From: Leuconostoc inhae
Lineage (GTDB): Bacteria > Bacillota > Bacilli > Lactobacillales > Lactobacillaceae
Reading direction: 5' to 3'
Assembly (NCBI RefSeq): GCF_019656015.1
Contig: NZ_BPKW01000012.1
Span: 1 to 49,136, forward strand
Length of the DNA stretch: 49,136 nt
This document shows, piece after piece, positions 1 through 49,136 of this stretch; position 1 is the stretch's first letter; each line of letters begins with the position of its first letter. The notes beneath the pieces are model-generated. The model was not told the DNA's origin and searched no databases. It worked only from the letters and a program-made list of their open reading frames with translations. The position numbers were made by a program, and so were the translations under genes.

Positions 1-313
1 ATCCGTTGGACACGTTTATGGTTCACTGGTTTTTCACCACGTGCTGCGCGACGTTGATTAATATAGTGTGTCATAGGCCGATAACCTAGTGCATCTGCGA
101 ATGATACCAACTCATCATCGGCACGAATAGCCTGTATCGTTTCGATGATGGTCTGGTCCTTGTTTTTAGGCGGTTGTTGGCTCGCTTTTAACGCGGCGTA
201 AAATGAACTAGAGGCTAGGCTAGCAATCGTTAATAACTGGCATAATTTATAGGCGGGCCGTAATGTCTCTATAACTTTGGCTTTTTCTTGGTTTGATCCA
301 TTACGGCCCGCAA
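1..313 (-). CDS. IS150-type transposase OrfB, N-terminal part (runs off window)
   Basis: Reading the minus strand in the -1 frame relative to orfA gives an uninterrupted frame to the window edge, containing IETLRPAYKLCQLLTIAS and later ALGYRPMTHYINQRR. This matches the N-terminal helical region of IS3-family OrfB (integrase, later DDE). The catalytic DDE domain would lie beyond position 1 and is not seen. There is no good independent start near the junction, so it is most likely made only as an OrfAB fusion by programmed -1 frameshifting. Confidence 0.75.
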
Positions 314-320
314 TTTTTTT
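253..320 (-). promoter_or_regulatory. -1 programmed frameshift signal between orfA and orfB
   Basis: On the minus strand an A7 slippery run (320-314) is followed after TT by a perfect 13-bp stem. GCGGGCCGTAATG (complement of 299-311) pairs with CATTACGGCCCGC (complement of 253-265) across a 33-nt loop. The orfA stop lies in the loop and the orfB frame is -1. This is the usual IS3-family arrangement for making the OrfAB fusion. A second slippery A-AAA-AGC lies in the loop. The short 2-nt spacer is tighter than typical. Confidence 0.6.
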
Positions 321-766
321 AGATAAGCATTCTCAGCTTCGAGATAAGCATTCCGTGCCTTGAGTTGTTTCAGTTGTTCGACTGCAGTAAATTCATGATT
401 TGTAGCCATCGGTCTAGCTCGCTTTCTTTTATCAGTCAGTCCAGCGAGGCCTTGCGTCTCATACTGATGTTGCCATTGCCAAATTGTTGCTGGATGACTG
501 ATACTGAACTGTTTAGCTGTTTCTGGAAAAGAGGCATCGTGAGCGCGTAACCACGTGATGACTTTTAGTTTAAACGCTATCGTATATTTTGGCAACAGGG
601 AACTTTTAGTCAACCCAGCTAACCCCTTAGTTTGCCATAAATAGACCCAACGTAGAATCGTGCCTTTGACTGGCAGACCTAACATTTTGGCAATAGTCGT
701 TGACCCGTTGCCAGCTTCATATAGTTGTACAGCTTTAATTTTGGTAGCGATGGTATATTTGGCCAT
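269..766 (-). CDS. IS150-type transposase OrfA (HTH protein)
   Basis: 165 residues, close to the usual ~170 of IS150 InsJ. It has two successive helix-turn-helix units of the same design: residues ~3-50, starting KYTIATKIKAVQLYEAG and ending WQTKGLAGL, and residues ~60-112, starting KYTIAFKLKVITWLRAH and ending YETQGLAGL. A short leucine/alanine-rich coiled coil follows (EQLKQLKARNAYLEAENAYLKKL), where OrfA dimerises. The role is binding to the IS ends, with OrfB supplying catalysis. The gene looks intact. It ends inside the frameshift signal shared with orfB. Confidence 0.88.
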   Translation of the reverse strand: MAKYTIATKIKAVQLYEAGNGSTTIAKMLGLPVKGTILRWVYLWQTKGLAGLTKSSLLPKYTIAFKLKVITWLRAHDASFPETAKQFSISHPATIWQWQHQYETQGLAGLTDKRKRARPMATNHEFTAVEQLKQLKARNAYLEAENAYLKKLRAVMDQTKKKPKL

Positions 767-775
767 AATGAGTAA

Positions 776-819
776 AACCCCTTGAATTAGATTTCCTCCA
801 ATTCAAGGGGTTCAGTTCA
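776..819 (-). repeat. IS terminal end with hairpin
   Basis: AACCCCTTGAATT (776-788) pairs perfectly with AATTCAAGGGGTT (800-812), and TTCAGTTCA completes the IS tip at 811-819. The hairpin could block outside transcription entering the transposase genes. About 45 bp of this end is closely similar to the isolated palindrome at 29609-29658. Confidence 0.65.
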
Positions 820-830
820 AACGGGTTTTT

Positions 831-1475
831 TTAGTTAAAACGTTGTAAATTTTCAATGCTAGTCACTTCAAAGTGCTTTTTATCTAGATGCTTAACGAGT
901 TTTTGTAATGTGATACTGTCAAATACAAGTGGTAATGTGAACATTAAAGTAATGGTATCATTTGATGGTTGTAAGCTAAGCACAGATTCAATATTTGAAT
1001 ATTTGGCTATAATTGTTGAAATCTTTTTAAGATCACCTTGTGTTTTGTGTGTTGCAACAGAGATGGCAACACCACCAGTACGAACAGACCAGCTTTGTGA
1101 TAATAAATCCATTAATGCATCGTGGGTGAATATACCGGTAAAATGATGATTATCATCTAGTACAGCAATAAATGGGAGGTCACGAATGGCAAAAAACACT
1201 TCATAAAATTGACTAGTGGTATAAATAAATTTAGTTGAATTACGCATAATTGTCGTGACAGGCAGATTCATATCACCATTTTTAGCGATATGTTCGTAAA
1301 CATGTTGCTTATAAACATTGCCACGAAAAAGGTTGCCAGATTCATCTAGAATTGGCATAGTACGCGTGTGTGCTTCGCTTGGTGAATTAAACAAATCGTT
1401 CACTTGTGCAATAGTTGTATTTTCAGTTACAGTAGTTAATTCTGACTTTGGGGTGATTAAAGTTTCATGGAGCAT
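831..1475 (-). CDS. cbpA: CBS-ACT domain protein, probable c-di-AMP-binding CbpA
   Basis: 214 residues. The first ~125 form a CBS pair (for example LPFIAVLDDNHHFTGIFTHD near 105-122). The rest (residues ~130-212) looks like an ACT-type fold with the pattern GDLKKISTIIAKYSNIESV. The CBS plus ACT layout and size match the Listeria/Lactobacillales protein called CbpA, one of several small CBS proteins that bind cyclic di-AMP and help control osmolyte or (p)ppGpp physiology. The nucleotide ligand is not proven by sequence. The start has AGGA about 9 nt upstream. It is transcribed divergently from pth. Confidence 0.65.
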   Translation of the reverse strand: MLHETLITPKSELTTVTENTTIAQVNDLFNSPSEAHTRTMPILDESGNLFRGNVYKQHVYEHIAKNGDMNLPVTTIMRNSTKFIYTTSQFYEVFFAIRDLPFIAVLDDNHHFTGIFTHDALMDLLSQSWSVRTGGVAISVATHKTQGDLKKISTIIAKYSNIESVLSLQPSNDTITLMFTLPLVFDSITLQKLVKHLDKKHFEVTSIENLQRFN

Positions 1476-1539
1476 ATACTTATCCTAAAATTAATTTTTT
1501 TATCATTAAATAGCCATACATCATGATAACACAGAATTC

Positions 1540-1548
1540 TGTTATACT
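1540..1548 (+). promoter_or_regulatory. Extended -10 promoter of pth operon
   Basis: TGTTATACT is an extended -10 (TGnTATACT) with no good -35. Initiation about 7 nt downstream would fall after the upstream ATG at 1523. This is one reason to place the pth start at 1595. Confidence 0.5.
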
Positions 1549-1594
1549 GGTAGTTAAGATTGAGAATTTTAGTAAGGAAGCGCGTATAATTAAT

Positions 1595-2164
1595 ATGAAA
1601 TATATCATTGGATTAGGTAATATCGGGTTAGAGTACGATAAGACAAGACATAATATTGGATTTATGGCGGTTGATGCTTTTGCGGCAGCACACAATGTGG
1701 CATTTGCACCTAGCAAACAATTTGCTACAATAGCAAAATTAACTGTTGATGGCGAACAGGTAATACTAGTTAAGCCAACAACATATATGAATGATTCTGG
1801 TAAAGCGGTGCGCGCAATACTCGATTATTATGGTGGCGACATTAATACTGATGTCATGGTGTTAGTCGATGATATGGATTTACCCTTTGGTAAATTACGA
1901 TTTCGTGCAAAAGGTTCAGCAGGTGGCCATAATGGTTTGAAGTCCATCATTGCACATACTGGATCACAAACATTCTTACGACTTAAATTTGGTTTGGGAC
2001 ATCCAAACCATGAGCAACAGGCAGTTATTCATTATGTTTTGGGTAAATTTTCACGTGCTGAAACAGATGATGTCAATCATATGTTAGATCATAGCACGTT
2101 TGCCATTGAAGAGTGGATTAAAGGTGATGGCATATCAGAATTAAGTAATAAGTATAATGGCTAA
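1595..2164 (+). CDS. pth: Peptidyl-tRNA hydrolase
   Basis: 189 residues, the normal Pth length. It hydrolyses the ester bond of peptidyl-tRNAs that drop off ribosomes. Family hallmarks are visible: KYIIGLGNIGLEYDKTRHNIGF at the N-terminus, with the catalytic His in the TRHN segment; KPTTYMNDSGKAV; and VDDMDLPFGKLRFRAKGSAGGHNGLKSI, with the Asp and the GGHNGL loop. An in-frame ATG at 1523 would add 24 unrelated residues and lies upstream of the apparent promoter, so I use 1595. AAGGA sits upstream at a longish spacing. It is followed by mfd, the common Bacillales/Lactobacillales neighbour. Confidence 0.95.
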   Translation: MKYIIGLGNIGLEYDKTRHNIGFMAVDAFAAAHNVAFAPSKQFATIAKLTVDGEQVILVKPTTYMNDSGKAVRAILDYYGGDINTDVMVLVDDMDLPFGKLRFRAKGSAGGHNGLKSIIAHTGSQTFLRLKFGLGHPNHEQQAVIHYVLGKFSRAETDDVNHMLDHSTFAIEEWIKGDGISELSNKYNG

Positions 2165-2222
2165 TACTTAATAATCATTTAACGTATATATCAAACGACT
2201 GATAGGGGACCAAGTTTTAAGC

Positions 2223-5200
2223 ATGTTAACTCATTTTTTAGCACAATCAGATACAATTAAACATCTTAACGAGCAAGCAACTGAAGGTTCTTCGCAGTTG
2301 CTTTTAGGTGTCAATGGTAGTGCACGAGCTGCAAGTATCGCAGCGCTATATCAAGCAAATCCACGTCAAATGTTAGTTGTTACAGACACACAAGTGCATG
2401 CTGATCAATTATTTTCTGACTTATCAAGTCTTATGGCAAATGTCTTTAACTTTCCTGCAGAAGAGTCTTTGGCAACAGAAATTGCGATTAGTTCACCTGA
2501 CTTACGGCTGCAACGTGTGGCGACTTTATTAGCCTTAAGAAAAGGTGAGGCTGAAGTTGTTGTGGCAAGTCTAGCTGGCGTCGAACGGTTACTACCTAAA
2601 CCAGAAACAGTTGATATGGCAGGATTATCATTGACAGTTGGGCAGACCTACCAGTTAAGCGACATAAAAAAAACATTAATGATGATGGGTTACATACCAA
2701 CAAAATTAGTACAAGGTGCTGGTGAGTTTGCACAACGTGGCTCTATTATTGACATTTACCCAATAACTAGTGATGAACCTATTCGGTTAGATTTTTTTGA
2801 TGATGAATTGGATCAATTGAAAAATTTTGATGTATCAACACAAAAAAGTACGACGGTTCTTAAAAACTATCATGTGCAGCCGGCGACTGATTTTATTGTG
2901 TCAGAGGCGCAATATGATGTTGCTAAACAAACAATTGAGACGGCATTTAATAACTATCGTAAGGCATTGACAGGTGTTGCAAAAAAACATGCAACAGAAG
3001 GATTTGCGTCAACACAGAATGTATTAAATGAGCATGGTCGTGTGAATCATTTGTTGCCTTACGCAACCCAATTTTTTGATGGCGAAACAACCTTATTGGC
3101 CTATTTTTCGAAAGATGTTTTGGTTTTTGTGGACGAATTCACGCGATTAAAAGACATGCAACTCCAACAATTAACCTATGATCAGGAATGGTTAGATAAA
3201 CAATTGTCAGCCTATCAAGTCATTCCTGGGCAACTATTACGCGCAGACTTTACTGATTTATTAACGCAAAATCAACGTGCAACGATCTATTTAGCAAATT
3301 TTAAACGTGGATTGAATAACATTAAGTTTACTAATATTGAAGAAGTTACGACTCGTCCGGCTAACCAATATTATGGGCAAATTGAGACACTTAGGACCGA
3401 TTTGCAGTATGCACAAGATGCTGGCATGACGGTTATCTTGTTAAGTAATGATGACAAACAACGACAGCACCTCAGTGAGTCTTTAAGCGATGTTAAGGTG
3501 CCAATTGTTGAAACCCGTCAAGTACAGCCAAATCAAGTGCAGCTAATGACAGGTGATTTAGCCATAGGATTTGAGTGGCCAAAATTACATTTAATCGTAT
3601 TAACAGCACACGAATTATTTACCCAAACACGACAAGTAGCACCAAGACAACGTAAAATTAACAATGCGGAGCGTTTAAAATCATACAGTGAATTGAATGT
3701 CGGTGACTATGTCGTGCATATCAATCATGGTATTGGTCGTTATGAAGGCTTACAGACAATGACGGTTGATGGTGGTAAACAAGATTATTTATCTATCGCT
3801 TATCAAAAAAATGCTAAAATTTTTATTCCAGTCACCCAGTTAAATTTAATTCAGAAGTATATTGGTGCATCAGATGCTGCAAAAGCGCCTAAATTAAATA
3901 AACTCGGTGGTGTTGAGTGGGCAAAGACTAAGCGACAAGTGGCAGCAAAAATCGAAGATATTGCTGATGATTTATTGGACCTTTATGCCAAACGTGAAGC
4001 GCAACAGGGTTATGCCTTTCCACCAGATGACACAGACCAACTGAAATTTGACATGGCCTTTGGTTATCCAGAAACGCCAGATCAAATTCGTTCGATTGAA
4101 GAAATTAAAGTTGATATGCAAAAGATACGACCAATGGATCGCCTATTAGTGGGGGATGTTGGTTTTGGTAAAACAGAAGTCGCTTTAAGGGCAGTTTTTA
4201 AAGCAGTGCATGCGGGCAAACAGGTCGCATTTTTAGCACCAACGACAATTTTAGTGCAGCAACATTATGAAACGATGCTAGCACGTTTCAATGATTTTCC
4301 AAATATTAAAATTGGCGTACTGAGTCGCTTCCAAACAACTGCGCAAAATAAATTTGTGATTAAACAATTGAATGAACATAAAATTGATGTTGTCGTTGGC
4401 ACACATCGCCTGTTGAGTAAAGATGTTGATTTTTTAGATCTTGGTCTGTTGATTATTGATGAAGAGCAACGTTTTGGCGTTAAACACAAGGAGCGGCTCA
4501 AGCAACTGCGTCATAGTGTCGATGTACTAACCTTGACGGCAACACCAATTCCGCGAACATTAAACATGGCGATGGTTGGTGCAAGAGATTTATCAATTAT
4601 TGAAACACCTCCGGCTAATCGTTATCCAATTCAAACTTATGTTTTAGAAGCAGATTGGATAATTGTGAGAAATGCCATTGAAAAGGAACTAGCCCGTGGT
4701 GGTCAGGTGTTTTATCTACATAATCGCGTAGCAGATATTGATCGTGTGGCTAGTCAAATCGAGGATTTGGTGCCATCTGCACGTGTGGGCGCTATTCATG
4801 GTCAAATGTCTGAAACACAGTTAGAGAGTGTTTTGTATGATTTCTTGAATGGTAATTACGATGTGCTAGTCACAACGACAATTATCGAAACAGGTGTTGA
4901 TATTCCCAATGCTAATACTTTAATTGTTGAAAATGCAGATCATATGGGCTTATCACAGCTATACCAATTACGTGGTCGTGTTGGCCGGTCAGCTCGTTTA
5001 GCATATGCCTATTTTACTTATCCATTTTCAAGAACACCAAGTGAAGAAGCAGAGAAACGCCTTGAAGCAATCCGTGATTTTACGGAATTGGGTTCTGGGT
5101 TTCGTATTGCCATGCGTGATTTAAGCATTCGTGGCGCAGGTGATATACTTGGTAAACAGCAGCATGGCTTTATTGATTCAGTTGGTTATGACATGTATAC

Positions 5201-5741
5201 GAAGATGTTAAAAGACGCTGTTGCAACAAAACAGGGTCAAACAGCTACGACAAGCAAAGCGACAGAAACAGATGCTGAATTAATTCTTGGTGTATTAGCT
5301 TACTTGCCAGATACTTATGTGCCAGATAATGCACAAAAAATTGAATTGTATACTCGTATTCGCCAAGCACGCACAGATAAAGAATTCGAAGAAATTGAGA
5401 CGGACATGCTTGACCGTTTTGGTGACATGCCAGATGAAGTAGCTCGACTATTACTTGTCGGTCAAATTAAGCAATTGGCTGACCAAGCACGAGTAACCAA
5501 TATAAGAAGGCAGAGACAACAGTTAGCAATTGTGTTTAATTCTGATGCGACGGCGACATTAGCTGGCGAGGCCATTTTTGAAACATTGGTCGATGTGCCA
5601 TTAAAGGTAGCTGTACGAACAGAGACCGGTAATTTACAAGTTATCATAACAGTTAATGATGTGGCTGAAAGTAGCATTTGGTTGAACATTTTACGTGATT
5701 TTTTGCTGACTGTAATTACACGGCAACAAGTAACATCATGA
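2223..5741 (+). CDS. mfd: Transcription-repair coupling factor Mfd
   Basis: 1172 residues, full length. It removes RNA polymerase stalled at lesions and recruits UvrA. In order: UvrB-like N-terminal module (to ~350); RNA-polymerase-interacting CarD-like domain beginning LNVGDYVVHINHGIGRYEG near residue 490; RecG-like SF2 motor with Walker A GDVGFGKT at 644-651 and DEEQ at 746-749; the GRVGR motif of the second RecA lobe; and a C-terminal TRCF domain (~1010-1110). No damage is seen. It lies 58 bp after pth and is probably in the same operon. Confidence 0.97.
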   Translation: MLTHFLAQSDTIKHLNEQATEGSSQLLLGVNGSARAASIAALYQANPRQMLVVTDTQVHADQLFSDLSSLMANVFNFPAEESLATEIAISSPDLRLQRVATLLALRKGEAEVVVASLAGVERLLPKPETVDMAGLSLTVGQTYQLSDIKKTLMMMGYIPTKLVQGAGEFAQRGSIIDIYPITSDEPIRLDFFDDELDQLKNFDVSTQKSTTVLKNYHVQPATDFIVSEAQYDVAKQTIETAFNNYRKALTGVAKKHATEGFASTQNVLNEHGRVNHLLPYATQFFDGETTLLAYFSKDVLVFVDEFTRLKDMQLQQLTYDQEWLDKQLSAYQVIPGQLLRADFTDLLTQNQRATIYLANFKRGLNNIKFTNIEEVTTRPANQYYGQIETLRTDLQYAQDAGMTVILLSNDDKQRQHLSESLSDVKVPIVETRQVQPNQVQLMTGDLAIGFEWPKLHLIVLTAHELFTQTRQVAPRQRKINNAERLKSYSELNVGDYVVHINHGIGRYEGLQTMTVDGGKQDYLSIAYQKNAKIFIPVTQLNLIQKYIGASDAAKAPKLNKLGGVEWAKTKRQVAAKIEDIADDLLDLYAKREAQQGYAFPPDDTDQLKFDMAFGYPETPDQIRSIEEIKVDMQKIRPMDRLLVGDVGFGKTEVALRAVFKAVHAGKQVAFLAPTTILVQQHYETMLARFNDFPNIKIGVLSRFQTTAQNKFVIKQLNEHKIDVVVGTHRLLSKDVDFLDLGLLIIDEEQRFGVKHKERLKQLRHSVDVLTLTATPIPRTLNMAMVGARDLSIIETPPANRYPIQTYVLEADWIIVRNAIEKELARGGQVFYLHNRVADIDRVASQIEDLVPSARVGAIHGQMSETQLESVLYDFLNGNYDVLVTTTIIETGVDIPNANTLIVENADHMGLSQLYQLRGRVGRSARLAYAYFTYPFSRTPSEEAEKRLEAIRDFTELGSGFRIAMRDLSIRGAGDILGKQQHGFIDSVGYDMYTKMLKDAVATKQGQTATTSKATETDAELILGVLAYLPDTYVPDNAQKIELYTRIRQARTDKEFEEIETDMLDRFGDMPDEVARLLLVGQIKQLADQARVTNIRRQRQQLAIVFNSDATATLAGEAIFETLVDVPLKVAVRTETGNLQVIITVNDVAESSIWLNILRDFLLTVITRQQVTS

Positions 5742-5781
5742 CATTGTGTCAAAAAATTAAGAACATCAAGAGGAAAAAACA

Positions 5782-6066
5782 ATGCGTTTAGATAAATATT
5801 TAAAAGTGTCACGCTTAATTAAGCGTCGAACAGTTGCTAAAGAAATTGCCGATCAAGGCCGTATTTCAATTAATGGTAAAGTCGCTAAATCGTCGTCAGA
5901 CGTTTCGACAAACGATGAGCTTGAAGTACGATTTGGTAATAAAACCTTGACAGTAAAAGTAGTTAAAATTGTGGAAACAACTAAAAAAGAGGCTTCTGCC
6001 GATATGTATGAAATTGTCAGTGAGACTTTTTCACAAGATTTTCGAGAAACTGGTAGTGAAAAATAA
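5782..6066 (+). CDS. rqcP: RqcP, S4-domain RNA-binding protein (YabO)
   Basis: 94 residues with an N-terminal S4 domain ([20 protein letters not shown], then [16 protein letters not shown]). It is the Hsp15-like protein that in Bacillus works with RqcH to add C-terminal alanine tails to nascent chains on stalled 50S subunits. The location between mfd and divIC is the conserved Bacillus yabO position, although the sporulation genes found there in Bacillus are missing, as expected in a lactic acid bacterium. AGAGGA lies ahead of the ATG. Confidence 0.88.
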
Positions 6067-6140
6067 TCTAATGTTTAAACAAATCTAAAGATTGTTGAAA
6101 AAATGCTAAGAACATGCCAAACTAGGAATAGGTAAAATTC

Positions 6141-6536
6141 ATGTCGACTTACAACAGAAGACAATCGCATAAACAGCGTGTTAATCCAGAAATACGAGCT
6201 ATTATTCGTCATTCGGAACCGGCCAATATGCAAGCTAAAAAGCATTATCAAAGGGCCCATGCTAATCGTGAGAAAAAGATCCTCTTTTTTGGTGCAGTTT
6301 TTGCCACAATATTTGCGATACAATTATTGATTAGCCAAGTTAAGTTGCATACAGCAAATGTGACGTTAACTGCTTCTCAAGATCGCTTAACGGCTGTTCA
6401 AAAAACAAATAGTGATTTAAAATCTGATCGAAAACGTTTAGATGATCCAACATACTTACAGCAAATTTTACGTGATAAATATGGTTACACAAAACAAGGT
6501 GAAATCATTTATAATTTACCCTCAGATAATAATTAA
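6141..6536 (+). CDS. divIC: Cell-division protein DivIC/FtsB-like
   Basis: 131 residues: a basic cytoplasmic N-terminus (~1-48), one membrane segment (~50-66, KILFFGAVFATIFAIQLLI), then a coiled coil (HTANVTLTASQDRLTAVQK) and a short conserved tail with DPTYLQQILRDKYGYTKQGE. This is the septum-formation-initiator design: a bitopic divisome protein partnering FtsL and DivIB. The position upstream of tilS is the conserved one. Confidence 0.9.
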   Translation: MSTYNRRQSHKQRVNPEIRAIIRHSEPANMQAKKHYQRAHANREKKILFFGAVFATIFAIQLLISQVKLHTANVTLTASQDRLTAVQKTNSDLKSDRKRLDDPTYLQQILRDKYGYTKQGEIIYNLPSDNN

Positions 6537-6540
6537 CTTG

Positions 6541-6560
6541 GCACCTCATTGGTGCTTTTT
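6541..6560 (+). terminator. Small intrinsic terminator between divIC and tilS
   Basis: GCACC-TCATT-GGTGC followed by TTTTT. The five-base-pair stem is weak, so partial read-through into tilS is likely. The tilS start codon is only 6 nt further on. Confidence 0.5.
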
Positions 6561-6565
6561 CTATA

Positions 6566-7873
6566 ATGACTGAAAAAATTCAAAAACAATTACAATTATA
6601 TAATTGGGAGGCCACAGTTATTGTGGCTGTTTCTGGTGGTGTCGATTCTGTTGTATTACTGCACACATTACGACAACAGTTACCAGATGCAAAGCTTGTT
6701 GTGGCTCATGTTAACTATCATTTACGTGAAGAAAGCGATGCGGACGAAAAATTTGTTCGCCACTTAGCAGATAACTATCAAGCCATATTTGAACAAACAG
6801 AATGGTTAAATGTGCCTGATACTGCAGTAGAAAAACAGGCACGTAATTTTCGGTATCGATTTTTTGAGCAGCTAGCCAATAAATATCATACGACGACTGT
6901 TGTTGTTGCCCATCATGAAGATGATCAAACAGAAACAGTATTATTAAAGTTGATACGTGGCGGACAATTGATGCAATTAGCTGGTATGAATAGGCAAAAC
7001 CAAAGGATTGTTAGACCTTTTTTGTTGATAACTAAGCAAGAATTAGTCAGTTATGCACAAAAACACAACTTGAATTGGCATGAAGATAAAACAAATCATG
7101 ATGCCTCGTATACCCCTCGAAATTTTCTGCGACAAATTATTATTCCGCAACTTAAAAAAATTAATCCGCGTGTTGTCCCACATATTAATGCATTTGCTCA
7201 GCAAATCAAAAAACAAGATGATTTAATCACTGCTCAAGTTGAAATATATGTGCAAACCATTGAGAATAATTGGCAAATTATTCCAAATATTTGGCTGGAA
7301 CCGACTATTAAATACTATATTCAAAAAAAAGGCATTTATCAGTTTAAGCAAGCACAAATTTTACAAGTAATTAAGCTACTTCATAATGATAAAAAGCCCA
7401 TTGGTAGGGTGGAATTATCTAAAAATGTTAATTTTGTTAAGTCTTATCAACATATTCATCTCGAAAACAGTACAAAAATGACAAATACACTACAAATTTT
7501 GCCACCAATTATGTTAAAATTAAACCAATGGCAAAATTTCGCAAAAAACACGTTTTTATGGACAAATTCTGAACCAAACAGCGATGATCAAAGCGTCTCA
7601 TTTAATCTAGCGCAATTGCCGACGCAATTATACTTGCGCCCAGTTAAAACAAGTGATAAACTTGCACTCATACATGGCCATAAAAAGTTGCGACGGTTAG
7701 CAATTGATGAGAAATTATCAACATTAGAGCGGCAAGAAATGCAAGTCTTGGCAACTCAAAATGATGAGGTTATTGCAGTCAAAATGCGTCAACATTGGCG
7801 TGTAAATGCGGATTTTGTTAGCAAACAAGATGTGAAACCATATTGGTTAGCATGGCGAATTGAGGAAAAGTAG
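6566..7873 (+). CDS. tilS: tRNA(Ile) lysidine synthetase TilS
   Basis: 435 residues. It makes lysidine at C34 of the CAT-anticodon tRNA-Ile so that it reads AUA. The N-terminal PP-loop ATPase has SGGVDS at 23-28 and VAHVNYHLREESDADE, the usual TilS specificity loop; the C-terminal substrate-binding domain follows. It is an essential gene in its relatives. No Shine-Dalgarno precedes the ATG, which directly follows a terminator-like hairpin. Its stop TAG overlaps the hpt GTG (TAGTG), suggesting coupled translation of the pair. Confidence 0.95.
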   Translation: MTEKIQKQLQLYNWEATVIVAVSGGVDSVVLLHTLRQQLPDAKLVVAHVNYHLREESDADEKFVRHLADNYQAIFEQTEWLNVPDTAVEKQARNFRYRFFEQLANKYHTTTVVVAHHEDDQTETVLLKLIRGGQLMQLAGMNRQNQRIVRPFLLITKQELVSYAQKHNLNWHEDKTNHDASYTPRNFLRQIIIPQLKKINPRVVPHINAFAQQIKKQDDLITAQVEIYVQTIENNWQIIPNIWLEPTIKYYIQKKGIYQFKQAQILQVIKLLHNDKKPIGRVELSKNVNFVKSYQHIHLENSTKMTNTLQILPPIMLKLNQWQNFAKNTFLWTNSEPNSDDQSVSFNLAQLPTQLYLRPVKTSDKLALIHGHKKLRRLAIDEKLSTLERQEMQVLATQNDEVIAVKMRQHWRVNADFVSKQDVKPYWLAWRIEEK

Positions 7874-8412
7874 TGAATAATGATATACAAGAAGTATTGT
7901 TTAATCAAGCTAACATACATGATGCAGCAGTATGATTAGGCCAACAAATTACACATGATTACGCAGGTGAAAAACCAGTCGTGTTATCAGTACTAAAAGG
8001 TGCCTATCTTTGGACAGCCGACTTATTGCGCGAGGTAGATTTATATCTTGATTTAGAATTCATCAATGTTTCAAGTTACCACGGTGGCGTTAAGAGTACA
8101 GACGAAATCACCTTAGTGACTGATATTCGTTCTGATATCATGGGGCGTCAGGTCATTATCTTAGAAGACATTGTAGATACTGGTCAATCCTTACTCTTTA
8201 TGAAAGAGTTACTCGCAAAACGTGGTGCAACATCGATTAAAGTAGCTACGTTACTTGATAAAAAGGCTGGACGAAAAGTAGATATTGAAGCTGATTATGT
8301 TGGGTTTAATGTGCGTAATGAGTTTGTTGTTGGTTATGGTTTAGATTACAAAGAGTTATATCGCAACTTACCATATGTTGGTATTTTGAAAAAAGAAGTT
8401 TATACTAATTAA
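7873..8412 (+). pseudogene. hpt: Hypoxanthine-guanine phosphoribosyltransferase with in-frame TGA at codon 21
   Basis: From GTG 7873 (GAGGAAA just upstream, overlapping the tilS stop) the frame encodes a full-length Hpt of about 179 codons. TGA at 7933-7935 interrupts it, between IHDAAV and LGQQITHDYAG. Downstream residues are well preserved: LKGAY pyrophosphate loop, EDIVDTGQSL PRPP-binding motif, and the GYGLDYKELYRNLPYVG C-terminus. Hpt salvages hypoxanthine and guanine with PRPP. It may be a recent nonsense mutation, a sequencing error, low-level read-through, or re-initiation at GTG 7981 (143 residues, preceded by AGGTGA), which would remove the first ~36 residues. The lack of other decay argues against an old pseudogene. 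Confidence 0.8.
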
Positions 8413-8435
8413 CTTCTAGAAATTGGGGAAACTTC

Positions 8436-10520
8436 ATGAATAATAATCAAAAAGGTGGTTTCTTAAAAAGTTCTATCTTCTATGTTTTCATTTTTCTTGC
8501 TGTAGTTGGTATGATTTATGGTTTGTTTGGTAACGATAAGTCAACTTCTAAAACCTTAACATCAAGTGAATTTTTGAAAGCATTGAGTGATAAAGACCTT
8601 AAGTCAATCACAGTGCAGCCAGGAAATGGTATTTATAATATTTCTGGTGAATATAGAGAAGCAAAGACTGTAAAATCTGATAAGGGTTTTAATATTTTAC
8701 AGCAGTCACAAAAGGTCACAAAGTTCACTTCAACTGTACTGCCAAATGATGCATCATTGAAATCAGTGACAGATACAGCTAAAACGACTAAAACTGATCT
8801 GGTAACTAAACAACAGGAGTCATCTGGTTTTTGGTTAAATCTCTTAGTGTCGGTTGTACCAATTGTACTGATTGTTGGTGTCTTTTATCTAATGATGAGT
8901 CAAGCAGGTGGCAAGGGCGGTCAAGGCGGTATGATGAGTTTTGGCAAGTCTAAAGCTAAGCCATCAGATCCAAAAGATAATAAGGTGCGTTTCTCTGATG
9001 TAGCTGGTGCAGAAGAAGAAAAGCAAGAATTAGTTGAAGTTGTTGAATTCTTAAAATCACCTAAAAAATTCGTTAATTTAGGTGCACGTATTCCAAAGGG
9101 TGTTTTACTTGAAGGCCCTCCGGGAACTGGTAAAACATTGTTAGCTAAAGCTGTTGCCGGTGAAGCAAACGTACCATTCTTTTCAATGTCTGGATCAGAT
9201 TTCGTTGAAATGTTTGTTGGTGTTGGTGCTTCACGTGTTCGTGATTTGTTTGAAAATGCTAAAAAGTCAGCGCCAGCTATTATCTTCATTGATGAAATAG
9301 ATGCCGTTGGTCGTCGCCGTGGTACTGGTATGGGTGGCGGAAATGATGAACGTGAACAAACATTGAACCAAATTTTGATTGAAATGGATGGCTTTGAAGG
9401 CTCAGAAGGTGTTATCATTCTTGCCTCTACTAACCGTTCTGATGTATTAGATCCAGCCTTGCTTCGTTCTGGTCGATTTGATCGTAAGATATTGATTGGC
9501 GCACCTGATGTTAAGGGGCGTGAAGCGATACTTAGTGTTCATGCTAAGAACAAGCCATTAGCTGATAATGTTGATTTGAAAGCAGTCGCACAACAAACAC
9601 CAGGTTATGTTGGTGCTGACTTGGAAAACCTTTTGAATGAAGCAGCTTTGTTGGCTGCTCGTCGTAACAAGAAAAAAGTGGATGCTTCAGATATTGATGA
9701 GGCTGAAGATCGTATTTTCCAAGGACCTGCTAAAACAAATCGTGGTATGTCTGAAAGAGAACGTCGGACAACCGCCTATCATGAAGCAGGGCATGCTTTG
9801 GTAGGACTGATTCGCTCTGAGGCTTCAATTGTTCGTAAAGTTACAATTGTACCGCGTGGTCGTATTGGTGGTTATGCGCTAATGACACCTAAGACAGATC
9901 GTTATAATTTACGTTACTCAGAAGCCAAAGAGCAATTGGCTGGGTTAATGGGTGGCCGAGCAGCTGAATTATTCATGTTTAATGAAGCAAGTTCGGGCGC
10001 TTCAAATGATTTCCAACAAGCAACTGGACTAACACGTCAAATGGTTACTGCGTTTGGTATGTCAGACAAATTGGGTATGGTTCAGTTAGAAGGCAATGCG
10101 AGTGTTGGTTATGCCGAACAAGCAGGCAATCGTGCCTATTCTGAAGAAACAGCGCGCTTGATTGATGAAGAAGTGCGTCGGTTGTCTAAAGAAGCTTTCG
10201 ATGATGCCACAAAAATTATTTCTGAGCATAAAGATAAGTTAATTGCTATTGCTGAAGCTTTACTAGAAGTAGAAACTTTGGACGAAAAGCAAATTAAAGA
10301 TATCTATGAAACAGGTAAGTTTACGCGTAAAGATATTCAAGAAAACGATGAGTTGGCAACAGCCAAGTCGTTTGATGAAGCCAAAGCAGCAGTCGATGCT
10401 AAGGATTCTGAGGCGGAAGCACGTTTTGAACATCATGATGAATCTGAAGAAGATGATCATTCAGAAGCTGATCACTCAAGCGACTCTTCAAATGATGACA
10501 ATGCTGATGAAAATAAGTAA
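8436..10520 (+). CDS. ftsH: ATP-dependent zinc metalloprotease FtsH
   Basis: 694 residues. Two membrane segments (~12-30 and ~131-154) flank an extracellular domain. The AAA+ domain has Walker A GPPGTGKT at 227-234, IIFIDEIDA Walker B and the second region of homology with RSGRFDRK. The M41 protease has HEAGH at 449-453. The last ~50 residues are very acidic and His-rich, as in many lactobacillar FtsH. It degrades membrane and regulatory proteins. The tilS-hpt-ftsH order is conserved in Firmicutes. GGGGAAA precedes the ATG. Confidence 0.97.
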
Positions 10521-10526
10521 AATAGG

Positions 10527-10551
10527 AGTTGACGGTAGCGTCAACTTTTTT
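10527..10551 (+). terminator. Terminator after ftsH
   Basis: AGTTGACG-GTAG-CGTCAACT stem-loop (10527-10546) followed by a T-run. Confidence 0.8.
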
Positions 10552-10591
10552 ATTGTAAATAATCGATAATATCTAAAAAAGAAAGAAAAAA

Positions 10592-11488
10592 ATGGCAGAT
10601 CAATTTATTAAAGCAATAACCAAAAATAAATATTTCCGTGCCTATGCTTTGAATGGTACTAATCTTGTAGGTCAAGCAACCGCAGCACATGAAACATCTC
10701 GATTGGCTTCTGTTGTATTAGGCCGAGGTCTTTTGGCCACGAGTTTGACTGCACAATCCGTCCTTAAAGGTGAAGAGCGGATGTCAATTCAGATTAATGG
10801 TCGTGGCCCGATTGGTAATGTGGTCGTGGAGGCAGATGCTAAAGGCAGTGTACGTGGCTACGTCACCAATGATAAGTTAACAGCTATTTTTGATGATAAT
10901 AACCAATTAGACGTTGCGCAAGCGGTAGGAACTAATGGCTTTTTACAAATTACTAAATTTGCGCCATACTCAAATCCTTATATTGGTCAAAGCCAGCTAG
11001 TATCTGGTGAAATTGGCGATGATTTCACATATTATCTGGCCCAATCAGAACAGATTCCTTCAGTTGTTGGTGTTTCTGTGTATATGAACGACGATGATTC
11101 AGTAAAATCTGCTGGTGGGTTTTTAGTTCAAGCATTGCCCGACGCCACTGATGAAGCAATTGATCAACTTGAGGCAGAGTTAAAAAATATGAAACCCTTG
11201 TCTGATATGTTGATCGACAATTATACACCTTTACAAATATTGGAAGCCATTTTTGGAGAGGGTGAGGTTGAAATCTTGCAAGTCGCTGGTGTTGGTTTAG
11301 CAGCAGAGCCAACAAAAGAGGCTTATCGCGACATGTTAACAACACTACCTGCTATTGAAATTCAAGCTATGATTGATGAAGATAATGGTGCTGAAATTGT
11401 TGGTAAATTTTCAGGTAAACGCTATTTCTTTACACCTGAAGAATTGCAAGACGTTATTTTGGAAATTAATGCTAATAACGCTGACTGA
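10592..11488 (+). CDS. hslO: Hsp33-family chaperone HslO lacking all cysteines
   Basis: 298 residues, aligning along the whole Hsp33 fold (N-terminal MADQFIKAITKNKYFRAYA, GRGPIGNVVVEADAKG, then LSDMLIDNYTPLQILEAIFG). In canonical Hsp33 the C-terminal domain binds zinc through CxC...CxxC and the holdase is switched on by oxidation. Here the equivalent stretches read VAGVGLAAEPTKEAY and EIVGKFSGKRYFFT, and no cysteine occurs anywhere in the protein. Redox switching by zinc release therefore looks impossible. It may be constitutively active, heat-activated or repurposed. The gene otherwise looks intact and lies between ftsH and lysS. Confidence 0.9.
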   Translation: MADQFIKAITKNKYFRAYALNGTNLVGQATAAHETSRLASVVLGRGLLATSLTAQSVLKGEERMSIQINGRGPIGNVVVEADAKGSVRGYVTNDKLTAIFDDNNQLDVAQAVGTNGFLQITKFAPYSNPYIGQSQLVSGEIGDDFTYYLAQSEQIPSVVGVSVYMNDDDSVKSAGGFLVQALPDATDEAIDQLEAELKNMKPLSDMLIDNYTPLQILEAIFGEGEVEILQVAGVGLAAEPTKEAYRDMLTTLPAIEIQAMIDEDNGAEIVGKFSGKRYFFTPEELQDVILEINANNAD

Positions 11489-11491
11489 CCT

Positions 11492-11520
11492 TTGAGATTG
11501 AGACTGATTTTTGGTATAGT
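11492..11520 (+). promoter_or_regulatory. lysS promoter
   Basis: TTGAGA (11492-11497), 17-nt spacer, TATAGT (11515-11520) with an extended TG. It starts just after the hslO stop. Confidence 0.65.
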
Positions 11521-11542
11521 AATTGTTAGTGACAACTTTTAG

Positions 11543-13111
<1,569 letters not shown>

Positions 13112-13129
13112 TTAATTATTAAAAAAGGC

Positions 13130-13159
13130 TTGACATAGACGGTAGTTATTAGATATAAT
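13130..13159 (+). promoter_or_regulatory. Promoter of first tRNA-Asn
   Basis: TTGACA (13130-13135), 18-nt spacer, TATAAT (13154-13159). Both boxes match consensus exactly, as expected for a stable-RNA gene. Confidence 0.85.
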
Positions 13160-13183
13160 AATTAAGTTGTGTTAAGCAATTAT

Positions 13184-13256
13184 TCCGACTTAGCTCAGTT
13201 GGTAGAGCACTTGACTGTTAATCAGGTTGTCGTCGGTTCGAGCCCGACAGTCGGAG
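13184..13256 (+). tRNA. tRNA-Asn (GTT), copy 1
   Basis: 73 nt. The acceptor stem TCCGACT/AGTCGGA is perfect, the D-arm is GCTC-GAGC, the anticodon loop is CTGTTAA with anticodon GTT, and the T-arm contains GGTTCGAGCC. CCA is not encoded. The anticodon stem has a T-G wobble where copy 2 has C-G. Confidence 0.97.
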
Positions 13257-13266
13257 TTTTATGAGA

Positions 13267-13294
13267 AGCAAATCTTTCGAGATTTGCTTTTTTT
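13267..13294 (+). terminator. Terminator after tRNA-Asn copy 1
   Basis: AGCAAATCT-TTCG-AGATTTGCT, a 9-bp stem with a TTCG tetraloop, followed by seven T. Confidence 0.9.
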
Positions 13295-13320
13295 GTGCAA
13301 TATTTTTATACCGAAAAGTG

Positions 13321-13349
13321 TTGACAAACAAGAGCGAAACTGGCATAAT
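13321..13349 (+). promoter_or_regulatory. Promoter of second tRNA-Asn and tRNA-Thr
   Basis: TTGACA (13321-13326), 17-nt spacer, CATAAT (13344-13349). Confidence 0.8.
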
Positions 13350-13373
13350 TAAATAGTTGTGTTAAGCAATTAT

Positions 13374-13446
13374 TCCGACTTAGCTCAGTTGGTAGAGCAC
13401 CTGACTGTTAATCAGGTTGTCGTCGGTTCGAGCCCGACAGTCGGAG
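13374..13446 (+). tRNA. tRNA-Asn (GTT), copy 2
   Basis: Identical to copy 1 except for one base that restores a Watson-Crick pair in the anticodon stem (CCTGA/TCAGG). CCA is not encoded. Followed 30 nt later by tRNA-Thr in the same transcript. Confidence 0.97.
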
Positions 13447-13475
13447 TTTTATGATAACTTCAATGTTATTTATTT

Positions 13476-13548
13476 GCCGATGTAGCTCAGTTGGTAGAGC
13501 ACGGGTATCGTAAACCTGGGGTCGGAGGTTCGATTCCTCTCGTCGGCA
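13476..13548 (+). tRNA. tRNA-Thr (CGT)
   Basis: 73 nt. Acceptor stem GCCGATG/CGTCGGC, D-arm GCTC-GAGC, anticodon loop ATCGTAA giving anticodon CGT (reads ACG), T-arm with GGTTCGATTCC, discriminator A, no encoded CCA. Confidence 0.95.
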
Positions 13549-13570
13549 CTAATTACGTTATATTATCGAG

Positions 13571-13597
13571 GTAAACCTTGACTGGTTTACTTTTTTT
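13571..13597 (+). terminator. Terminator after tRNA-Thr
   Basis: GTAAACC-TTGACT-GGTTTAC followed by seven T. Confidence 0.88.
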
Positions 13598-13652
13598 GTT
13601 TGCAATGGTAATTCATGTTATTATTTTAGTCGATTAGCAAGTTGAAATCATA

Positions 13653-13680
13653 TTGCTATTTATTACTTTTTTGGTATAAT
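13653..13680 (+). promoter_or_regulatory. Promoter of the C39-like surface protein gene
   Basis: TTGCTA (13653-13658), 16-nt spacer, extended -10 TGGTATAAT ending at 13680. An AGGGGGA Shine-Dalgarno precedes the ATG at 13724. Confidence 0.65.
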
Positions 13681-13723
13681 AAATAAGTTAAGGTTACACA
13701 TAAACCTAACTTTAGGGGGAAAT

Positions 13724-15637
13724 ATGAGAAACGAAACACAGCAACATCCTTTTTTTAAGTTAAAAAAAGTTGTCTGTATCACATCTATCACAACGCTTGC
13801 GATGGTTAGTTTTTTAACAAATTCGCAACAAGTGAGTGCTGATACAATTAAAGGTCATTCAGAGACCCAAATAAATAATGCCAGTTCAGATAATACGAGT
13901 CAAGTTTCTGCTAGTCAAGCTGAAAAATCTGAAACAATTACTAGTACTTCAACGGTACAATCGGCTAATATAACAGAGGCAACGGCAGCCAATTCAAGTA
14001 GCTCATCTAGCGTAACAGAAAAATCAGCAGATTCAGATAATCAAATTTCTGATAGTCAGGATAAATCAAAAGTAACAGGTCAAGCAATCAAGAATACTGA
14101 TAAAACGACGGCTAAAGTTGATCAGCCAACGAATAAGCCAGTTATCATTGATAGCTCAGAACAATCAATGATTGATAAATCAACACCAGTTGTGATAACA
14201 ACACCCAAAAATGGGTTTGTGACAGAAAATGGTCAAACGAAATATTACCAAAACGATGTCAAAGTTACAGGTGAAAAAAAGATTGATAATAATTGGTATA
14301 ATTTTGACAGTCAAGGGAATCAATCCAATGGCTTAACAAAATTAGCAAAGAAAACTGTTTATTATGATAATAATGGTAAAATGCACTACGGATATCTGAG
14401 TTCGGGTAGTACATATATGTTTTTTGACTTATTTGATGGCCATGCTACTACAGGGCTTAGAAAATATAATCAAGGTTTAGAGTATTATGGACAAGATTTT
14501 AAACAGGTTCGTAATAACTATGTCCGCACCAATGCAAAGACGATTTATTTCTTTGGTGCCAACGGTGATGCGGTAAAGGGCAGTCGTAAATATGGTAATA
14601 ATCAAATGGAGTATTATAGTAACGATTATAATCAAGTTCGTAATAACTATGTCCGCACCAATGCAAAGACAATTTATTTCTTTGGTGCCAATGGTGATGC
14701 GATAAAAGGCAGCCGTAAATATGGCAATAACCAAATGGAGTACTATAGTAACGATCATAATCAGGTGCGCAATAACTATGTCCGCACCAATGCAAAGACA
14801 ATTTATTTCTTTGGTGCTAATGGTGACGCAGTAAGAGGCACACGTTATTATGGTAACAGCAAAATGGAGTACTATGGTAACGATTATAACCAGTTGCGTA
14901 ACAGTTATGCCAAAACAGGCAATACTTATTATTATTTAGCTGCTAATGGCGATGCTGTTAAGGGATTTAGAAAGTATAGTCAAATTGGTTTAGAATACTA
15001 TGGTAATGACTATAAGCAGTACCGTAATCGTAATTTTAATGATACTAAAATGAATGCCTATCATGTTAATAAAGAAGGTGACGTTGATCGTGTCACATTA
15101 AAGCATACTTGGTATTCTCAATTAAACCAAGGCTACCCAGAAGGCTGTGAAGCAACTGCACTTCAAATAGCGCTTTCCAACAAAAATAAACATTATAGTT
15201 TGCCACAAATATATCAAGCTACTGGGTACGGCTTTGATAAGACACCTTCTACTGGCTTCTATGGTAATCCTAGCGGTTGGGGTAGTTCACGAACAGAAAC
15301 CGTGTTTGCTTCTAAGCTAGCTTCAAGTACACGTCGCTTTGATAGCGGCATTAGTGATTTGACAGGTGCTAAAACTAATGATGTTATCAGTGAAATACTC
15401 AATGGTAATCCTGTTGTAACTTGGGGTAATTATTATTGGCAATTAGGCCGTCCCCGTTCATTTCATGTGATGACTATTGTTGGTTATGATAATGGTAAGT
15501 TCTTAATTTCAGATCCTTATGCTTATTCAAAAAGAGAATATTTCGTTTCAACCAACACATGGCAGTATGTGAATAGTAATAATAAAGCAATTGGTTGGTC
15601 TACACCAAGCGCAATGAATGTTGTTGTTCGTGCCTGA
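13724..15637 (+). CDS. Secreted C39-like peptidase with glucan/cell-wall-binding repeats
   Basis: 637 residues. A long signal peptide (~1-39, hydrophobic core VCITSITTLAMVSFL, probable cleavage after VSA) is followed by a Ser/Thr-rich linker (~40-160), aromatic YYxND / YFFGANGDA repeats (~165-450) like those in Leuconostoc glucansucrases and choline-binding-type proteins, and a C-terminal peptidase C39-like domain (~460-637). The catalytic Cys is in YPEGCEATAL (C475), His in RSFHVMTIVGY (H581) and a downstream Asp/Asn in ISDPYAY. No LPxTG anchor is present, so attachment is probably through the repeats to glucan or wall polymers. The substrate is unknown; bacteriocin or peptide processing would be a guess. 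Confidence 0.8.
   Translation: MRNETQQHPFFKLKKVVCITSITTLAMVSFLTNSQQVSADTIKGHSETQINNASSDNTSQVSASQAEKSETITSTSTVQSANITEATAANSSSSSSVTEKSADSDNQISDSQDKSKVTGQAIKNTDKTTAKVDQPTNKPVIIDSSEQSMIDKSTPVVITTPKNGFVTENGQTKYYQNDVKVTGEKKIDNNWYNFDSQGNQSNGLTKLAKKTVYYDNNGKMHYGYLSSGSTYMFFDLFDGHATTGLRKYNQGLEYYGQDFKQVRNNYVRTNAKTIYFFGANGDAVKGSRKYGNNQMEYYSNDYNQVRNNYVRTNAKTIYFFGANGDAIKGSRKYGNNQMEYYSNDHNQVRNNYVRTNAKTIYFFGANGDAVRGTRYYGNSKMEYYGNDYNQLRNSYAKTGNTYYYLAANGDAVKGFRKYSQIGLEYYGNDYKQYRNRNFNDTKMNAYHVNKEGDVDRVTLKHTWYSQLNQGYPEGCEATALQIALSNKNKHYSLPQIYQATGYGFDKTPSTGFYGNPSGWGSSRTETVFASKLASSTRRFDSGISDLTGAKTNDVISEILNGNPVVTWGNYYWQLGRPRSFHVMTIVGYDNGKFLISDPYAYSKREYFVSTNTWQYVNSNNKAIGWSTPSAMNVVVRA
14504..14890 (+). repeat. Three near-identical 129-bp coding repeats
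   Basis: Units at 14504-14632, 14633-14761 and 14762-14890 each encode 43 residues beginning QVRNNYVRTNAKTIYFFGA. They differ at only a few, mostly third, positions, except for the end of unit 3. A more diverged unit follows. Such an array can expand or contract by slippage. Confidence 0.85.
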
Positions 15638-15660
15638 GTTAAAATTAATATAGTAATGTA

Positions 15661-15697
15661 AGCCGCGAAAGTTAAAGTAACTTTCGCGGCTTTTTTT
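15661..15697 (+). terminator. Strong terminator after the C39-like gene
   Basis: AGCCGCGAAAGTTA (15661-15674) pairs perfectly with TAACTTTCGCGGCT (15678-15691), with a 3-nt loop and seven T. Confidence 0.95.
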
Positions 15698-16114
15698 ATG
15701 TTTATCGTGTGGATTGTAATTTTAAAATAAATGTCAGTTTATGCGCATCAAAAATGTTAATTAACGGTACTTGGTATCATTGCGATCTAAGACTTACGTA
15801 GTAAAAAGTAGACATTTAATGAAATTTGGATATGATTGTGTTGGTAATAATCAAAGTAATTAGTGATTATTTATTATTTTGAGTGAAAAATTTAAGTGCT
15901 GTCGGAATTTAGATGACATAAGTTTAGAACGTTTTTGAAATTAAGTTAATAAAACAGATCATTCTTCAATTACACGAAAATGATATAATAATATTTAACA
16001 AATATCATGTAAAAAGTACAATTATATACTATAGTAGATTCAAGCAACTAGAGATATTGTGCTAGATTAAGGTGTTTACAAAGTATTAATTGCTATTATT
16101 TTTGAGGGACATAA
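15698..16114. other. AT-rich intergenic region upstream of the LacI gene
   Basis: 417 bp without a convincing ORF on either strand. A TATAAT at 15984-15989 could be the -10 of the regulator gene but has no good -35. I see no copy of the CCGGTACC operator found at 20125-20174, so autoregulation is not evident here. GAGGGAC precedes the regulator ATG. Confidence 0.5.
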
Positions 16115-17092
16115 ATGACTATAAAAATCGATGACGTCGCAGCGTTCGCTGGAGTTTCAAAAACGACTGTATCTAGGGTATTAAATAAGCGTGGCTATAT
16201 TAGTGATCTAACTAAACAAAAAGTTAATGATGCGATTATACAGTTAAATTACAGGCCCAATGAGGTAGCGCGCCAATTATTTAAAAAGAGAACTAAAATA
16301 GTGGGACTCATTTTTCCAACCGTTGATAATCCTTTTTTTGGACAGCTTGTATCTAGTTTGGAGTTGAAGTTGTTTGATTTAGGTTATAAGGTTTTAATCG
16401 GTAATTCTATGAATAATCCAGAAAAAGAAAAAAAGTATCTACAAGAGTTGCTCGCGCATCAGGTAGATGGACTAATTGTGGGCGCTCATAATTATGATAT
16501 TGAAGCGTACCAGACAGCAAATTTACCTATTGTTGCTATAGATCGTGTTATTAACAATGATGTACCAATAGTATCATCAGATAATTATCAAGGTGGTAAA
16601 TTGGCAACCGAGGCGTTAATAAACGGTGGGGCTAAAATTATTATCAATACGGATGGACCAGCATTTTTAAAAACACCAGCACATAAAAGAAATGACGCTT
16701 ATGTTGAAATTATGAAAAAAAATGGCTTATCACCTATTACTTACCTCATTGATTTCAGCTGGGATATAGATCAAAAACAGCAAGAAATAGAAAAAATGTT
16801 TGATTTATATCCAGAGATGGACGGTGTTTTTGCGACTAACGACATGGATGCTGTATTAATATGGCAAACAGCTAGTCGATTGGGCATTGATGTGCCTTCG
16901 GATTTGAAAATTGTTGGATATGATGGTGCGAATGTTACGCGGAGATTATTGCCAACCTTGACAACAATTAAGCAACCCATTGATGCAATGGCTGAGGCAG
17001 CCGTTGCATCACTTGTTAAACGAATGTCTGGTGTTCCTGTAGAAATGGAACAGGTTTTACCGGTCGAATTACAACACGGTCAAACTTGTTGA
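16115..17092 (+). CDS. LacI-family repressor of the fructan/sucrose-type locus
   Basis: 325 residues. The N-terminal LacI helix-turn-helix (IKIDDVAAFAGVSKTTVSRV) and hinge (YRPNEVARQL) are followed by a periplasmic-binding-protein-like effector domain (KIVGLIFPTVDNPFFGQL; later GVFATNDMDAV and KIVGYDG). It resembles ScrR-type sucrose/fructan repressors. The likely targets are the GH32-GH91 operon and the permease, through the inverted operator pair at 20125-20174. The inducer is probably the imported fructose-containing sugar or its phosphate. It is convergent with the GH91 gene. Confidence 0.82.
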   Translation: MTIKIDDVAAFAGVSKTTVSRVLNKRGYISDLTKQKVNDAIIQLNYRPNEVARQLFKKRTKIVGLIFPTVDNPFFGQLVSSLELKLFDLGYKVLIGNSMNNPEKEKKYLQELLAHQVDGLIVGAHNYDIEAYQTANLPIVAIDRVINNDVPIVSSDNYQGGKLATEALINGGAKIIINTDGPAFLKTPAHKRNDAYVEIMKKNGLSPITYLIDFSWDIDQKQQEIEKMFDLYPEMDGVFATNDMDAVLIWQTASRLGIDVPSDLKIVGYDGANVTRRLLPTLTTIKQPIDAMAEAAVASLVKRMSGVPVEMEQVLPVELQHGQTC

Positions 17093-17133
17093 AATTGATC
17101 GTTAAGCATGAAATGAATTTACAGGATAATATA

Positions 17134-17216
17134 AAAAGCAGAATGATGTTTTCATGTACAAGTCAGCCCAATGAAACAGACTTTTTACGTGTACATAGTT
17201 ATCATTTTGCTTTTTT
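17134..17216. terminator. Bidirectional terminator between convergent genes
   Basis: AAAAGCAGAATGAT near 17134-17146 pairs (one mismatch) with ATCATTTTGCTTTT near 17201-17214, and an inner ATGTACA/TGTACAT pair stabilises the long loop. A-run and T-run flanks allow use from both sides. Confidence 0.65.
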
Positions 17217-17221
17217 AGTGA

Positions 17222-18565
17222 TTAAATAATAATAGGTGTTGCTCTTAATGCGTTTTTTTGTTTGTCTAAAATAATTTGTATGTCGGTACCGGAATCTAAA
17301 ACGGTATTTTCATTTGATAAGTCATCAATGACCACTGATAACATGGCTAACGGATCTTGTTTTGTAACTTGTAATAAAGAATCTACTTGTGCAGCGAATG
17401 CTGAATCACCTGATTCGGTATTTGCTGCCTTGGCAACACAATTGTTATTTGAAATATAATTTTTTGAGCCGCTTAGTACGTGAATAATAACTGGTTTTTC
17501 ATTTTTTGGCTTAATATATTCAGAATCAATAATTTCTGAGAAGTGATTGCCTATAATTGAATTATTATTGCCATGAATTGCTAATAATCCAAACGTGTCA
17601 AGTAACCCATTATCATGAATTTGCATTGGAATCCAAGGCTCACGATCCCGTAGAAAATGATTTGCGGTAATTAGATTTTCAGATGAATCATTTTCTAAAA
17701 TAACCATGCCGGGATAAAATGAATGAAGAATGTTATTTGAAATGAGAGATCGAGTAACACTATTTAAGTGAATTGAACTTTTCCCGCGTGGGAAAATATT
17801 ATTAGATGAAATTAATATTTGAGCAAAGTTTTCTGAATAGATTGAATAGCCTTTAAATCCAGCGCCGATTAGATTATCTGTAACCTTAGAAGCTTGACCC
17901 CAGCCACGCAGTTCAATACAATTACCACACTCTGCAATAAAATTATCATGAATTGTTAGTGCATCAGCGTTGTATACTATTAAACCGTGTTCTAGATAGA
18001 CAAGGCCCATACCAGATATTTTGAAAGAGTCTTGTGCATCAGCAATATAAATACCAGTTTTGCCGTTGACATAAGTATTTTCAACATTAGGTTCACTACT
18101 GCCGTCAGATATAAAATGAAGTCCATCGATGCAAAAGTTACTGAATTCGACTGAACTAATTCGTGGGCTTCCTGTACGATGCACATAAAAAGCAGCATTT
18201 TGATGTTCTAAGTCATTACTATCATAAGATAATTCATTAAGTATTCGACTGCCACCCGGCCATAGCTCGTGTAAGTTTGGCCATTCTTCTTCGGGTACAT
18301 TAAATCGAATGCTGGAAGATGTAAACCCATGTCCAGAACCTACGATTTTTAAAAAGCTAATATCAATGATGATTTGTGTTTTGAGATGATAATCAGCAGG
18401 GGGTAAGTAAATAACTGCACCTGGTTTACCACCATCATTGCTGTCAATGTCTGTTTGCCTTGTTTTAATATCTGAAATAATGCTGTTAATGACTTCACCG
18501 ATATCTGTGTATGGATTACCAATTGGCCAATTAGTCACATCATAATAATTTGTTTGTGTCATCAT
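17222..18565 (-). CDS. GH91 family protein: difructose anhydride hydrolase / inulin fructotransferase
   Basis: 447 residues, the usual GH91 size. GH91 has right-handed beta-helix enzymes that interconvert inulin ends, difructose anhydrides (DFA I/III) and inulobiose. Family-like segments include VTNWPIGNPYTDIGEVINSI, VIYLPPADYHLKTQIIIDIS and LKIVGSGHGFTSSSIRFN. D207 and E218 (HDNFIAECGNCIEL) are 11 residues apart, the spacing I recall for the catalytic Asp/Glu pair of inulin fructotransferase. There is no signal peptide, so it works inside the cell. That favours DFA hydrolysis to inulobiose over extracellular inulin depolymerisation. It lies 67 bp downstream of the GH32 gene in one operon. 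A second ATG three bases in (18562) has better spacing to AGGAG. Confidence 0.75.
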   Translation of the reverse strand: MMTQTNYYDVTNWPIGNPYTDIGEVINSIISDIKTRQTDIDSNDGGKPGAVIYLPPADYHLKTQIIIDISFLKIVGSGHGFTSSSIRFNVPEEEWPNLHELWPGGSRILNELSYDSNDLEHQNAAFYVHRTGSPRISSVEFSNFCIDGLHFISDGSSEPNVENTYVNGKTGIYIADAQDSFKISGMGLVYLEHGLIVYNADALTIHDNFIAECGNCIELRGWGQASKVTDNLIGAGFKGYSIYSENFAQILISSNNIFPRGKSSIHLNSVTRSLISNNILHSFYPGMVILENDSSENLITANHFLRDREPWIPMQIHDNGLLDTFGLLAIHGNNNSIIGNHFSEIIDSEYIKPKNEKPVIIHVLSGSKNYISNNNCVAKAANTESGDSAFAAQVDSLLQVTKQDPLAMLSVVIDDLSNENTVLDSGTDIQIILDKQKNALRATPIII

Positions 18566-18632
18566 TTTTCTCCTAAGTTAATACTTTCCTTGATTTCATA
18601 TGTGCTTTTGGGTCATACAAGAAGCAGTGCAT

Positions 18633-20039
18633 TTAGTTGGTTGCTAGTTCATATACTTGTAGACAGTAATCATTGGAGTCAGAAAATGTTTTTATATGAA
18701 AATCATTTTCACCATATATGCGTTCAGTAAATACGGCTTCACCATTGTTGACAAATATTTCGCATGAGCTTGTATCGATTAATATATGAACATCAATTAT
18801 TTGATCAATATCAATTTGAGCCTCACGTATGAATGGATCGTTATATTTTTGTAGTGTCACTTTTTGAGTAATCGGATCAATGTTAAGAGAGAGTAAAATT
18901 GTATTATTACACATTAATTGTATTGCTACAGTATCGTTCTGTTTGAAATGAGCCCAATATTCAATATTTTTGGTAGGAAGATTAATCACGTTGGTTGTGA
19001 CGGTTGACTCTTTTTTATCAACAATCATTTTTTTTCTTAAGTCGTTGAGTTCTTTAATGGGTGTCATATATAATTTATTTTTTCGAAGCTGTAGTTCCCT
19101 TGGGAAAGTTAATGCACCTGCCCAACCATCTTCTTGTTCAGGCATATCGCTTTCCCACATATTCATCCAACCAATAAGAATTCTTCTACCATCAGGTGCT
19201 AACAATGTTTGAGGTGCATAAAAATCATGCCCATGATCTAGTTCTGTGAACTGTTCATTCGTTAATTTATAGTTGTTTGTGTGCCAATCAAATGAGCCAA
19301 TAAAATAACCTGTTTGAAATAAGTTACGATATTTAAGACCCACAGGCTGTATTCCTTGAGGAGAGAAAATGAGTATATCTGACTCGTTTAAAGAGAAAAA
19401 GTCAGGACATTCCCAAACAAATCCTTCTGTATTGGCCGATGTAGCTTTTGCTAATGGACCAAGATATTGCCAATCAGTTAGGTTATCAGAACGGTATAGT
19501 AGCACGCGACCTAAACCATCATTGCTTTTACTACCAATAACGACATACCACTTGTCATTGTGTTGCCAAATTTTTGGATCTCGAAAATCTGATGCATTAT
19601 CTGCTGGTGGCAGTGCGATAACTGGATTTTGTGTTGATTTTTTAAAATGTATACCATCGGTACTGACTGCTAGATTCTGGTTTTGTCGGTAACTGTCAGG
19701 ATTATTTTTATCCATTAAAGTGTGACCCGTGTACATTAAATAAAGTTTATCGTCTTTTACAATAGCACTTCCTGAAAAACAACCATCTTCGTCTTCCGAA
19801 TCACCAGGGGACAATGCAATACCGAGATCTTCCCAATGAATCAAATCCTTACTACGAGTATGCCCCCAATGCATTGGCCCCCACTGTGCAGAATAAGGAT
19901 GGTACTGATAAAATATATGATAATATCCTTTGAAAAAGCTCAAGCCATTAGGATCATTAATCCATCCAAAGGGCGCCATAATGTGAAATTTAAGTTTAAA
20001 ACGATCGTTTGTCGTTTGAATATTTTGTTTTCTGTTCAT
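18633..20039 (-). CDS. GH32 beta-fructofuranosidase / sucrose-6-phosphate hydrolase type
   Basis: 468 residues, intracellular (no signal peptide). GH32 triad: nucleophile D29 in WINDPNG, transition-state stabiliser D154 in FRDPK, acid/base E210 in WECPDF. The N-terminal five-bladed propeller (~15-330) is followed by a beta-sandwich. It cleaves terminal beta-fructosides: sucrose, its 6-phosphate, or inulobiose. The partner transporter is an MFS permease and not a PTS, so an unphosphorylated substrate is likely. Next to GH91 I infer inulobiose or short fructo-oligosaccharides. AAGGAG precedes the ATG. First gene of the minus-strand operon. Confidence 0.9.
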   Translation of the reverse strand: MNRKQNIQTTNDRFKLKFHIMAPFGWINDPNGLSFFKGYYHIFYQYHPYSAQWGPMHWGHTRSKDLIHWEDLGIALSPGDSEDEDGCFSGSAIVKDDKLYLMYTGHTLMDKNNPDSYRQNQNLAVSTDGIHFKKSTQNPVIALPPADNASDFRDPKIWQHNDKWYVVIGSKSNDGLGRVLLYRSDNLTDWQYLGPLAKATSANTEGFVWECPDFFSLNESDILIFSPQGIQPVGLKYRNLFQTGYFIGSFDWHTNNYKLTNEQFTELDHGHDFYAPQTLLAPDGRRILIGWMNMWESDMPEQEDGWAGALTFPRELQLRKNKLYMTPIKELNDLRKKMIVDKKESTVTTNVINLPTKNIEYWAHFKQNDTVAIQLMCNNTILLSLNIDPITQKVTLQKYNDPFIREAQIDIDQIIDVHILIDTSSCEIFVNNGEAVFTERIYGENDFHIKTFSDSNDYCLQVYELATN

Positions 20040-20070
20040 AAATAACTCCTTCTAATAAATTACAATTTGT

Positions 20071-20084
20071 TGAAAGCGCTTCCA
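20071..20084 (-). promoter_or_regulatory. cre-like CcpA site in the GH32 leader
   Basis: TGAAAGCGCTTCCA matches the catabolite-responsive element pattern closely. It lies downstream of the minus-strand promoter (-10 at 20103-20108), a position where CcpA blocks elongation. Confidence 0.75.
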
Positions 20085-20102
20085 ATATTTGAGGTCGACA
20101 TC

Positions 20103-20131
20103 AGTATAACTGTTTATTTTCTGTATGTCAA
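20103..20131 (-). promoter_or_regulatory. Promoter of the GH32-GH91 operon
   Basis: On the minus strand TTGACA (complement of 20126-20131), 17-nt spacer, TATACT (complement of 20103-20108). The -35 lies inside the operator half-site. Confidence 0.8.
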
Positions 20132-20174
20132 CCGGTACCATATAATCCATAGACTATATGGTACCGGTTGACAT
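20125..20174. promoter_or_regulatory. Inverted operator pair for the divergent sugar promoters
   Basis: ATGTCAACCGGTACCATATA (20125-20144) and its exact reverse complement (20155-20174) are separated by 10 bp. Each 20-bp arm contains an ACCGGT core typical of LacI-family operators and overlaps the -35 of one of the two divergent promoters. The nearby LacI protein is the obvious candidate binder. Confidence 0.75.
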
Positions 20175-20196
20175 GATTTAATAAGCGTGTTAAAAT
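20168..20196 (+). promoter_or_regulatory. Promoter of the sugar permease gene
   Basis: TTGACA (20168-20173), 17-nt spacer, TAAAAT (20191-20196). The -35 overlaps the right operator arm. Confidence 0.78.
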
Positions 20197-20209
20197 TTCA
20201 TTGTTGATA

Positions 20210-20223
20210 TGTAAGCGCTTTCT
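20210..20223 (+). promoter_or_regulatory. cre-like CcpA site in the permease leader
   Basis: TGTAAGCGCTTTCT, downstream of the permease promoter and mirroring the site at 20071-20084. Confidence 0.75.
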
Positions 20224-20269
20224 TTTTATGAATGGTCACTTTATAAATAAAATGTAGGAGACTATGGAA

Positions 20270-21541
20270 ATGATACAATCATACTTTAAAGATTTTCGAA
20301 ATGTAGGATACCGTAATAGTTCATCGAGTATTTTTTTGATGTTTGCTAGTCAAGCAATTTGGTGGTCGTTCTTTCAATTGTGGTTAACATCCCCTAAAAG
20401 TGGTTTGTCACTTTCAGCAGGAGCTGTTGGTACAATATTTGCAGTGAATTCTGCTGTCACATTGATTTTAATGTTTGTTTACGGTACCATACAAGATCGA
20501 TTAAATTTAAAAAACTATCTTTTAATCTTTTGTGCTATTTTAATTAGCCTTGTGGGACCGTTTTTCACGTGGGTATATGGTCCACTGTTACAACATTTCT
20601 TTACATTGGGAATTATTGTAGGAGCTATATATTTACCAGCTGCATTTTTGGGAACAGCACCCTTAACAGAAACATATGCTGAAAAAGCCAGTCGTAAGTT
20701 TGGATTTGAGTATGGAAAAGCACGTGCTTGGGGATCATTAGGTTATGCAGTAGCGACCTTAATTGCAGGTTTTTTATTTGTTATTAATCCGCTATTGAAT
20801 TTTTGGGCAGGTTCTATTTTAGGTATTGTATTTTTAATTACTTTATTGATATCGCGTACGAATAAACATTCCGATGATGTTGAGGTGATTATTGCTGATG
20901 ATAGTACTGTACCTAGATTAAAAGATGTAATAACAGTTGCTAAATTACCCGCGCTTTGGGTGATGATTTTTCTGACAATGTTTACATGGACATTTTATAC
21001 CGTATTTGATCAGCAAATGTTTCCGCAATTTTATACAAGTTTATTTTCAACTGCCGAACAGGGAGAAAAAATGTATGGTATTTTGAATTCTGTTCAAGTT
21101 TTTTTTGAGGCTGTTATGATGGGTGTTATACCATTTATCATGCGTAAAATAGGCGTTCGGCAAACACTAATTATTGGGATGCTAGTCATGTCAATCCGTA
21201 TCGGTGCTTGTTCGCTGACAAATGATCCAGTTGCTGTGTCGTTTATTAAGATGTTACATTCTATTGAAGTGCCACTGTTCATGTTGCCAATTTTTAGATA
21301 TTTCACATTACATTTTGATACAAGATTATCAGCAACGTTATACATGGTTGGGTTTCAGGTGGCAGCGCAAGTGGGGCAAGTAATTCTTTCTACACCATTG
21401 GGCATGTTAAAAGATGCGTATGGACATAGTGTGACATTTATAGTGATATCAGTTATTGTACTGATAGCAACTGTTGTGGCTTCTTTCTTGTTAAAAAAGG
21501 ATGAGGAAGATGTCTATGGTCAGCCGTTGATTACGACATGA
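20270..21541 (+). CDS. MFS oligosaccharide:H+ symporter (LacY/CscB-like)
   Basis: 423 residues from ATG 20270. An ATG 6 nt upstream is only 3 nt from the AGGAG, so the later start has the better spacing. Twelve predicted membrane segments. The loop RKFGFEYGKARAWGSLGYA is characteristic of the oligosaccharide:H+ symporter family (lactose, raffinose, sucrose permeases). It imports an unphosphorylated di- or oligosaccharide. The context suggests difructose anhydride, inulobiose or sucrose. It is transcribed divergently from the GH32 operon under shared control. Confidence 0.85.
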   Translation: MIQSYFKDFRNVGYRNSSSSIFLMFASQAIWWSFFQLWLTSPKSGLSLSAGAVGTIFAVNSAVTLILMFVYGTIQDRLNLKNYLLIFCAILISLVGPFFTWVYGPLLQHFFTLGIIVGAIYLPAAFLGTAPLTETYAEKASRKFGFEYGKARAWGSLGYAVATLIAGFLFVINPLLNFWAGSILGIVFLITLLISRTNKHSDDVEVIIADDSTVPRLKDVITVAKLPALWVMIFLTMFTWTFYTVFDQQMFPQFYTSLFSTAEQGEKMYGILNSVQVFFEAVMMGVIPFIMRKIGVRQTLIIGMLVMSIRIGACSLTNDPVAVSFIKMLHSIEVPLFMLPIFRYFTLHFDTRLSATLYMVGFQVAAQVGQVILSTPLGMLKDAYGHSVTFIVISVIVLIATVVASFLLKKDEEDVYGQPLITT

Positions 21542-21554
21542 TATATGTGTAAAT

Positions 21555-21593
21555 AAAGATACTAGTCAAATTATTTGACTAGTATCTTTATTT
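21555..21593 (+). terminator. Terminator after the permease gene
   Basis: AAAGATACTAGTCAAA (21555-21570) pairs perfectly with TTTGACTAGTATCTTT (21574-21589), with a TTA loop and a TTTT region after. Confidence 0.88.
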
Positions 21594-21639
21594 TAGTGAC
21601 TATATAAACATATGAAAACTATATTTTTGAAGGCAGACG

Positions 21640-21810
21640 ATGAAATTTTTTGATTGGGCTTCTCGTAGTAGCATGGGCAAAGTATATCTAGTTAAACGAA
21701 CAACTATGTCGCATCAAGGTGTTTTTTTCAGTATAATTCGAAATTTAATCGTTAAATTTAATAAAAATATAATAACGTTCGTTTTTAAAGTATTTAGTAT
21801 CGTGATTTAA
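21640..21810 (+). CDS. Small hypothetical protein, 56 residues
   Basis: An ATG preceded by GAAGG at 6 nt opens a 56-codon frame: MKFFDWASRSSMGKVYLVKR at the start and a hydrophobic, Ile/Phe-rich end. I do not recognise it. It could be a small membrane-active peptide or chance coding in AT-rich DNA. It lies alone in a 490-bp gap between the permease terminator and the 5'-nucleotidase gene. The rest of the gap (21811-21990) is AT-rich with nothing I can name. Confidence 0.25.
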   Translation: MKFFDWASRSSMGKVYLVKRTTMSHQGVFFSIIRNLIVKFNKNIITFVFKVFSIVI

Positions 21811-21995
21811 ATAAAATGTTTGTTAATAAAAGATGAATGAAAAATTAGCGGTCAAATTATTGTAAGAATGTTATTATTGTGATGTCATGAAAATATAAAA
21901 TAAAATTTCATTTAAATACACGAACTATGAATGTCATTTTAATAAATATTGTTTCTTTTTTAACCAAATTATAACTAGGTGCCTATTATGTGAAA

Positions 21996-22004
21996 TGATA
22001 TACT
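21996..22004 (+). promoter_or_regulatory. Extended -10 promoter of the 5'-nucleotidase gene
   Basis: TGATATACT, extended -10, about 30 bp before the start codon. No clear -35. Confidence 0.5.
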
Positions 22005-22033
22005 AAAACCACTTATTATGAGGGAGAATGATT

Positions 22034-23830
22034 ATGAGATTAAAATTTTTATCTGGTGTGGTGCCATTGGTTTTATTTGGATTTATTGTCACAAGTCATT
22101 CGGTCATTTATGCAGATGTCCAAATTACGAACAATGTTGATAATTATAGTAAGCCTAGCTTGGAACCTGATTATCAAAAAACGGACACAAGTAATAGTAA
22201 AGATATTGCAGTACAATTTCTAGGTATTAATGATTTACATGGTGGATTAGAGACAACTGGACCTGTAGATATTGGTACAAAAACGTATGAAGATGCGGGA
22301 ACGGTTGGGCGTTTAGCAGCTTATTTAAACCAAGCCCAGTCACAGTTTAAAAAAGTTACAAAATCGGATAATAGTTTACGTATTGAAGCTGGTGACATCG
22401 TGGGTGGTGCACCGGCAAATTCATCTTTGTTGGCACATGAATCAACCATGCATGTTCTAAAAGCAATGAATTTCAAAATTGGGACGTTAGGAAATCATGA
22501 ATTTGATCAAGGACTACCAGAATTTAATCGTATATTAACTGGTGGTGAGCCAAGTAGTCAGACAGATTCCTTGGTAAAAAAATACGCACACTATTCATCG
22601 GGCATCGACATGGTCGTGGCTAATGTTATCAACAAAAAAGACCATAAAATACCTTATGGTTATAAGCCCTACATCATTAAGACAGTGAAGCAAAATAATA
22701 AAACTGCTAAAATTGGTATTATTGGCCTAGAAACGTCAACGTTACCCAGTTTAACATTATATAAAAATTATAAAGATTATCAGGTACTCGATGAAGCCGA
22801 CACGATTGCCAAGTATGACAAGATTTTACGTGATAAAGGCGTTAATGCAGTCGTAGTTGTTGGTCACACAGGTGTTCAGAGTAAAGACAAGACAACTAGT
22901 GGCCCGACAGTCGATATTTTACAAAAGCTCAATAAAATTGATCCAAATAATAATGTTGGGTTATATATCGCTGCACATTCACATCAATATGCCAATGCTC
23001 AAGTTGGGAATACACATGTCGTGCAAGCTGTCTATACAGGCAAAGCGTACGATAATAGTTGGGCTTATGTCAGTTCTAAAACTGGCAAATTCACTAAAGT
23101 ATCAACACATGTTTATCCAGTATTATCGAAAAAAGACGATAGTGAGACCAAAGCTGATAAAAAAGTTGTGTCAATTGTGAAAGATGCCGATAAACGTGTG
23201 AAAAGTAAGGTCAACAATGTGATTGGTTATGCGGGTAAGGCAGAAACAATTACCGGACGATTGCATAATAGCGCAAGCATGGAAAACCAAGCAGGCGAGA
23301 TGGTTGCTGATGCGCAGTTATTTGAGGCACAAAAGGCTGGTTTGAAGCCTGATTTTGCCTTTACAAACACTGGTGGTGTCAGATCAGACTTGGTTGTTAA
23401 ATCTAATAAAGCGATTACGTGGGGATCGGCAATAGCGGTACAACCGTTTGGCAATATTTTACAAGTTGTTGACATGACAGGTGCGCAAATTCGTCAAGCG
23501 TTAAATGAGCAATATGATGAGGATCAACACTATTATTTGCAAATAGCTGGTCTAAGCTATAGTTACGCAAAGGATGAAAATCAAGCTTACGTTGTCAAAG
23601 ACATATGGAACAGTCAAGGACAATTAGTTGCAGATGATCAAACTTATCGTGTCGTGATTAACGACTTCTTGCATGGTGCTGGGGATAATTTTCATGCATT
23701 TAAAGATACTAAGATAGTTGGGGCAATTGGTACGGATACAGAGACGTTTGTTAAGTATATTAAGGCGATGACCAAAACAGAGCATAAGGTTGTGGCGCCA
23801 ACGTTGAATAGAAAAAAATTGGTTGAATAA
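22034..23830 (+). CDS. Secreted bifunctional metallophosphatase / 5'-nucleotidase
   Basis: 598 residues from ATG 22034, which has good spacing from AGGGAG; ATG 22028 is too close. The signal peptide runs to about residue 27 (LFGFIVTSHSVIYA). The metallophosphatase domain has NDLHGG, EAGDIVGG, LGNHEFDQG and AAHSHQ metal-ligand motifs. The C-terminal 5'-nucleotidase substrate domain includes FTNTGGVRSDL and NDFLHGAGDNF. It dephosphorylates extracellular nucleotides for nucleoside uptake. There is no LPxTG anchor, so it is probably released or loosely bound. It could relieve purine shortage, which is relevant given the interrupted hpt. Confidence 0.88.
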   Translation: MRLKFLSGVVPLVLFGFIVTSHSVIYADVQITNNVDNYSKPSLEPDYQKTDTSNSKDIAVQFLGINDLHGGLETTGPVDIGTKTYEDAGTVGRLAAYLNQAQSQFKKVTKSDNSLRIEAGDIVGGAPANSSLLAHESTMHVLKAMNFKIGTLGNHEFDQGLPEFNRILTGGEPSSQTDSLVKKYAHYSSGIDMVVANVINKKDHKIPYGYKPYIIKTVKQNNKTAKIGIIGLETSTLPSLTLYKNYKDYQVLDEADTIAKYDKILRDKGVNAVVVVGHTGVQSKDKTTSGPTVDILQKLNKIDPNNNVGLYIAAHSHQYANAQVGNTHVVQAVYTGKAYDNSWAYVSSKTGKFTKVSTHVYPVLSKKDDSETKADKKVVSIVKDADKRVKSKVNNVIGYAGKAETITGRLHNSASMENQAGEMVADAQLFEAQKAGLKPDFAFTNTGGVRSDLVVKSNKAITWGSAIAVQPFGNILQVVDMTGAQIRQALNEQYDEDQHYYLQIAGLSYSYAKDENQAYVVKDIWNSQGQLVADDQTYRVVINDFLHGAGDNFHAFKDTKIVGAIGTDTETFVKYIKAMTKTEHKVVAPTLNRKKLVE

Positions 23831-23831
23831 A

Positions 23832-23857
23832 AAGCATCTTGTAAAAGATGCTTTTTT
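23832..23857. terminator. Bidirectional terminator between convergent genes
   Basis: AAGCATCTT-GTAA-AAGATGCTT with flanking A-run and T-run. It serves the nucleotidase gene (plus) and the exporter gene (minus). Confidence 0.88.
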
Positions 23858-23868
23858 GATAAGGTTAA

Positions 23869-25035
23869 TTATCCTTTGAATCGAACCGTAAACGTCAACA
23901 CGCTGGCAATTGCTAAAATAACTGCGACAAACATGTAAGGTAAATTACTGCCGATATCCAAGAGGACCCCACCTAGTACTGGGCCAATGATATTACCAAC
24001 ACTGGTTAAAGACATGTTCAAACCGTTGATTAAGCCTTGTCGTTCTTCGTTTACATGTGATAATAATGTTGTGATCGCTGGACGTAGGACATCAAAGCCA
24101 ACGAAGGCGATGAGTGTGGCGACAAAAACTTCCCATTTACTTTGCGACAATAGGATCCAAATAATTGCTAGAAATCCTGCTATGAAGCTGATACGAACGA
24201 CCATTAGTTCGCCGATATAACGTACCATTTTTTCAAAAAAGACCACCTGAATAATTAATGATAGGAAACCGTTGACGACTAAGAACCAGGCAATTTCAGT
24301 TAAATTAAAGCCACGCACGTCATGAAAATAAAGGCTAAACATATTTTCAAATGCTGCTAGTCCAAATGAAGACACGAGAATCATCAGCAGTAACATGATG
24401 AGTGCGACAGACCAAAACTGACCGTTTAATTTGTCGTTATGAGTTTGCGTTGCGCTTTGTGTGATACGCAGTTTTTTTTCATCAGGCATAAAAATAATAA
24501 AGATGACAAAAGCAACTAACCCTAAAATAGCAGAACCAAAGAACGGTAAAGTATGGTCAATGTTAGCTAAGACACCACCAATACCAGGCCCTAAAATAAT
24601 ACCACCACTAAATGAAGCCGACAACCAACCAATCACACGGGCTCGGTTGGCACTTGTTGTCATGTTTGAAGCCAATGCAGTAATAGAGGGCATCGACAAG
24701 GCGGCCGCTAAGCCACCTAAGGCACGGGCGATGTTTAATTGCAAAAGTGAGTGGCCAATACCAAAAGCAAATAACCCTTCGGAAACGGCAAAAAGAAGTA
24801 ACCCAGCAGCAATCAATGGTACACGGGCGAATTTGTCTGAGAAACGGCCGATGATTGGTGAGGCAATAAATTGGACAGCAGCAAATAACGCTGCCATGAT
24901 GCCCATGTCAGTTGCAGTAAGCGACATATCTTCTTTAATATAAGGTTCAACTGGAATAATCAGACCAATACCAAGCATAATTAAGAGCTGTGAACCGACC
25001 AATAGCACTAAGGCACGTTGTTGGATTTTTGTCAT
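23869..25035 (-). CDS. MFS drug-type exporter (DHA1 family)
   Basis: 388 residues and 12 predicted membrane segments, within the DHA1 drug:H+ antiporter family. It has the loop 2-3 signature (SPIIGRFSDKFARVPLI) and motif C of antiporters (GWLSASFSGGIILGPGIGG). It resembles NorA/Bmr/MdtG-type multidrug exporters; the substrate cannot be told from sequence. Its mRNA has a ~140-nt leader containing an intrinsic terminator (25077-25108), suggesting attenuation control. Confidence 0.82.
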   Translation of the reverse strand: MTKIQQRALVLLVGSQLLIMLGIGLIIPVEPYIKEDMSLTATDMGIMAALFAAVQFIASPIIGRFSDKFARVPLIAAGLLLFAVSEGLFAFGIGHSLLQLNIARALGGLAAALSMPSITALASNMTTSANRARVIGWLSASFSGGIILGPGIGGVLANIDHTLPFFGSAILGLVAFVIFIIFMPDEKKLRITQSATQTHNDKLNGQFWSVALIMLLLMILVSSFGLAAFENMFSLYFHDVRGFNLTEIAWFLVVNGFLSLIIQVVFFEKMVRYIGELMVVRISFIAGFLAIIWILLSQSKWEVFVATLIAFVGFDVLRPAITTLLSHVNEERQGLINGLNMSLTSVGNIIGPVLGGVLLDIGSNLPYMFVAVILAIASVLTFTVRFKG

Positions 25036-25076
25036 GAGAAATGAGCACGCTTTCTTTCAATTTCGTAAAAAAGGGT

Positions 25077-25108
25077 ATAAAAAAGAGGGCGTCGCATTGA
25101 CAACGCCC
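25077..25108 (-). terminator. Intrinsic terminator in the leader of the exporter gene (possible attenuator)
   Basis: On the minus strand GGGCGTTG-TCAATG-CGACGCCC (8-bp stem, one G-T pair) is followed by TCTTTTTT. It lies between the promoter (25181-25209) and the start codon (25035), in the direction of the gene. Confidence 0.75.
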
Positions 25109-25180
25109 AGTCTACATCCACTATTGCAGGATAACGCAAACACGATTTTAATCGCGTCAGTATTATTACTATCTCAGAAC

Positions 25181-25209
25181 AGAATATCATCAAAAAAAGT
25201 TAATGTCAA
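25181..25209 (-). promoter_or_regulatory. Promoter of the exporter gene
   Basis: On the minus strand TTGACA (complement of 25204-25209), 17-nt spacer, TATTCT (complement of 25181-25186). Confidence 0.78.
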
Positions 25210-25330
25210 GACAATCATGACGTACCAAATTTAATCAATATTGGATTAAAAAATGAGTAAAGATATGTCTTTGCGACGCGCAAACTGTTATTATAAAATA
25301 GTATGATTAAATGTAGTTAAAGAGGTAAAC

Positions 25331-26653
25331 ATGGGAACGAATCAAAATCTTAATCGGACAATGACTTTGATTCCGGCTATTTCAACAGTGGTCGGGACAG
25401 TCATTGGTGCTGGTGTGTTTTATAAAGCATCAAGTGTCGCTGATGCGACAGGATCAACAAGTATGTCATTGTTTGTATGGCTTGTTGGTGGCTTGATTAG
25501 TTTAGCAGCTGGTTTAACTGGTGCTGAATTGGCAGCAGCTTTGCCACAAACTGGTGGTATGTTAGTCTATATTGAACGTGCCTACGGCAAATTAGCTAGT
25601 TATTTATTAGGTTGGGCACAAATCATCATTTATTTTCCAGCCAGTTTGGCGGCCAAAGGTATTATCTTCGGCACACAAGTGGCTAACCTGTTTCATTGGG
25701 GATATATTGCCATTATTCCTTCAGGTATCGCAGCATTAGTCTCTGTAGCCGCTATTAATATGCTTGGTTCAAAAATTGCTGGGCAGTTCCAGTCAATCAC
25801 CTTATTGTTCAAACTCATTCCATTAGCGTTGATCATTATTTTTGGTCTGTTACAGCCTGGTGGTGTTGATGTGAGCATTTTCCCTGTATCACCTGGACAT
25901 GCTGTCGGTGGCTGGGCATCAGCTATGGGGGCTGGTCTATTGGCAACGATGTATGCTTATGACGGCTGGATTCATGTTGGTAATATTGCTGGTGAAATGA
26001 AGAATCCAACGCGTGATTTGCCTCGAGCTATTGCTGGTGGGTTAATTGGCATCATTGTGATCTACTTGCTTGTGAACTATGCTTTCCTACATGCGTTACC
26101 TTTTAGCGCTGTTCAGGGCAATGCCAACACTGCAATGGATGCTGCGCAACAGATTTTTGGCGGTTTCGGTGGTAAATTAATTACGATTGGTATTCTTATT
26201 TCCATTTATGGGACATTGAATGGCTATACGATGACGGGGATGCGCTTACCTTATGCTATGGCTTTGGAAAAAGGGTTGCCATTTTCTAACCAATTGGTTA
26301 AATTAAACCGTTTTCAAGTGCCTTATGTCGCAGGCATATTCCAACTTGTCTTAGCGATTGGCTTAATGTTTATGGGTGGGTTTGATATGCTCACGGATAT
26401 GTTGGTTTTTGTGATTTGGTTATTTTACACATTAGTCTTTGTGGCAGTCATTAAGTTGCGCCATACAGAACCAGATCTTAAAAGACCATATCGCGTACCA
26501 CTGTATCCGGTCATGCCAATCATTGCTATTTTAGGTGGTTTGTTCATCATTGTCATGACATTGATGACAGAATGGCAGTTGGCCTTGATTGGTGTCGGTG
26601 CTACATTAGCAGGCTTGCCATTATACTTTGTGATGCAACACCGTCAAAAATAA
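25331..26653 (+). CDS. APC-superfamily amino acid permease (LAT/SteT-like)
   Basis: 440 residues and 12 predicted membrane segments. The APC glycine-rich TM1 signature is present (VVGTVIGAGVFYKASSVA) along with a conserved TM6-like segment (MYAYDGWIHVGNIAGEMKNP). It resembles the L-type exchanger SteT (serine/threonine exchange) of Bacillus. GAGG precedes the ATG. The gene has its own terminator, so it is probably monocistronic. Confidence 0.85.
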   Translation: MGTNQNLNRTMTLIPAISTVVGTVIGAGVFYKASSVADATGSTSMSLFVWLVGGLISLAAGLTGAELAAALPQTGGMLVYIERAYGKLASYLLGWAQIIIYFPASLAAKGIIFGTQVANLFHWGYIAIIPSGIAALVSVAAINMLGSKIAGQFQSITLLFKLIPLALIIIFGLLQPGGVDVSIFPVSPGHAVGGWASAMGAGLLATMYAYDGWIHVGNIAGEMKNPTRDLPRAIAGGLIGIIVIYLLVNYAFLHALPFSAVQGNANTAMDAAQQIFGGFGGKLITIGILISIYGTLNGYTMTGMRLPYAMALEKGLPFSNQLVKLNRFQVPYVAGIFQLVLAIGLMFMGGFDMLTDMLVFVIWLFYTLVFVAVIKLRHTEPDLKRPYRVPLYPVMPIIAILGGLFIIVMTLMTEWQLALIGVGATLAGLPLYFVMQHRQK

Positions 26654-26677
26654 AAAATTTGTTGTCTTGAACTTAAC

Positions 26678-26721
26678 GCGATAACTTGGACAGTTTGGTA
26701 TGTCTATGTTATCGCTTTTTT
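26678..26721 (+). terminator. Terminator after the first permease
   Basis: GCGATAAC (26678-26685) and GTTATCGC (26708-26715) form the outer stem with an inner GACA/TGTC pair, followed by a T-run. Confidence 0.75.
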
Positions 26722-26862
26722 GATAGCATAAAACAGATAAATAGTATGACTTGCATAACTGAAAATGTGTGTTCGACAGTGTCTAAAAAAATGTCTAAAA
26801 ATCATGTCAGTTCATTCGTTTTATCTAATTTTCTTGGACCATTCATCAGCAGTAAGTTTTTT

Positions 26863-26871
26863 TGATATAAT
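26863..26871 (+). promoter_or_regulatory. Extended -10 promoter of the second permease
   Basis: TGATATAAT. Transcription from here begins after most of the upstream in-frame extension of the permease ORF, supporting the start at 26903. Confidence 0.55.
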
Positions 26872-26902
26872 TAGGGTAACTTTGAGAAAAGAAGATGAGA
26901 TC

Positions 26903-28189
26903 ATGGCAGAAAAAAAGCTACTTTCGCCGCCAGTCGTTTATTTACTGGGAATTAATTCAATAATTGGTTCAGGTATTTTTCTGTTATCTGGCAAAATTTA
27001 CCGCGATGCGGGGACATGGAGCCTATTGGCCATATTATTGGCAGGACTATCGATTTTTATCATTGCGTTTTCATACGCTAATATGAGTAAATTATATCCC
27101 GAAAATGGTGGGGCATTTATCTACGCTAAAGCAGTTTTTGGTCGTTTTGCCGGTTTCATTGTTGGCATGGTAACATGGTTATTAGGCACTGTGACAATGG
27201 CGACAGAGGTATCTGCACTTTTGACCGCGATCAAAATGATTTCGCCAAACATTAATACACGCATGATTGGTGTTATCATACTTGTCATATTAGGAATCAT
27301 ATCTTGTTTTGGTTCGGCGATTATTTCTGTGTTAGACAATGTGACGTCTTTAATTAAAGTTTTAATTGTGATTATTTTTATTGTAACGACCATTTGGCTT
27401 GTTAAGATAGCAAATTTCAATTTCTTACCTTTGGCACCGCATTCACTTTCAACTGGTTTAACGGGCTTTTTATCGGCATATGGGACTGTTTTCTTTTTCT
27501 TTACTGGTTTTTCATTTTTACCGGTTAATGCGGAAAAAATGAAGAATCCGGCTAAAAATTTACCAAAAATTATGAGCCTTGTCATGGTTACTTGTATCGT
27601 GATTTATGTGATTATTCAAGGTATTACCATTGGTGTATTAGGTCATCACTTGCCAGATACGATTGTGCCTGCGGCGACAATTTTCTCGGAAGTTGTTGGT
27701 GCCATTGGCATACCACTGTTTGTTATTAGTGTTTGTTGGTCAATATTTGGCGTGATTGTGGCCACAGCCTTTAATACACCCACAATTCTTTCTAGCCTAG
27801 CTTTAGATCATGAAGATGTACCCTTATTGGTGGCTCGAAAGAATCGCTTTGGGAGTCCAGTGCTAGCCGTCATGTTAACCACGGTTGTTGGTGTTTTCCT
27901 CTTTTTAACTGGTAATTATGTTTTTCTTAGTGGCTTAACCGTGTTTATGAGTTTTGTTCAATATCTATCAACAGGCTTAGCAAATATTAAAGCAAAATAT
28001 CGTTGGATTGGTTTGGGAACTGTGTTATTCTCGCTCATTCTATTAGCATCATTTACACCACGCGTGTTGCTATTCGGTGTTAGCTTCATCGTGATATTAT
28101 CTGTGATTTATTTATTTGTCAAAGTAGACGATGCACACTTAGACAAAATTAAGCAGCAAAAAAAGATACTCAAAGAAAGGCATGTTTAA
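26903..28189 (+). CDS. APC-superfamily amino acid permease
   Basis: 428 residues from ATG 26903. The frame is open back to 26765, but that part would precede the promoter at 26863-26871. It has the APC TM1 motif (YLLGINSIIGSGIFLLSGKI) and 12 hydrophobic segments, with a TM6-like region containing FTGFSFLPVNAEKMKNPAKN. The substrate is not assignable. It ends two bases before the DUF2130 gene, so the two are co-transcribed. Confidence 0.82.
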   Translation: MAEKKLLSPPVVYLLGINSIIGSGIFLLSGKIYRDAGTWSLLAILLAGLSIFIIAFSYANMSKLYPENGGAFIYAKAVFGRFAGFIVGMVTWLLGTVTMATEVSALLTAIKMISPNINTRMIGVIILVILGIISCFGSAIISVLDNVTSLIKVLIVIIFIVTTIWLVKIANFNFLPLAPHSLSTGLTGFLSAYGTVFFFFTGFSFLPVNAEKMKNPAKNLPKIMSLVMVTCIVIYVIIQGITIGVLGHHLPDTIVPAATIFSEVVGAIGIPLFVISVCWSIFGVIVATAFNTPTILSSLALDHEDVPLLVARKNRFGSPVLAVMLTTVVGVFLFLTGNYVFLSGLTVFMSFVQYLSTGLANIKAKYRWIGLGTVLFSLILLASFTPRVLLFGVSFIVILSVIYLFVKVDDAHLDKIKQQKKILKERHV

Positions 28190-28191
28190 TC

Positions 28192-29580
28192 ATGGCAAAA
28201 ATTAAATTCCACATTGCATCACAGACTGAATTAGTGTTAGATCAAGTTGCTCAAGTTGGTGATATGATTGATTTGACTGATGAGCAAAATATTGATACCA
28301 GCATTATCAACGGTAAAATCGCCGATATTATCGCGGAGCGGGTTGCCCAAGCCAAAGAAGAATGGGCAGTGCAACAAGCGAAACAAACGGATATTGAGCT
28401 GGCTAATCATTTACAGACGCAAAAACAAACGTTACAAGTAACTATTAATGATAAAGAAAACCGGATAGTTGCGCTCGAAACGGAACTTAAAAGTATCGCG
28501 CAACAAAATGATGCCGAGCTAAAAACGCAATTAGTACAACAAGAATTAACCATGCAAACTACTTTAGCGCAAAAGCAAACTGAAATTGCTGAACTAGAAT
28601 CAAAAATTGAAACGATTACCCAGCAAAGCCAATCTGAACTGGCAACACAACTGCTTAAAAAAGAAGCCGCAGTTCAAAGCGAGTTAGCGCAACGAGATCA
28701 AAAAGTGTCTGAGTTAACGTCACAGCTCCAATTGAAGGACCAAGAAAAGCAGCTACAGTTGGCTAACGTTCAAACTCAATATGAAGCGCAACTCAAAACT
28801 GCTAATGAACAAGTTGAGTTCTATAAAGACTTTAAAGCACGTCAATCAACTAAAGAGATTGGTGAAAGTCTGGAACAGTATGCGATGACAGAATTCAACA
28901 AAATTCGACCATACGCTTTTCCAAATGCTTATTTTGAGAAAGATAATACTTTGTCGGAGACCAATTCGAAAGGAGACTTCATTTTCCGAGATTTCCAAGA
29001 TGGGCTAGAATTTATTAGTATTATGTTTGATATGAAAAATGAAGCTGATACGACTGCGTCAAAGCATAAAAATGCGGACTTTTTCAAGGAACTAGACAAA
29101 GATCGCCGTGAGAAAAAGACAGAATATGCCGTCTTGGTGTCGATGTTAGAAGCGGATGATGATCTCTATAATACCGGTATTGTGCAAATCAATGCGTACG
29201 AGAAGATGTATGTGATTCGGCCACAATTCTTCATTCAATTCATTGGGGTGTTGCGTAATGCAGCGTTGAATAGTGTGGCTTATAAGCAAGAGTTGGAACA
29301 GGTACGCGAGCAGAATGTTGACATCACGCATTTTGAAAGCGACCTAACTAACTTTAAAAGTGCTTTTGGTAAAAATTATCAAAGTGCATCAAAAAACTTT
29401 AAAACAGCTATTGATGAGATTGATAAGTCCATTGCACGTATGGAAGCCGTTAAACGCTCGCTCACGACATCTGAGAACCAGTTGCGTTTAGCTAACAATA
29501 AGTTGGAAGATGTGAGCGTTAAGAAGCTGACAAGGGGTAATCCGACGATGAAGGCGAAGTTTGATGAGGTGGGTGAATAA
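28192..29580 (+). CDS. DUF2130 protein: coiled coil plus nuclease-like domain
   Basis: 462 residues. A short N-terminal domain (~1-50), a long coiled coil (~50-210, repeated Q/E/L heptads, some near-duplicated) and the DUF2130 domain (~215-400) containing SKGDFIFRD, EFISIMFDMKNEAD and EYAVLVSMLE. The D...xxMK(N)E layout resembles the PD-(D/E)xK nuclease fold, as has been proposed for this family. A second coiled region closes the protein. The overall design recalls RmuC. The biological role is unknown. It is tightly linked to the upstream permease. Confidence 0.8.
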   Translation: MAKIKFHIASQTELVLDQVAQVGDMIDLTDEQNIDTSIINGKIADIIAERVAQAKEEWAVQQAKQTDIELANHLQTQKQTLQVTINDKENRIVALETELKSIAQQNDAELKTQLVQQELTMQTTLAQKQTEIAELESKIETITQQSQSELATQLLKKEAAVQSELAQRDQKVSELTSQLQLKDQEKQLQLANVQTQYEAQLKTANEQVEFYKDFKARQSTKEIGESLEQYAMTEFNKIRPYAFPNAYFEKDNTLSETNSKGDFIFRDFQDGLEFISIMFDMKNEADTTASKHKNADFFKELDKDRREKKTEYAVLVSMLEADDDLYNTGIVQINAYEKMYVIRPQFFIQFIGVLRNAALNSVAYKQELEQVREQNVDITHFESDLTNFKSAFGKNYQSASKNFKTAIDEIDKSIARMEAVKRSLTTSENQLRLANNKLEDVSVKKLTRGNPTMKAKFDEVGE

Positions 29581-29586
29581 AAAATA

Positions 29587-29670
29587 AAAAAACGTACTGA
29601 TATAAAGTTGAACTGAACCCCTGAGTTGGAGCAAATCAAACTCAGGGGGTTCAGTTCAAGTGCGTTTTTT
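29587..29670. terminator. Bidirectional terminator carrying a 50-bp IS-end-like palindrome
   Basis: Between the convergent DUF2130 and hemH genes. The outer arms AAAAAACGTACT and AGTGCGTTTTTT pair (one G-T). Inside, TGAACTGAACCCCTGAGTT (29609-29627) pairs with the arm at 29639-29658 (one bulge). The inner 50 bp closely resembles the IS3-element tip at 776-819, including the same TGAACTGAACCCC end. Confidence 0.75.
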
Positions 29671-29684
29671 TATGTGGATCATAA

Positions 29685-30626
29685 TTAATCAAAATGTTTG
29701 TTAGCAAGTGATACGATGTAGTGAGAAAAATTAATATGATCATTGAACGGTTTCACAACGTCAAAAACTTCTCCGCCAGCTTGTTGAAAGAGATCATGAT
29801 TCTCAATTTGAATTTCTTCAAGTGTTTCTAAACAATCAGCAACAAATGCGGGTGTTGCAAATAGAACGCGCTTAACGCCTTGTTGAGGTAATGATAAAAG
29901 TGTGTCGCTTAGATAGGGTTGCACCCATTTTGTGGGGCCAAAACGTGATTGAAAGACTTGAGTGGTATTATCACGTGTTAATGGCCCAATACGTTCTAGA
30001 ACCCCTTGTGTTGTTTCTGTACAATGATCAACATATGGGTCACCATGGCGAACATATGATTGGGGGATGCCGTGATAACTCATAATCAAACGATCATAGT
30101 TATTATTGTTCCACGCCTCACGAATAATGTTGGCCAATAAATCGAGATAAGCATCATCATTGTAGAATGACTTGATGATCTTAATCGTGTGGTCTGTTTG
30201 ATGCACCTGATCAATAACTGATTGTGTCGATGTGACGGAATACTGTGGGAATAAGGGTAGTACAATAATATCTTCAGCACCAGATAGGCGCATTTCGGCT
30301 AGCGTCTCAGCAATATTTGGTTGGCGATAAGTCATTGCATAACGAACAATCCAATCAGGTTTGAGTTCCTGAATTTGTTCAGTTTGTTTTTTAGTATAGA
30401 CCATTAGTGGTGAACCATCTTCACGCCATATTTTTTGATAGCGTTTCGCTGATTCAGGTGCCCGTTTGGGCAAAATTTTACCTCTTAAAATAGGTTGCCA
30501 GAGGAATTTTGGCATTTGAATGACGTTAGTGTCTGATAGAAATTCTTTCAAATATACTTTGACGTCATCTGGATCTGGAGAATCTGGGGTACCGAGGTTG
30601 ACTAGCAGGAGACCTTTTTTGCTCAT
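29685..30626 (-). CDS. hemH: Ferrochelatase, proteobacterial (protoporphyrin) type
   Basis: 313 residues from the ATG at 30626, whose N-terminus [20 protein letters not shown] fits the family; an ATG 15 nt upstream would add five residues. It inserts iron into the porphyrin. Catalytic His is in [16 protein letters not shown], and the conserved Glu pair is in [11 protein letters not shown]. Sequence style ([31 protein letters not shown]) is like E. coli HemH and unlike the coproporphyrin-type CpfC of most Firmicutes. No other heme gene is nearby. It would use imported porphyrin. Confidence 0.9.
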
Positions 30627-30764
30627 AAGTAAAACATCCATTCTTGATTGATGTTTAATACTATAACGAATAAACCTTGTGAAATATATAGTTATCTGGA
30701 TTTGACATATGCTTGTTATATTTTAAAACATTAGTCTATCGATGGCTAACAAAACCTAAACTTT

Positions 30765-30773
30765 TGTTATAAT
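30765..30773 (+). promoter_or_regulatory. Extended -10 promoter of the BREX operon
   Basis: TGTTATAAT, about 145 bp before brxA, with a poor -35. A second possible promoter, TTGGTC (30846-30851), 18 nt, TATAAT (30870-30875), is closer to brxA. Confidence 0.5.
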
Positions 30774-30842
30774 GAGAGTAATTGTATTGGAACGATATAA
30801 GGAAATGAAGTTATTGATTTATTAATAAAAAGGAAATATTGT

Positions 30843-30920
30843 ATGTTGGTCTTGAAAGAGTCTAATTATTATAATGGGATAAAAAATTTTTTTATAGCGT
30901 ATTCAAGGAGAAGAGTATGA
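30843..30920 (+). CDS. 24-codon leader ORF overlapping the brxA start
   Basis: ATG 30843 has AAGGAA about 9 nt upstream. The frame encodes MLVLKESNYYNGIKNFF and a basic end, stopping at TGA 30918-30920, which overlaps the brxA ATG as ATGA. A six-codon ORF at 30805-30825 (with AAGG) precedes it. The arrangement suggests translational coupling, but the peptide is not recognisable. It is meaningful only if transcription starts at the upstream promoter. Confidence 0.3.
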   Translation: MLVLKESNYYNGIKNFFIAYSRRRV

Positions 30921-31513
30921 AAGAATATAATGCCGGCATCGTTTCAACTGCATTTTGGTATGATGAATTTCGACAATATTTACAATTAATTAACTCAGGA
31001 CTCACAGTAGATGAAATTCGGCAAAAGGCGATTGAGCAAAATGTATTCTTGGCATCAACACCACCACGGGCCAAACGCATGGTTGGCGCGTTGGCGAGAC
31101 GTGTTGAGTCATTGGATGCAGATGAAAAAGAGTTATTTGTTGCGTTAGACATTCCAAATCAAAAAGCACTTAACCTAGTTGCCATTATGAATACAAATAA
31201 ATTGATTAGAGAGTTTATGTATGAAATTTATCGAAACGAATTAATTTTGGGTGATAGTGTCATTGAACCACATGAATATGTGGCTTTCTTTAACAAAAAG
31301 CAATCTGAAAGTGCCGAAGTTGCGGCATGGACAGATAAAACAGTGCACCGTATGAAAGGAATAATACATACTTTTTTAATAGATGCGGGGTTAGTTGTTG
31401 AAAAAAATGGAAAAGACTATATTAAAAGACTACAGTTGAACCGTAGATTACGTCAATTATTTATTAATAAAGGGCAGCAGAGACTAGTTGATTCATTAAC
31501 GGGAGAAAATTGA
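30917..31513 (+). CDS. brxA: BREX protein BrxA (DUF1819)
   Basis: 198 residues. A small, mostly helical DUF1819 protein beginning KEYNAGIVSTAFWYDEFRQ and containing STPPRAKRMVGALARRVESL. In type 1 BREX systems BrxA is the first gene and is a DNA-binding, NusB-like accessory protein. AAGGAG lies 6 nt ahead of the ATG. Its stop overlaps the brxB start (TGATG). It begins the operon brxA-brxB-brxC-pglX. Confidence 0.92.
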   Translation: MKEYNAGIVSTAFWYDEFRQYLQLINSGLTVDEIRQKAIEQNVFLASTPPRAKRMVGALARRVESLDADEKELFVALDIPNQKALNLVAIMNTNKLIREFMYEIYRNELILGDSVIEPHEYVAFFNKKQSESAEVAAWTDKTVHRMKGIIHTFLIDAGLVVEKNGKDYIKRLQLNRRLRQLFINKGQQRLVDSLTGEN

Positions 31514-32094
31514 TGGATATTTTAAATGAACGCTTTGACAAGCTGAAATACAAATTAAATGATGAAAATTTTCGACATAATCGTGGACTAAGCAATGAAC
31601 TTGGTTATTATATTTTTCCTTATGATGCCAAAAGGGAAGAGTTGAAGGTCCGGGAATATGTAAAAGAGTTAGTGAGTAAGTATTCGACTTCACAAGATGG
31701 GTTTGAGATACGTGAATTCAATTTATATCAAATTGTGATGAACATTGTTGACGAAGAAGAATTTCAAGAAGGACTTGAATCAATTGAAGAAGAATATGGT
31801 ATAGGTGGTGTTATTTCTCAAATAGCCGAAAGTCTTGGATTGGATGAGGATGATAACGAAATTGTGAATTATATTGATCGTAACACTACAAAACATAATG
31901 AAGTAGTATTTTTAACAGGAGTTGGTCAAGTATTTCCATTGTTACGTTCCCATAAGATACTGAATGTCCTACAACAAAAGTTAGACAAGGTACCGTTGAT
32001 TATGTTTTTTCCTGGATCATATAATGGACGGTCACTAGATATCTTCAATGTTGTCCATGATGACAACTATTATCGTGCTTTTAAATTAGATTAG
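31513..32094 (+). CDS. brxB: BREX protein BrxB (DUF1788)
   Basis: 193 residues from ATG 31513, overlapping the brxA stop by one base, with GGGAGA upstream. DUF1788 pattern: IREFNLYQIVMNIVDEEEF, VVFLTGVGQVFPLLRSHKIL and PLIMFFPGSYNGRSLDIFN. BrxB is required for type 1 BREX defence, and its exact action is not established. The frame can also open at TTG 31510. One base separates it from the next open frame. Confidence 0.92.
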   Translation: MDILNERFDKLKYKLNDENFRHNRGLSNELGYYIFPYDAKREELKVREYVKELVSKYSTSQDGFEIREFNLYQIVMNIVDEEEFQEGLESIEEEYGIGGVISQIAESLGLDEDDNEIVNYIDRNTTKHNEVVFLTGVGQVFPLLRSHKILNVLQQKLDKVPLIMFFPGSYNGRSLDIFNVVHDDNYYRAFKLD

Positions 32095-32107
32095 ATTGGA
32101 TAGAAAA

Positions 32108-35100
32108 ATGGAAATTAAGCAGATATTTAACAAACAAATTGATCGTGATATTCAGGGTGTTATTAAAGCTGAACAAGTTGAAAATGATATCGTTCAACAG
32201 GATTTAGATGAATACGTCGTGACAAATGAGCTGCAAAAACATTTTAACAGTTTTTTTTCAGCTTATGCGCGGTCAATAGATAATAAGACTGATAAAATTG
32301 GTGTCTGGATTTCTGGTTTCTTTGGTTCAGGTAAGTCACATTTTTTAAAGATTATCTCTTATTTACTTGAAAACCGCGAGATTAATGGATATCATGCGAT
32401 TGATTTCTTTCATGACAAGATTCAGGATCCGATGGTATTAGCTGATATGCAGCGTGCTGCGAACATTAATACGGATGTGATGTTATTTAACATTGACTCA
32501 AAAGCCTCGTCAAATAGTAAATCTGATAAAGAAGCCATCATGCATGTATTTATGCAAGTATTTAATGACATGCGTGGGTACTATGGCCCTAATTTGCATG
32601 TTGCTGATTTGGAAGAAGATCTTGACAAAGAGGGCAAACTTGAGGCGTTTAAAGTTGCCTACCAGAAAGCCGATTCAAAAAATGAACCATGGGAAAAAGG
32701 TCGTCGATCAGTAGTTCTAAAGTCAAAAGCAGTTAGATCTGCATTGATTGAAGTTGGTAAGTTTGATTCTGAAAACTTGGCGGATGAATGGATTAAGTCG
32801 ACTAGGGCTGAATATTCGTTAAGTATTGAAGACTTTGCAAATCGTATCAATGAGTATCTTAATTCAAAAGAAAGAAATCATCACATTGCTTTTCTTGCTG
32901 ATGAGATGGGCCAATATATTGGTGACTCACGCGACCGCATGTTAAATCTCCAAACAGTTGCGGAAGATCTCGGGCGGTTAACGGATGGTCGTGCATGGGT
33001 AATTGTTACGGCTCAAGAAGAAATTGATAGCCTAGCTAAAGCTGACATGATGCATATGGCTGATTTTTCTAAAATTCAAGGTAGGTTCGACACGCGTATT
33101 TCTATGTCATCTGCAAACGTAGATGAAGTTATTAAGAGAAGGTTGCTCGAGAAAAAACCGGAAGTGGCAACCAACCTAACAGCCATTTATGCTTCGGAAG
33201 GAACATCAATTGATAATATGCTTCACTTCAATGATGATGCTGAACGAAAAGTTTACAAGAATGCTGATACATTTAATGAAGTATACCCATTTGTCCCATA
33301 CCAATTTAATTTAGTAGCAGATGTGCTACGTGCTATTCGTGATAATAGCATCAACGGAAAGCACCAATCTGAGGGTGAGCGTTCAATGCTTGCGATGTAC
33401 CAAGATGCTGCTCGAATGATTGAACAAGAGGAAGTTGGCAAGCTAGTATCATTTGATATGTTTTATGATCCAGTAGATCAGTTCTTAGACCATATGTACG
33501 CCAGCGTCATTGTTAAAGCGTCCCAAAATGAGCACATTAATCCTAATCATGAGGATAATACTTTTAATGTGCGTGTTTTGAAAACCTTGTTTTTGGTTAA
33601 ATATGTAAAAAACTTCAAGACAAACGTAGAAAATATTGTTAGTTTGATGATCGGCAATATTCGTACTGAACGTCTGACATTAGAAAAAGAAATTAAAAAA
33701 GCTCTAGGCATTCTGAAAACAGAAAATTTCATTCAAAAAAATTTAGATACCTATGAGTTTTTGACAGATGATGAGCAAGATGTCAATCGAGAAATCAATA
33801 AAAAATATGTTGATCCACAAGAAATACAAGCAGAAATTGGTACCCGAATTTTTGGATCAATTATTCCTGTTCGTCATGCCTATAATTTGCCACAGCTGGG
33901 GAAGGCACACAATAATCGATATGTATTTGGTTTTGTGAATAAAGTTGATGACCGTATCATTGGACGTAGCTTACAAACCGAAATGGATATTCAAATTGTA
34001 ACTAAATTCAATGACATTAATGGTATTGAAGAAAATCTGCGCATGGAGAGCACTGGAAACAGTATTATTGTTGATTTACCAACTCAAACAACATTTACTG
34101 AAGACTTACGTCGCGGTAAACAAATTGAAATGTTTATAAATGAAGCACATGCACAAAAGTCAGCTAGAAGTATTGAAACAATTATTATTGCTAAACAAGC
34201 GGAAAAAGAAGCAATTTATGACGATATTAATTTGAAGATTGAACGAGCACTGAATGAAGCCACAATTTATATGAATGGTAAACCAGTGGAAAATACTAAA
34301 GCTGATTTCGAAACACGAATTGGTCAAGCAATGGATGATTTGATCAAACGTGTTTACGGTAAGTTAGAGCATATCACTGCTGCAAAAGGCCCGAATGATT
34401 TGGCCAAAGCCTTGCGTAAAGAAAAACCTGTCCTTGAACTAGATGTTGAAGACACAGAAAATGAATTGGCGCTAGATGATTTGAAGACGTATATTCAGTT
34501 AGCTGGGCAAGTTTCATTAAGGAACGTCAAAGATAAGTTTGCACTAGCACCTTATGGATTCATTGATGATGATATTAATTGGTTGATTGGTAAGCTGTTC
34601 ATGGATGGCAAACTGACAGTATCTATTAATGGCGAAATAATGAGCTCTGTTACGATAAATGATAGACTTGTGTTTGATTACATTACTAAAAAACAATATC
34701 AGGATAAGTTATTATTAATGGTCCGCGAGGCTGTGTCGGCTAGGTTAAAGGGTTCTGTTAACGAAGTAGCAGATAATTATTGGGGTCGTTCAATAAATGG
34801 TGAAGATGAAGAAATATATCAAACTTTCTCAAGGCTCGCAAACGAAAAAATTAATGACTGGAACAAATATCGTGCGTTTGGCACTGAGTATCCAGGATCA
34901 AATGTATTGAGTCATGCCATCAAAGCATTTTCAAGTATCACTAGTATTAAAGACATCAATGAGTTTTTCCAATACGTCGATCGAGAATTGGATAGTTTAT
35001 TGGATATTTATGAACAAGAGGGACTCCCAGATGTAGAATCCTTTTTTAACGGTAATAACGGCCAAAAGGCCATTTGGGATCGGTCTCTAAAGTTAACACG

Positions 35101-35746
35101 TGAATATGAAATTAATGCTGTTTATCTTCAAGGTGATCAAGAAATTGCAACCATCTATGAACAAATTAAAAGTTTGCGTAACAATATTAGACCCTTTAAT
35201 AATATTAAAAATCTCAAGCCTCTAAACGATCAATTGGACGAAAAGCTTAGTACGCGTTTAACAGAGGATCAGAACCAAGTTGTAAAAGAAATTGAAAGTT
35301 ATCGACTCAGTGGGTTGTCATATTTAGAAGAATCAGGTTTGATTGATGAACAAGTAAATAAATTTGAATTTCTACAGAAAGTTGATTCTGCAAAACAAGC
35401 TGTAATTGACGCTGGTAGTTTGAATAGTGTTCATGCGGAAGGGGAACGGGCTAAGATAGCCAAGCAAAACTTTGAAGATAGAATTGACGCGATAGCCCGA
35501 GCTGCTGTTGCGTCCAAAAAAGTAGTTGATATGACTAATGATGATCAACCTCAAAAAGTGGTGGTTGATCCAGTTTCAACAGTCAAAACGAAAATTCAAA
35601 AAAGACGTAATGCTAAGCAATTAGCGGGAATTGAGTCATCATGGACGATAAAATCAACTGATGATATTAATAATTATCTTGATAAGTTACGCGCGAGTTT
35701 AACTGCCGAACTTGAAGGAACTGATGTTGTTCACTTTGAGCTCTAA
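32108..35746 (+). CDS. brxC: BREX ATPase BrxC (PglY-like)
   Basis: 1212 residues from ATG 32108. The frame opens at TTG 32096, but EIKQIFNKQIDRDIQGVIK is the family N-terminus. Walker A GFFGSGKS at 70-77, followed by HFLKIISYLL; Walker B-like IAFLADEMGQYIG near 260. Long C-terminal helical part. BrxC is the large P-loop (DUF499-related) ATPase needed for both methylation and phage exclusion in type 1 BREX. Tightly packed between brxB and pglX. No disruption seen. Confidence 0.93.
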   Translation: MEIKQIFNKQIDRDIQGVIKAEQVENDIVQQDLDEYVVTNELQKHFNSFFSAYARSIDNKTDKIGVWISGFFGSGKSHFLKIISYLLENREINGYHAIDFFHDKIQDPMVLADMQRAANINTDVMLFNIDSKASSNSKSDKEAIMHVFMQVFNDMRGYYGPNLHVADLEEDLDKEGKLEAFKVAYQKADSKNEPWEKGRRSVVLKSKAVRSALIEVGKFDSENLADEWIKSTRAEYSLSIEDFANRINEYLNSKERNHHIAFLADEMGQYIGDSRDRMLNLQTVAEDLGRLTDGRAWVIVTAQEEIDSLAKADMMHMADFSKIQGRFDTRISMSSANVDEVIKRRLLEKKPEVATNLTAIYASEGTSIDNMLHFNDDAERKVYKNADTFNEVYPFVPYQFNLVADVLRAIRDNSINGKHQSEGERSMLAMYQDAARMIEQEEVGKLVSFDMFYDPVDQFLDHMYASVIVKASQNEHINPNHEDNTFNVRVLKTLFLVKYVKNFKTNVENIVSLMIGNIRTERLTLEKEIKKALGILKTENFIQKNLDTYEFLTDDEQDVNREINKKYVDPQEIQAEIGTRIFGSIIPVRHAYNLPQLGKAHNNRYVFGFVNKVDDRIIGRSLQTEMDIQIVTKFNDINGIEENLRMESTGNSIIVDLPTQTTFTEDLRRGKQIEMFINEAHAQKSARSIETIIIAKQAEKEAIYDDINLKIERALNEATIYMNGKPVENTKADFETRIGQAMDDLIKRVYGKLEHITAAKGPNDLAKALRKEKPVLELDVEDTENELALDDLKTYIQLAGQVSLRNVKDKFALAPYGFIDDDINWLIGKLFMDGKLTVSINGEIMSSVTINDRLVFDYITKKQYQDKLLLMVREAVSARLKGSVNEVADNYWGRSINGEDEEIYQTFSRLANEKINDWNKYRAFGTEYPGSNVLSHAIKAFSSITSIKDINEFFQYVDRELDSLLDIYEQEGLPDVESFFNGNNGQKAIWDRSLKLTREYEINAVYLQGDQEIATIYEQIKSLRNNIRPFNNIKNLKPLNDQLDEKLSTRLTEDQNQVVKEIESYRLSGLSYLEESGLIDEQVNKFEFLQKVDSAKQAVIDAGSLNSVHAEGERAKIAKQNFEDRIDAIARAAVASKKVVDMTNDDQPQKVVVDPVSTVKTKIQKRRNAKQLAGIESSWTIKSTDDINNYLDKLRASLTAELEGTDVVHFEL

Positions 35747-35764
35747 TTTATAGGGAAAAGAATT

Positions 35765-38700
35765 GTGGATAAGACAAAAATTAAAAATTTTGCAATTGAT
35801 GCTAGACGTCAGTTGATTGAAGAAATCACACTTAAGGCACGTTTGATTGGCATCAGAAAAGATGGCATTCAAGAGCCAACCAACGAAACAAATCAAATCC
35901 AATTTTTTGGTGAGTATAGTATTAGCGGGGATGATATTCAACGCCGGCAAAAATTGGTGGCAGAGCTTAAGAAACGTAGTACGGGTAAAAAGTTAGAAGA
36001 AGTGTTACCTGTGTTTATTGAAGAGATCGCCTACACATGGTTTAATCGTTTAATTGCCATTCGATTTATGGAAGTTAATCGTTATTTACCAAGCCGTATA
36101 CGTGTTTTGTCTTCTGAAACACCTGGTCAAAATCAGCCTGACATTATTACTGAAGCGTTTAACTCTGATTTGAAATTTAATGCTACTGAAACAGAGCAAA
36201 TAAAATTCGCTCTTCTTAATCAAACAGTCGACGTGATGAATGACTTGTACAAAATGATTTTTATTAAGCAAGCCAATAAATTAAACGACGTCTTGCCACA
36301 ACTATTTGAAAAAATTGCTGATTATTCTGAATTATTATTCACACCTAATTATACGGATGTTAATGGTGTGATTCACAAACTAGTTAATGATATTGATGAA
36401 GCTGATTTTGACGTCAATAAATCTGGTCAAGTTGAAATTATTGGCTGGTTATATCAGTATTACAATGAAGAGCCTAAAGCCATCGCTTTCAAAAAGTCTA
36501 AATACACGGAATCAGATATTCCAGCTGTTACTCAATTATTCACACCGGATTGGATTGTAAAATACCTGGTAGAAAACTCTCTAGGTCGATTCTGGATTGA
36601 TCATTTGCGAACTGCTGGAGATAGTCGTTCGGAAAAAGAGATTTCAGAAACATTCAACTGGTTTTACTACATGCCCGCTACTGAGCAAAGTACTAATATA
36701 ACTATTCAAATTGCTGACGAAGACATTTCAAAATCGGGAATTACAATTGAAAATATTAAGTTCATTGATCCTGCAATGGGGTCTGGTCACATACTAGTCT
36801 ATGCCTACGATGTGTTCATGCAAATTTATGAATCATTAGGATATTCACTGGTTGACGCTGCAAAGTTAATCGTTCAAAAAAATATATATGGGCTGGACAT
36901 CGACACTCGAGCTTTTCAGTTAACCTATTTTGCAATAATGATGAAGTTGCGAAAAGATGACCGCCGTGCATTAACTCGTGATATAAAACCAAACGTGTTT
37001 GATGTGCCAGAAAGCTCAACTATTGAAATCGACGTACTTGCAACATTAATTGACAAAACAGAATCAACGAACAAAGCACAGTTACGCAAAGATTTAGATA
37101 ATTTAATCAATGCCTTCAAATATGGGAATGAATATGGATCGTTAATCGATTTTGATAAAACATTGAACTGGAATGATCTTCAGCTGTTAACTAACCCCAA
37201 TCTTGCTCAAGGACAATCAACACTCGAAACAATTAATTTACCTTTATATCAGAAAAACTTAGCTGACCTTATTAAAGTAGGAATGTTACTCTTTCAAACA
37301 TACGAAATCGGTGTTATGAATCCACCGTACATGGGTTCGGGTAAGATGGATACGATTCTCGGAAAGTATGTTAAAACTAAATTTCCTCATTCAAAGTCAG
37401 ATTTATTTGCAGTCTTCATTGAACGATTAGGTAGCATGATAGCTAAACATGGTTACTATGCTATGATTACTCAGCACTCATGGATGTTTCTATCAAGTTT
37501 CGAGCAATTACGCGCAATGTTGACCAAACACACATTAATTAACCTCGCACATCTTGGAACCCGTGCGTTTGAGGAAATCGGTGGTGAAGTGGTTCAAACA
37601 GTTGCTTTCGTTATGCGAAAATCTTCTTTAAGCGAATATGTTGGAACATATGAACGGTTAGTTAATTTTGATTCGCAGCAAAAGAAGGAAATTGGGTTTA
37701 CTGAATCAGTTAAAAATTCTAATGTAGATTATCTTTATCGAACTAACCAAGCGAATTTTAAAAAGATTCCTGGTAATCCAATTGCGTATTGGGCGTCTTC
37801 AAAATTGCTGAAATCATTTAATGACAACATATTATTGCAAAATATTGGTGATTCTCGTAATGGCTTGCAACCCAAAGTAACCAGTCGTTTTGTAAGACAA
37901 TGGTATGAAGTAGAATACTTGAATATTAACTTTAAAATTGAGTCTATTACGCAGACAAATAATTCTACTGAAAAATGGTATCCATATAATAAAGGCGGTG
38001 CCAAACGAAAGTGGTATGGAAATTATGATTATGTCGTAAATTGGAAGTTCAATGGATCAGAAATTCGTAGCATTAAACGAAATGGAAAACCATACGCTGT
38101 CATCCCCAGTCAAAAATACTATTTTAAACCCTCATTAACATGGCCAAAAATTACATCAGGAACATTTTCTGCTAGATATCGAGTGAAAGGAAGTATCCCT
38201 GCTGATGCTGGAAACTCTACATATTTCAAAAATTTGTTTGATTTGAAATACGTGCTTGGTGTGGTCAATACTAAAGTCGGCGATTATATTTTGAAAATGC
38301 TAAATCCCACTCTTAATTTACAAACCAGAGAATTTGCCTCATTGCCAATTATAGAACATGTAAATAAAAATGCAGTTGCTGAAACTGTTAATGAAAATAT
38401 TAAAATTACTAAAACTGACTGGGATTCCTTCGAAACTTCATGGGATTTTACCCAACATCCACTCCTTTCAAAAATCGATGAACATAATCGAAATTGGACA
38501 GTAGAAGCTGTATACGAATCATGGGCTGATGAAGCGCAAACGCGATTTGATCAACTGAAAGCAAATGAAGAAGAGTTAAATCGAATTTTTATTGATTTAT
38601 ATGGGTTGCAAGATGAGCTCACCCCAGAGGTAGAGGATAAGGACGTTTCGGTACGTCGTGCCGATCAGAATCGTGATATTAAGTCACTATTATCTTACTT

Positions 38701-39409
38701 TATTGGTTTGGTGTTTGGTCGATATTCATTAGATGTCAAAGGTTTAGTTTTTGCTGGTGGTGAATTTGACAAGGCAAAGTATCAAACGTTCATTCCTAAT
38801 ACCGATGATGTTGTGATGTTAACTGATGCTGATTATTTTGGTGATGAGCGTGATATCATGTATCGCTTTAAAGAATTTTTAGCAACTACATTTGGTGAAG
38901 GTAACTTAATTCAAAATCTTAATTTTATTGCTGATGTTTTGGGTGGAAAAGGTAAGCCCGAAGAAGTAATTCGAAATTATTTCTTTAAAGATTTTTTCAA
39001 GGATCACGTACAAATCTACAAAAAGCGTCCAATTTATTGGCAATTAGAATCTGGAAAATTAGGTGGATTCAAGGCACTAATTTATTTGCATCGTTATGAT
39101 GAAAATACAATGGCAATGATTCGTACCAACTACCTCAATGAGTTACAAAACGCGTATGAAGCACGCCTGAGCACATTAACTAATTTGATTGATAATGCTA
39201 CTGACACTAAATCTAAGAATGGGTACGAAAAGCAACGTGTCAAGTTAACCAATCAGCTAGATGAGTTAGTTATGTTTGAAGATAAAATTGCTTATTTGGC
39301 TAGTAAACATGTTGTCCTTGATCTTGATGATGGTGTTGTGGAAAATTATAAAAAAGTTCAATCTGATGAAGATGGCAACTTGCTGAATGTGTTTAGTAAG
39401 TTAAAGTAA
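35765..39409 (+). CDS. pglX: BREX adenine-specific methyltransferase PglX (expressed copy)
   Basis: 1214 residues from GTG 35765, with AGGGA upstream. SAM-binding motif DPAMGSGH at 335-342, catalytic NPPY at 519-522. PglX methylates the BREX site (N6-adenine) and marks self DNA. From the repeats it divides into: constant N-terminus (1-147), arm A (148-234), methyltransferase core (235-654), arm B (655-678), probable target-recognition part (679-884), arm C (885-910) and C-terminus (911-1214). The three arms recur inverted in the silent copy at 41987-44262, so the present sequence is one of several possible forms. Confidence 0.93.
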   Translation: MDKTKIKNFAIDARRQLIEEITLKARLIGIRKDGIQEPTNETNQIQFFGEYSISGDDIQRRQKLVAELKKRSTGKKLEEVLPVFIEEIAYTWFNRLIAIRFMEVNRYLPSRIRVLSSETPGQNQPDIITEAFNSDLKFNATETEQIKFALLNQTVDVMNDLYKMIFIKQANKLNDVLPQLFEKIADYSELLFTPNYTDVNGVIHKLVNDIDEADFDVNKSGQVEIIGWLYQYYNEEPKAIAFKKSKYTESDIPAVTQLFTPDWIVKYLVENSLGRFWIDHLRTAGDSRSEKEISETFNWFYYMPATEQSTNITIQIADEDISKSGITIENIKFIDPAMGSGHILVYAYDVFMQIYESLGYSLVDAAKLIVQKNIYGLDIDTRAFQLTYFAIMMKLRKDDRRALTRDIKPNVFDVPESSTIEIDVLATLIDKTESTNKAQLRKDLDNLINAFKYGNEYGSLIDFDKTLNWNDLQLLTNPNLAQGQSTLETINLPLYQKNLADLIKVGMLLFQTYEIGVMNPPYMGSGKMDTILGKYVKTKFPHSKSDLFAVFIERLGSMIAKHGYYAMITQHSWMFLSSFEQLRAMLTKHTLINLAHLGTRAFEEIGGEVVQTVAFVMRKSSLSEYVGTYERLVNFDSQQKKEIGFTESVKNSNVDYLYRTNQANFKKIPGNPIAYWASSKLLKSFNDNILLQNIGDSRNGLQPKVTSRFVRQWYEVEYLNINFKIESITQTNNSTEKWYPYNKGGAKRKWYGNYDYVVNWKFNGSEIRSIKRNGKPYAVIPSQKYYFKPSLTWPKITSGTFSARYRVKGSIPADAGNSTYFKNLFDLKYVLGVVNTKVGDYILKMLNPTLNLQTREFASLPIIEHVNKNAVAETVNENIKITKTDWDSFETSWDFTQHPLLSKIDEHNRNWTVEAVYESWADEAQTRFDQLKANEEELNRIFIDLYGLQDELTPEVEDKDVSVRRADQNRDIKSLLSYFIGLVFGRYSLDVKGLVFAGGEFDKAKYQTFIPNTDDVVMLTDADYFGDERDIMYRFKEFLATTFGEGNLIQNLNFIADVLGGKGKPEEVIRNYFFKDFFKDHVQIYKKRPIYWQLESGKLGGFKALIYLHRYDENTMAMIRTNYLNELQNAYEARLSTLTNLIDNATDTKSKNGYEKQRVKLTNQLDELVMFEDKIAYLASKHVVLDLDDGVVENYKKVQSDEDGNLLNVFSKLK
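36207..36466 (+). repeat. Inverted repeat A, arm in active pglX (260 bp)
   Basis: By direct comparison it matches the reverse complement of 44003-44262 with 8 mismatches (about 97%). The first 79 bp (36207-36285) are identical. Confidence 0.92.
37729..37797 (+). repeat. Inverted repeat B, arm in active pglX (69 bp)
   Basis: Matches the reverse complement of 42774-42842 with 6 mismatches. Contains a 26-bp identical core coding for TNQANF and neighbours, at the boundary between the methyltransferase core and the variable recognition part. Confidence 0.88.
38417..38493 (+). repeat. Inverted repeat C, arm in active pglX (77 bp)
   Basis: Identical over all 77 bp to the reverse complement of 42069-42145. 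Encodes DWDSFETSWDFTQHPLLSK and onward to EHNR. Confidence 0.92.
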
Positions 39410-39421
39410 GCGGTTTAAATA

Positions 39422-39461
39422 GAACATACGTTCGTATTTGTTGGAGTTATCATGGTATAAT
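39422..39461 (+). promoter_or_regulatory. Promoter and possible operator of the abi gene
   Basis: Extended -10 TGGTATAAT (39453-39461). About 12 bp upstream is an imperfect palindrome centred on TACGTTCGTA (39422-39441) that could be an operator. GAGGAA precedes ATG 39488. Confidence 0.45.
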
Positions 39462-39487
39462 AAATTATCAATCAGATGAGGAATACT

Positions 39488-40564
39488 ATGACAAATGTAT
39501 TATCACACTCCTTAAGAGTGAAACCAGCTTTAACTCTTTCTGAACAGGTAAATAAGCTGAAACAAAAGTACCGCCTAGAAATACCAGATGAAGACAAAGC
39601 AAAGAAAGAACTTTTGAACAAAAATTATTTTGATTTAATTAATGGTTTGGAAGAACTGTTCCCGTCTGGAGTGGCAAAGAACGGCAAGCCTAAATCATTT
39701 GAATCGTATTCGTTTGACGATTTTTTGCTGTTATACGATTTTAATATATAGTTTAGAACGTATATGTTACGTATTATTGCCGATTTTGAAATTAAATTGA
39801 AATCGGTGTCTTCGTATTACTTTACACAAGCTTTCGCTTCAACTCAGTATGGTACTTTAGCGTACCTAGATGAGAATAATTATGTAAAACGAACAGAGTA
39901 TCTTGATTGCCAGTTAGCTGATCATTTTGAAAATTTTTTCTTTCTGGATAATACACGGAATGTAAGCCCACAGTTTCAAGCTTACGTAAAACCAGAGCAA
40001 CCATTAACAGATATTCTTTACAGAAATAAGAATTTGCGCAAAGAGATGATTGCAAATTCTCTGTTAGTTCCTTATCAAGTACCACCGTTATGGGTTGTTG
40101 TGAAGATTCTTGATTTTGGAAAATTGTATCATTTTGTAGCGTATATGAAGGATAACGTTATTGCTAAAATACGCAAGGAGATGGGGTTTGAAAATTATAC
40201 AACCTATGAATTTTTAAGTGTATTACAAATGGTGTTGGCGCTACGTAATACACTAGCGCATTTTCAAATGGTTAATAAGTTTTCTTTTCAAAAACCAATT
40301 GCGCAAAACTTATTGTCGAAACTTCGAGCACATGACAGTCGACTAGTTACAGATTTGACGCAATTACCATTAGAAGTATCTATCTTTGATATTACTCGGC
40401 TACTAAATAAGTCTGTCGAAGTATCAAGCCTTAATCAAGCATTTCAGGTAGTAGAAATCTCACCATACTTACCTAAACAAGAGAAGAATGTGTTAGTTCG
40501 TAATTTGCTTACTTCTATGGGAAATGGGGAGCCTTCTGATTGGAAGTTCTTGACAAGTAATTAA
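39488..40564 (+). pseudogene. Abi_2-family (AbiD/AbiF-like) abortive infection gene split by an in-frame TAG
   Basis: One continuous frame of ~358 codons broken only by TAG at 39749-39751, between LLLYDFNI and FRTYMLRIIADFEIKLKS. The upstream part has the Abi_2 start (KPALTLSEQVNKLKQKYRLEI, KKELLNKNYFDLINGLEELF). The downstream part has the middle and end, including LRNTLAHFQ, an Rx4H-like motif seen in this HEPN-related family. Such proteins cause cell arrest on phage infection. It is either a nonsense mutant, a read-through gene or two polypeptides (the second could start at ATG 39764). It lies inside the invertible BREX segment in the pglX orientation. Confidence 0.75.
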
Positions 40565-40770
40565 AGAATTAGTATTATTATTATATAGACTATGCAGAGA
40601 TGCTAATGTGGGTCAACATTGATAGATGAGTGGTTGAAGGCAATGACAATAAGACCTGAATACTACAACTTTAGAAGATGCCACTATCGAGGCTGCACTT
40701 ATGCAGTAGCGTCATTAGATAAATAAGCGCTGATGACACATTTGGGCCGCAAGACTCAAATGCTACATAA
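40565..40770. other. Non-coding gap between abi and recombinase, possible decayed coding
   Basis: No intact gene. One frame reads EWLKAMTIRPEYYNFRR and an overlapping frame LEDATIEAALMQ before stops, which could be the frameshifted remains of a gene I cannot identify. Small hairpins (CTGCA-CTTA-TGCAG near 40693) are present. Confidence 0.3.
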
Positions 40771-40774
40771 ATCA

Positions 40775-40808
40775 AAAACGAAATCCGTTGGATTTCGTTT
40801 TTTTTATT
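40775..40808. terminator. Terminator between abi and recombinase genes
   Basis: AAAACGAAATCC (40775-40786), GTT loop, GGATTTCGTTTT (40790-40801), then a long T-run. The A-rich left side allows weak use from the other strand. Confidence 0.88.
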
Positions 40809-40884
40809 ATCTTAGTTTAAGGGAATGCGGCAGTTATGAGATTCATGTTTTGAATACTAAATACTTGAATCATTTTACTAAATG

Positions 40885-40902
40885 GTGCCAAATATTGTGC
40901 CA
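40885..40902 (+). repeat. GTGCCA repeat pair downstream of the recombinase gene
   Basis: GTGCCA at 40885-40890 and 40897-40902, 12 bp apart. Opposite in orientation to the pair at 42019-42035. Candidate arm-type binding sites for the recombinase. Confidence 0.4.
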
Positions 40903-40908
40903 AAAATA

Positions 40909-41994
40909 TTAACTATCTATTAGACCAATAATTTTAATGATTTGGCTTTGATCTTGTGCTTCCAATTCCTTAATAATGTGTAAATAGGTGGACTGGGTAG
41001 TAGTGATATTACTATGTCCTAGCCGCTTTGAAACTGAAAGAACACTGACGCCCTTGTACAATAGGACTGATGCGTGAGTGTGGCGCAAAGCATGAAAAGT
41101 TATTTCTGACAAACTGAGTTCTTTTAATTTTGCGTGTAAAACTTGATTAATTTGTGCACTAACTAGTATACGATGGTTGACTAGGAAAATAGGATGAAAA
41201 TTATCAACATTGTTAAAAGATAAAAACTTCTTGAGCAAATTTATAGTATGCTTGTCAATTGTAACTATTCTGACAGATGATGCGGTTTTAGTCTTTTTAA
41301 ATCCGGTTCTATATTTATAATCCCAAGTCTTAGTAATTGAAATGGTTTGGCTGGAAAAGTCAATTGCGTCACGTGTTATACCGGCTACTTCAGCGTAGCG
41401 CATGCCAGTCACTGCGGCAATGTAAATCATCATTTCACTAGGGTCTAAATAATTAATGTTGCTAATTAGTTTACGCCATTCGTTATAGCTCAACGCTTTC
41501 TTATTTTCGATAGAGGGTTTACCAGTTATTACAGCTTTACGGGTGGGATCAGTTGGAATAATGTTTTCATCCAATGCATCGAGCAAACAAGCACGAATGT
41601 ATTTATGTAGCCCGCTAACAGTACGCTTTGCATGCGTTTTAGCAAAAATATTTAGTTTTTCTTGGTACATTGTTTTGGTGATATCAATTAATTTTGTATC
41701 ACCAAATAGCTTGCTGATATGTTTTGCGGTACTGACATACTTCATGTAGGTAATATCTGAGACAATATCTTCTTTATAAAGTTTTATCCAATTTTGATAG
41801 TATTTCAGTAGAGATTGTTGTCCGCGCAAGTATGTTGTGAGTTTGGGATTGTTGACTTGAACATATGATGCAGCACTGATAGCTTCTGATTTGATTCGGA
41901 ATCCAGACTTTCTAAGCTTTCGGTAATTTCCATTGGCATCTTTGAACGAAATTTCAAATTGCCACACATTTCCACGTTTACGATAACTAACCAT
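40909..41994 (-). CDS. Tyrosine recombinase of the pglX inversion cassette
   Basis: 361 residues from ATG 41994, which has AGGAGGAG upstream; the frame extends to 42084 but those codons overlap the pglX fragment. It has an N-terminal arm-binding-like domain (MVSYRKRGNVWQFEISFKDA), a SAM-like core-binding domain (~60-150) and a catalytic domain with R199 (TGMRYAEV), H301 and R304 (HALRHTHAS), H327 (LGHSN) and Y337 (STYLHI). All five key residues are present, so it should be active. It resembles phage/ICE integrases, but no other mobile-element gene is nearby. Its place between two inverted pglX copies makes it the likely invertase. Confidence 0.9.
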   Translation of the reverse strand: MVSYRKRGNVWQFEISFKDANGNYRKLRKSGFRIKSEAISAASYVQVNNPKLTTYLRGQQSLLKYYQNWIKLYKEDIVSDITYMKYVSTAKHISKLFGDTKLIDITKTMYQEKLNIFAKTHAKRTVSGLHKYIRACLLDALDENIIPTDPTRKAVITGKPSIENKKALSYNEWRKLISNINYLDPSEMMIYIAAVTGMRYAEVAGITRDAIDFSSQTISITKTWDYKYRTGFKKTKTASSVRIVTIDKHTINLLKKFLSFNNVDNFHPIFLVNHRILVSAQINQVLHAKLKELSLSEITFHALRHTHASVLLYKGVSVLSVSKRLGHSNITTTQSTYLHIIKELEAQDQSQIIKIIGLIDS

Positions 41995-42018
41995 ATTTAT
42001 TAATTCTCCTCCTGAATT

Positions 42019-42035
42019 TGGCACTTTTTTGGCAC
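42019..42035 (+). repeat. TGGCAC repeat pair upstream of the recombinase gene
   Basis: TGGCAC at 42019-42024 and 42030-42035, 11 bp apart, between the recombinase start and arm C. Mirrors the GTGCCA pair at 40885-40902. Confidence 0.4.
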
Positions 42036-42068
42036 ACATCCGAAATTGTATCAATTTTTGGCGGAGAT

Positions 42069-42145
42069 TTTCGATTATGTTCATCGATTTTTGAAAGGAG
42101 TGGATGTTGGGTAAAATCCCATGAAGTTTCGAAGGAATCCCAGTC
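42069..42145 (-). repeat. Inverted repeat C, arm in silent pglX (77 bp)
   Basis: Exact reverse complement of 38417-38493. Lies 75 bp upstream of the recombinase start codon. Confidence 0.92.
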
Positions 42146-42773
42146 TTGTTTCACAGTTTCAATATTACTTAATACATTTTTATCTACATTCAGGCTATCA
42201 ATAGCAGAAACAAAAGGTAGTTGCCTTATTGTGCCGGCGCCAGTATTGATTGTTGGATTAATTAACTTTACAGAATAATTACCAACTTTTGAATTTAAAA
42301 ATCCCAGTAATTTATTATAATTAGAAATTTCGTTTGGGAACATTCCATTAGCACCTGAATCAAAAATGAATCCTGTACCATAGTACCTAGCGCTGTACAT
42401 TCCACTTGTTACACCAGTCCACGTAATTCCTGGCCTAAAATAATATGATTCATTTGAAATTTTCCAACCAAGATTATCTCCGAGTTGTGGATAAATTTTT
42501 TTAGTATTTTCTTTAATTTCAAATCCGTTGTTGAACCAGTTGACAACATACTCATTGTTTCCATACCATTTTTTAAAGTTTCCGCCTTTATTATATGGCA
42601 CCCATTTTTTTGCCTGTGTTATTTCAATGTTAGCGTCGGAAAGAGTTGAGTTATTAATCCGGACTTCATACCAAAATCGTAAGAATTTTGCATTATTACC
42701 TGTTCGCATACCGATTCCAGCAAACGCAACATCTGAAATGATCCTGTCTTTAAAAGTTTCTAAGTATTTATCA

Positions 42774-42842
42774 GATGCCCAATACGCAATCGGACTACCG
42801 GGAATCTTCTTAAAATTCGCTTGGTTAGTTCGATATAGATAA
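42774..42842 (-). repeat. Inverted repeat B, arm in silent pglX (69 bp)
   Basis: Reverse complement of 37729-37797 with 6 mismatches. Confidence 0.88.
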
Positions 42843-44002
42843 CCGGCAGCAGGATTCTCAATAATTTCCAGTACCTTCTGATCTTGAACTGCCATCCCCC
42901 CAGTGAATTCAGATAATTTAACATATGAGCCCAGTTCATGATTGGGGCTATTTTGAATGACAAAAGTATTGATTGGCACAGTCGCCTCTTCAAAAGCTGA
43001 GTATTCCATTTGAATTAAACTTGAGATTTGCTTGTTATCAACAATATAAGTCCGTAAGGCTTCGTAAGTTTTAATAAACATCCAAACGAATGGTGTCATG
43101 TAGGCAGCATAGCCATCTGGTTTAAGCATCTGTAAATTGTTGAAAATAAATACTGAAAACAGGTCGCCCTTATAGGCTTTAAAGTGATTATTGATATATT
43201 TCTTTAAACTTGCTTCAAACTTGTTCATATACGGAGGATTGGTGACAACCACTTCATACTTTGTCTGAAGTACGTTAATAATGCTTAACATGTTGATAAT
43301 GCTGTCTTTTGAAGCAGATATTCCAAAAATGTCTAATTCATCAGCTTCAATCTTGGTAATTTCAGACTTTAATAGGTCAATATCATATTGCTTTTCAAAC
43401 TGCATTATAGAACCGAGTTCAGTAGCATTTTCAAAAAGTGTCACCAACGATTTAATTTCAGAGGCAATATTTTCGGAAAGTTGTTTGTAAATGTCATCTG
43501 CTATATTTGTTACATCACGGAAAACATAAACCCTTGGGTTAGTACTACTTGTCAATATGCGGCGATTATATTCGCGAGCCTTCATCATTAATGCAAAGTA
43601 TGCGAGTTGATAAGCTCGCTTATCAATTTCAAGTCCCACAATATTATTTTCGAGAATTAACAATGCTGCTTCGCGTGACGAGTATCCGCGCTCTTCATAC
43701 ATTTTTATCAGTACATCAAAAGCATAAACGAGAATATGACCTGAGCCCATGGCATTATCCAGTATTTTAATATTTTCAAGCTTTAGGTCGTCGGTACGAC
43801 GTTTTATGTCAGCAGGTAACAGATATTTAAGATCTTTGTCAATCTTGCTATTGGCTTCGTGTTCAATCCAATACTTTCCTAACGAGTTATCAACCATGTA
43901 TCTCACAACCCAATCAGTTGTAAAAAGTTGAGTGGCTGCAGGAATGTCAGCTCTCTTAACAGCGCCACCAGTGATATTGACAACGCGCTCATGTGGTTCA
44001 GT

Positions 44003-44262
44003 ATTGTAATACTGATATAACCAGCCAATAATTTCAACTTGACCAGATTTGTTGACGTCAAAATCAGCTTTATCAATATCATTAACTAGTTTGTGAATGA
44101 CACCATTCACATCCGTATAATTAGGTGTGAACAATAGTTCAGAATAATCAGCAATTTTTTCAAATAGTTGCGGCAAGACGTCATTTAATTTATTGGCTTG
44201 CTTAATAAAAATCATTTTGTACAAGTCATTCATCACGTCGACTGTTTGATTAAGAAGAGCGA
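44003..44262 (-). repeat. Inverted repeat A, arm in silent pglX (260 bp)
   Basis: Reverse complement of 36207-36466 with 8 mismatches. Its outer edge marks the end of pglX homology, next to the pglZ promoter region. Confidence 0.92.
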
Positions 44263-44344
44263 TTATTTATATTATTTTGTCTGTGTTTTTTATACCAATC
44301 TAAAGTAAAATAGAAGTAAGATACTTTTGGGAGTTAATATATAA
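44263..44344 (+). promoter_or_regulatory. Probable pglZ-brxL promoter region
   Basis: The preceding 3.4 kb is occupied by minus-strand genes, so pglZ needs its own promoter between the arm A edge and 44344. Candidate -10 boxes are TATACC (44291-44296) and TAAAAT (44306-44311), neither with a convincing -35. GGGAG lies about 10 nt before the ATG. The placement outside the repeat keeps pglZ-brxL expressed whatever the cassette orientation. Confidence 0.4.
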
Positions 44345-46876
44345 ATGGTAGCAGTCAGTTTGCAACAAATAATCGATAAGCTAAATAGTGAGTTCGCTGT
44401 AGGCGAACGGCGCTTGATTTTTTGGTATGATGCGGCGCTTGATTTTTTTGATGATATTGAAGAAATAGAAAGCAAATTAAAGAATGCTAAGTTATTGATG
44501 ATGGGGCCTAATGAACAATTTAAAACAAAAACCATTATTGAGCGACAACAACCCGATGCCAGTTTCCTGATTTATTCACCTGCTCCAAAACCGGCAGCTA
44601 AATTAAACTTCTTGATGGATGAACTTGAATATTCACAAGAATTTACTGCTGACCGTACGGCGTTTATATCATTAGAATTAGGTATTCCAGCAGCTCTTCG
44701 TTTAATAGTGGAATCTCATCAGGCTTTCTTTGGCAATAAAGAGAGAATGCAAAAGCTGGCTAGTCTTAATCTTGAATACCATGACGAACATGACTTGATT
44801 TTGGGCATGATGGCAGTGTTAACTAATCAAAAAACCGCTGATATTGAAACGATAACGCGGGCAATTATGGATGGTTCTTGTGATGAAGATAATAAAAGTT
44901 TGGCAGTTTTTAACAAATATGACTTGTTAGAAAAGTATTGGGAAGAAGTCAATCTTCACTTTGGTTATCAAAGCGAAACGCCCAATCTAATGAAATTTGT
45001 TAGCGCTCTGGTTTTGAATTTTACTTTTTTTGAATTATCAATTGAAATTCCTAGTAGTCACAAGATATATCGGGTTAGTCGACAATCGACAGTAGCTGTG
45101 TTTATGGCTAATTATATGAATAGCAAAGAATATACGGAACGATACGATACACTTGCCACTGCAGTTTATGATTACGTGCTGGCAGATCAATTATTTGGAA
45201 AAATGAGTATTGATACTATCGCGAAGTCATCATCCTTTCGCCAATTTGATGAGCGAGTTTTGCAATGGTGTATTGAAAGATTGCTTGTGGGTGATGTCAC
45301 AGCGAAGGTTAATGACTATTCTATTGAACAGTTAACAGATGAACGTGTGAAAATGCATTTTGGGAATGTTTATTCGGAAGAATATCACGTTTTAAAACAT
45401 GCTGCCGCTTTAATGCAAAATCATAATGTTTCATATGGTGACATTGCAACCATGATTACAGCGTACAAAGAGACAGGGTTCAATATAGATCGACATTATC
45501 GTAAATTTTATCAACATTTGCATGCAGCGAGAAATCAAGATCAGTATGATAAGCTTCGTCAACTTATCGAAGAAACGTACGTAAAATATCTGGCTAATGC
45601 GATTACTCAATGGAATAAAGAATTTATATTTACTGACATTAATCAATCAAAATCAAAATTACAGCGAAATTTTTACCAGGACTACATTGCTAATCAGACT
45701 GCCAATACAGTAGTGATAATTTCCGATGCATTTCGTTATGAAGCGGCTTTGGAACTAGCTGATTTGTTGAAATTTGATACGAAAAATATTGTTAATATAG
45801 AATCAGCTTTAACCGGATTACCATCTATAACGCCGTTTGGTATGGCACAATTATTGCCACATAAGTCACTGGCATATGATGGCGATAAAAAAAGTATCAT
45901 TGTGGATAATCAATTTGATACCAATAATACGGAAAATCGTGCTAAGATTCTCAAAAATTGGAATGAAAAGAGTGTTGCTATTCAATTTGATGTGATCAAA
46001 AAAATGACACAAGCAGAATTACGTGATTTTAGATCTAATAAAGAGATAATTTATATTTACCACAATCAAATTGATGCAGTAGGTGATACGCAAAAAACAG
46101 AAGATCAAGTTTTCGAAGCAACCAGGAAGGCCATTGATGACATTCGTGATTTAATCAAACGTTTAGCTGGCAGTGCAAATATTGGAAATTTCTTCGTTAC
46201 AGCCGATCACGGATATATTTATCGAGAAGATAAAGTAGATGTTTCGGACAAGATTGATCTGGAATTAGCCAAAGGTGATAAACCAAGTCAAAGATATTTA
46301 ATCAGTGATCACTCGTATGATGAACCAGGCGTTACAGCCACAAAATTGGGTGATGTTCTAGGCAATTCTGATGACAGATTTGTCAATTATCCAAAAAGCA
46401 TTAATGTTTTTCAGGGTGCTGGTGGAGGTAGGAATTACGTTCATGGTGGATCATCTCTTCAAGAGATGATGATACCAGTAATACACGTTAATGTGAAACG
46501 TGGAAAGTCTACAAACAAACCGGCTGATCTGCGCGTCGTGACTCCGTCAACTCGAATAACCAATCTATTGACAAATATTGAGTTTTTACAAGACGAGCCA
46601 ATAAGTGATGTCGTAAAACCTAATGAATATAAAGTTTATTTCGTCAGTGAAAATAATGAAATTATATCAAATGAAGTCATTATTATGGCTAATTTAAAAG
46701 ACAATAATGTCAATAATCGTCGTTTTCGCAACTCATTTACATTTAAAGAGCAAAAATATAAACGGACGGACCAATTTTATATGTTAATAATTGATAGAAC
46801 TACTGGTGTCGAGGTACAGCGTAATCCATATATATTAGACATTGCACTGGCTGGTGGATTTGGATTTGACATTTAG
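44345..46876 (+). CDS. pglZ: BREX alkaline-phosphatase-fold protein PglZ (BrxZ)
   Basis: 843 residues. The N-terminus has IFWYDAALDFFDDIEEIE. The central to C-terminal PglZ domain of the alkaline-phosphatase superfamily carries metal-ligand motifs ISDAFRYEAALEL (D461) and VTADHGYIYRED (D621, H622), plus YVHGGSSLQEMMIPVI. PglZ is the signature gene of BREX systems. In type 1 systems it works with PglX and BrxB/C in the complex, and its phosphatase/nuclease-type activity is not fully defined. Starts 82 bp beyond the inversion cassette. Intact. Confidence 0.95.
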   Translation: MVAVSLQQIIDKLNSEFAVGERRLIFWYDAALDFFDDIEEIESKLKNAKLLMMGPNEQFKTKTIIERQQPDASFLIYSPAPKPAAKLNFLMDELEYSQEFTADRTAFISLELGIPAALRLIVESHQAFFGNKERMQKLASLNLEYHDEHDLILGMMAVLTNQKTADIETITRAIMDGSCDEDNKSLAVFNKYDLLEKYWEEVNLHFGYQSETPNLMKFVSALVLNFTFFELSIEIPSSHKIYRVSRQSTVAVFMANYMNSKEYTERYDTLATAVYDYVLADQLFGKMSIDTIAKSSSFRQFDERVLQWCIERLLVGDVTAKVNDYSIEQLTDERVKMHFGNVYSEEYHVLKHAAALMQNHNVSYGDIATMITAYKETGFNIDRHYRKFYQHLHAARNQDQYDKLRQLIEETYVKYLANAITQWNKEFIFTDINQSKSKLQRNFYQDYIANQTANTVVIISDAFRYEAALELADLLKFDTKNIVNIESALTGLPSITPFGMAQLLPHKSLAYDGDKKSIIVDNQFDTNNTENRAKILKNWNEKSVAIQFDVIKKMTQAELRDFRSNKEIIYIYHNQIDAVGDTQKTEDQVFEATRKAIDDIRDLIKRLAGSANIGNFFVTADHGYIYREDKVDVSDKIDLELAKGDKPSQRYLISDHSYDEPGVTATKLGDVLGNSDDRFVNYPKSINVFQGAGGGRNYVHGGSSLQEMMIPVIHVNVKRGKSTNKPADLRVVTPSTRITNLLTNIEFLQDEPISDVVKPNEYKVYFVSENNEIISNEVIIMANLKDNNVNNRRFRNSFTFKEQKYKRTDQFYMLIIDRTTGVEVQRNPYILDIALAGGFGFDI

Positions 46877-46894
46877 TTTAATAAAGGCAATCAA

Positions 46895-48979
46895 ATGACA
46901 AAAGAACTACTTACAGATGAAACAACGATTCTTGAAAAATTACAAACAAATTTTCCGGGTAAGTTTGTACGCAAGGACCTCACAAAGCTTATCAAAGAAG
47001 GGGCTAATGTGCCAACTTATGTTTTGGAGTACTTATTAGGTATGTATGCCAATTCAACTGATGAAATAGAAATTCAAAAAGGTATTCAAACTGTTAAGAA
47101 CATTTTAGCGCGTAATTATGTGCGACCCGATGAGGCAACAAAGGTTATTTCAAATTTGCGTGAAAAAGGTTCCTATACTATCATCGACCGACTAACCGTT
47201 TCGTTGAACTACCGTGTTGATCAATACGAAGTTGAGTTTTCGAATCTTGGACTAAGTGGGGTACCAGTTGACTCAGTTTACCCATCTAAATATGAAAGAC
47301 TGCTTGGTGGAGGCATTTGGGCGATCGTTCAAATGGAATATATACACGAGGATGATCTGCGAGGAGATTACGATCAGAAAGAAAGTAAAGCCAATGATGG
47401 CATGCCGTTTGTTATAAAAAATATTACACCAATTCAGATGCCAAGTATCAATTTAGATGAATTAAAGCTTGGACGTGCTAATTTTACAAAAAATGAGTGG
47501 ATTGATGTTGTACTCAGAACAACTGGGATTGAGCCCAGTAAATTGTCTCATCGTGAAAAATTACTTCACCTGTTACGTTTGGTGCCATTGGTGGAGAATA
47601 ACTATAATTTAGTGGAGCTTGGTCCTCGTGGCACTGGGAAATCTCACGTTTATAAGGAAATTTCACCCAATTCTATTCTAGTTTCTGGTGGTCAAACAAC
47701 TGTTGCTAATTTATTTTATAATATGTCTTCTCGTTCGATAGGATTGGTAGGTCTTTGGGATGTTGTGGCATTTGATGAAGTTGCTGGTATTAACTTCAAA
47801 GACAAGGATGGCATTCAAATCATGAAAGATTACATGGCATCTGGTTCATTTGCGCGCGGTAAAGAACAAAAGGCTGCCAGTGCATCAATGGTTTTTGAAG
47901 GTAACATTAATCAAAGTGTAGATGTTGTGATGCGCACATCTCATTTATTTGATCCATTTCCGGACGTCATGGCGAATGACTCAGCATCTTTGGATCGTAT
48001 GCATGCGTATTTGCCAGGATGGGAAATGCCAAAATATCATGCTGATCATTTTACTAATGGGTATGGCTTTATTACAGATTATTTTTCAGAAGTGATGAGA
48101 GAACTACGGAAAATATCATATGGAGATGCAATTAGTAAATTTTTCAAATTGGGACATCAACTAGCTAAACGTGATTCAGACGGTGTGGTCAAAACGGTTT
48201 CTGGTATGCTAAAATTGATATTTCCAAACGAGCAGTATACTCGTGACGATGTTGAAGAAATCTTGGTTTTTGCGCTTGAAATGCGTCGTCGCGTTAAAGA
48301 GCAGTTAAAGAAAATCGGTGGCATGGAGTTTTTTGATGTGAATTTCAGCTACATAGATAACGAAACCTTTGAAGAGCGATTTGTGCCTGTTCCTGAGCAA
48401 GGTGGGGCCACGCTAATTCCCGAAGGGAGCGGTATGCCTGGGCATATTTATTCTGTGGCACATGATGTTGGCGGGCGCCTGAGTTTATATAAGACTGAAA
48501 CGCAAATGAGTGGTGGAACGGGGAAATATAATGTCACCGGTGTGTCAGGTAAAGATGCTTCAGAAGCTACCAAAACTGCATATAATTATTTGAAAGCTAA
48601 TGCCAGTACAATTAGCAACACTATCAGTCTTAACAATCATGACTATGTATTAAACGTGCAGAATTTAAATGGTTATGATATGACAAGAGATCTGGCCCTG
48701 TCTACTCTGATTGCCTTAGCGTCGATTTCATTAAGTAAACCAACTATTGATAGTTTGGTAGTACTGGGAACTATAACAATCGGTGGTACTTTGCAACGAC
48801 TCGATGATCTTGCCGATACTCTGCAAGTTGCTCATGATAGTGGCGCCAAAAAAGTCTTATTACCAATGACATCTGCTGCAGATTTGGGGAATGTTCCACC
48901 TGAATTAATGAGTACATTTAGTATTCTTTTTTATAGTTCAGTTGAAGATGCCGTTTTTAAGGCATTAGGAGTAAATTGA
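46895..48979 (+). CDS. brxL: BREX protein BrxL (Lon-like AAA+ ATPase)
   Basis: 694 residues. N-terminal domain (~1-200), AAA+ domain with Walker A GPRGTGKS at 243-250 and a Walker B-like WDVVAFDEVAG, and a C-terminal Lon-protease-like domain (~570-694). In that domain the usual GPSAG serine motif is not visible (the region reads GYDMTRDLALSTLIALAS), while the following IGGTLQRLDD and GAKKVLLP resemble Lon. So proteolysis is doubtful, and a DNA-binding ring role, as known for BrxL, is more likely. BrxL is the effector-side type 1 gene, and its presence defines this locus as type 1. Starts 18 bp after pglZ. Confidence 0.93.
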   Translation: MTKELLTDETTILEKLQTNFPGKFVRKDLTKLIKEGANVPTYVLEYLLGMYANSTDEIEIQKGIQTVKNILARNYVRPDEATKVISNLREKGSYTIIDRLTVSLNYRVDQYEVEFSNLGLSGVPVDSVYPSKYERLLGGGIWAIVQMEYIHEDDLRGDYDQKESKANDGMPFVIKNITPIQMPSINLDELKLGRANFTKNEWIDVVLRTTGIEPSKLSHREKLLHLLRLVPLVENNYNLVELGPRGTGKSHVYKEISPNSILVSGGQTTVANLFYNMSSRSIGLVGLWDVVAFDEVAGINFKDKDGIQIMKDYMASGSFARGKEQKAASASMVFEGNINQSVDVVMRTSHLFDPFPDVMANDSASLDRMHAYLPGWEMPKYHADHFTNGYGFITDYFSEVMRELRKISYGDAISKFFKLGHQLAKRDSDGVVKTVSGMLKLIFPNEQYTRDDVEEILVFALEMRRRVKEQLKKIGGMEFFDVNFSYIDNETFEERFVPVPEQGGATLIPEGSGMPGHIYSVAHDVGGRLSLYKTETQMSGGTGKYNVTGVSGKDASEATKTAYNYLKANASTISNTISLNNHDYVLNVQNLNGYDMTRDLALSTLIALASISLSKPTIDSLVVLGTITIGGTLQRLDDLADTLQVAHDSGAKKVLLPMTSAADLGNVPPELMSTFSILFYSSVEDAVFKALGVN

Positions 48980-49133
48980 ATCACTTATTTTAGATAATTT
49001 GCTATGTGTATAATTTTTAGCAATTATCAATTGTATCTGTTCGTCAGCGTTTTGAATATTGCTCCTATACTGAAATTCCGGACTACTTTCTTTCTAGGAC
49101 GAAATCCGAGATAATATAATATAGGAGCTTTTT
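48980..49133. other. Gap after brxL
   Basis: 154 bp. A weak TTGCTA/TAGCAA hairpin near 48999-49023 might end the BREX transcript but lacks a clean T-run. TATAAT at 49115-49120 is too close to the next Shine-Dalgarno to serve as its promoter. Confidence 0.35.
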
Positions 49134-49136
49134 ATG
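49134..49136 (+). CDS. Start codon of a further gene, cut by the window edge
   Basis: The window ends with ATG preceded by AGGAG (49123-49127) at suitable spacing, so another gene starts here. Nothing of its product can be seen. Confidence 0.45.

Follow-up and report, generated by a model that had tools for sequence, protein, structure and literature searches.

Why would a BREX locus hold a second, partial copy of its methyltransferase gene facing the first, and could the inverted repeats that the two copies share exchange parts of the enzyme? We addressed these questions in a 49,136-nucleotide stretch of Leuconostoc inhae DNA (contig NZ_BPKW01000012.1), hereafter the window, for which an earlier note had predicted modular shuffling of PglX through three inverted blocks. 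The PglX of type I BREX systems adds methyl groups at a six-base motif, and phage lacking this methylation is excluded. To our knowledge, BREX specificity is usually regarded either as fixed or as subject to on/off switching.

The BREX locus and its two pglX copies

The window contains a complete type I BREX locus, with brxA, brxB, brxC, pglX, pglZ and brxL together (Table 1). The active pglX faces a silent cassette that has neither the N-terminal part nor the C-terminal domain, and a site-specific recombinase of the tyrosine family, unmentioned in the earlier note, is encoded between them. The same combination of full-length pglX, partial pglX and intervening integrase occurs in Lacticaseibacillus rhamnosus. 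Strains LRHMDP2 and LRHMDP3 carry a PglX of 1198 aa and a partial PglX of 743 aa with a site-specific integrase between, said to be analogous to the arrangement of L. rhamnosus GG (PMC7513527), where two opposed pglX genes correspond to about 1184 and 740 aa, lengths that we computed from published coordinates (PMC6256098). Since the opposing-pglX and recombinase arrangement is common in Lactobacillaceae and has been noted in L. rhamnosus, its kind is already known.

Table 1. Features of the BREX locus, in window coordinates.
Feature	Position	Strand	Evidence or remark
brxA	30917..31513	+	Pfam BrxA, E 2.3e-48
brxB	31510..32094	+	Pfam BrxB, E 1.9e-37
brxC	32096..35746	+	assigned only by operon position and 33-37% identity to relatives' ORFs at the equivalent place
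active pglX, 1214 aa	35765..39409	+	PADLOC PglX, 1408 bits; PDB 8c45, E 6e-200
block A, active copy	36207..36466	+	motif copy TCG-CTCTTCTT-AATCAAA, 36207-36224
block B, active copy	37727..37796	+	motif copy ATCG-AACTAACC-AAGCGAA, 37737-37755, near MTD-TRD hinge
block C, active copy	38417..38493	+	motif copy ATCG-ATGAACAT-AATCGAA, 38474-38492, TRD end
AbiD-like gene, two same-frame ORFs	39476..40564	+	PADLOC AbiD, Pfam Abi_2; between pglX and recombinase
terminator-like hairpin	40774..40802	both strands listed	
tyrosine recombinase, 391 aa	40909..42084	-	Pfam Phage_integrase, E 2.6e-20
silent pglX cassette, open frame 749 aa	41987..44262	-	spans blocks A to C
block C, silent copy	42069..42145	-	motif copy 42070-42088
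block B, silent copy	42775..42844	-	motif copy 42816-42834
block A, silent copy	44003..44262	-	motif copy 44245-44263
pglZ	44345..46876	+	Pfam PglZ, E 1.8e-47
brxL	46895..48979	+	Pfam BrxL_ATPase, E 7.3e-141

The observation in the earlier note, of three inverted blocks shared by the two copies, is confirmed. Block A is identical at 252 of 260 bases and matches without a break over 79 bp at its outer edge; block C is identical at 77 of 77; block B measures 70 bp, not 69 bp as first given, with 63 identical bases and an exact core of 26 bp. An independent repeat search recovered all three pairs together with some weaker ones. The proteins do diverge strongly between the blocks, as had been claimed: they are 47% identical overall, and long identical runs are confined to the blocks.

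A motif common to the three blocks

To ask whether the blocks are merely conserved stretches of protein, we took the two copies, active and silent, within each of 30 loci and computed their synonymous-codon identity. Block A (aa 194-229) gave 0.88-0.94, block B (aa 650-685) 0.81-0.85 and block C (aa 878-913) 0.65-0.95. From A to B, through the catalytic part (aa 242-649), the values were 0.30-0.50 in 28 of 34 bins, with extremes of 0.28 and 0.65, and for the part of the recognition domain at aa 686-793 they were intermediate (0.52-0.77). Identity between loci was likewise raised in the blocks (A 0.49-0.60, B 0.51-0.69, C 0.45-0.74). We rejected the conserved-protein reading because synonymous codons in the blocks are far more alike within than between loci, an excess that is absent at a conserved methyltransferase stretch, aa 338-349, with 0.37 within and 0.40 between loci.

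The blocks have in common a short motif, ATCG-N8-AAKCRAA. The pattern TCG-N8-AAKCRAA, devised after the six sites had been seen, has exactly six matches in the window, one per copy of A, B and C, with 0.68 expected by chance and a maximum of three in 100 shuffles. Arm models were trained on sites of other loci chosen by codon column, without DNA patterns, and with the window and the spacer excluded; the sets comprised 29 active sites for C and 58 sites for B. With either model, the top five of 98,232 window positions were the two C sites, the two B sites and the silent A site, while the active A site ranked 10th (C-trained) and 23rd (B-trained). In leave-one-out runs on the other loci, 56 of 58 B sites fell within the top five of C-trained models, as did 21 of 29 active C sites with B-trained models. 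Positions 36207 and 44262 are the exact outer ends of two motif copies, a detail absent from the earlier note, as was the motif itself.

The 8-base spacer between the arms varies by block and species, yet is the same in both copies of a locus, and so co-varies within each pair. At spacer positions 2-8, the two copies of one locus agreed in 28/29 cases for A, 30/30 for B and 29/30 for C; agreement between loci was 492/812, 452/870 and 122/870, respectively. The sole C exception, locus L002, stems from an anchor that the protein alignment put in the wrong place, and both of its copies in fact carry the same spacer. All eight bases are identical at each of the three pairs in the window. Collecting sites by DNA patterns, which preset part of the arm and spacer bases and missed two sites that the codon columns gave, led to the same outcome (spacers A 28/29, B 29/29, C 29/29; B sites 54/57; C sites 21/28).

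The boundary of block A in the window lies 128 bp farther upstream than the A site of relatives, and a motif copy sits at that boundary. A model trained on the relatives' canonical A sites did not find the A site of the window, because the site has moved; the canonical site is itself a weak arm-model match, ranking 5 to 613 among about 18,000-44,000 positions. Genome-wide, ATCG-N8-AAKCRAA occurs at 17 places (nine for a reversed control pattern), and only five of these are block sites, so a site is not defined by its arms alone. The B core, searched with up to three mismatches, was found in the genome only at its two block B places, and it had no match among the viral contigs scanned. As a sequence pattern, and in that sense only, the pairs have the shared arms and partner-matching overlap of site-specific recombination sites. 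The blocks look more like sites of such an enzyme than like mere homology, and the whole suggests a single recombinase working with three overlap sequences.

Residues R229, K266, H331, R334, H357 and Y367 are conserved without exception in all 36 recombinases aligned, including that of the window. A recombinase accompanies opposing pglX copies in 43 of 43 rows. Among loci drawn from genome contigs (80 kept out of 95), 14 have an opposing pglX copy and all 14 have the recombinase; the 66 without an opposing copy gave two recombinase matches, one where a contig is cut off and the other weak and distant.

A candidate three-site switch and its traces in relatives

From these sequence patterns, we consider it quite probable that the locus is a three-site DNA-inversion switch of BREX specificity, operated by the adjacent tyrosine recombinase. 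The enzyme would act on three inverted site pairs, each with one member in the active pglX and the other in the silent cassette that faces it, binding the arms (ATCG ... AAKCRAA) common to all sites, with the pair-specific spacer as crossover region restricting exchange to A-A, B-B and C-C. Inversion at A would swap the catalytic and recognition domains and flip the segment bearing the C-terminal domain and the recombinase; inversion at B would swap the recognition domain and flip that segment; inversion at C would flip the segment and nothing else. Two catalytic parts, two recognition parts and two segment orientations would make eight states. Simulated inversions gave eight products, all in frame, of which four are full-length and four lack the C-terminal domain, in keeping with the earlier estimate of at least four PglX forms, some truncated. 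We infer that the recombinase is the catalyst and the spacer its overlap; switching is presumably ongoing in culture, and the PglX forms would differ in DNA motif.

Pairs of loci record earlier exchanges among relatives whose breakpoints fall in the blocks, and these comparative data support modular shuffling through the three blocks. L140 carries as its active cassette what L133 has as its silent one (DNA identity 0.962 in the MTD and 0.994 in the TRD; NTD 0.996, CTD 0.953), the product predicted for inversion at A plus C. The TRD that is active in L067 is found silent in L003 (0.956) and both catalytic parts are unmoved (0.932 and 0.909), a B-to-C product that parts core from recognition domain as foreseen. 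Silent cassettes consisting of a TRD only (L120, L123, L124) start at the B site or within ten codons of it. Exchanges between species could include horizontal transfer. With three site pairs, the locus looks richer than a simple flip, as had been suggested; the layout is not, however, peculiar to the L. inhae genome, since the repeats listed for 37 loci include A in 34, B in 34 and C in 18.

General homologous recombination or gene conversion might instead keep the blocks alike and exchange them, the recombinase being a passenger or acting at A only. Of the 34 loci with a listed A repeat, most show 91-100% identity between its copies along some 130-150 bp, and the TRD region after B is raised in within-locus synonymous identity, as gene conversion would predict. 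However, C is listed in only 18 loci and is too short for listing in the other 19 (for example L060, L086 and L133), where just a short core is common to both copies; a flank switch at C is nonetheless found in that clade (L133 versus L140). Nor would homology give any reason for shared arms across three unrelated coding stretches, and we regard this explanation as highly unlikely.

The truncated state predicted by the switch model is represented by L134, where PglX stops after the TRD and the C-terminal domain is joined to the other cassette. It was the only such case among the 30 loci used; free switching would predict about half, which counts against the switch model, as do the weak canonical A sites, the 19 loci with no listed C repeat and the further arm matches in the genome. 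We do not claim L134 as proof that C recombines on about 12 bp of identity; its map would look the same after an A inversion or with a misassembly at its 131-bp A repeat. Truncation on C inversion alone in the simulation, together with L134, could mean that the locus is mainly an on/off switch, in which only the orientation of the C-terminal segment counts and modules are shuffled rarely, as a side effect of evolution. Against this, active and silent TRDs are more than 80% identical in only one of 30 loci (L143, 0.872), and L088 and L140 have different active TRDs behind near-identical catalytic parts (MTD 0.997); such dissimilar pairs and differing TRDs suggest selection for variety. We consider a mainly on/off role decidedly unlikely.

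Also counting against active switching, near-identical relatives are in the same state: L088 and L089 (100% over 19,777 bp), and L060 and L126 (99.94% over 17,981 bp). With one state per genome and the AbiD-like gene inside the invertible segment, this would fit a former switch now frozen in the present strain, its silent cassette a leftover. The silent frame is, however, open over 749 aa and retains the AMGSGH and NPPY motifs, the conserved recombinase residues are intact, and neither block C nor the three spacer pairs have diverged. A fixed relic therefore seems unlikely.

Known systems and a possible timing of the recombinase

In invertible hsdS loci, such as the pneumococcal three-repeat locus, a tyrosine recombinase acts at inverted repeats in the specificity gene, and inversion with silent modules changes recognition. 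The likeness proposed earlier holds, as a likeness, for the inverted repeats, silent specificity modules and adjacent tyrosine recombinase. The varied gene here is pglX, not a type I hsdS; in PglX, methyltransferase and recognition parts make up a single protein, so exchange would extend to the catalytic domains, unlike in hsdS, and C inversion alone would remove the C-terminal domain. In R64-type shufflons, one recombinase inverts segments between several short sites with a conserved arm, giving alternative C-termini. The window resembles these in its single recombinase, short conserved-arm sites and segment inversion, but has three pairs with different spacers nested around a two-copy cassette, and the target is a defence enzyme rather than a pilus tip.

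Goldfarb and others reportedly gave the first description of pglX irregularities in 2015, with pglX inversion in GG. A literature search found no description of three-site pglX shuffling in the titles, abstract openings and passages it covered, and the portions of the L. rhamnosus descriptions considered here (PMC7513527, PMC6256098) hold neither three site pairs and a shared motif nor independent module exchange and eight states. What is new beyond the known arrangement is the mechanistic result suggested by these sequences, namely a shared motif with locus-matched 8-base spacers. If a three-site shufflon with independent modules is true, one clone could hold several methylation motifs and therefore several phage-exclusion specificities. 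The arms and 8-base spacer would also provide a testable code for locating such systems and building orthogonal inversion sites.

In 12 of the 27 loci listed, the window included, the truncated states would place a recombinase ATG from 8 bases before to 2 after the end of the truncated-pglX stop. The recombinase would then be expressed from the BREX promoter in truncated states only, and these would be short-lived as a result, leaving full-length states stable. We offer tentatively, at somewhat under an even chance, the full scheme in which one recombinase, working through common arms and three 8-base overlaps that exclude one another, exchanges PglX catalytic and recognition modules independently among eight BREX states with such promoter-dependent timing. 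As for the AbiD-like gene, the switch model works without it.

Locus layout and placement of the repeat blocks

The window is an entire contig from a 1.96 Mb genome and carries a BREX locus in the type I order brxA, brxB, brxC, pglX, pglZ, brxL, with brxC assigned by its position and its similarity to relatives. The interval between pglX and pglZ holds an AbiD-like gene, a reverse-strand tyrosine recombinase and an opposing, silent pglX fragment that spans block A to block C. The inverted blocks A, B and C, which the earlier note had described as common to the active pglX and this fragment, are indeed present, with the two copies identical at 252/260, 63/70 and 77/77 positions, respectively.

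Features of the pglX-pglZ region in the window
Feature	Position	Strand	Remarks
Active pglX	35765-39409	+	
AbiD-like gene	39476-40564	+	between pglX and recombinase; two same-frame ORFs matching successive AbiD profile parts
Hairpin, thirteen-pair	40774-40802	both	terminator-like; between AbiD-like gene and recombinase
Tyrosine recombinase	40909-42084	-	
Silent cassette	41987-44262	-	

Within PglX, the blocks occupy aa 148-234 (A), 655-678 (B) and 885-910 (C). Domain limits are available for E. coli BrxX (N-terminal domain, NTD, 1-210; catalytic methyltransferase domain, MTD, 211-650; recognition domain, TRD, 651-837; C-terminal domain, CTD, 838-1205; PMC11842806) and for Salmonella PglX (TRD 662-849, with spacer helices next; PMC11341690). 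From these limits and the alignment of the window's PglX to 8c45 (E 6e-200), block A is predicted to lie at the end of the NTD, B at the hinge between MTD and TRD, and C right after the TRD, so that A-B would form a catalytic module and B-C a recognition module.

The recombinase comprises 391 aa, with arm-binding, SAM-like and catalytic domains. Residues R229, K266, H331, R334, H357 and Y367, which we take to be catalytic, are invariant in all 36 aligned recombinases, the window's included. The gene adjoins the cassette, the third ATG of its frame overlapping the cassette stop by 8 bases (window 41987-41994). Distances from the cassette stop to candidate start codons were obtained for 27 of 30 loci (those of relatives bear L-numbers below). 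In 12 of the 27, the window's among them, an ATG falls between 8 bases before the end of the stop and 2 past it; in the listed Levilactobacillus loci it comes 39-54 bases later, and in L139 284. A TAATG overlap between cassette stop and recombinase ATG occurs in several other loci. Inversion at C would place the recombinase behind a truncated pglX, where we infer that its expression would rise; the AbiD-like gene would invert together with the C-terminal segment.

Codon agreement, arms and spacers of the blocks

Across 30 loci, same-residue codons agreed within a locus at 88-94% for block A (aa 194-229), at 81-85% for B (aa 650-685) and at 65-95% for C (aa 878-913). The stretch separating A from B gave 30-50% in 28 of 34 bins (extremes 28 and 65%), and the part of the TRD at aa 686-793 was intermediate, 52-77%. 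The high agreement in all three blocks rules out that they are merely conserved protein. The loci came from 43 rows, leaving out L089, L126, L138 and L144 (duplicates or near-duplicates of retained loci), L142 (broken frame; same genome as L143), the TRD-only L120, L123 and L124, the split-CTD L129, L135, L136 and L137, and L141 (one short contig).

Nucleotide-fixed cores were visible in the codon-level listing of the blocks. When anchored on ATCG or TYG, every block consists of an arm, an 8-base spacer and an arm: mostly ATCG-AACTAACC-AARCGAA in B, ATCG-CTGAGCAT-AATCGAA or variants in C, and TYG-TTCACTCC-MARCTAT or variants in canonical A. The window's A reads TCG-CTCTTCTT-AATCAAA; its boundary lies 128 bp upstream of the A-site place in relatives, with a motif copy at the new boundary. 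The pattern TCG-N8-AAKCRAA, composed with these window sites in view, occurs six times in the window, once per block copy, with 0.68 expected.

A stricter arm test left the window out of training, ignored the spacer and located sites by codon column, with 29 active C sites or 58 B sites from other loci as training sets. Out of 98,232 positions, the five best in both the C-trained and the B-trained model were C, C, B, B and silent A; active A came 10th and 23rd, respectively. In the other loci, C-only training placed 56/58 B sites in the top five (leave-one-out) and B-only training 21/29 active C sites, two of the missed sites being those of L134 (arm flipped away) and L002 (misplaced anchor). 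Canonical A sites, in a separate, earlier collection, rank lower (5 to 613). The arms alone match 17 places in the genome, 5 of them being these sites, versus 9 for a reversed control pattern; we counted the matches elsewhere against the model. Taken together, the sequences suggest that A, B and C carry a common recombination motif.

Spacer positions 2-8 are the same within a locus in 28/29 cases for A, 30/30 for B and 29/30 for C (the exception being L002, with its misplaced anchor), and between loci in 492/812, 452/870 and 122/870. At C, agreement drops from 97-100% at these positions to 10-33% at several positions just outside, which go with the flank. By this pattern, the 8-base spacer behaves like a crossover region.

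Exchanged modules and distribution among relatives

The proposed shuffling of modules through the blocks finds support in exchanged states among relatives. In L086 (L. plantarum K25) and L088 (L. brevis TMW 1.2111), both on plasmids with 99% identical flanks, the active catalytic module of each matches the silent one of its partner (98.1% over 1362 bp in one direction, 91% over 1823 bp in the other), and the two have different active TRDs. The silent cassette of L133 corresponds to the active cassette of L140 (identity 0.962 in MTD and 0.994 in TRD; NTD 0.996, CTD 0.953), a relation that is the one predicted for an A plus C product. L003 and L067 match in active MTDs (0.932) and silent MTDs (0.909), and the TRD in the silent cassette of L003 is the one active in L067 (0.956; remaining TRD pairs 0.39-0.50), with breaks at B and C. 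L088 and L140 are 0.997 identical in MTD and different in TRD, with identity resuming at the C core.

In L134, the N-terminal gene stops after the TRD, the recombinase comes next in the same orientation, the CTD lies on the other cassette, and brxC and pglZ are in their usual places; inversion at A, or misassembly at the A repeat of 131 bp, would produce an identical map. We counted against the model that each genome shows a single state, that L134 is the one truncated state among the 30 loci of the codon test, and that the near-identical pairs L088/L089 and L060/L126 are each in the same state. L120, L123 and L124 are simpler loci whose silent cassette is a TRD alone, starting at most 10 codons from the B site; the left arm of the L124 copy is degenerate.

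In a genome contig collection, 80 of 95 loci coding for relatives of the silent fragment were kept; PglX occurs on both strands in 14 of the 80, all with the recombinase, which was matched in 2 of the 66 loci lacking an opposing PglX. Any match was found in 73/397 family genomes and a PglX match better than 1e-50 in 52, of which at least 33 (hand count) have opposing matches on a single contig. All 43 longer-locus rows with PglX on both strands carry the recombinase; these include some duplicates, and many were chosen for having opposing copies. Within-locus repeats in 37 loci fall near aa 190-237 (A) in 34, near aa 655-677 (B) in 34 and near aa 880-912 (C) in 18; C is below the repeat-listing length in 19, also counted against the model.

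L129, L135, L136 and L137 have a different BREX layout, in which PglX stops after the TRD (885-916 aa), a separate CTD match lies behind the recombinase (45-47% identical to the window's) and one or two extra PglX-like cassettes are present. Motif copies with the same arms and other spacers, for example TTTTGGGT and TTGTAGGG, occur in L129, L135 and L136; no comparable copy was found in L137.

Known systems and predicted products

The kind of system is already known, and pglX phase variation has been termed common (PMC11341690). In Lacticaseibacillus rhamnosus, a site-specific integrase separates a full-length PglX of 1198 aa from a partial one of 743 aa, an arrangement described as analogous to that of strain GG (PMC7513527); coordinates for GG give two opposed pglX genes of about 1184 and 740 aa (PMC6256098). 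In L. paracasei Zhang, inactivation of pglX abolished 6mA and that of a second methyltransferase did not. The authors suggest that this other gene acts in regulation (PMC10164179); the result would also fit a second copy that is silent. The literature searched, which was covered incompletely, yielded no description of three site pairs, arms common to them, spacers specific to each block or independent exchange of modules.

Because the site pairs are nested, three inversions would yield eight arrangements. In simulated inversions of the window all eight are in frame, four giving full-length products (catalytic M and recognition T modules; 1214 aa, M1T1; 1217, M1T2; 1183, M2T2; 1180, M2T1) and four lacking the CTD (936, 939, 905 and 902 aa), in line with the earlier expectation of at least four PglX forms, some truncated. 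Residues picked for changing the motif of PglX fall mostly within the TRD, plus one MTD loop (PMC11341690), and C-terminal variants uncouple restriction from methylation (PMC12707154). From these reports, the full-length forms would differ in motif, and the truncated forms would be off or methylate without restriction.
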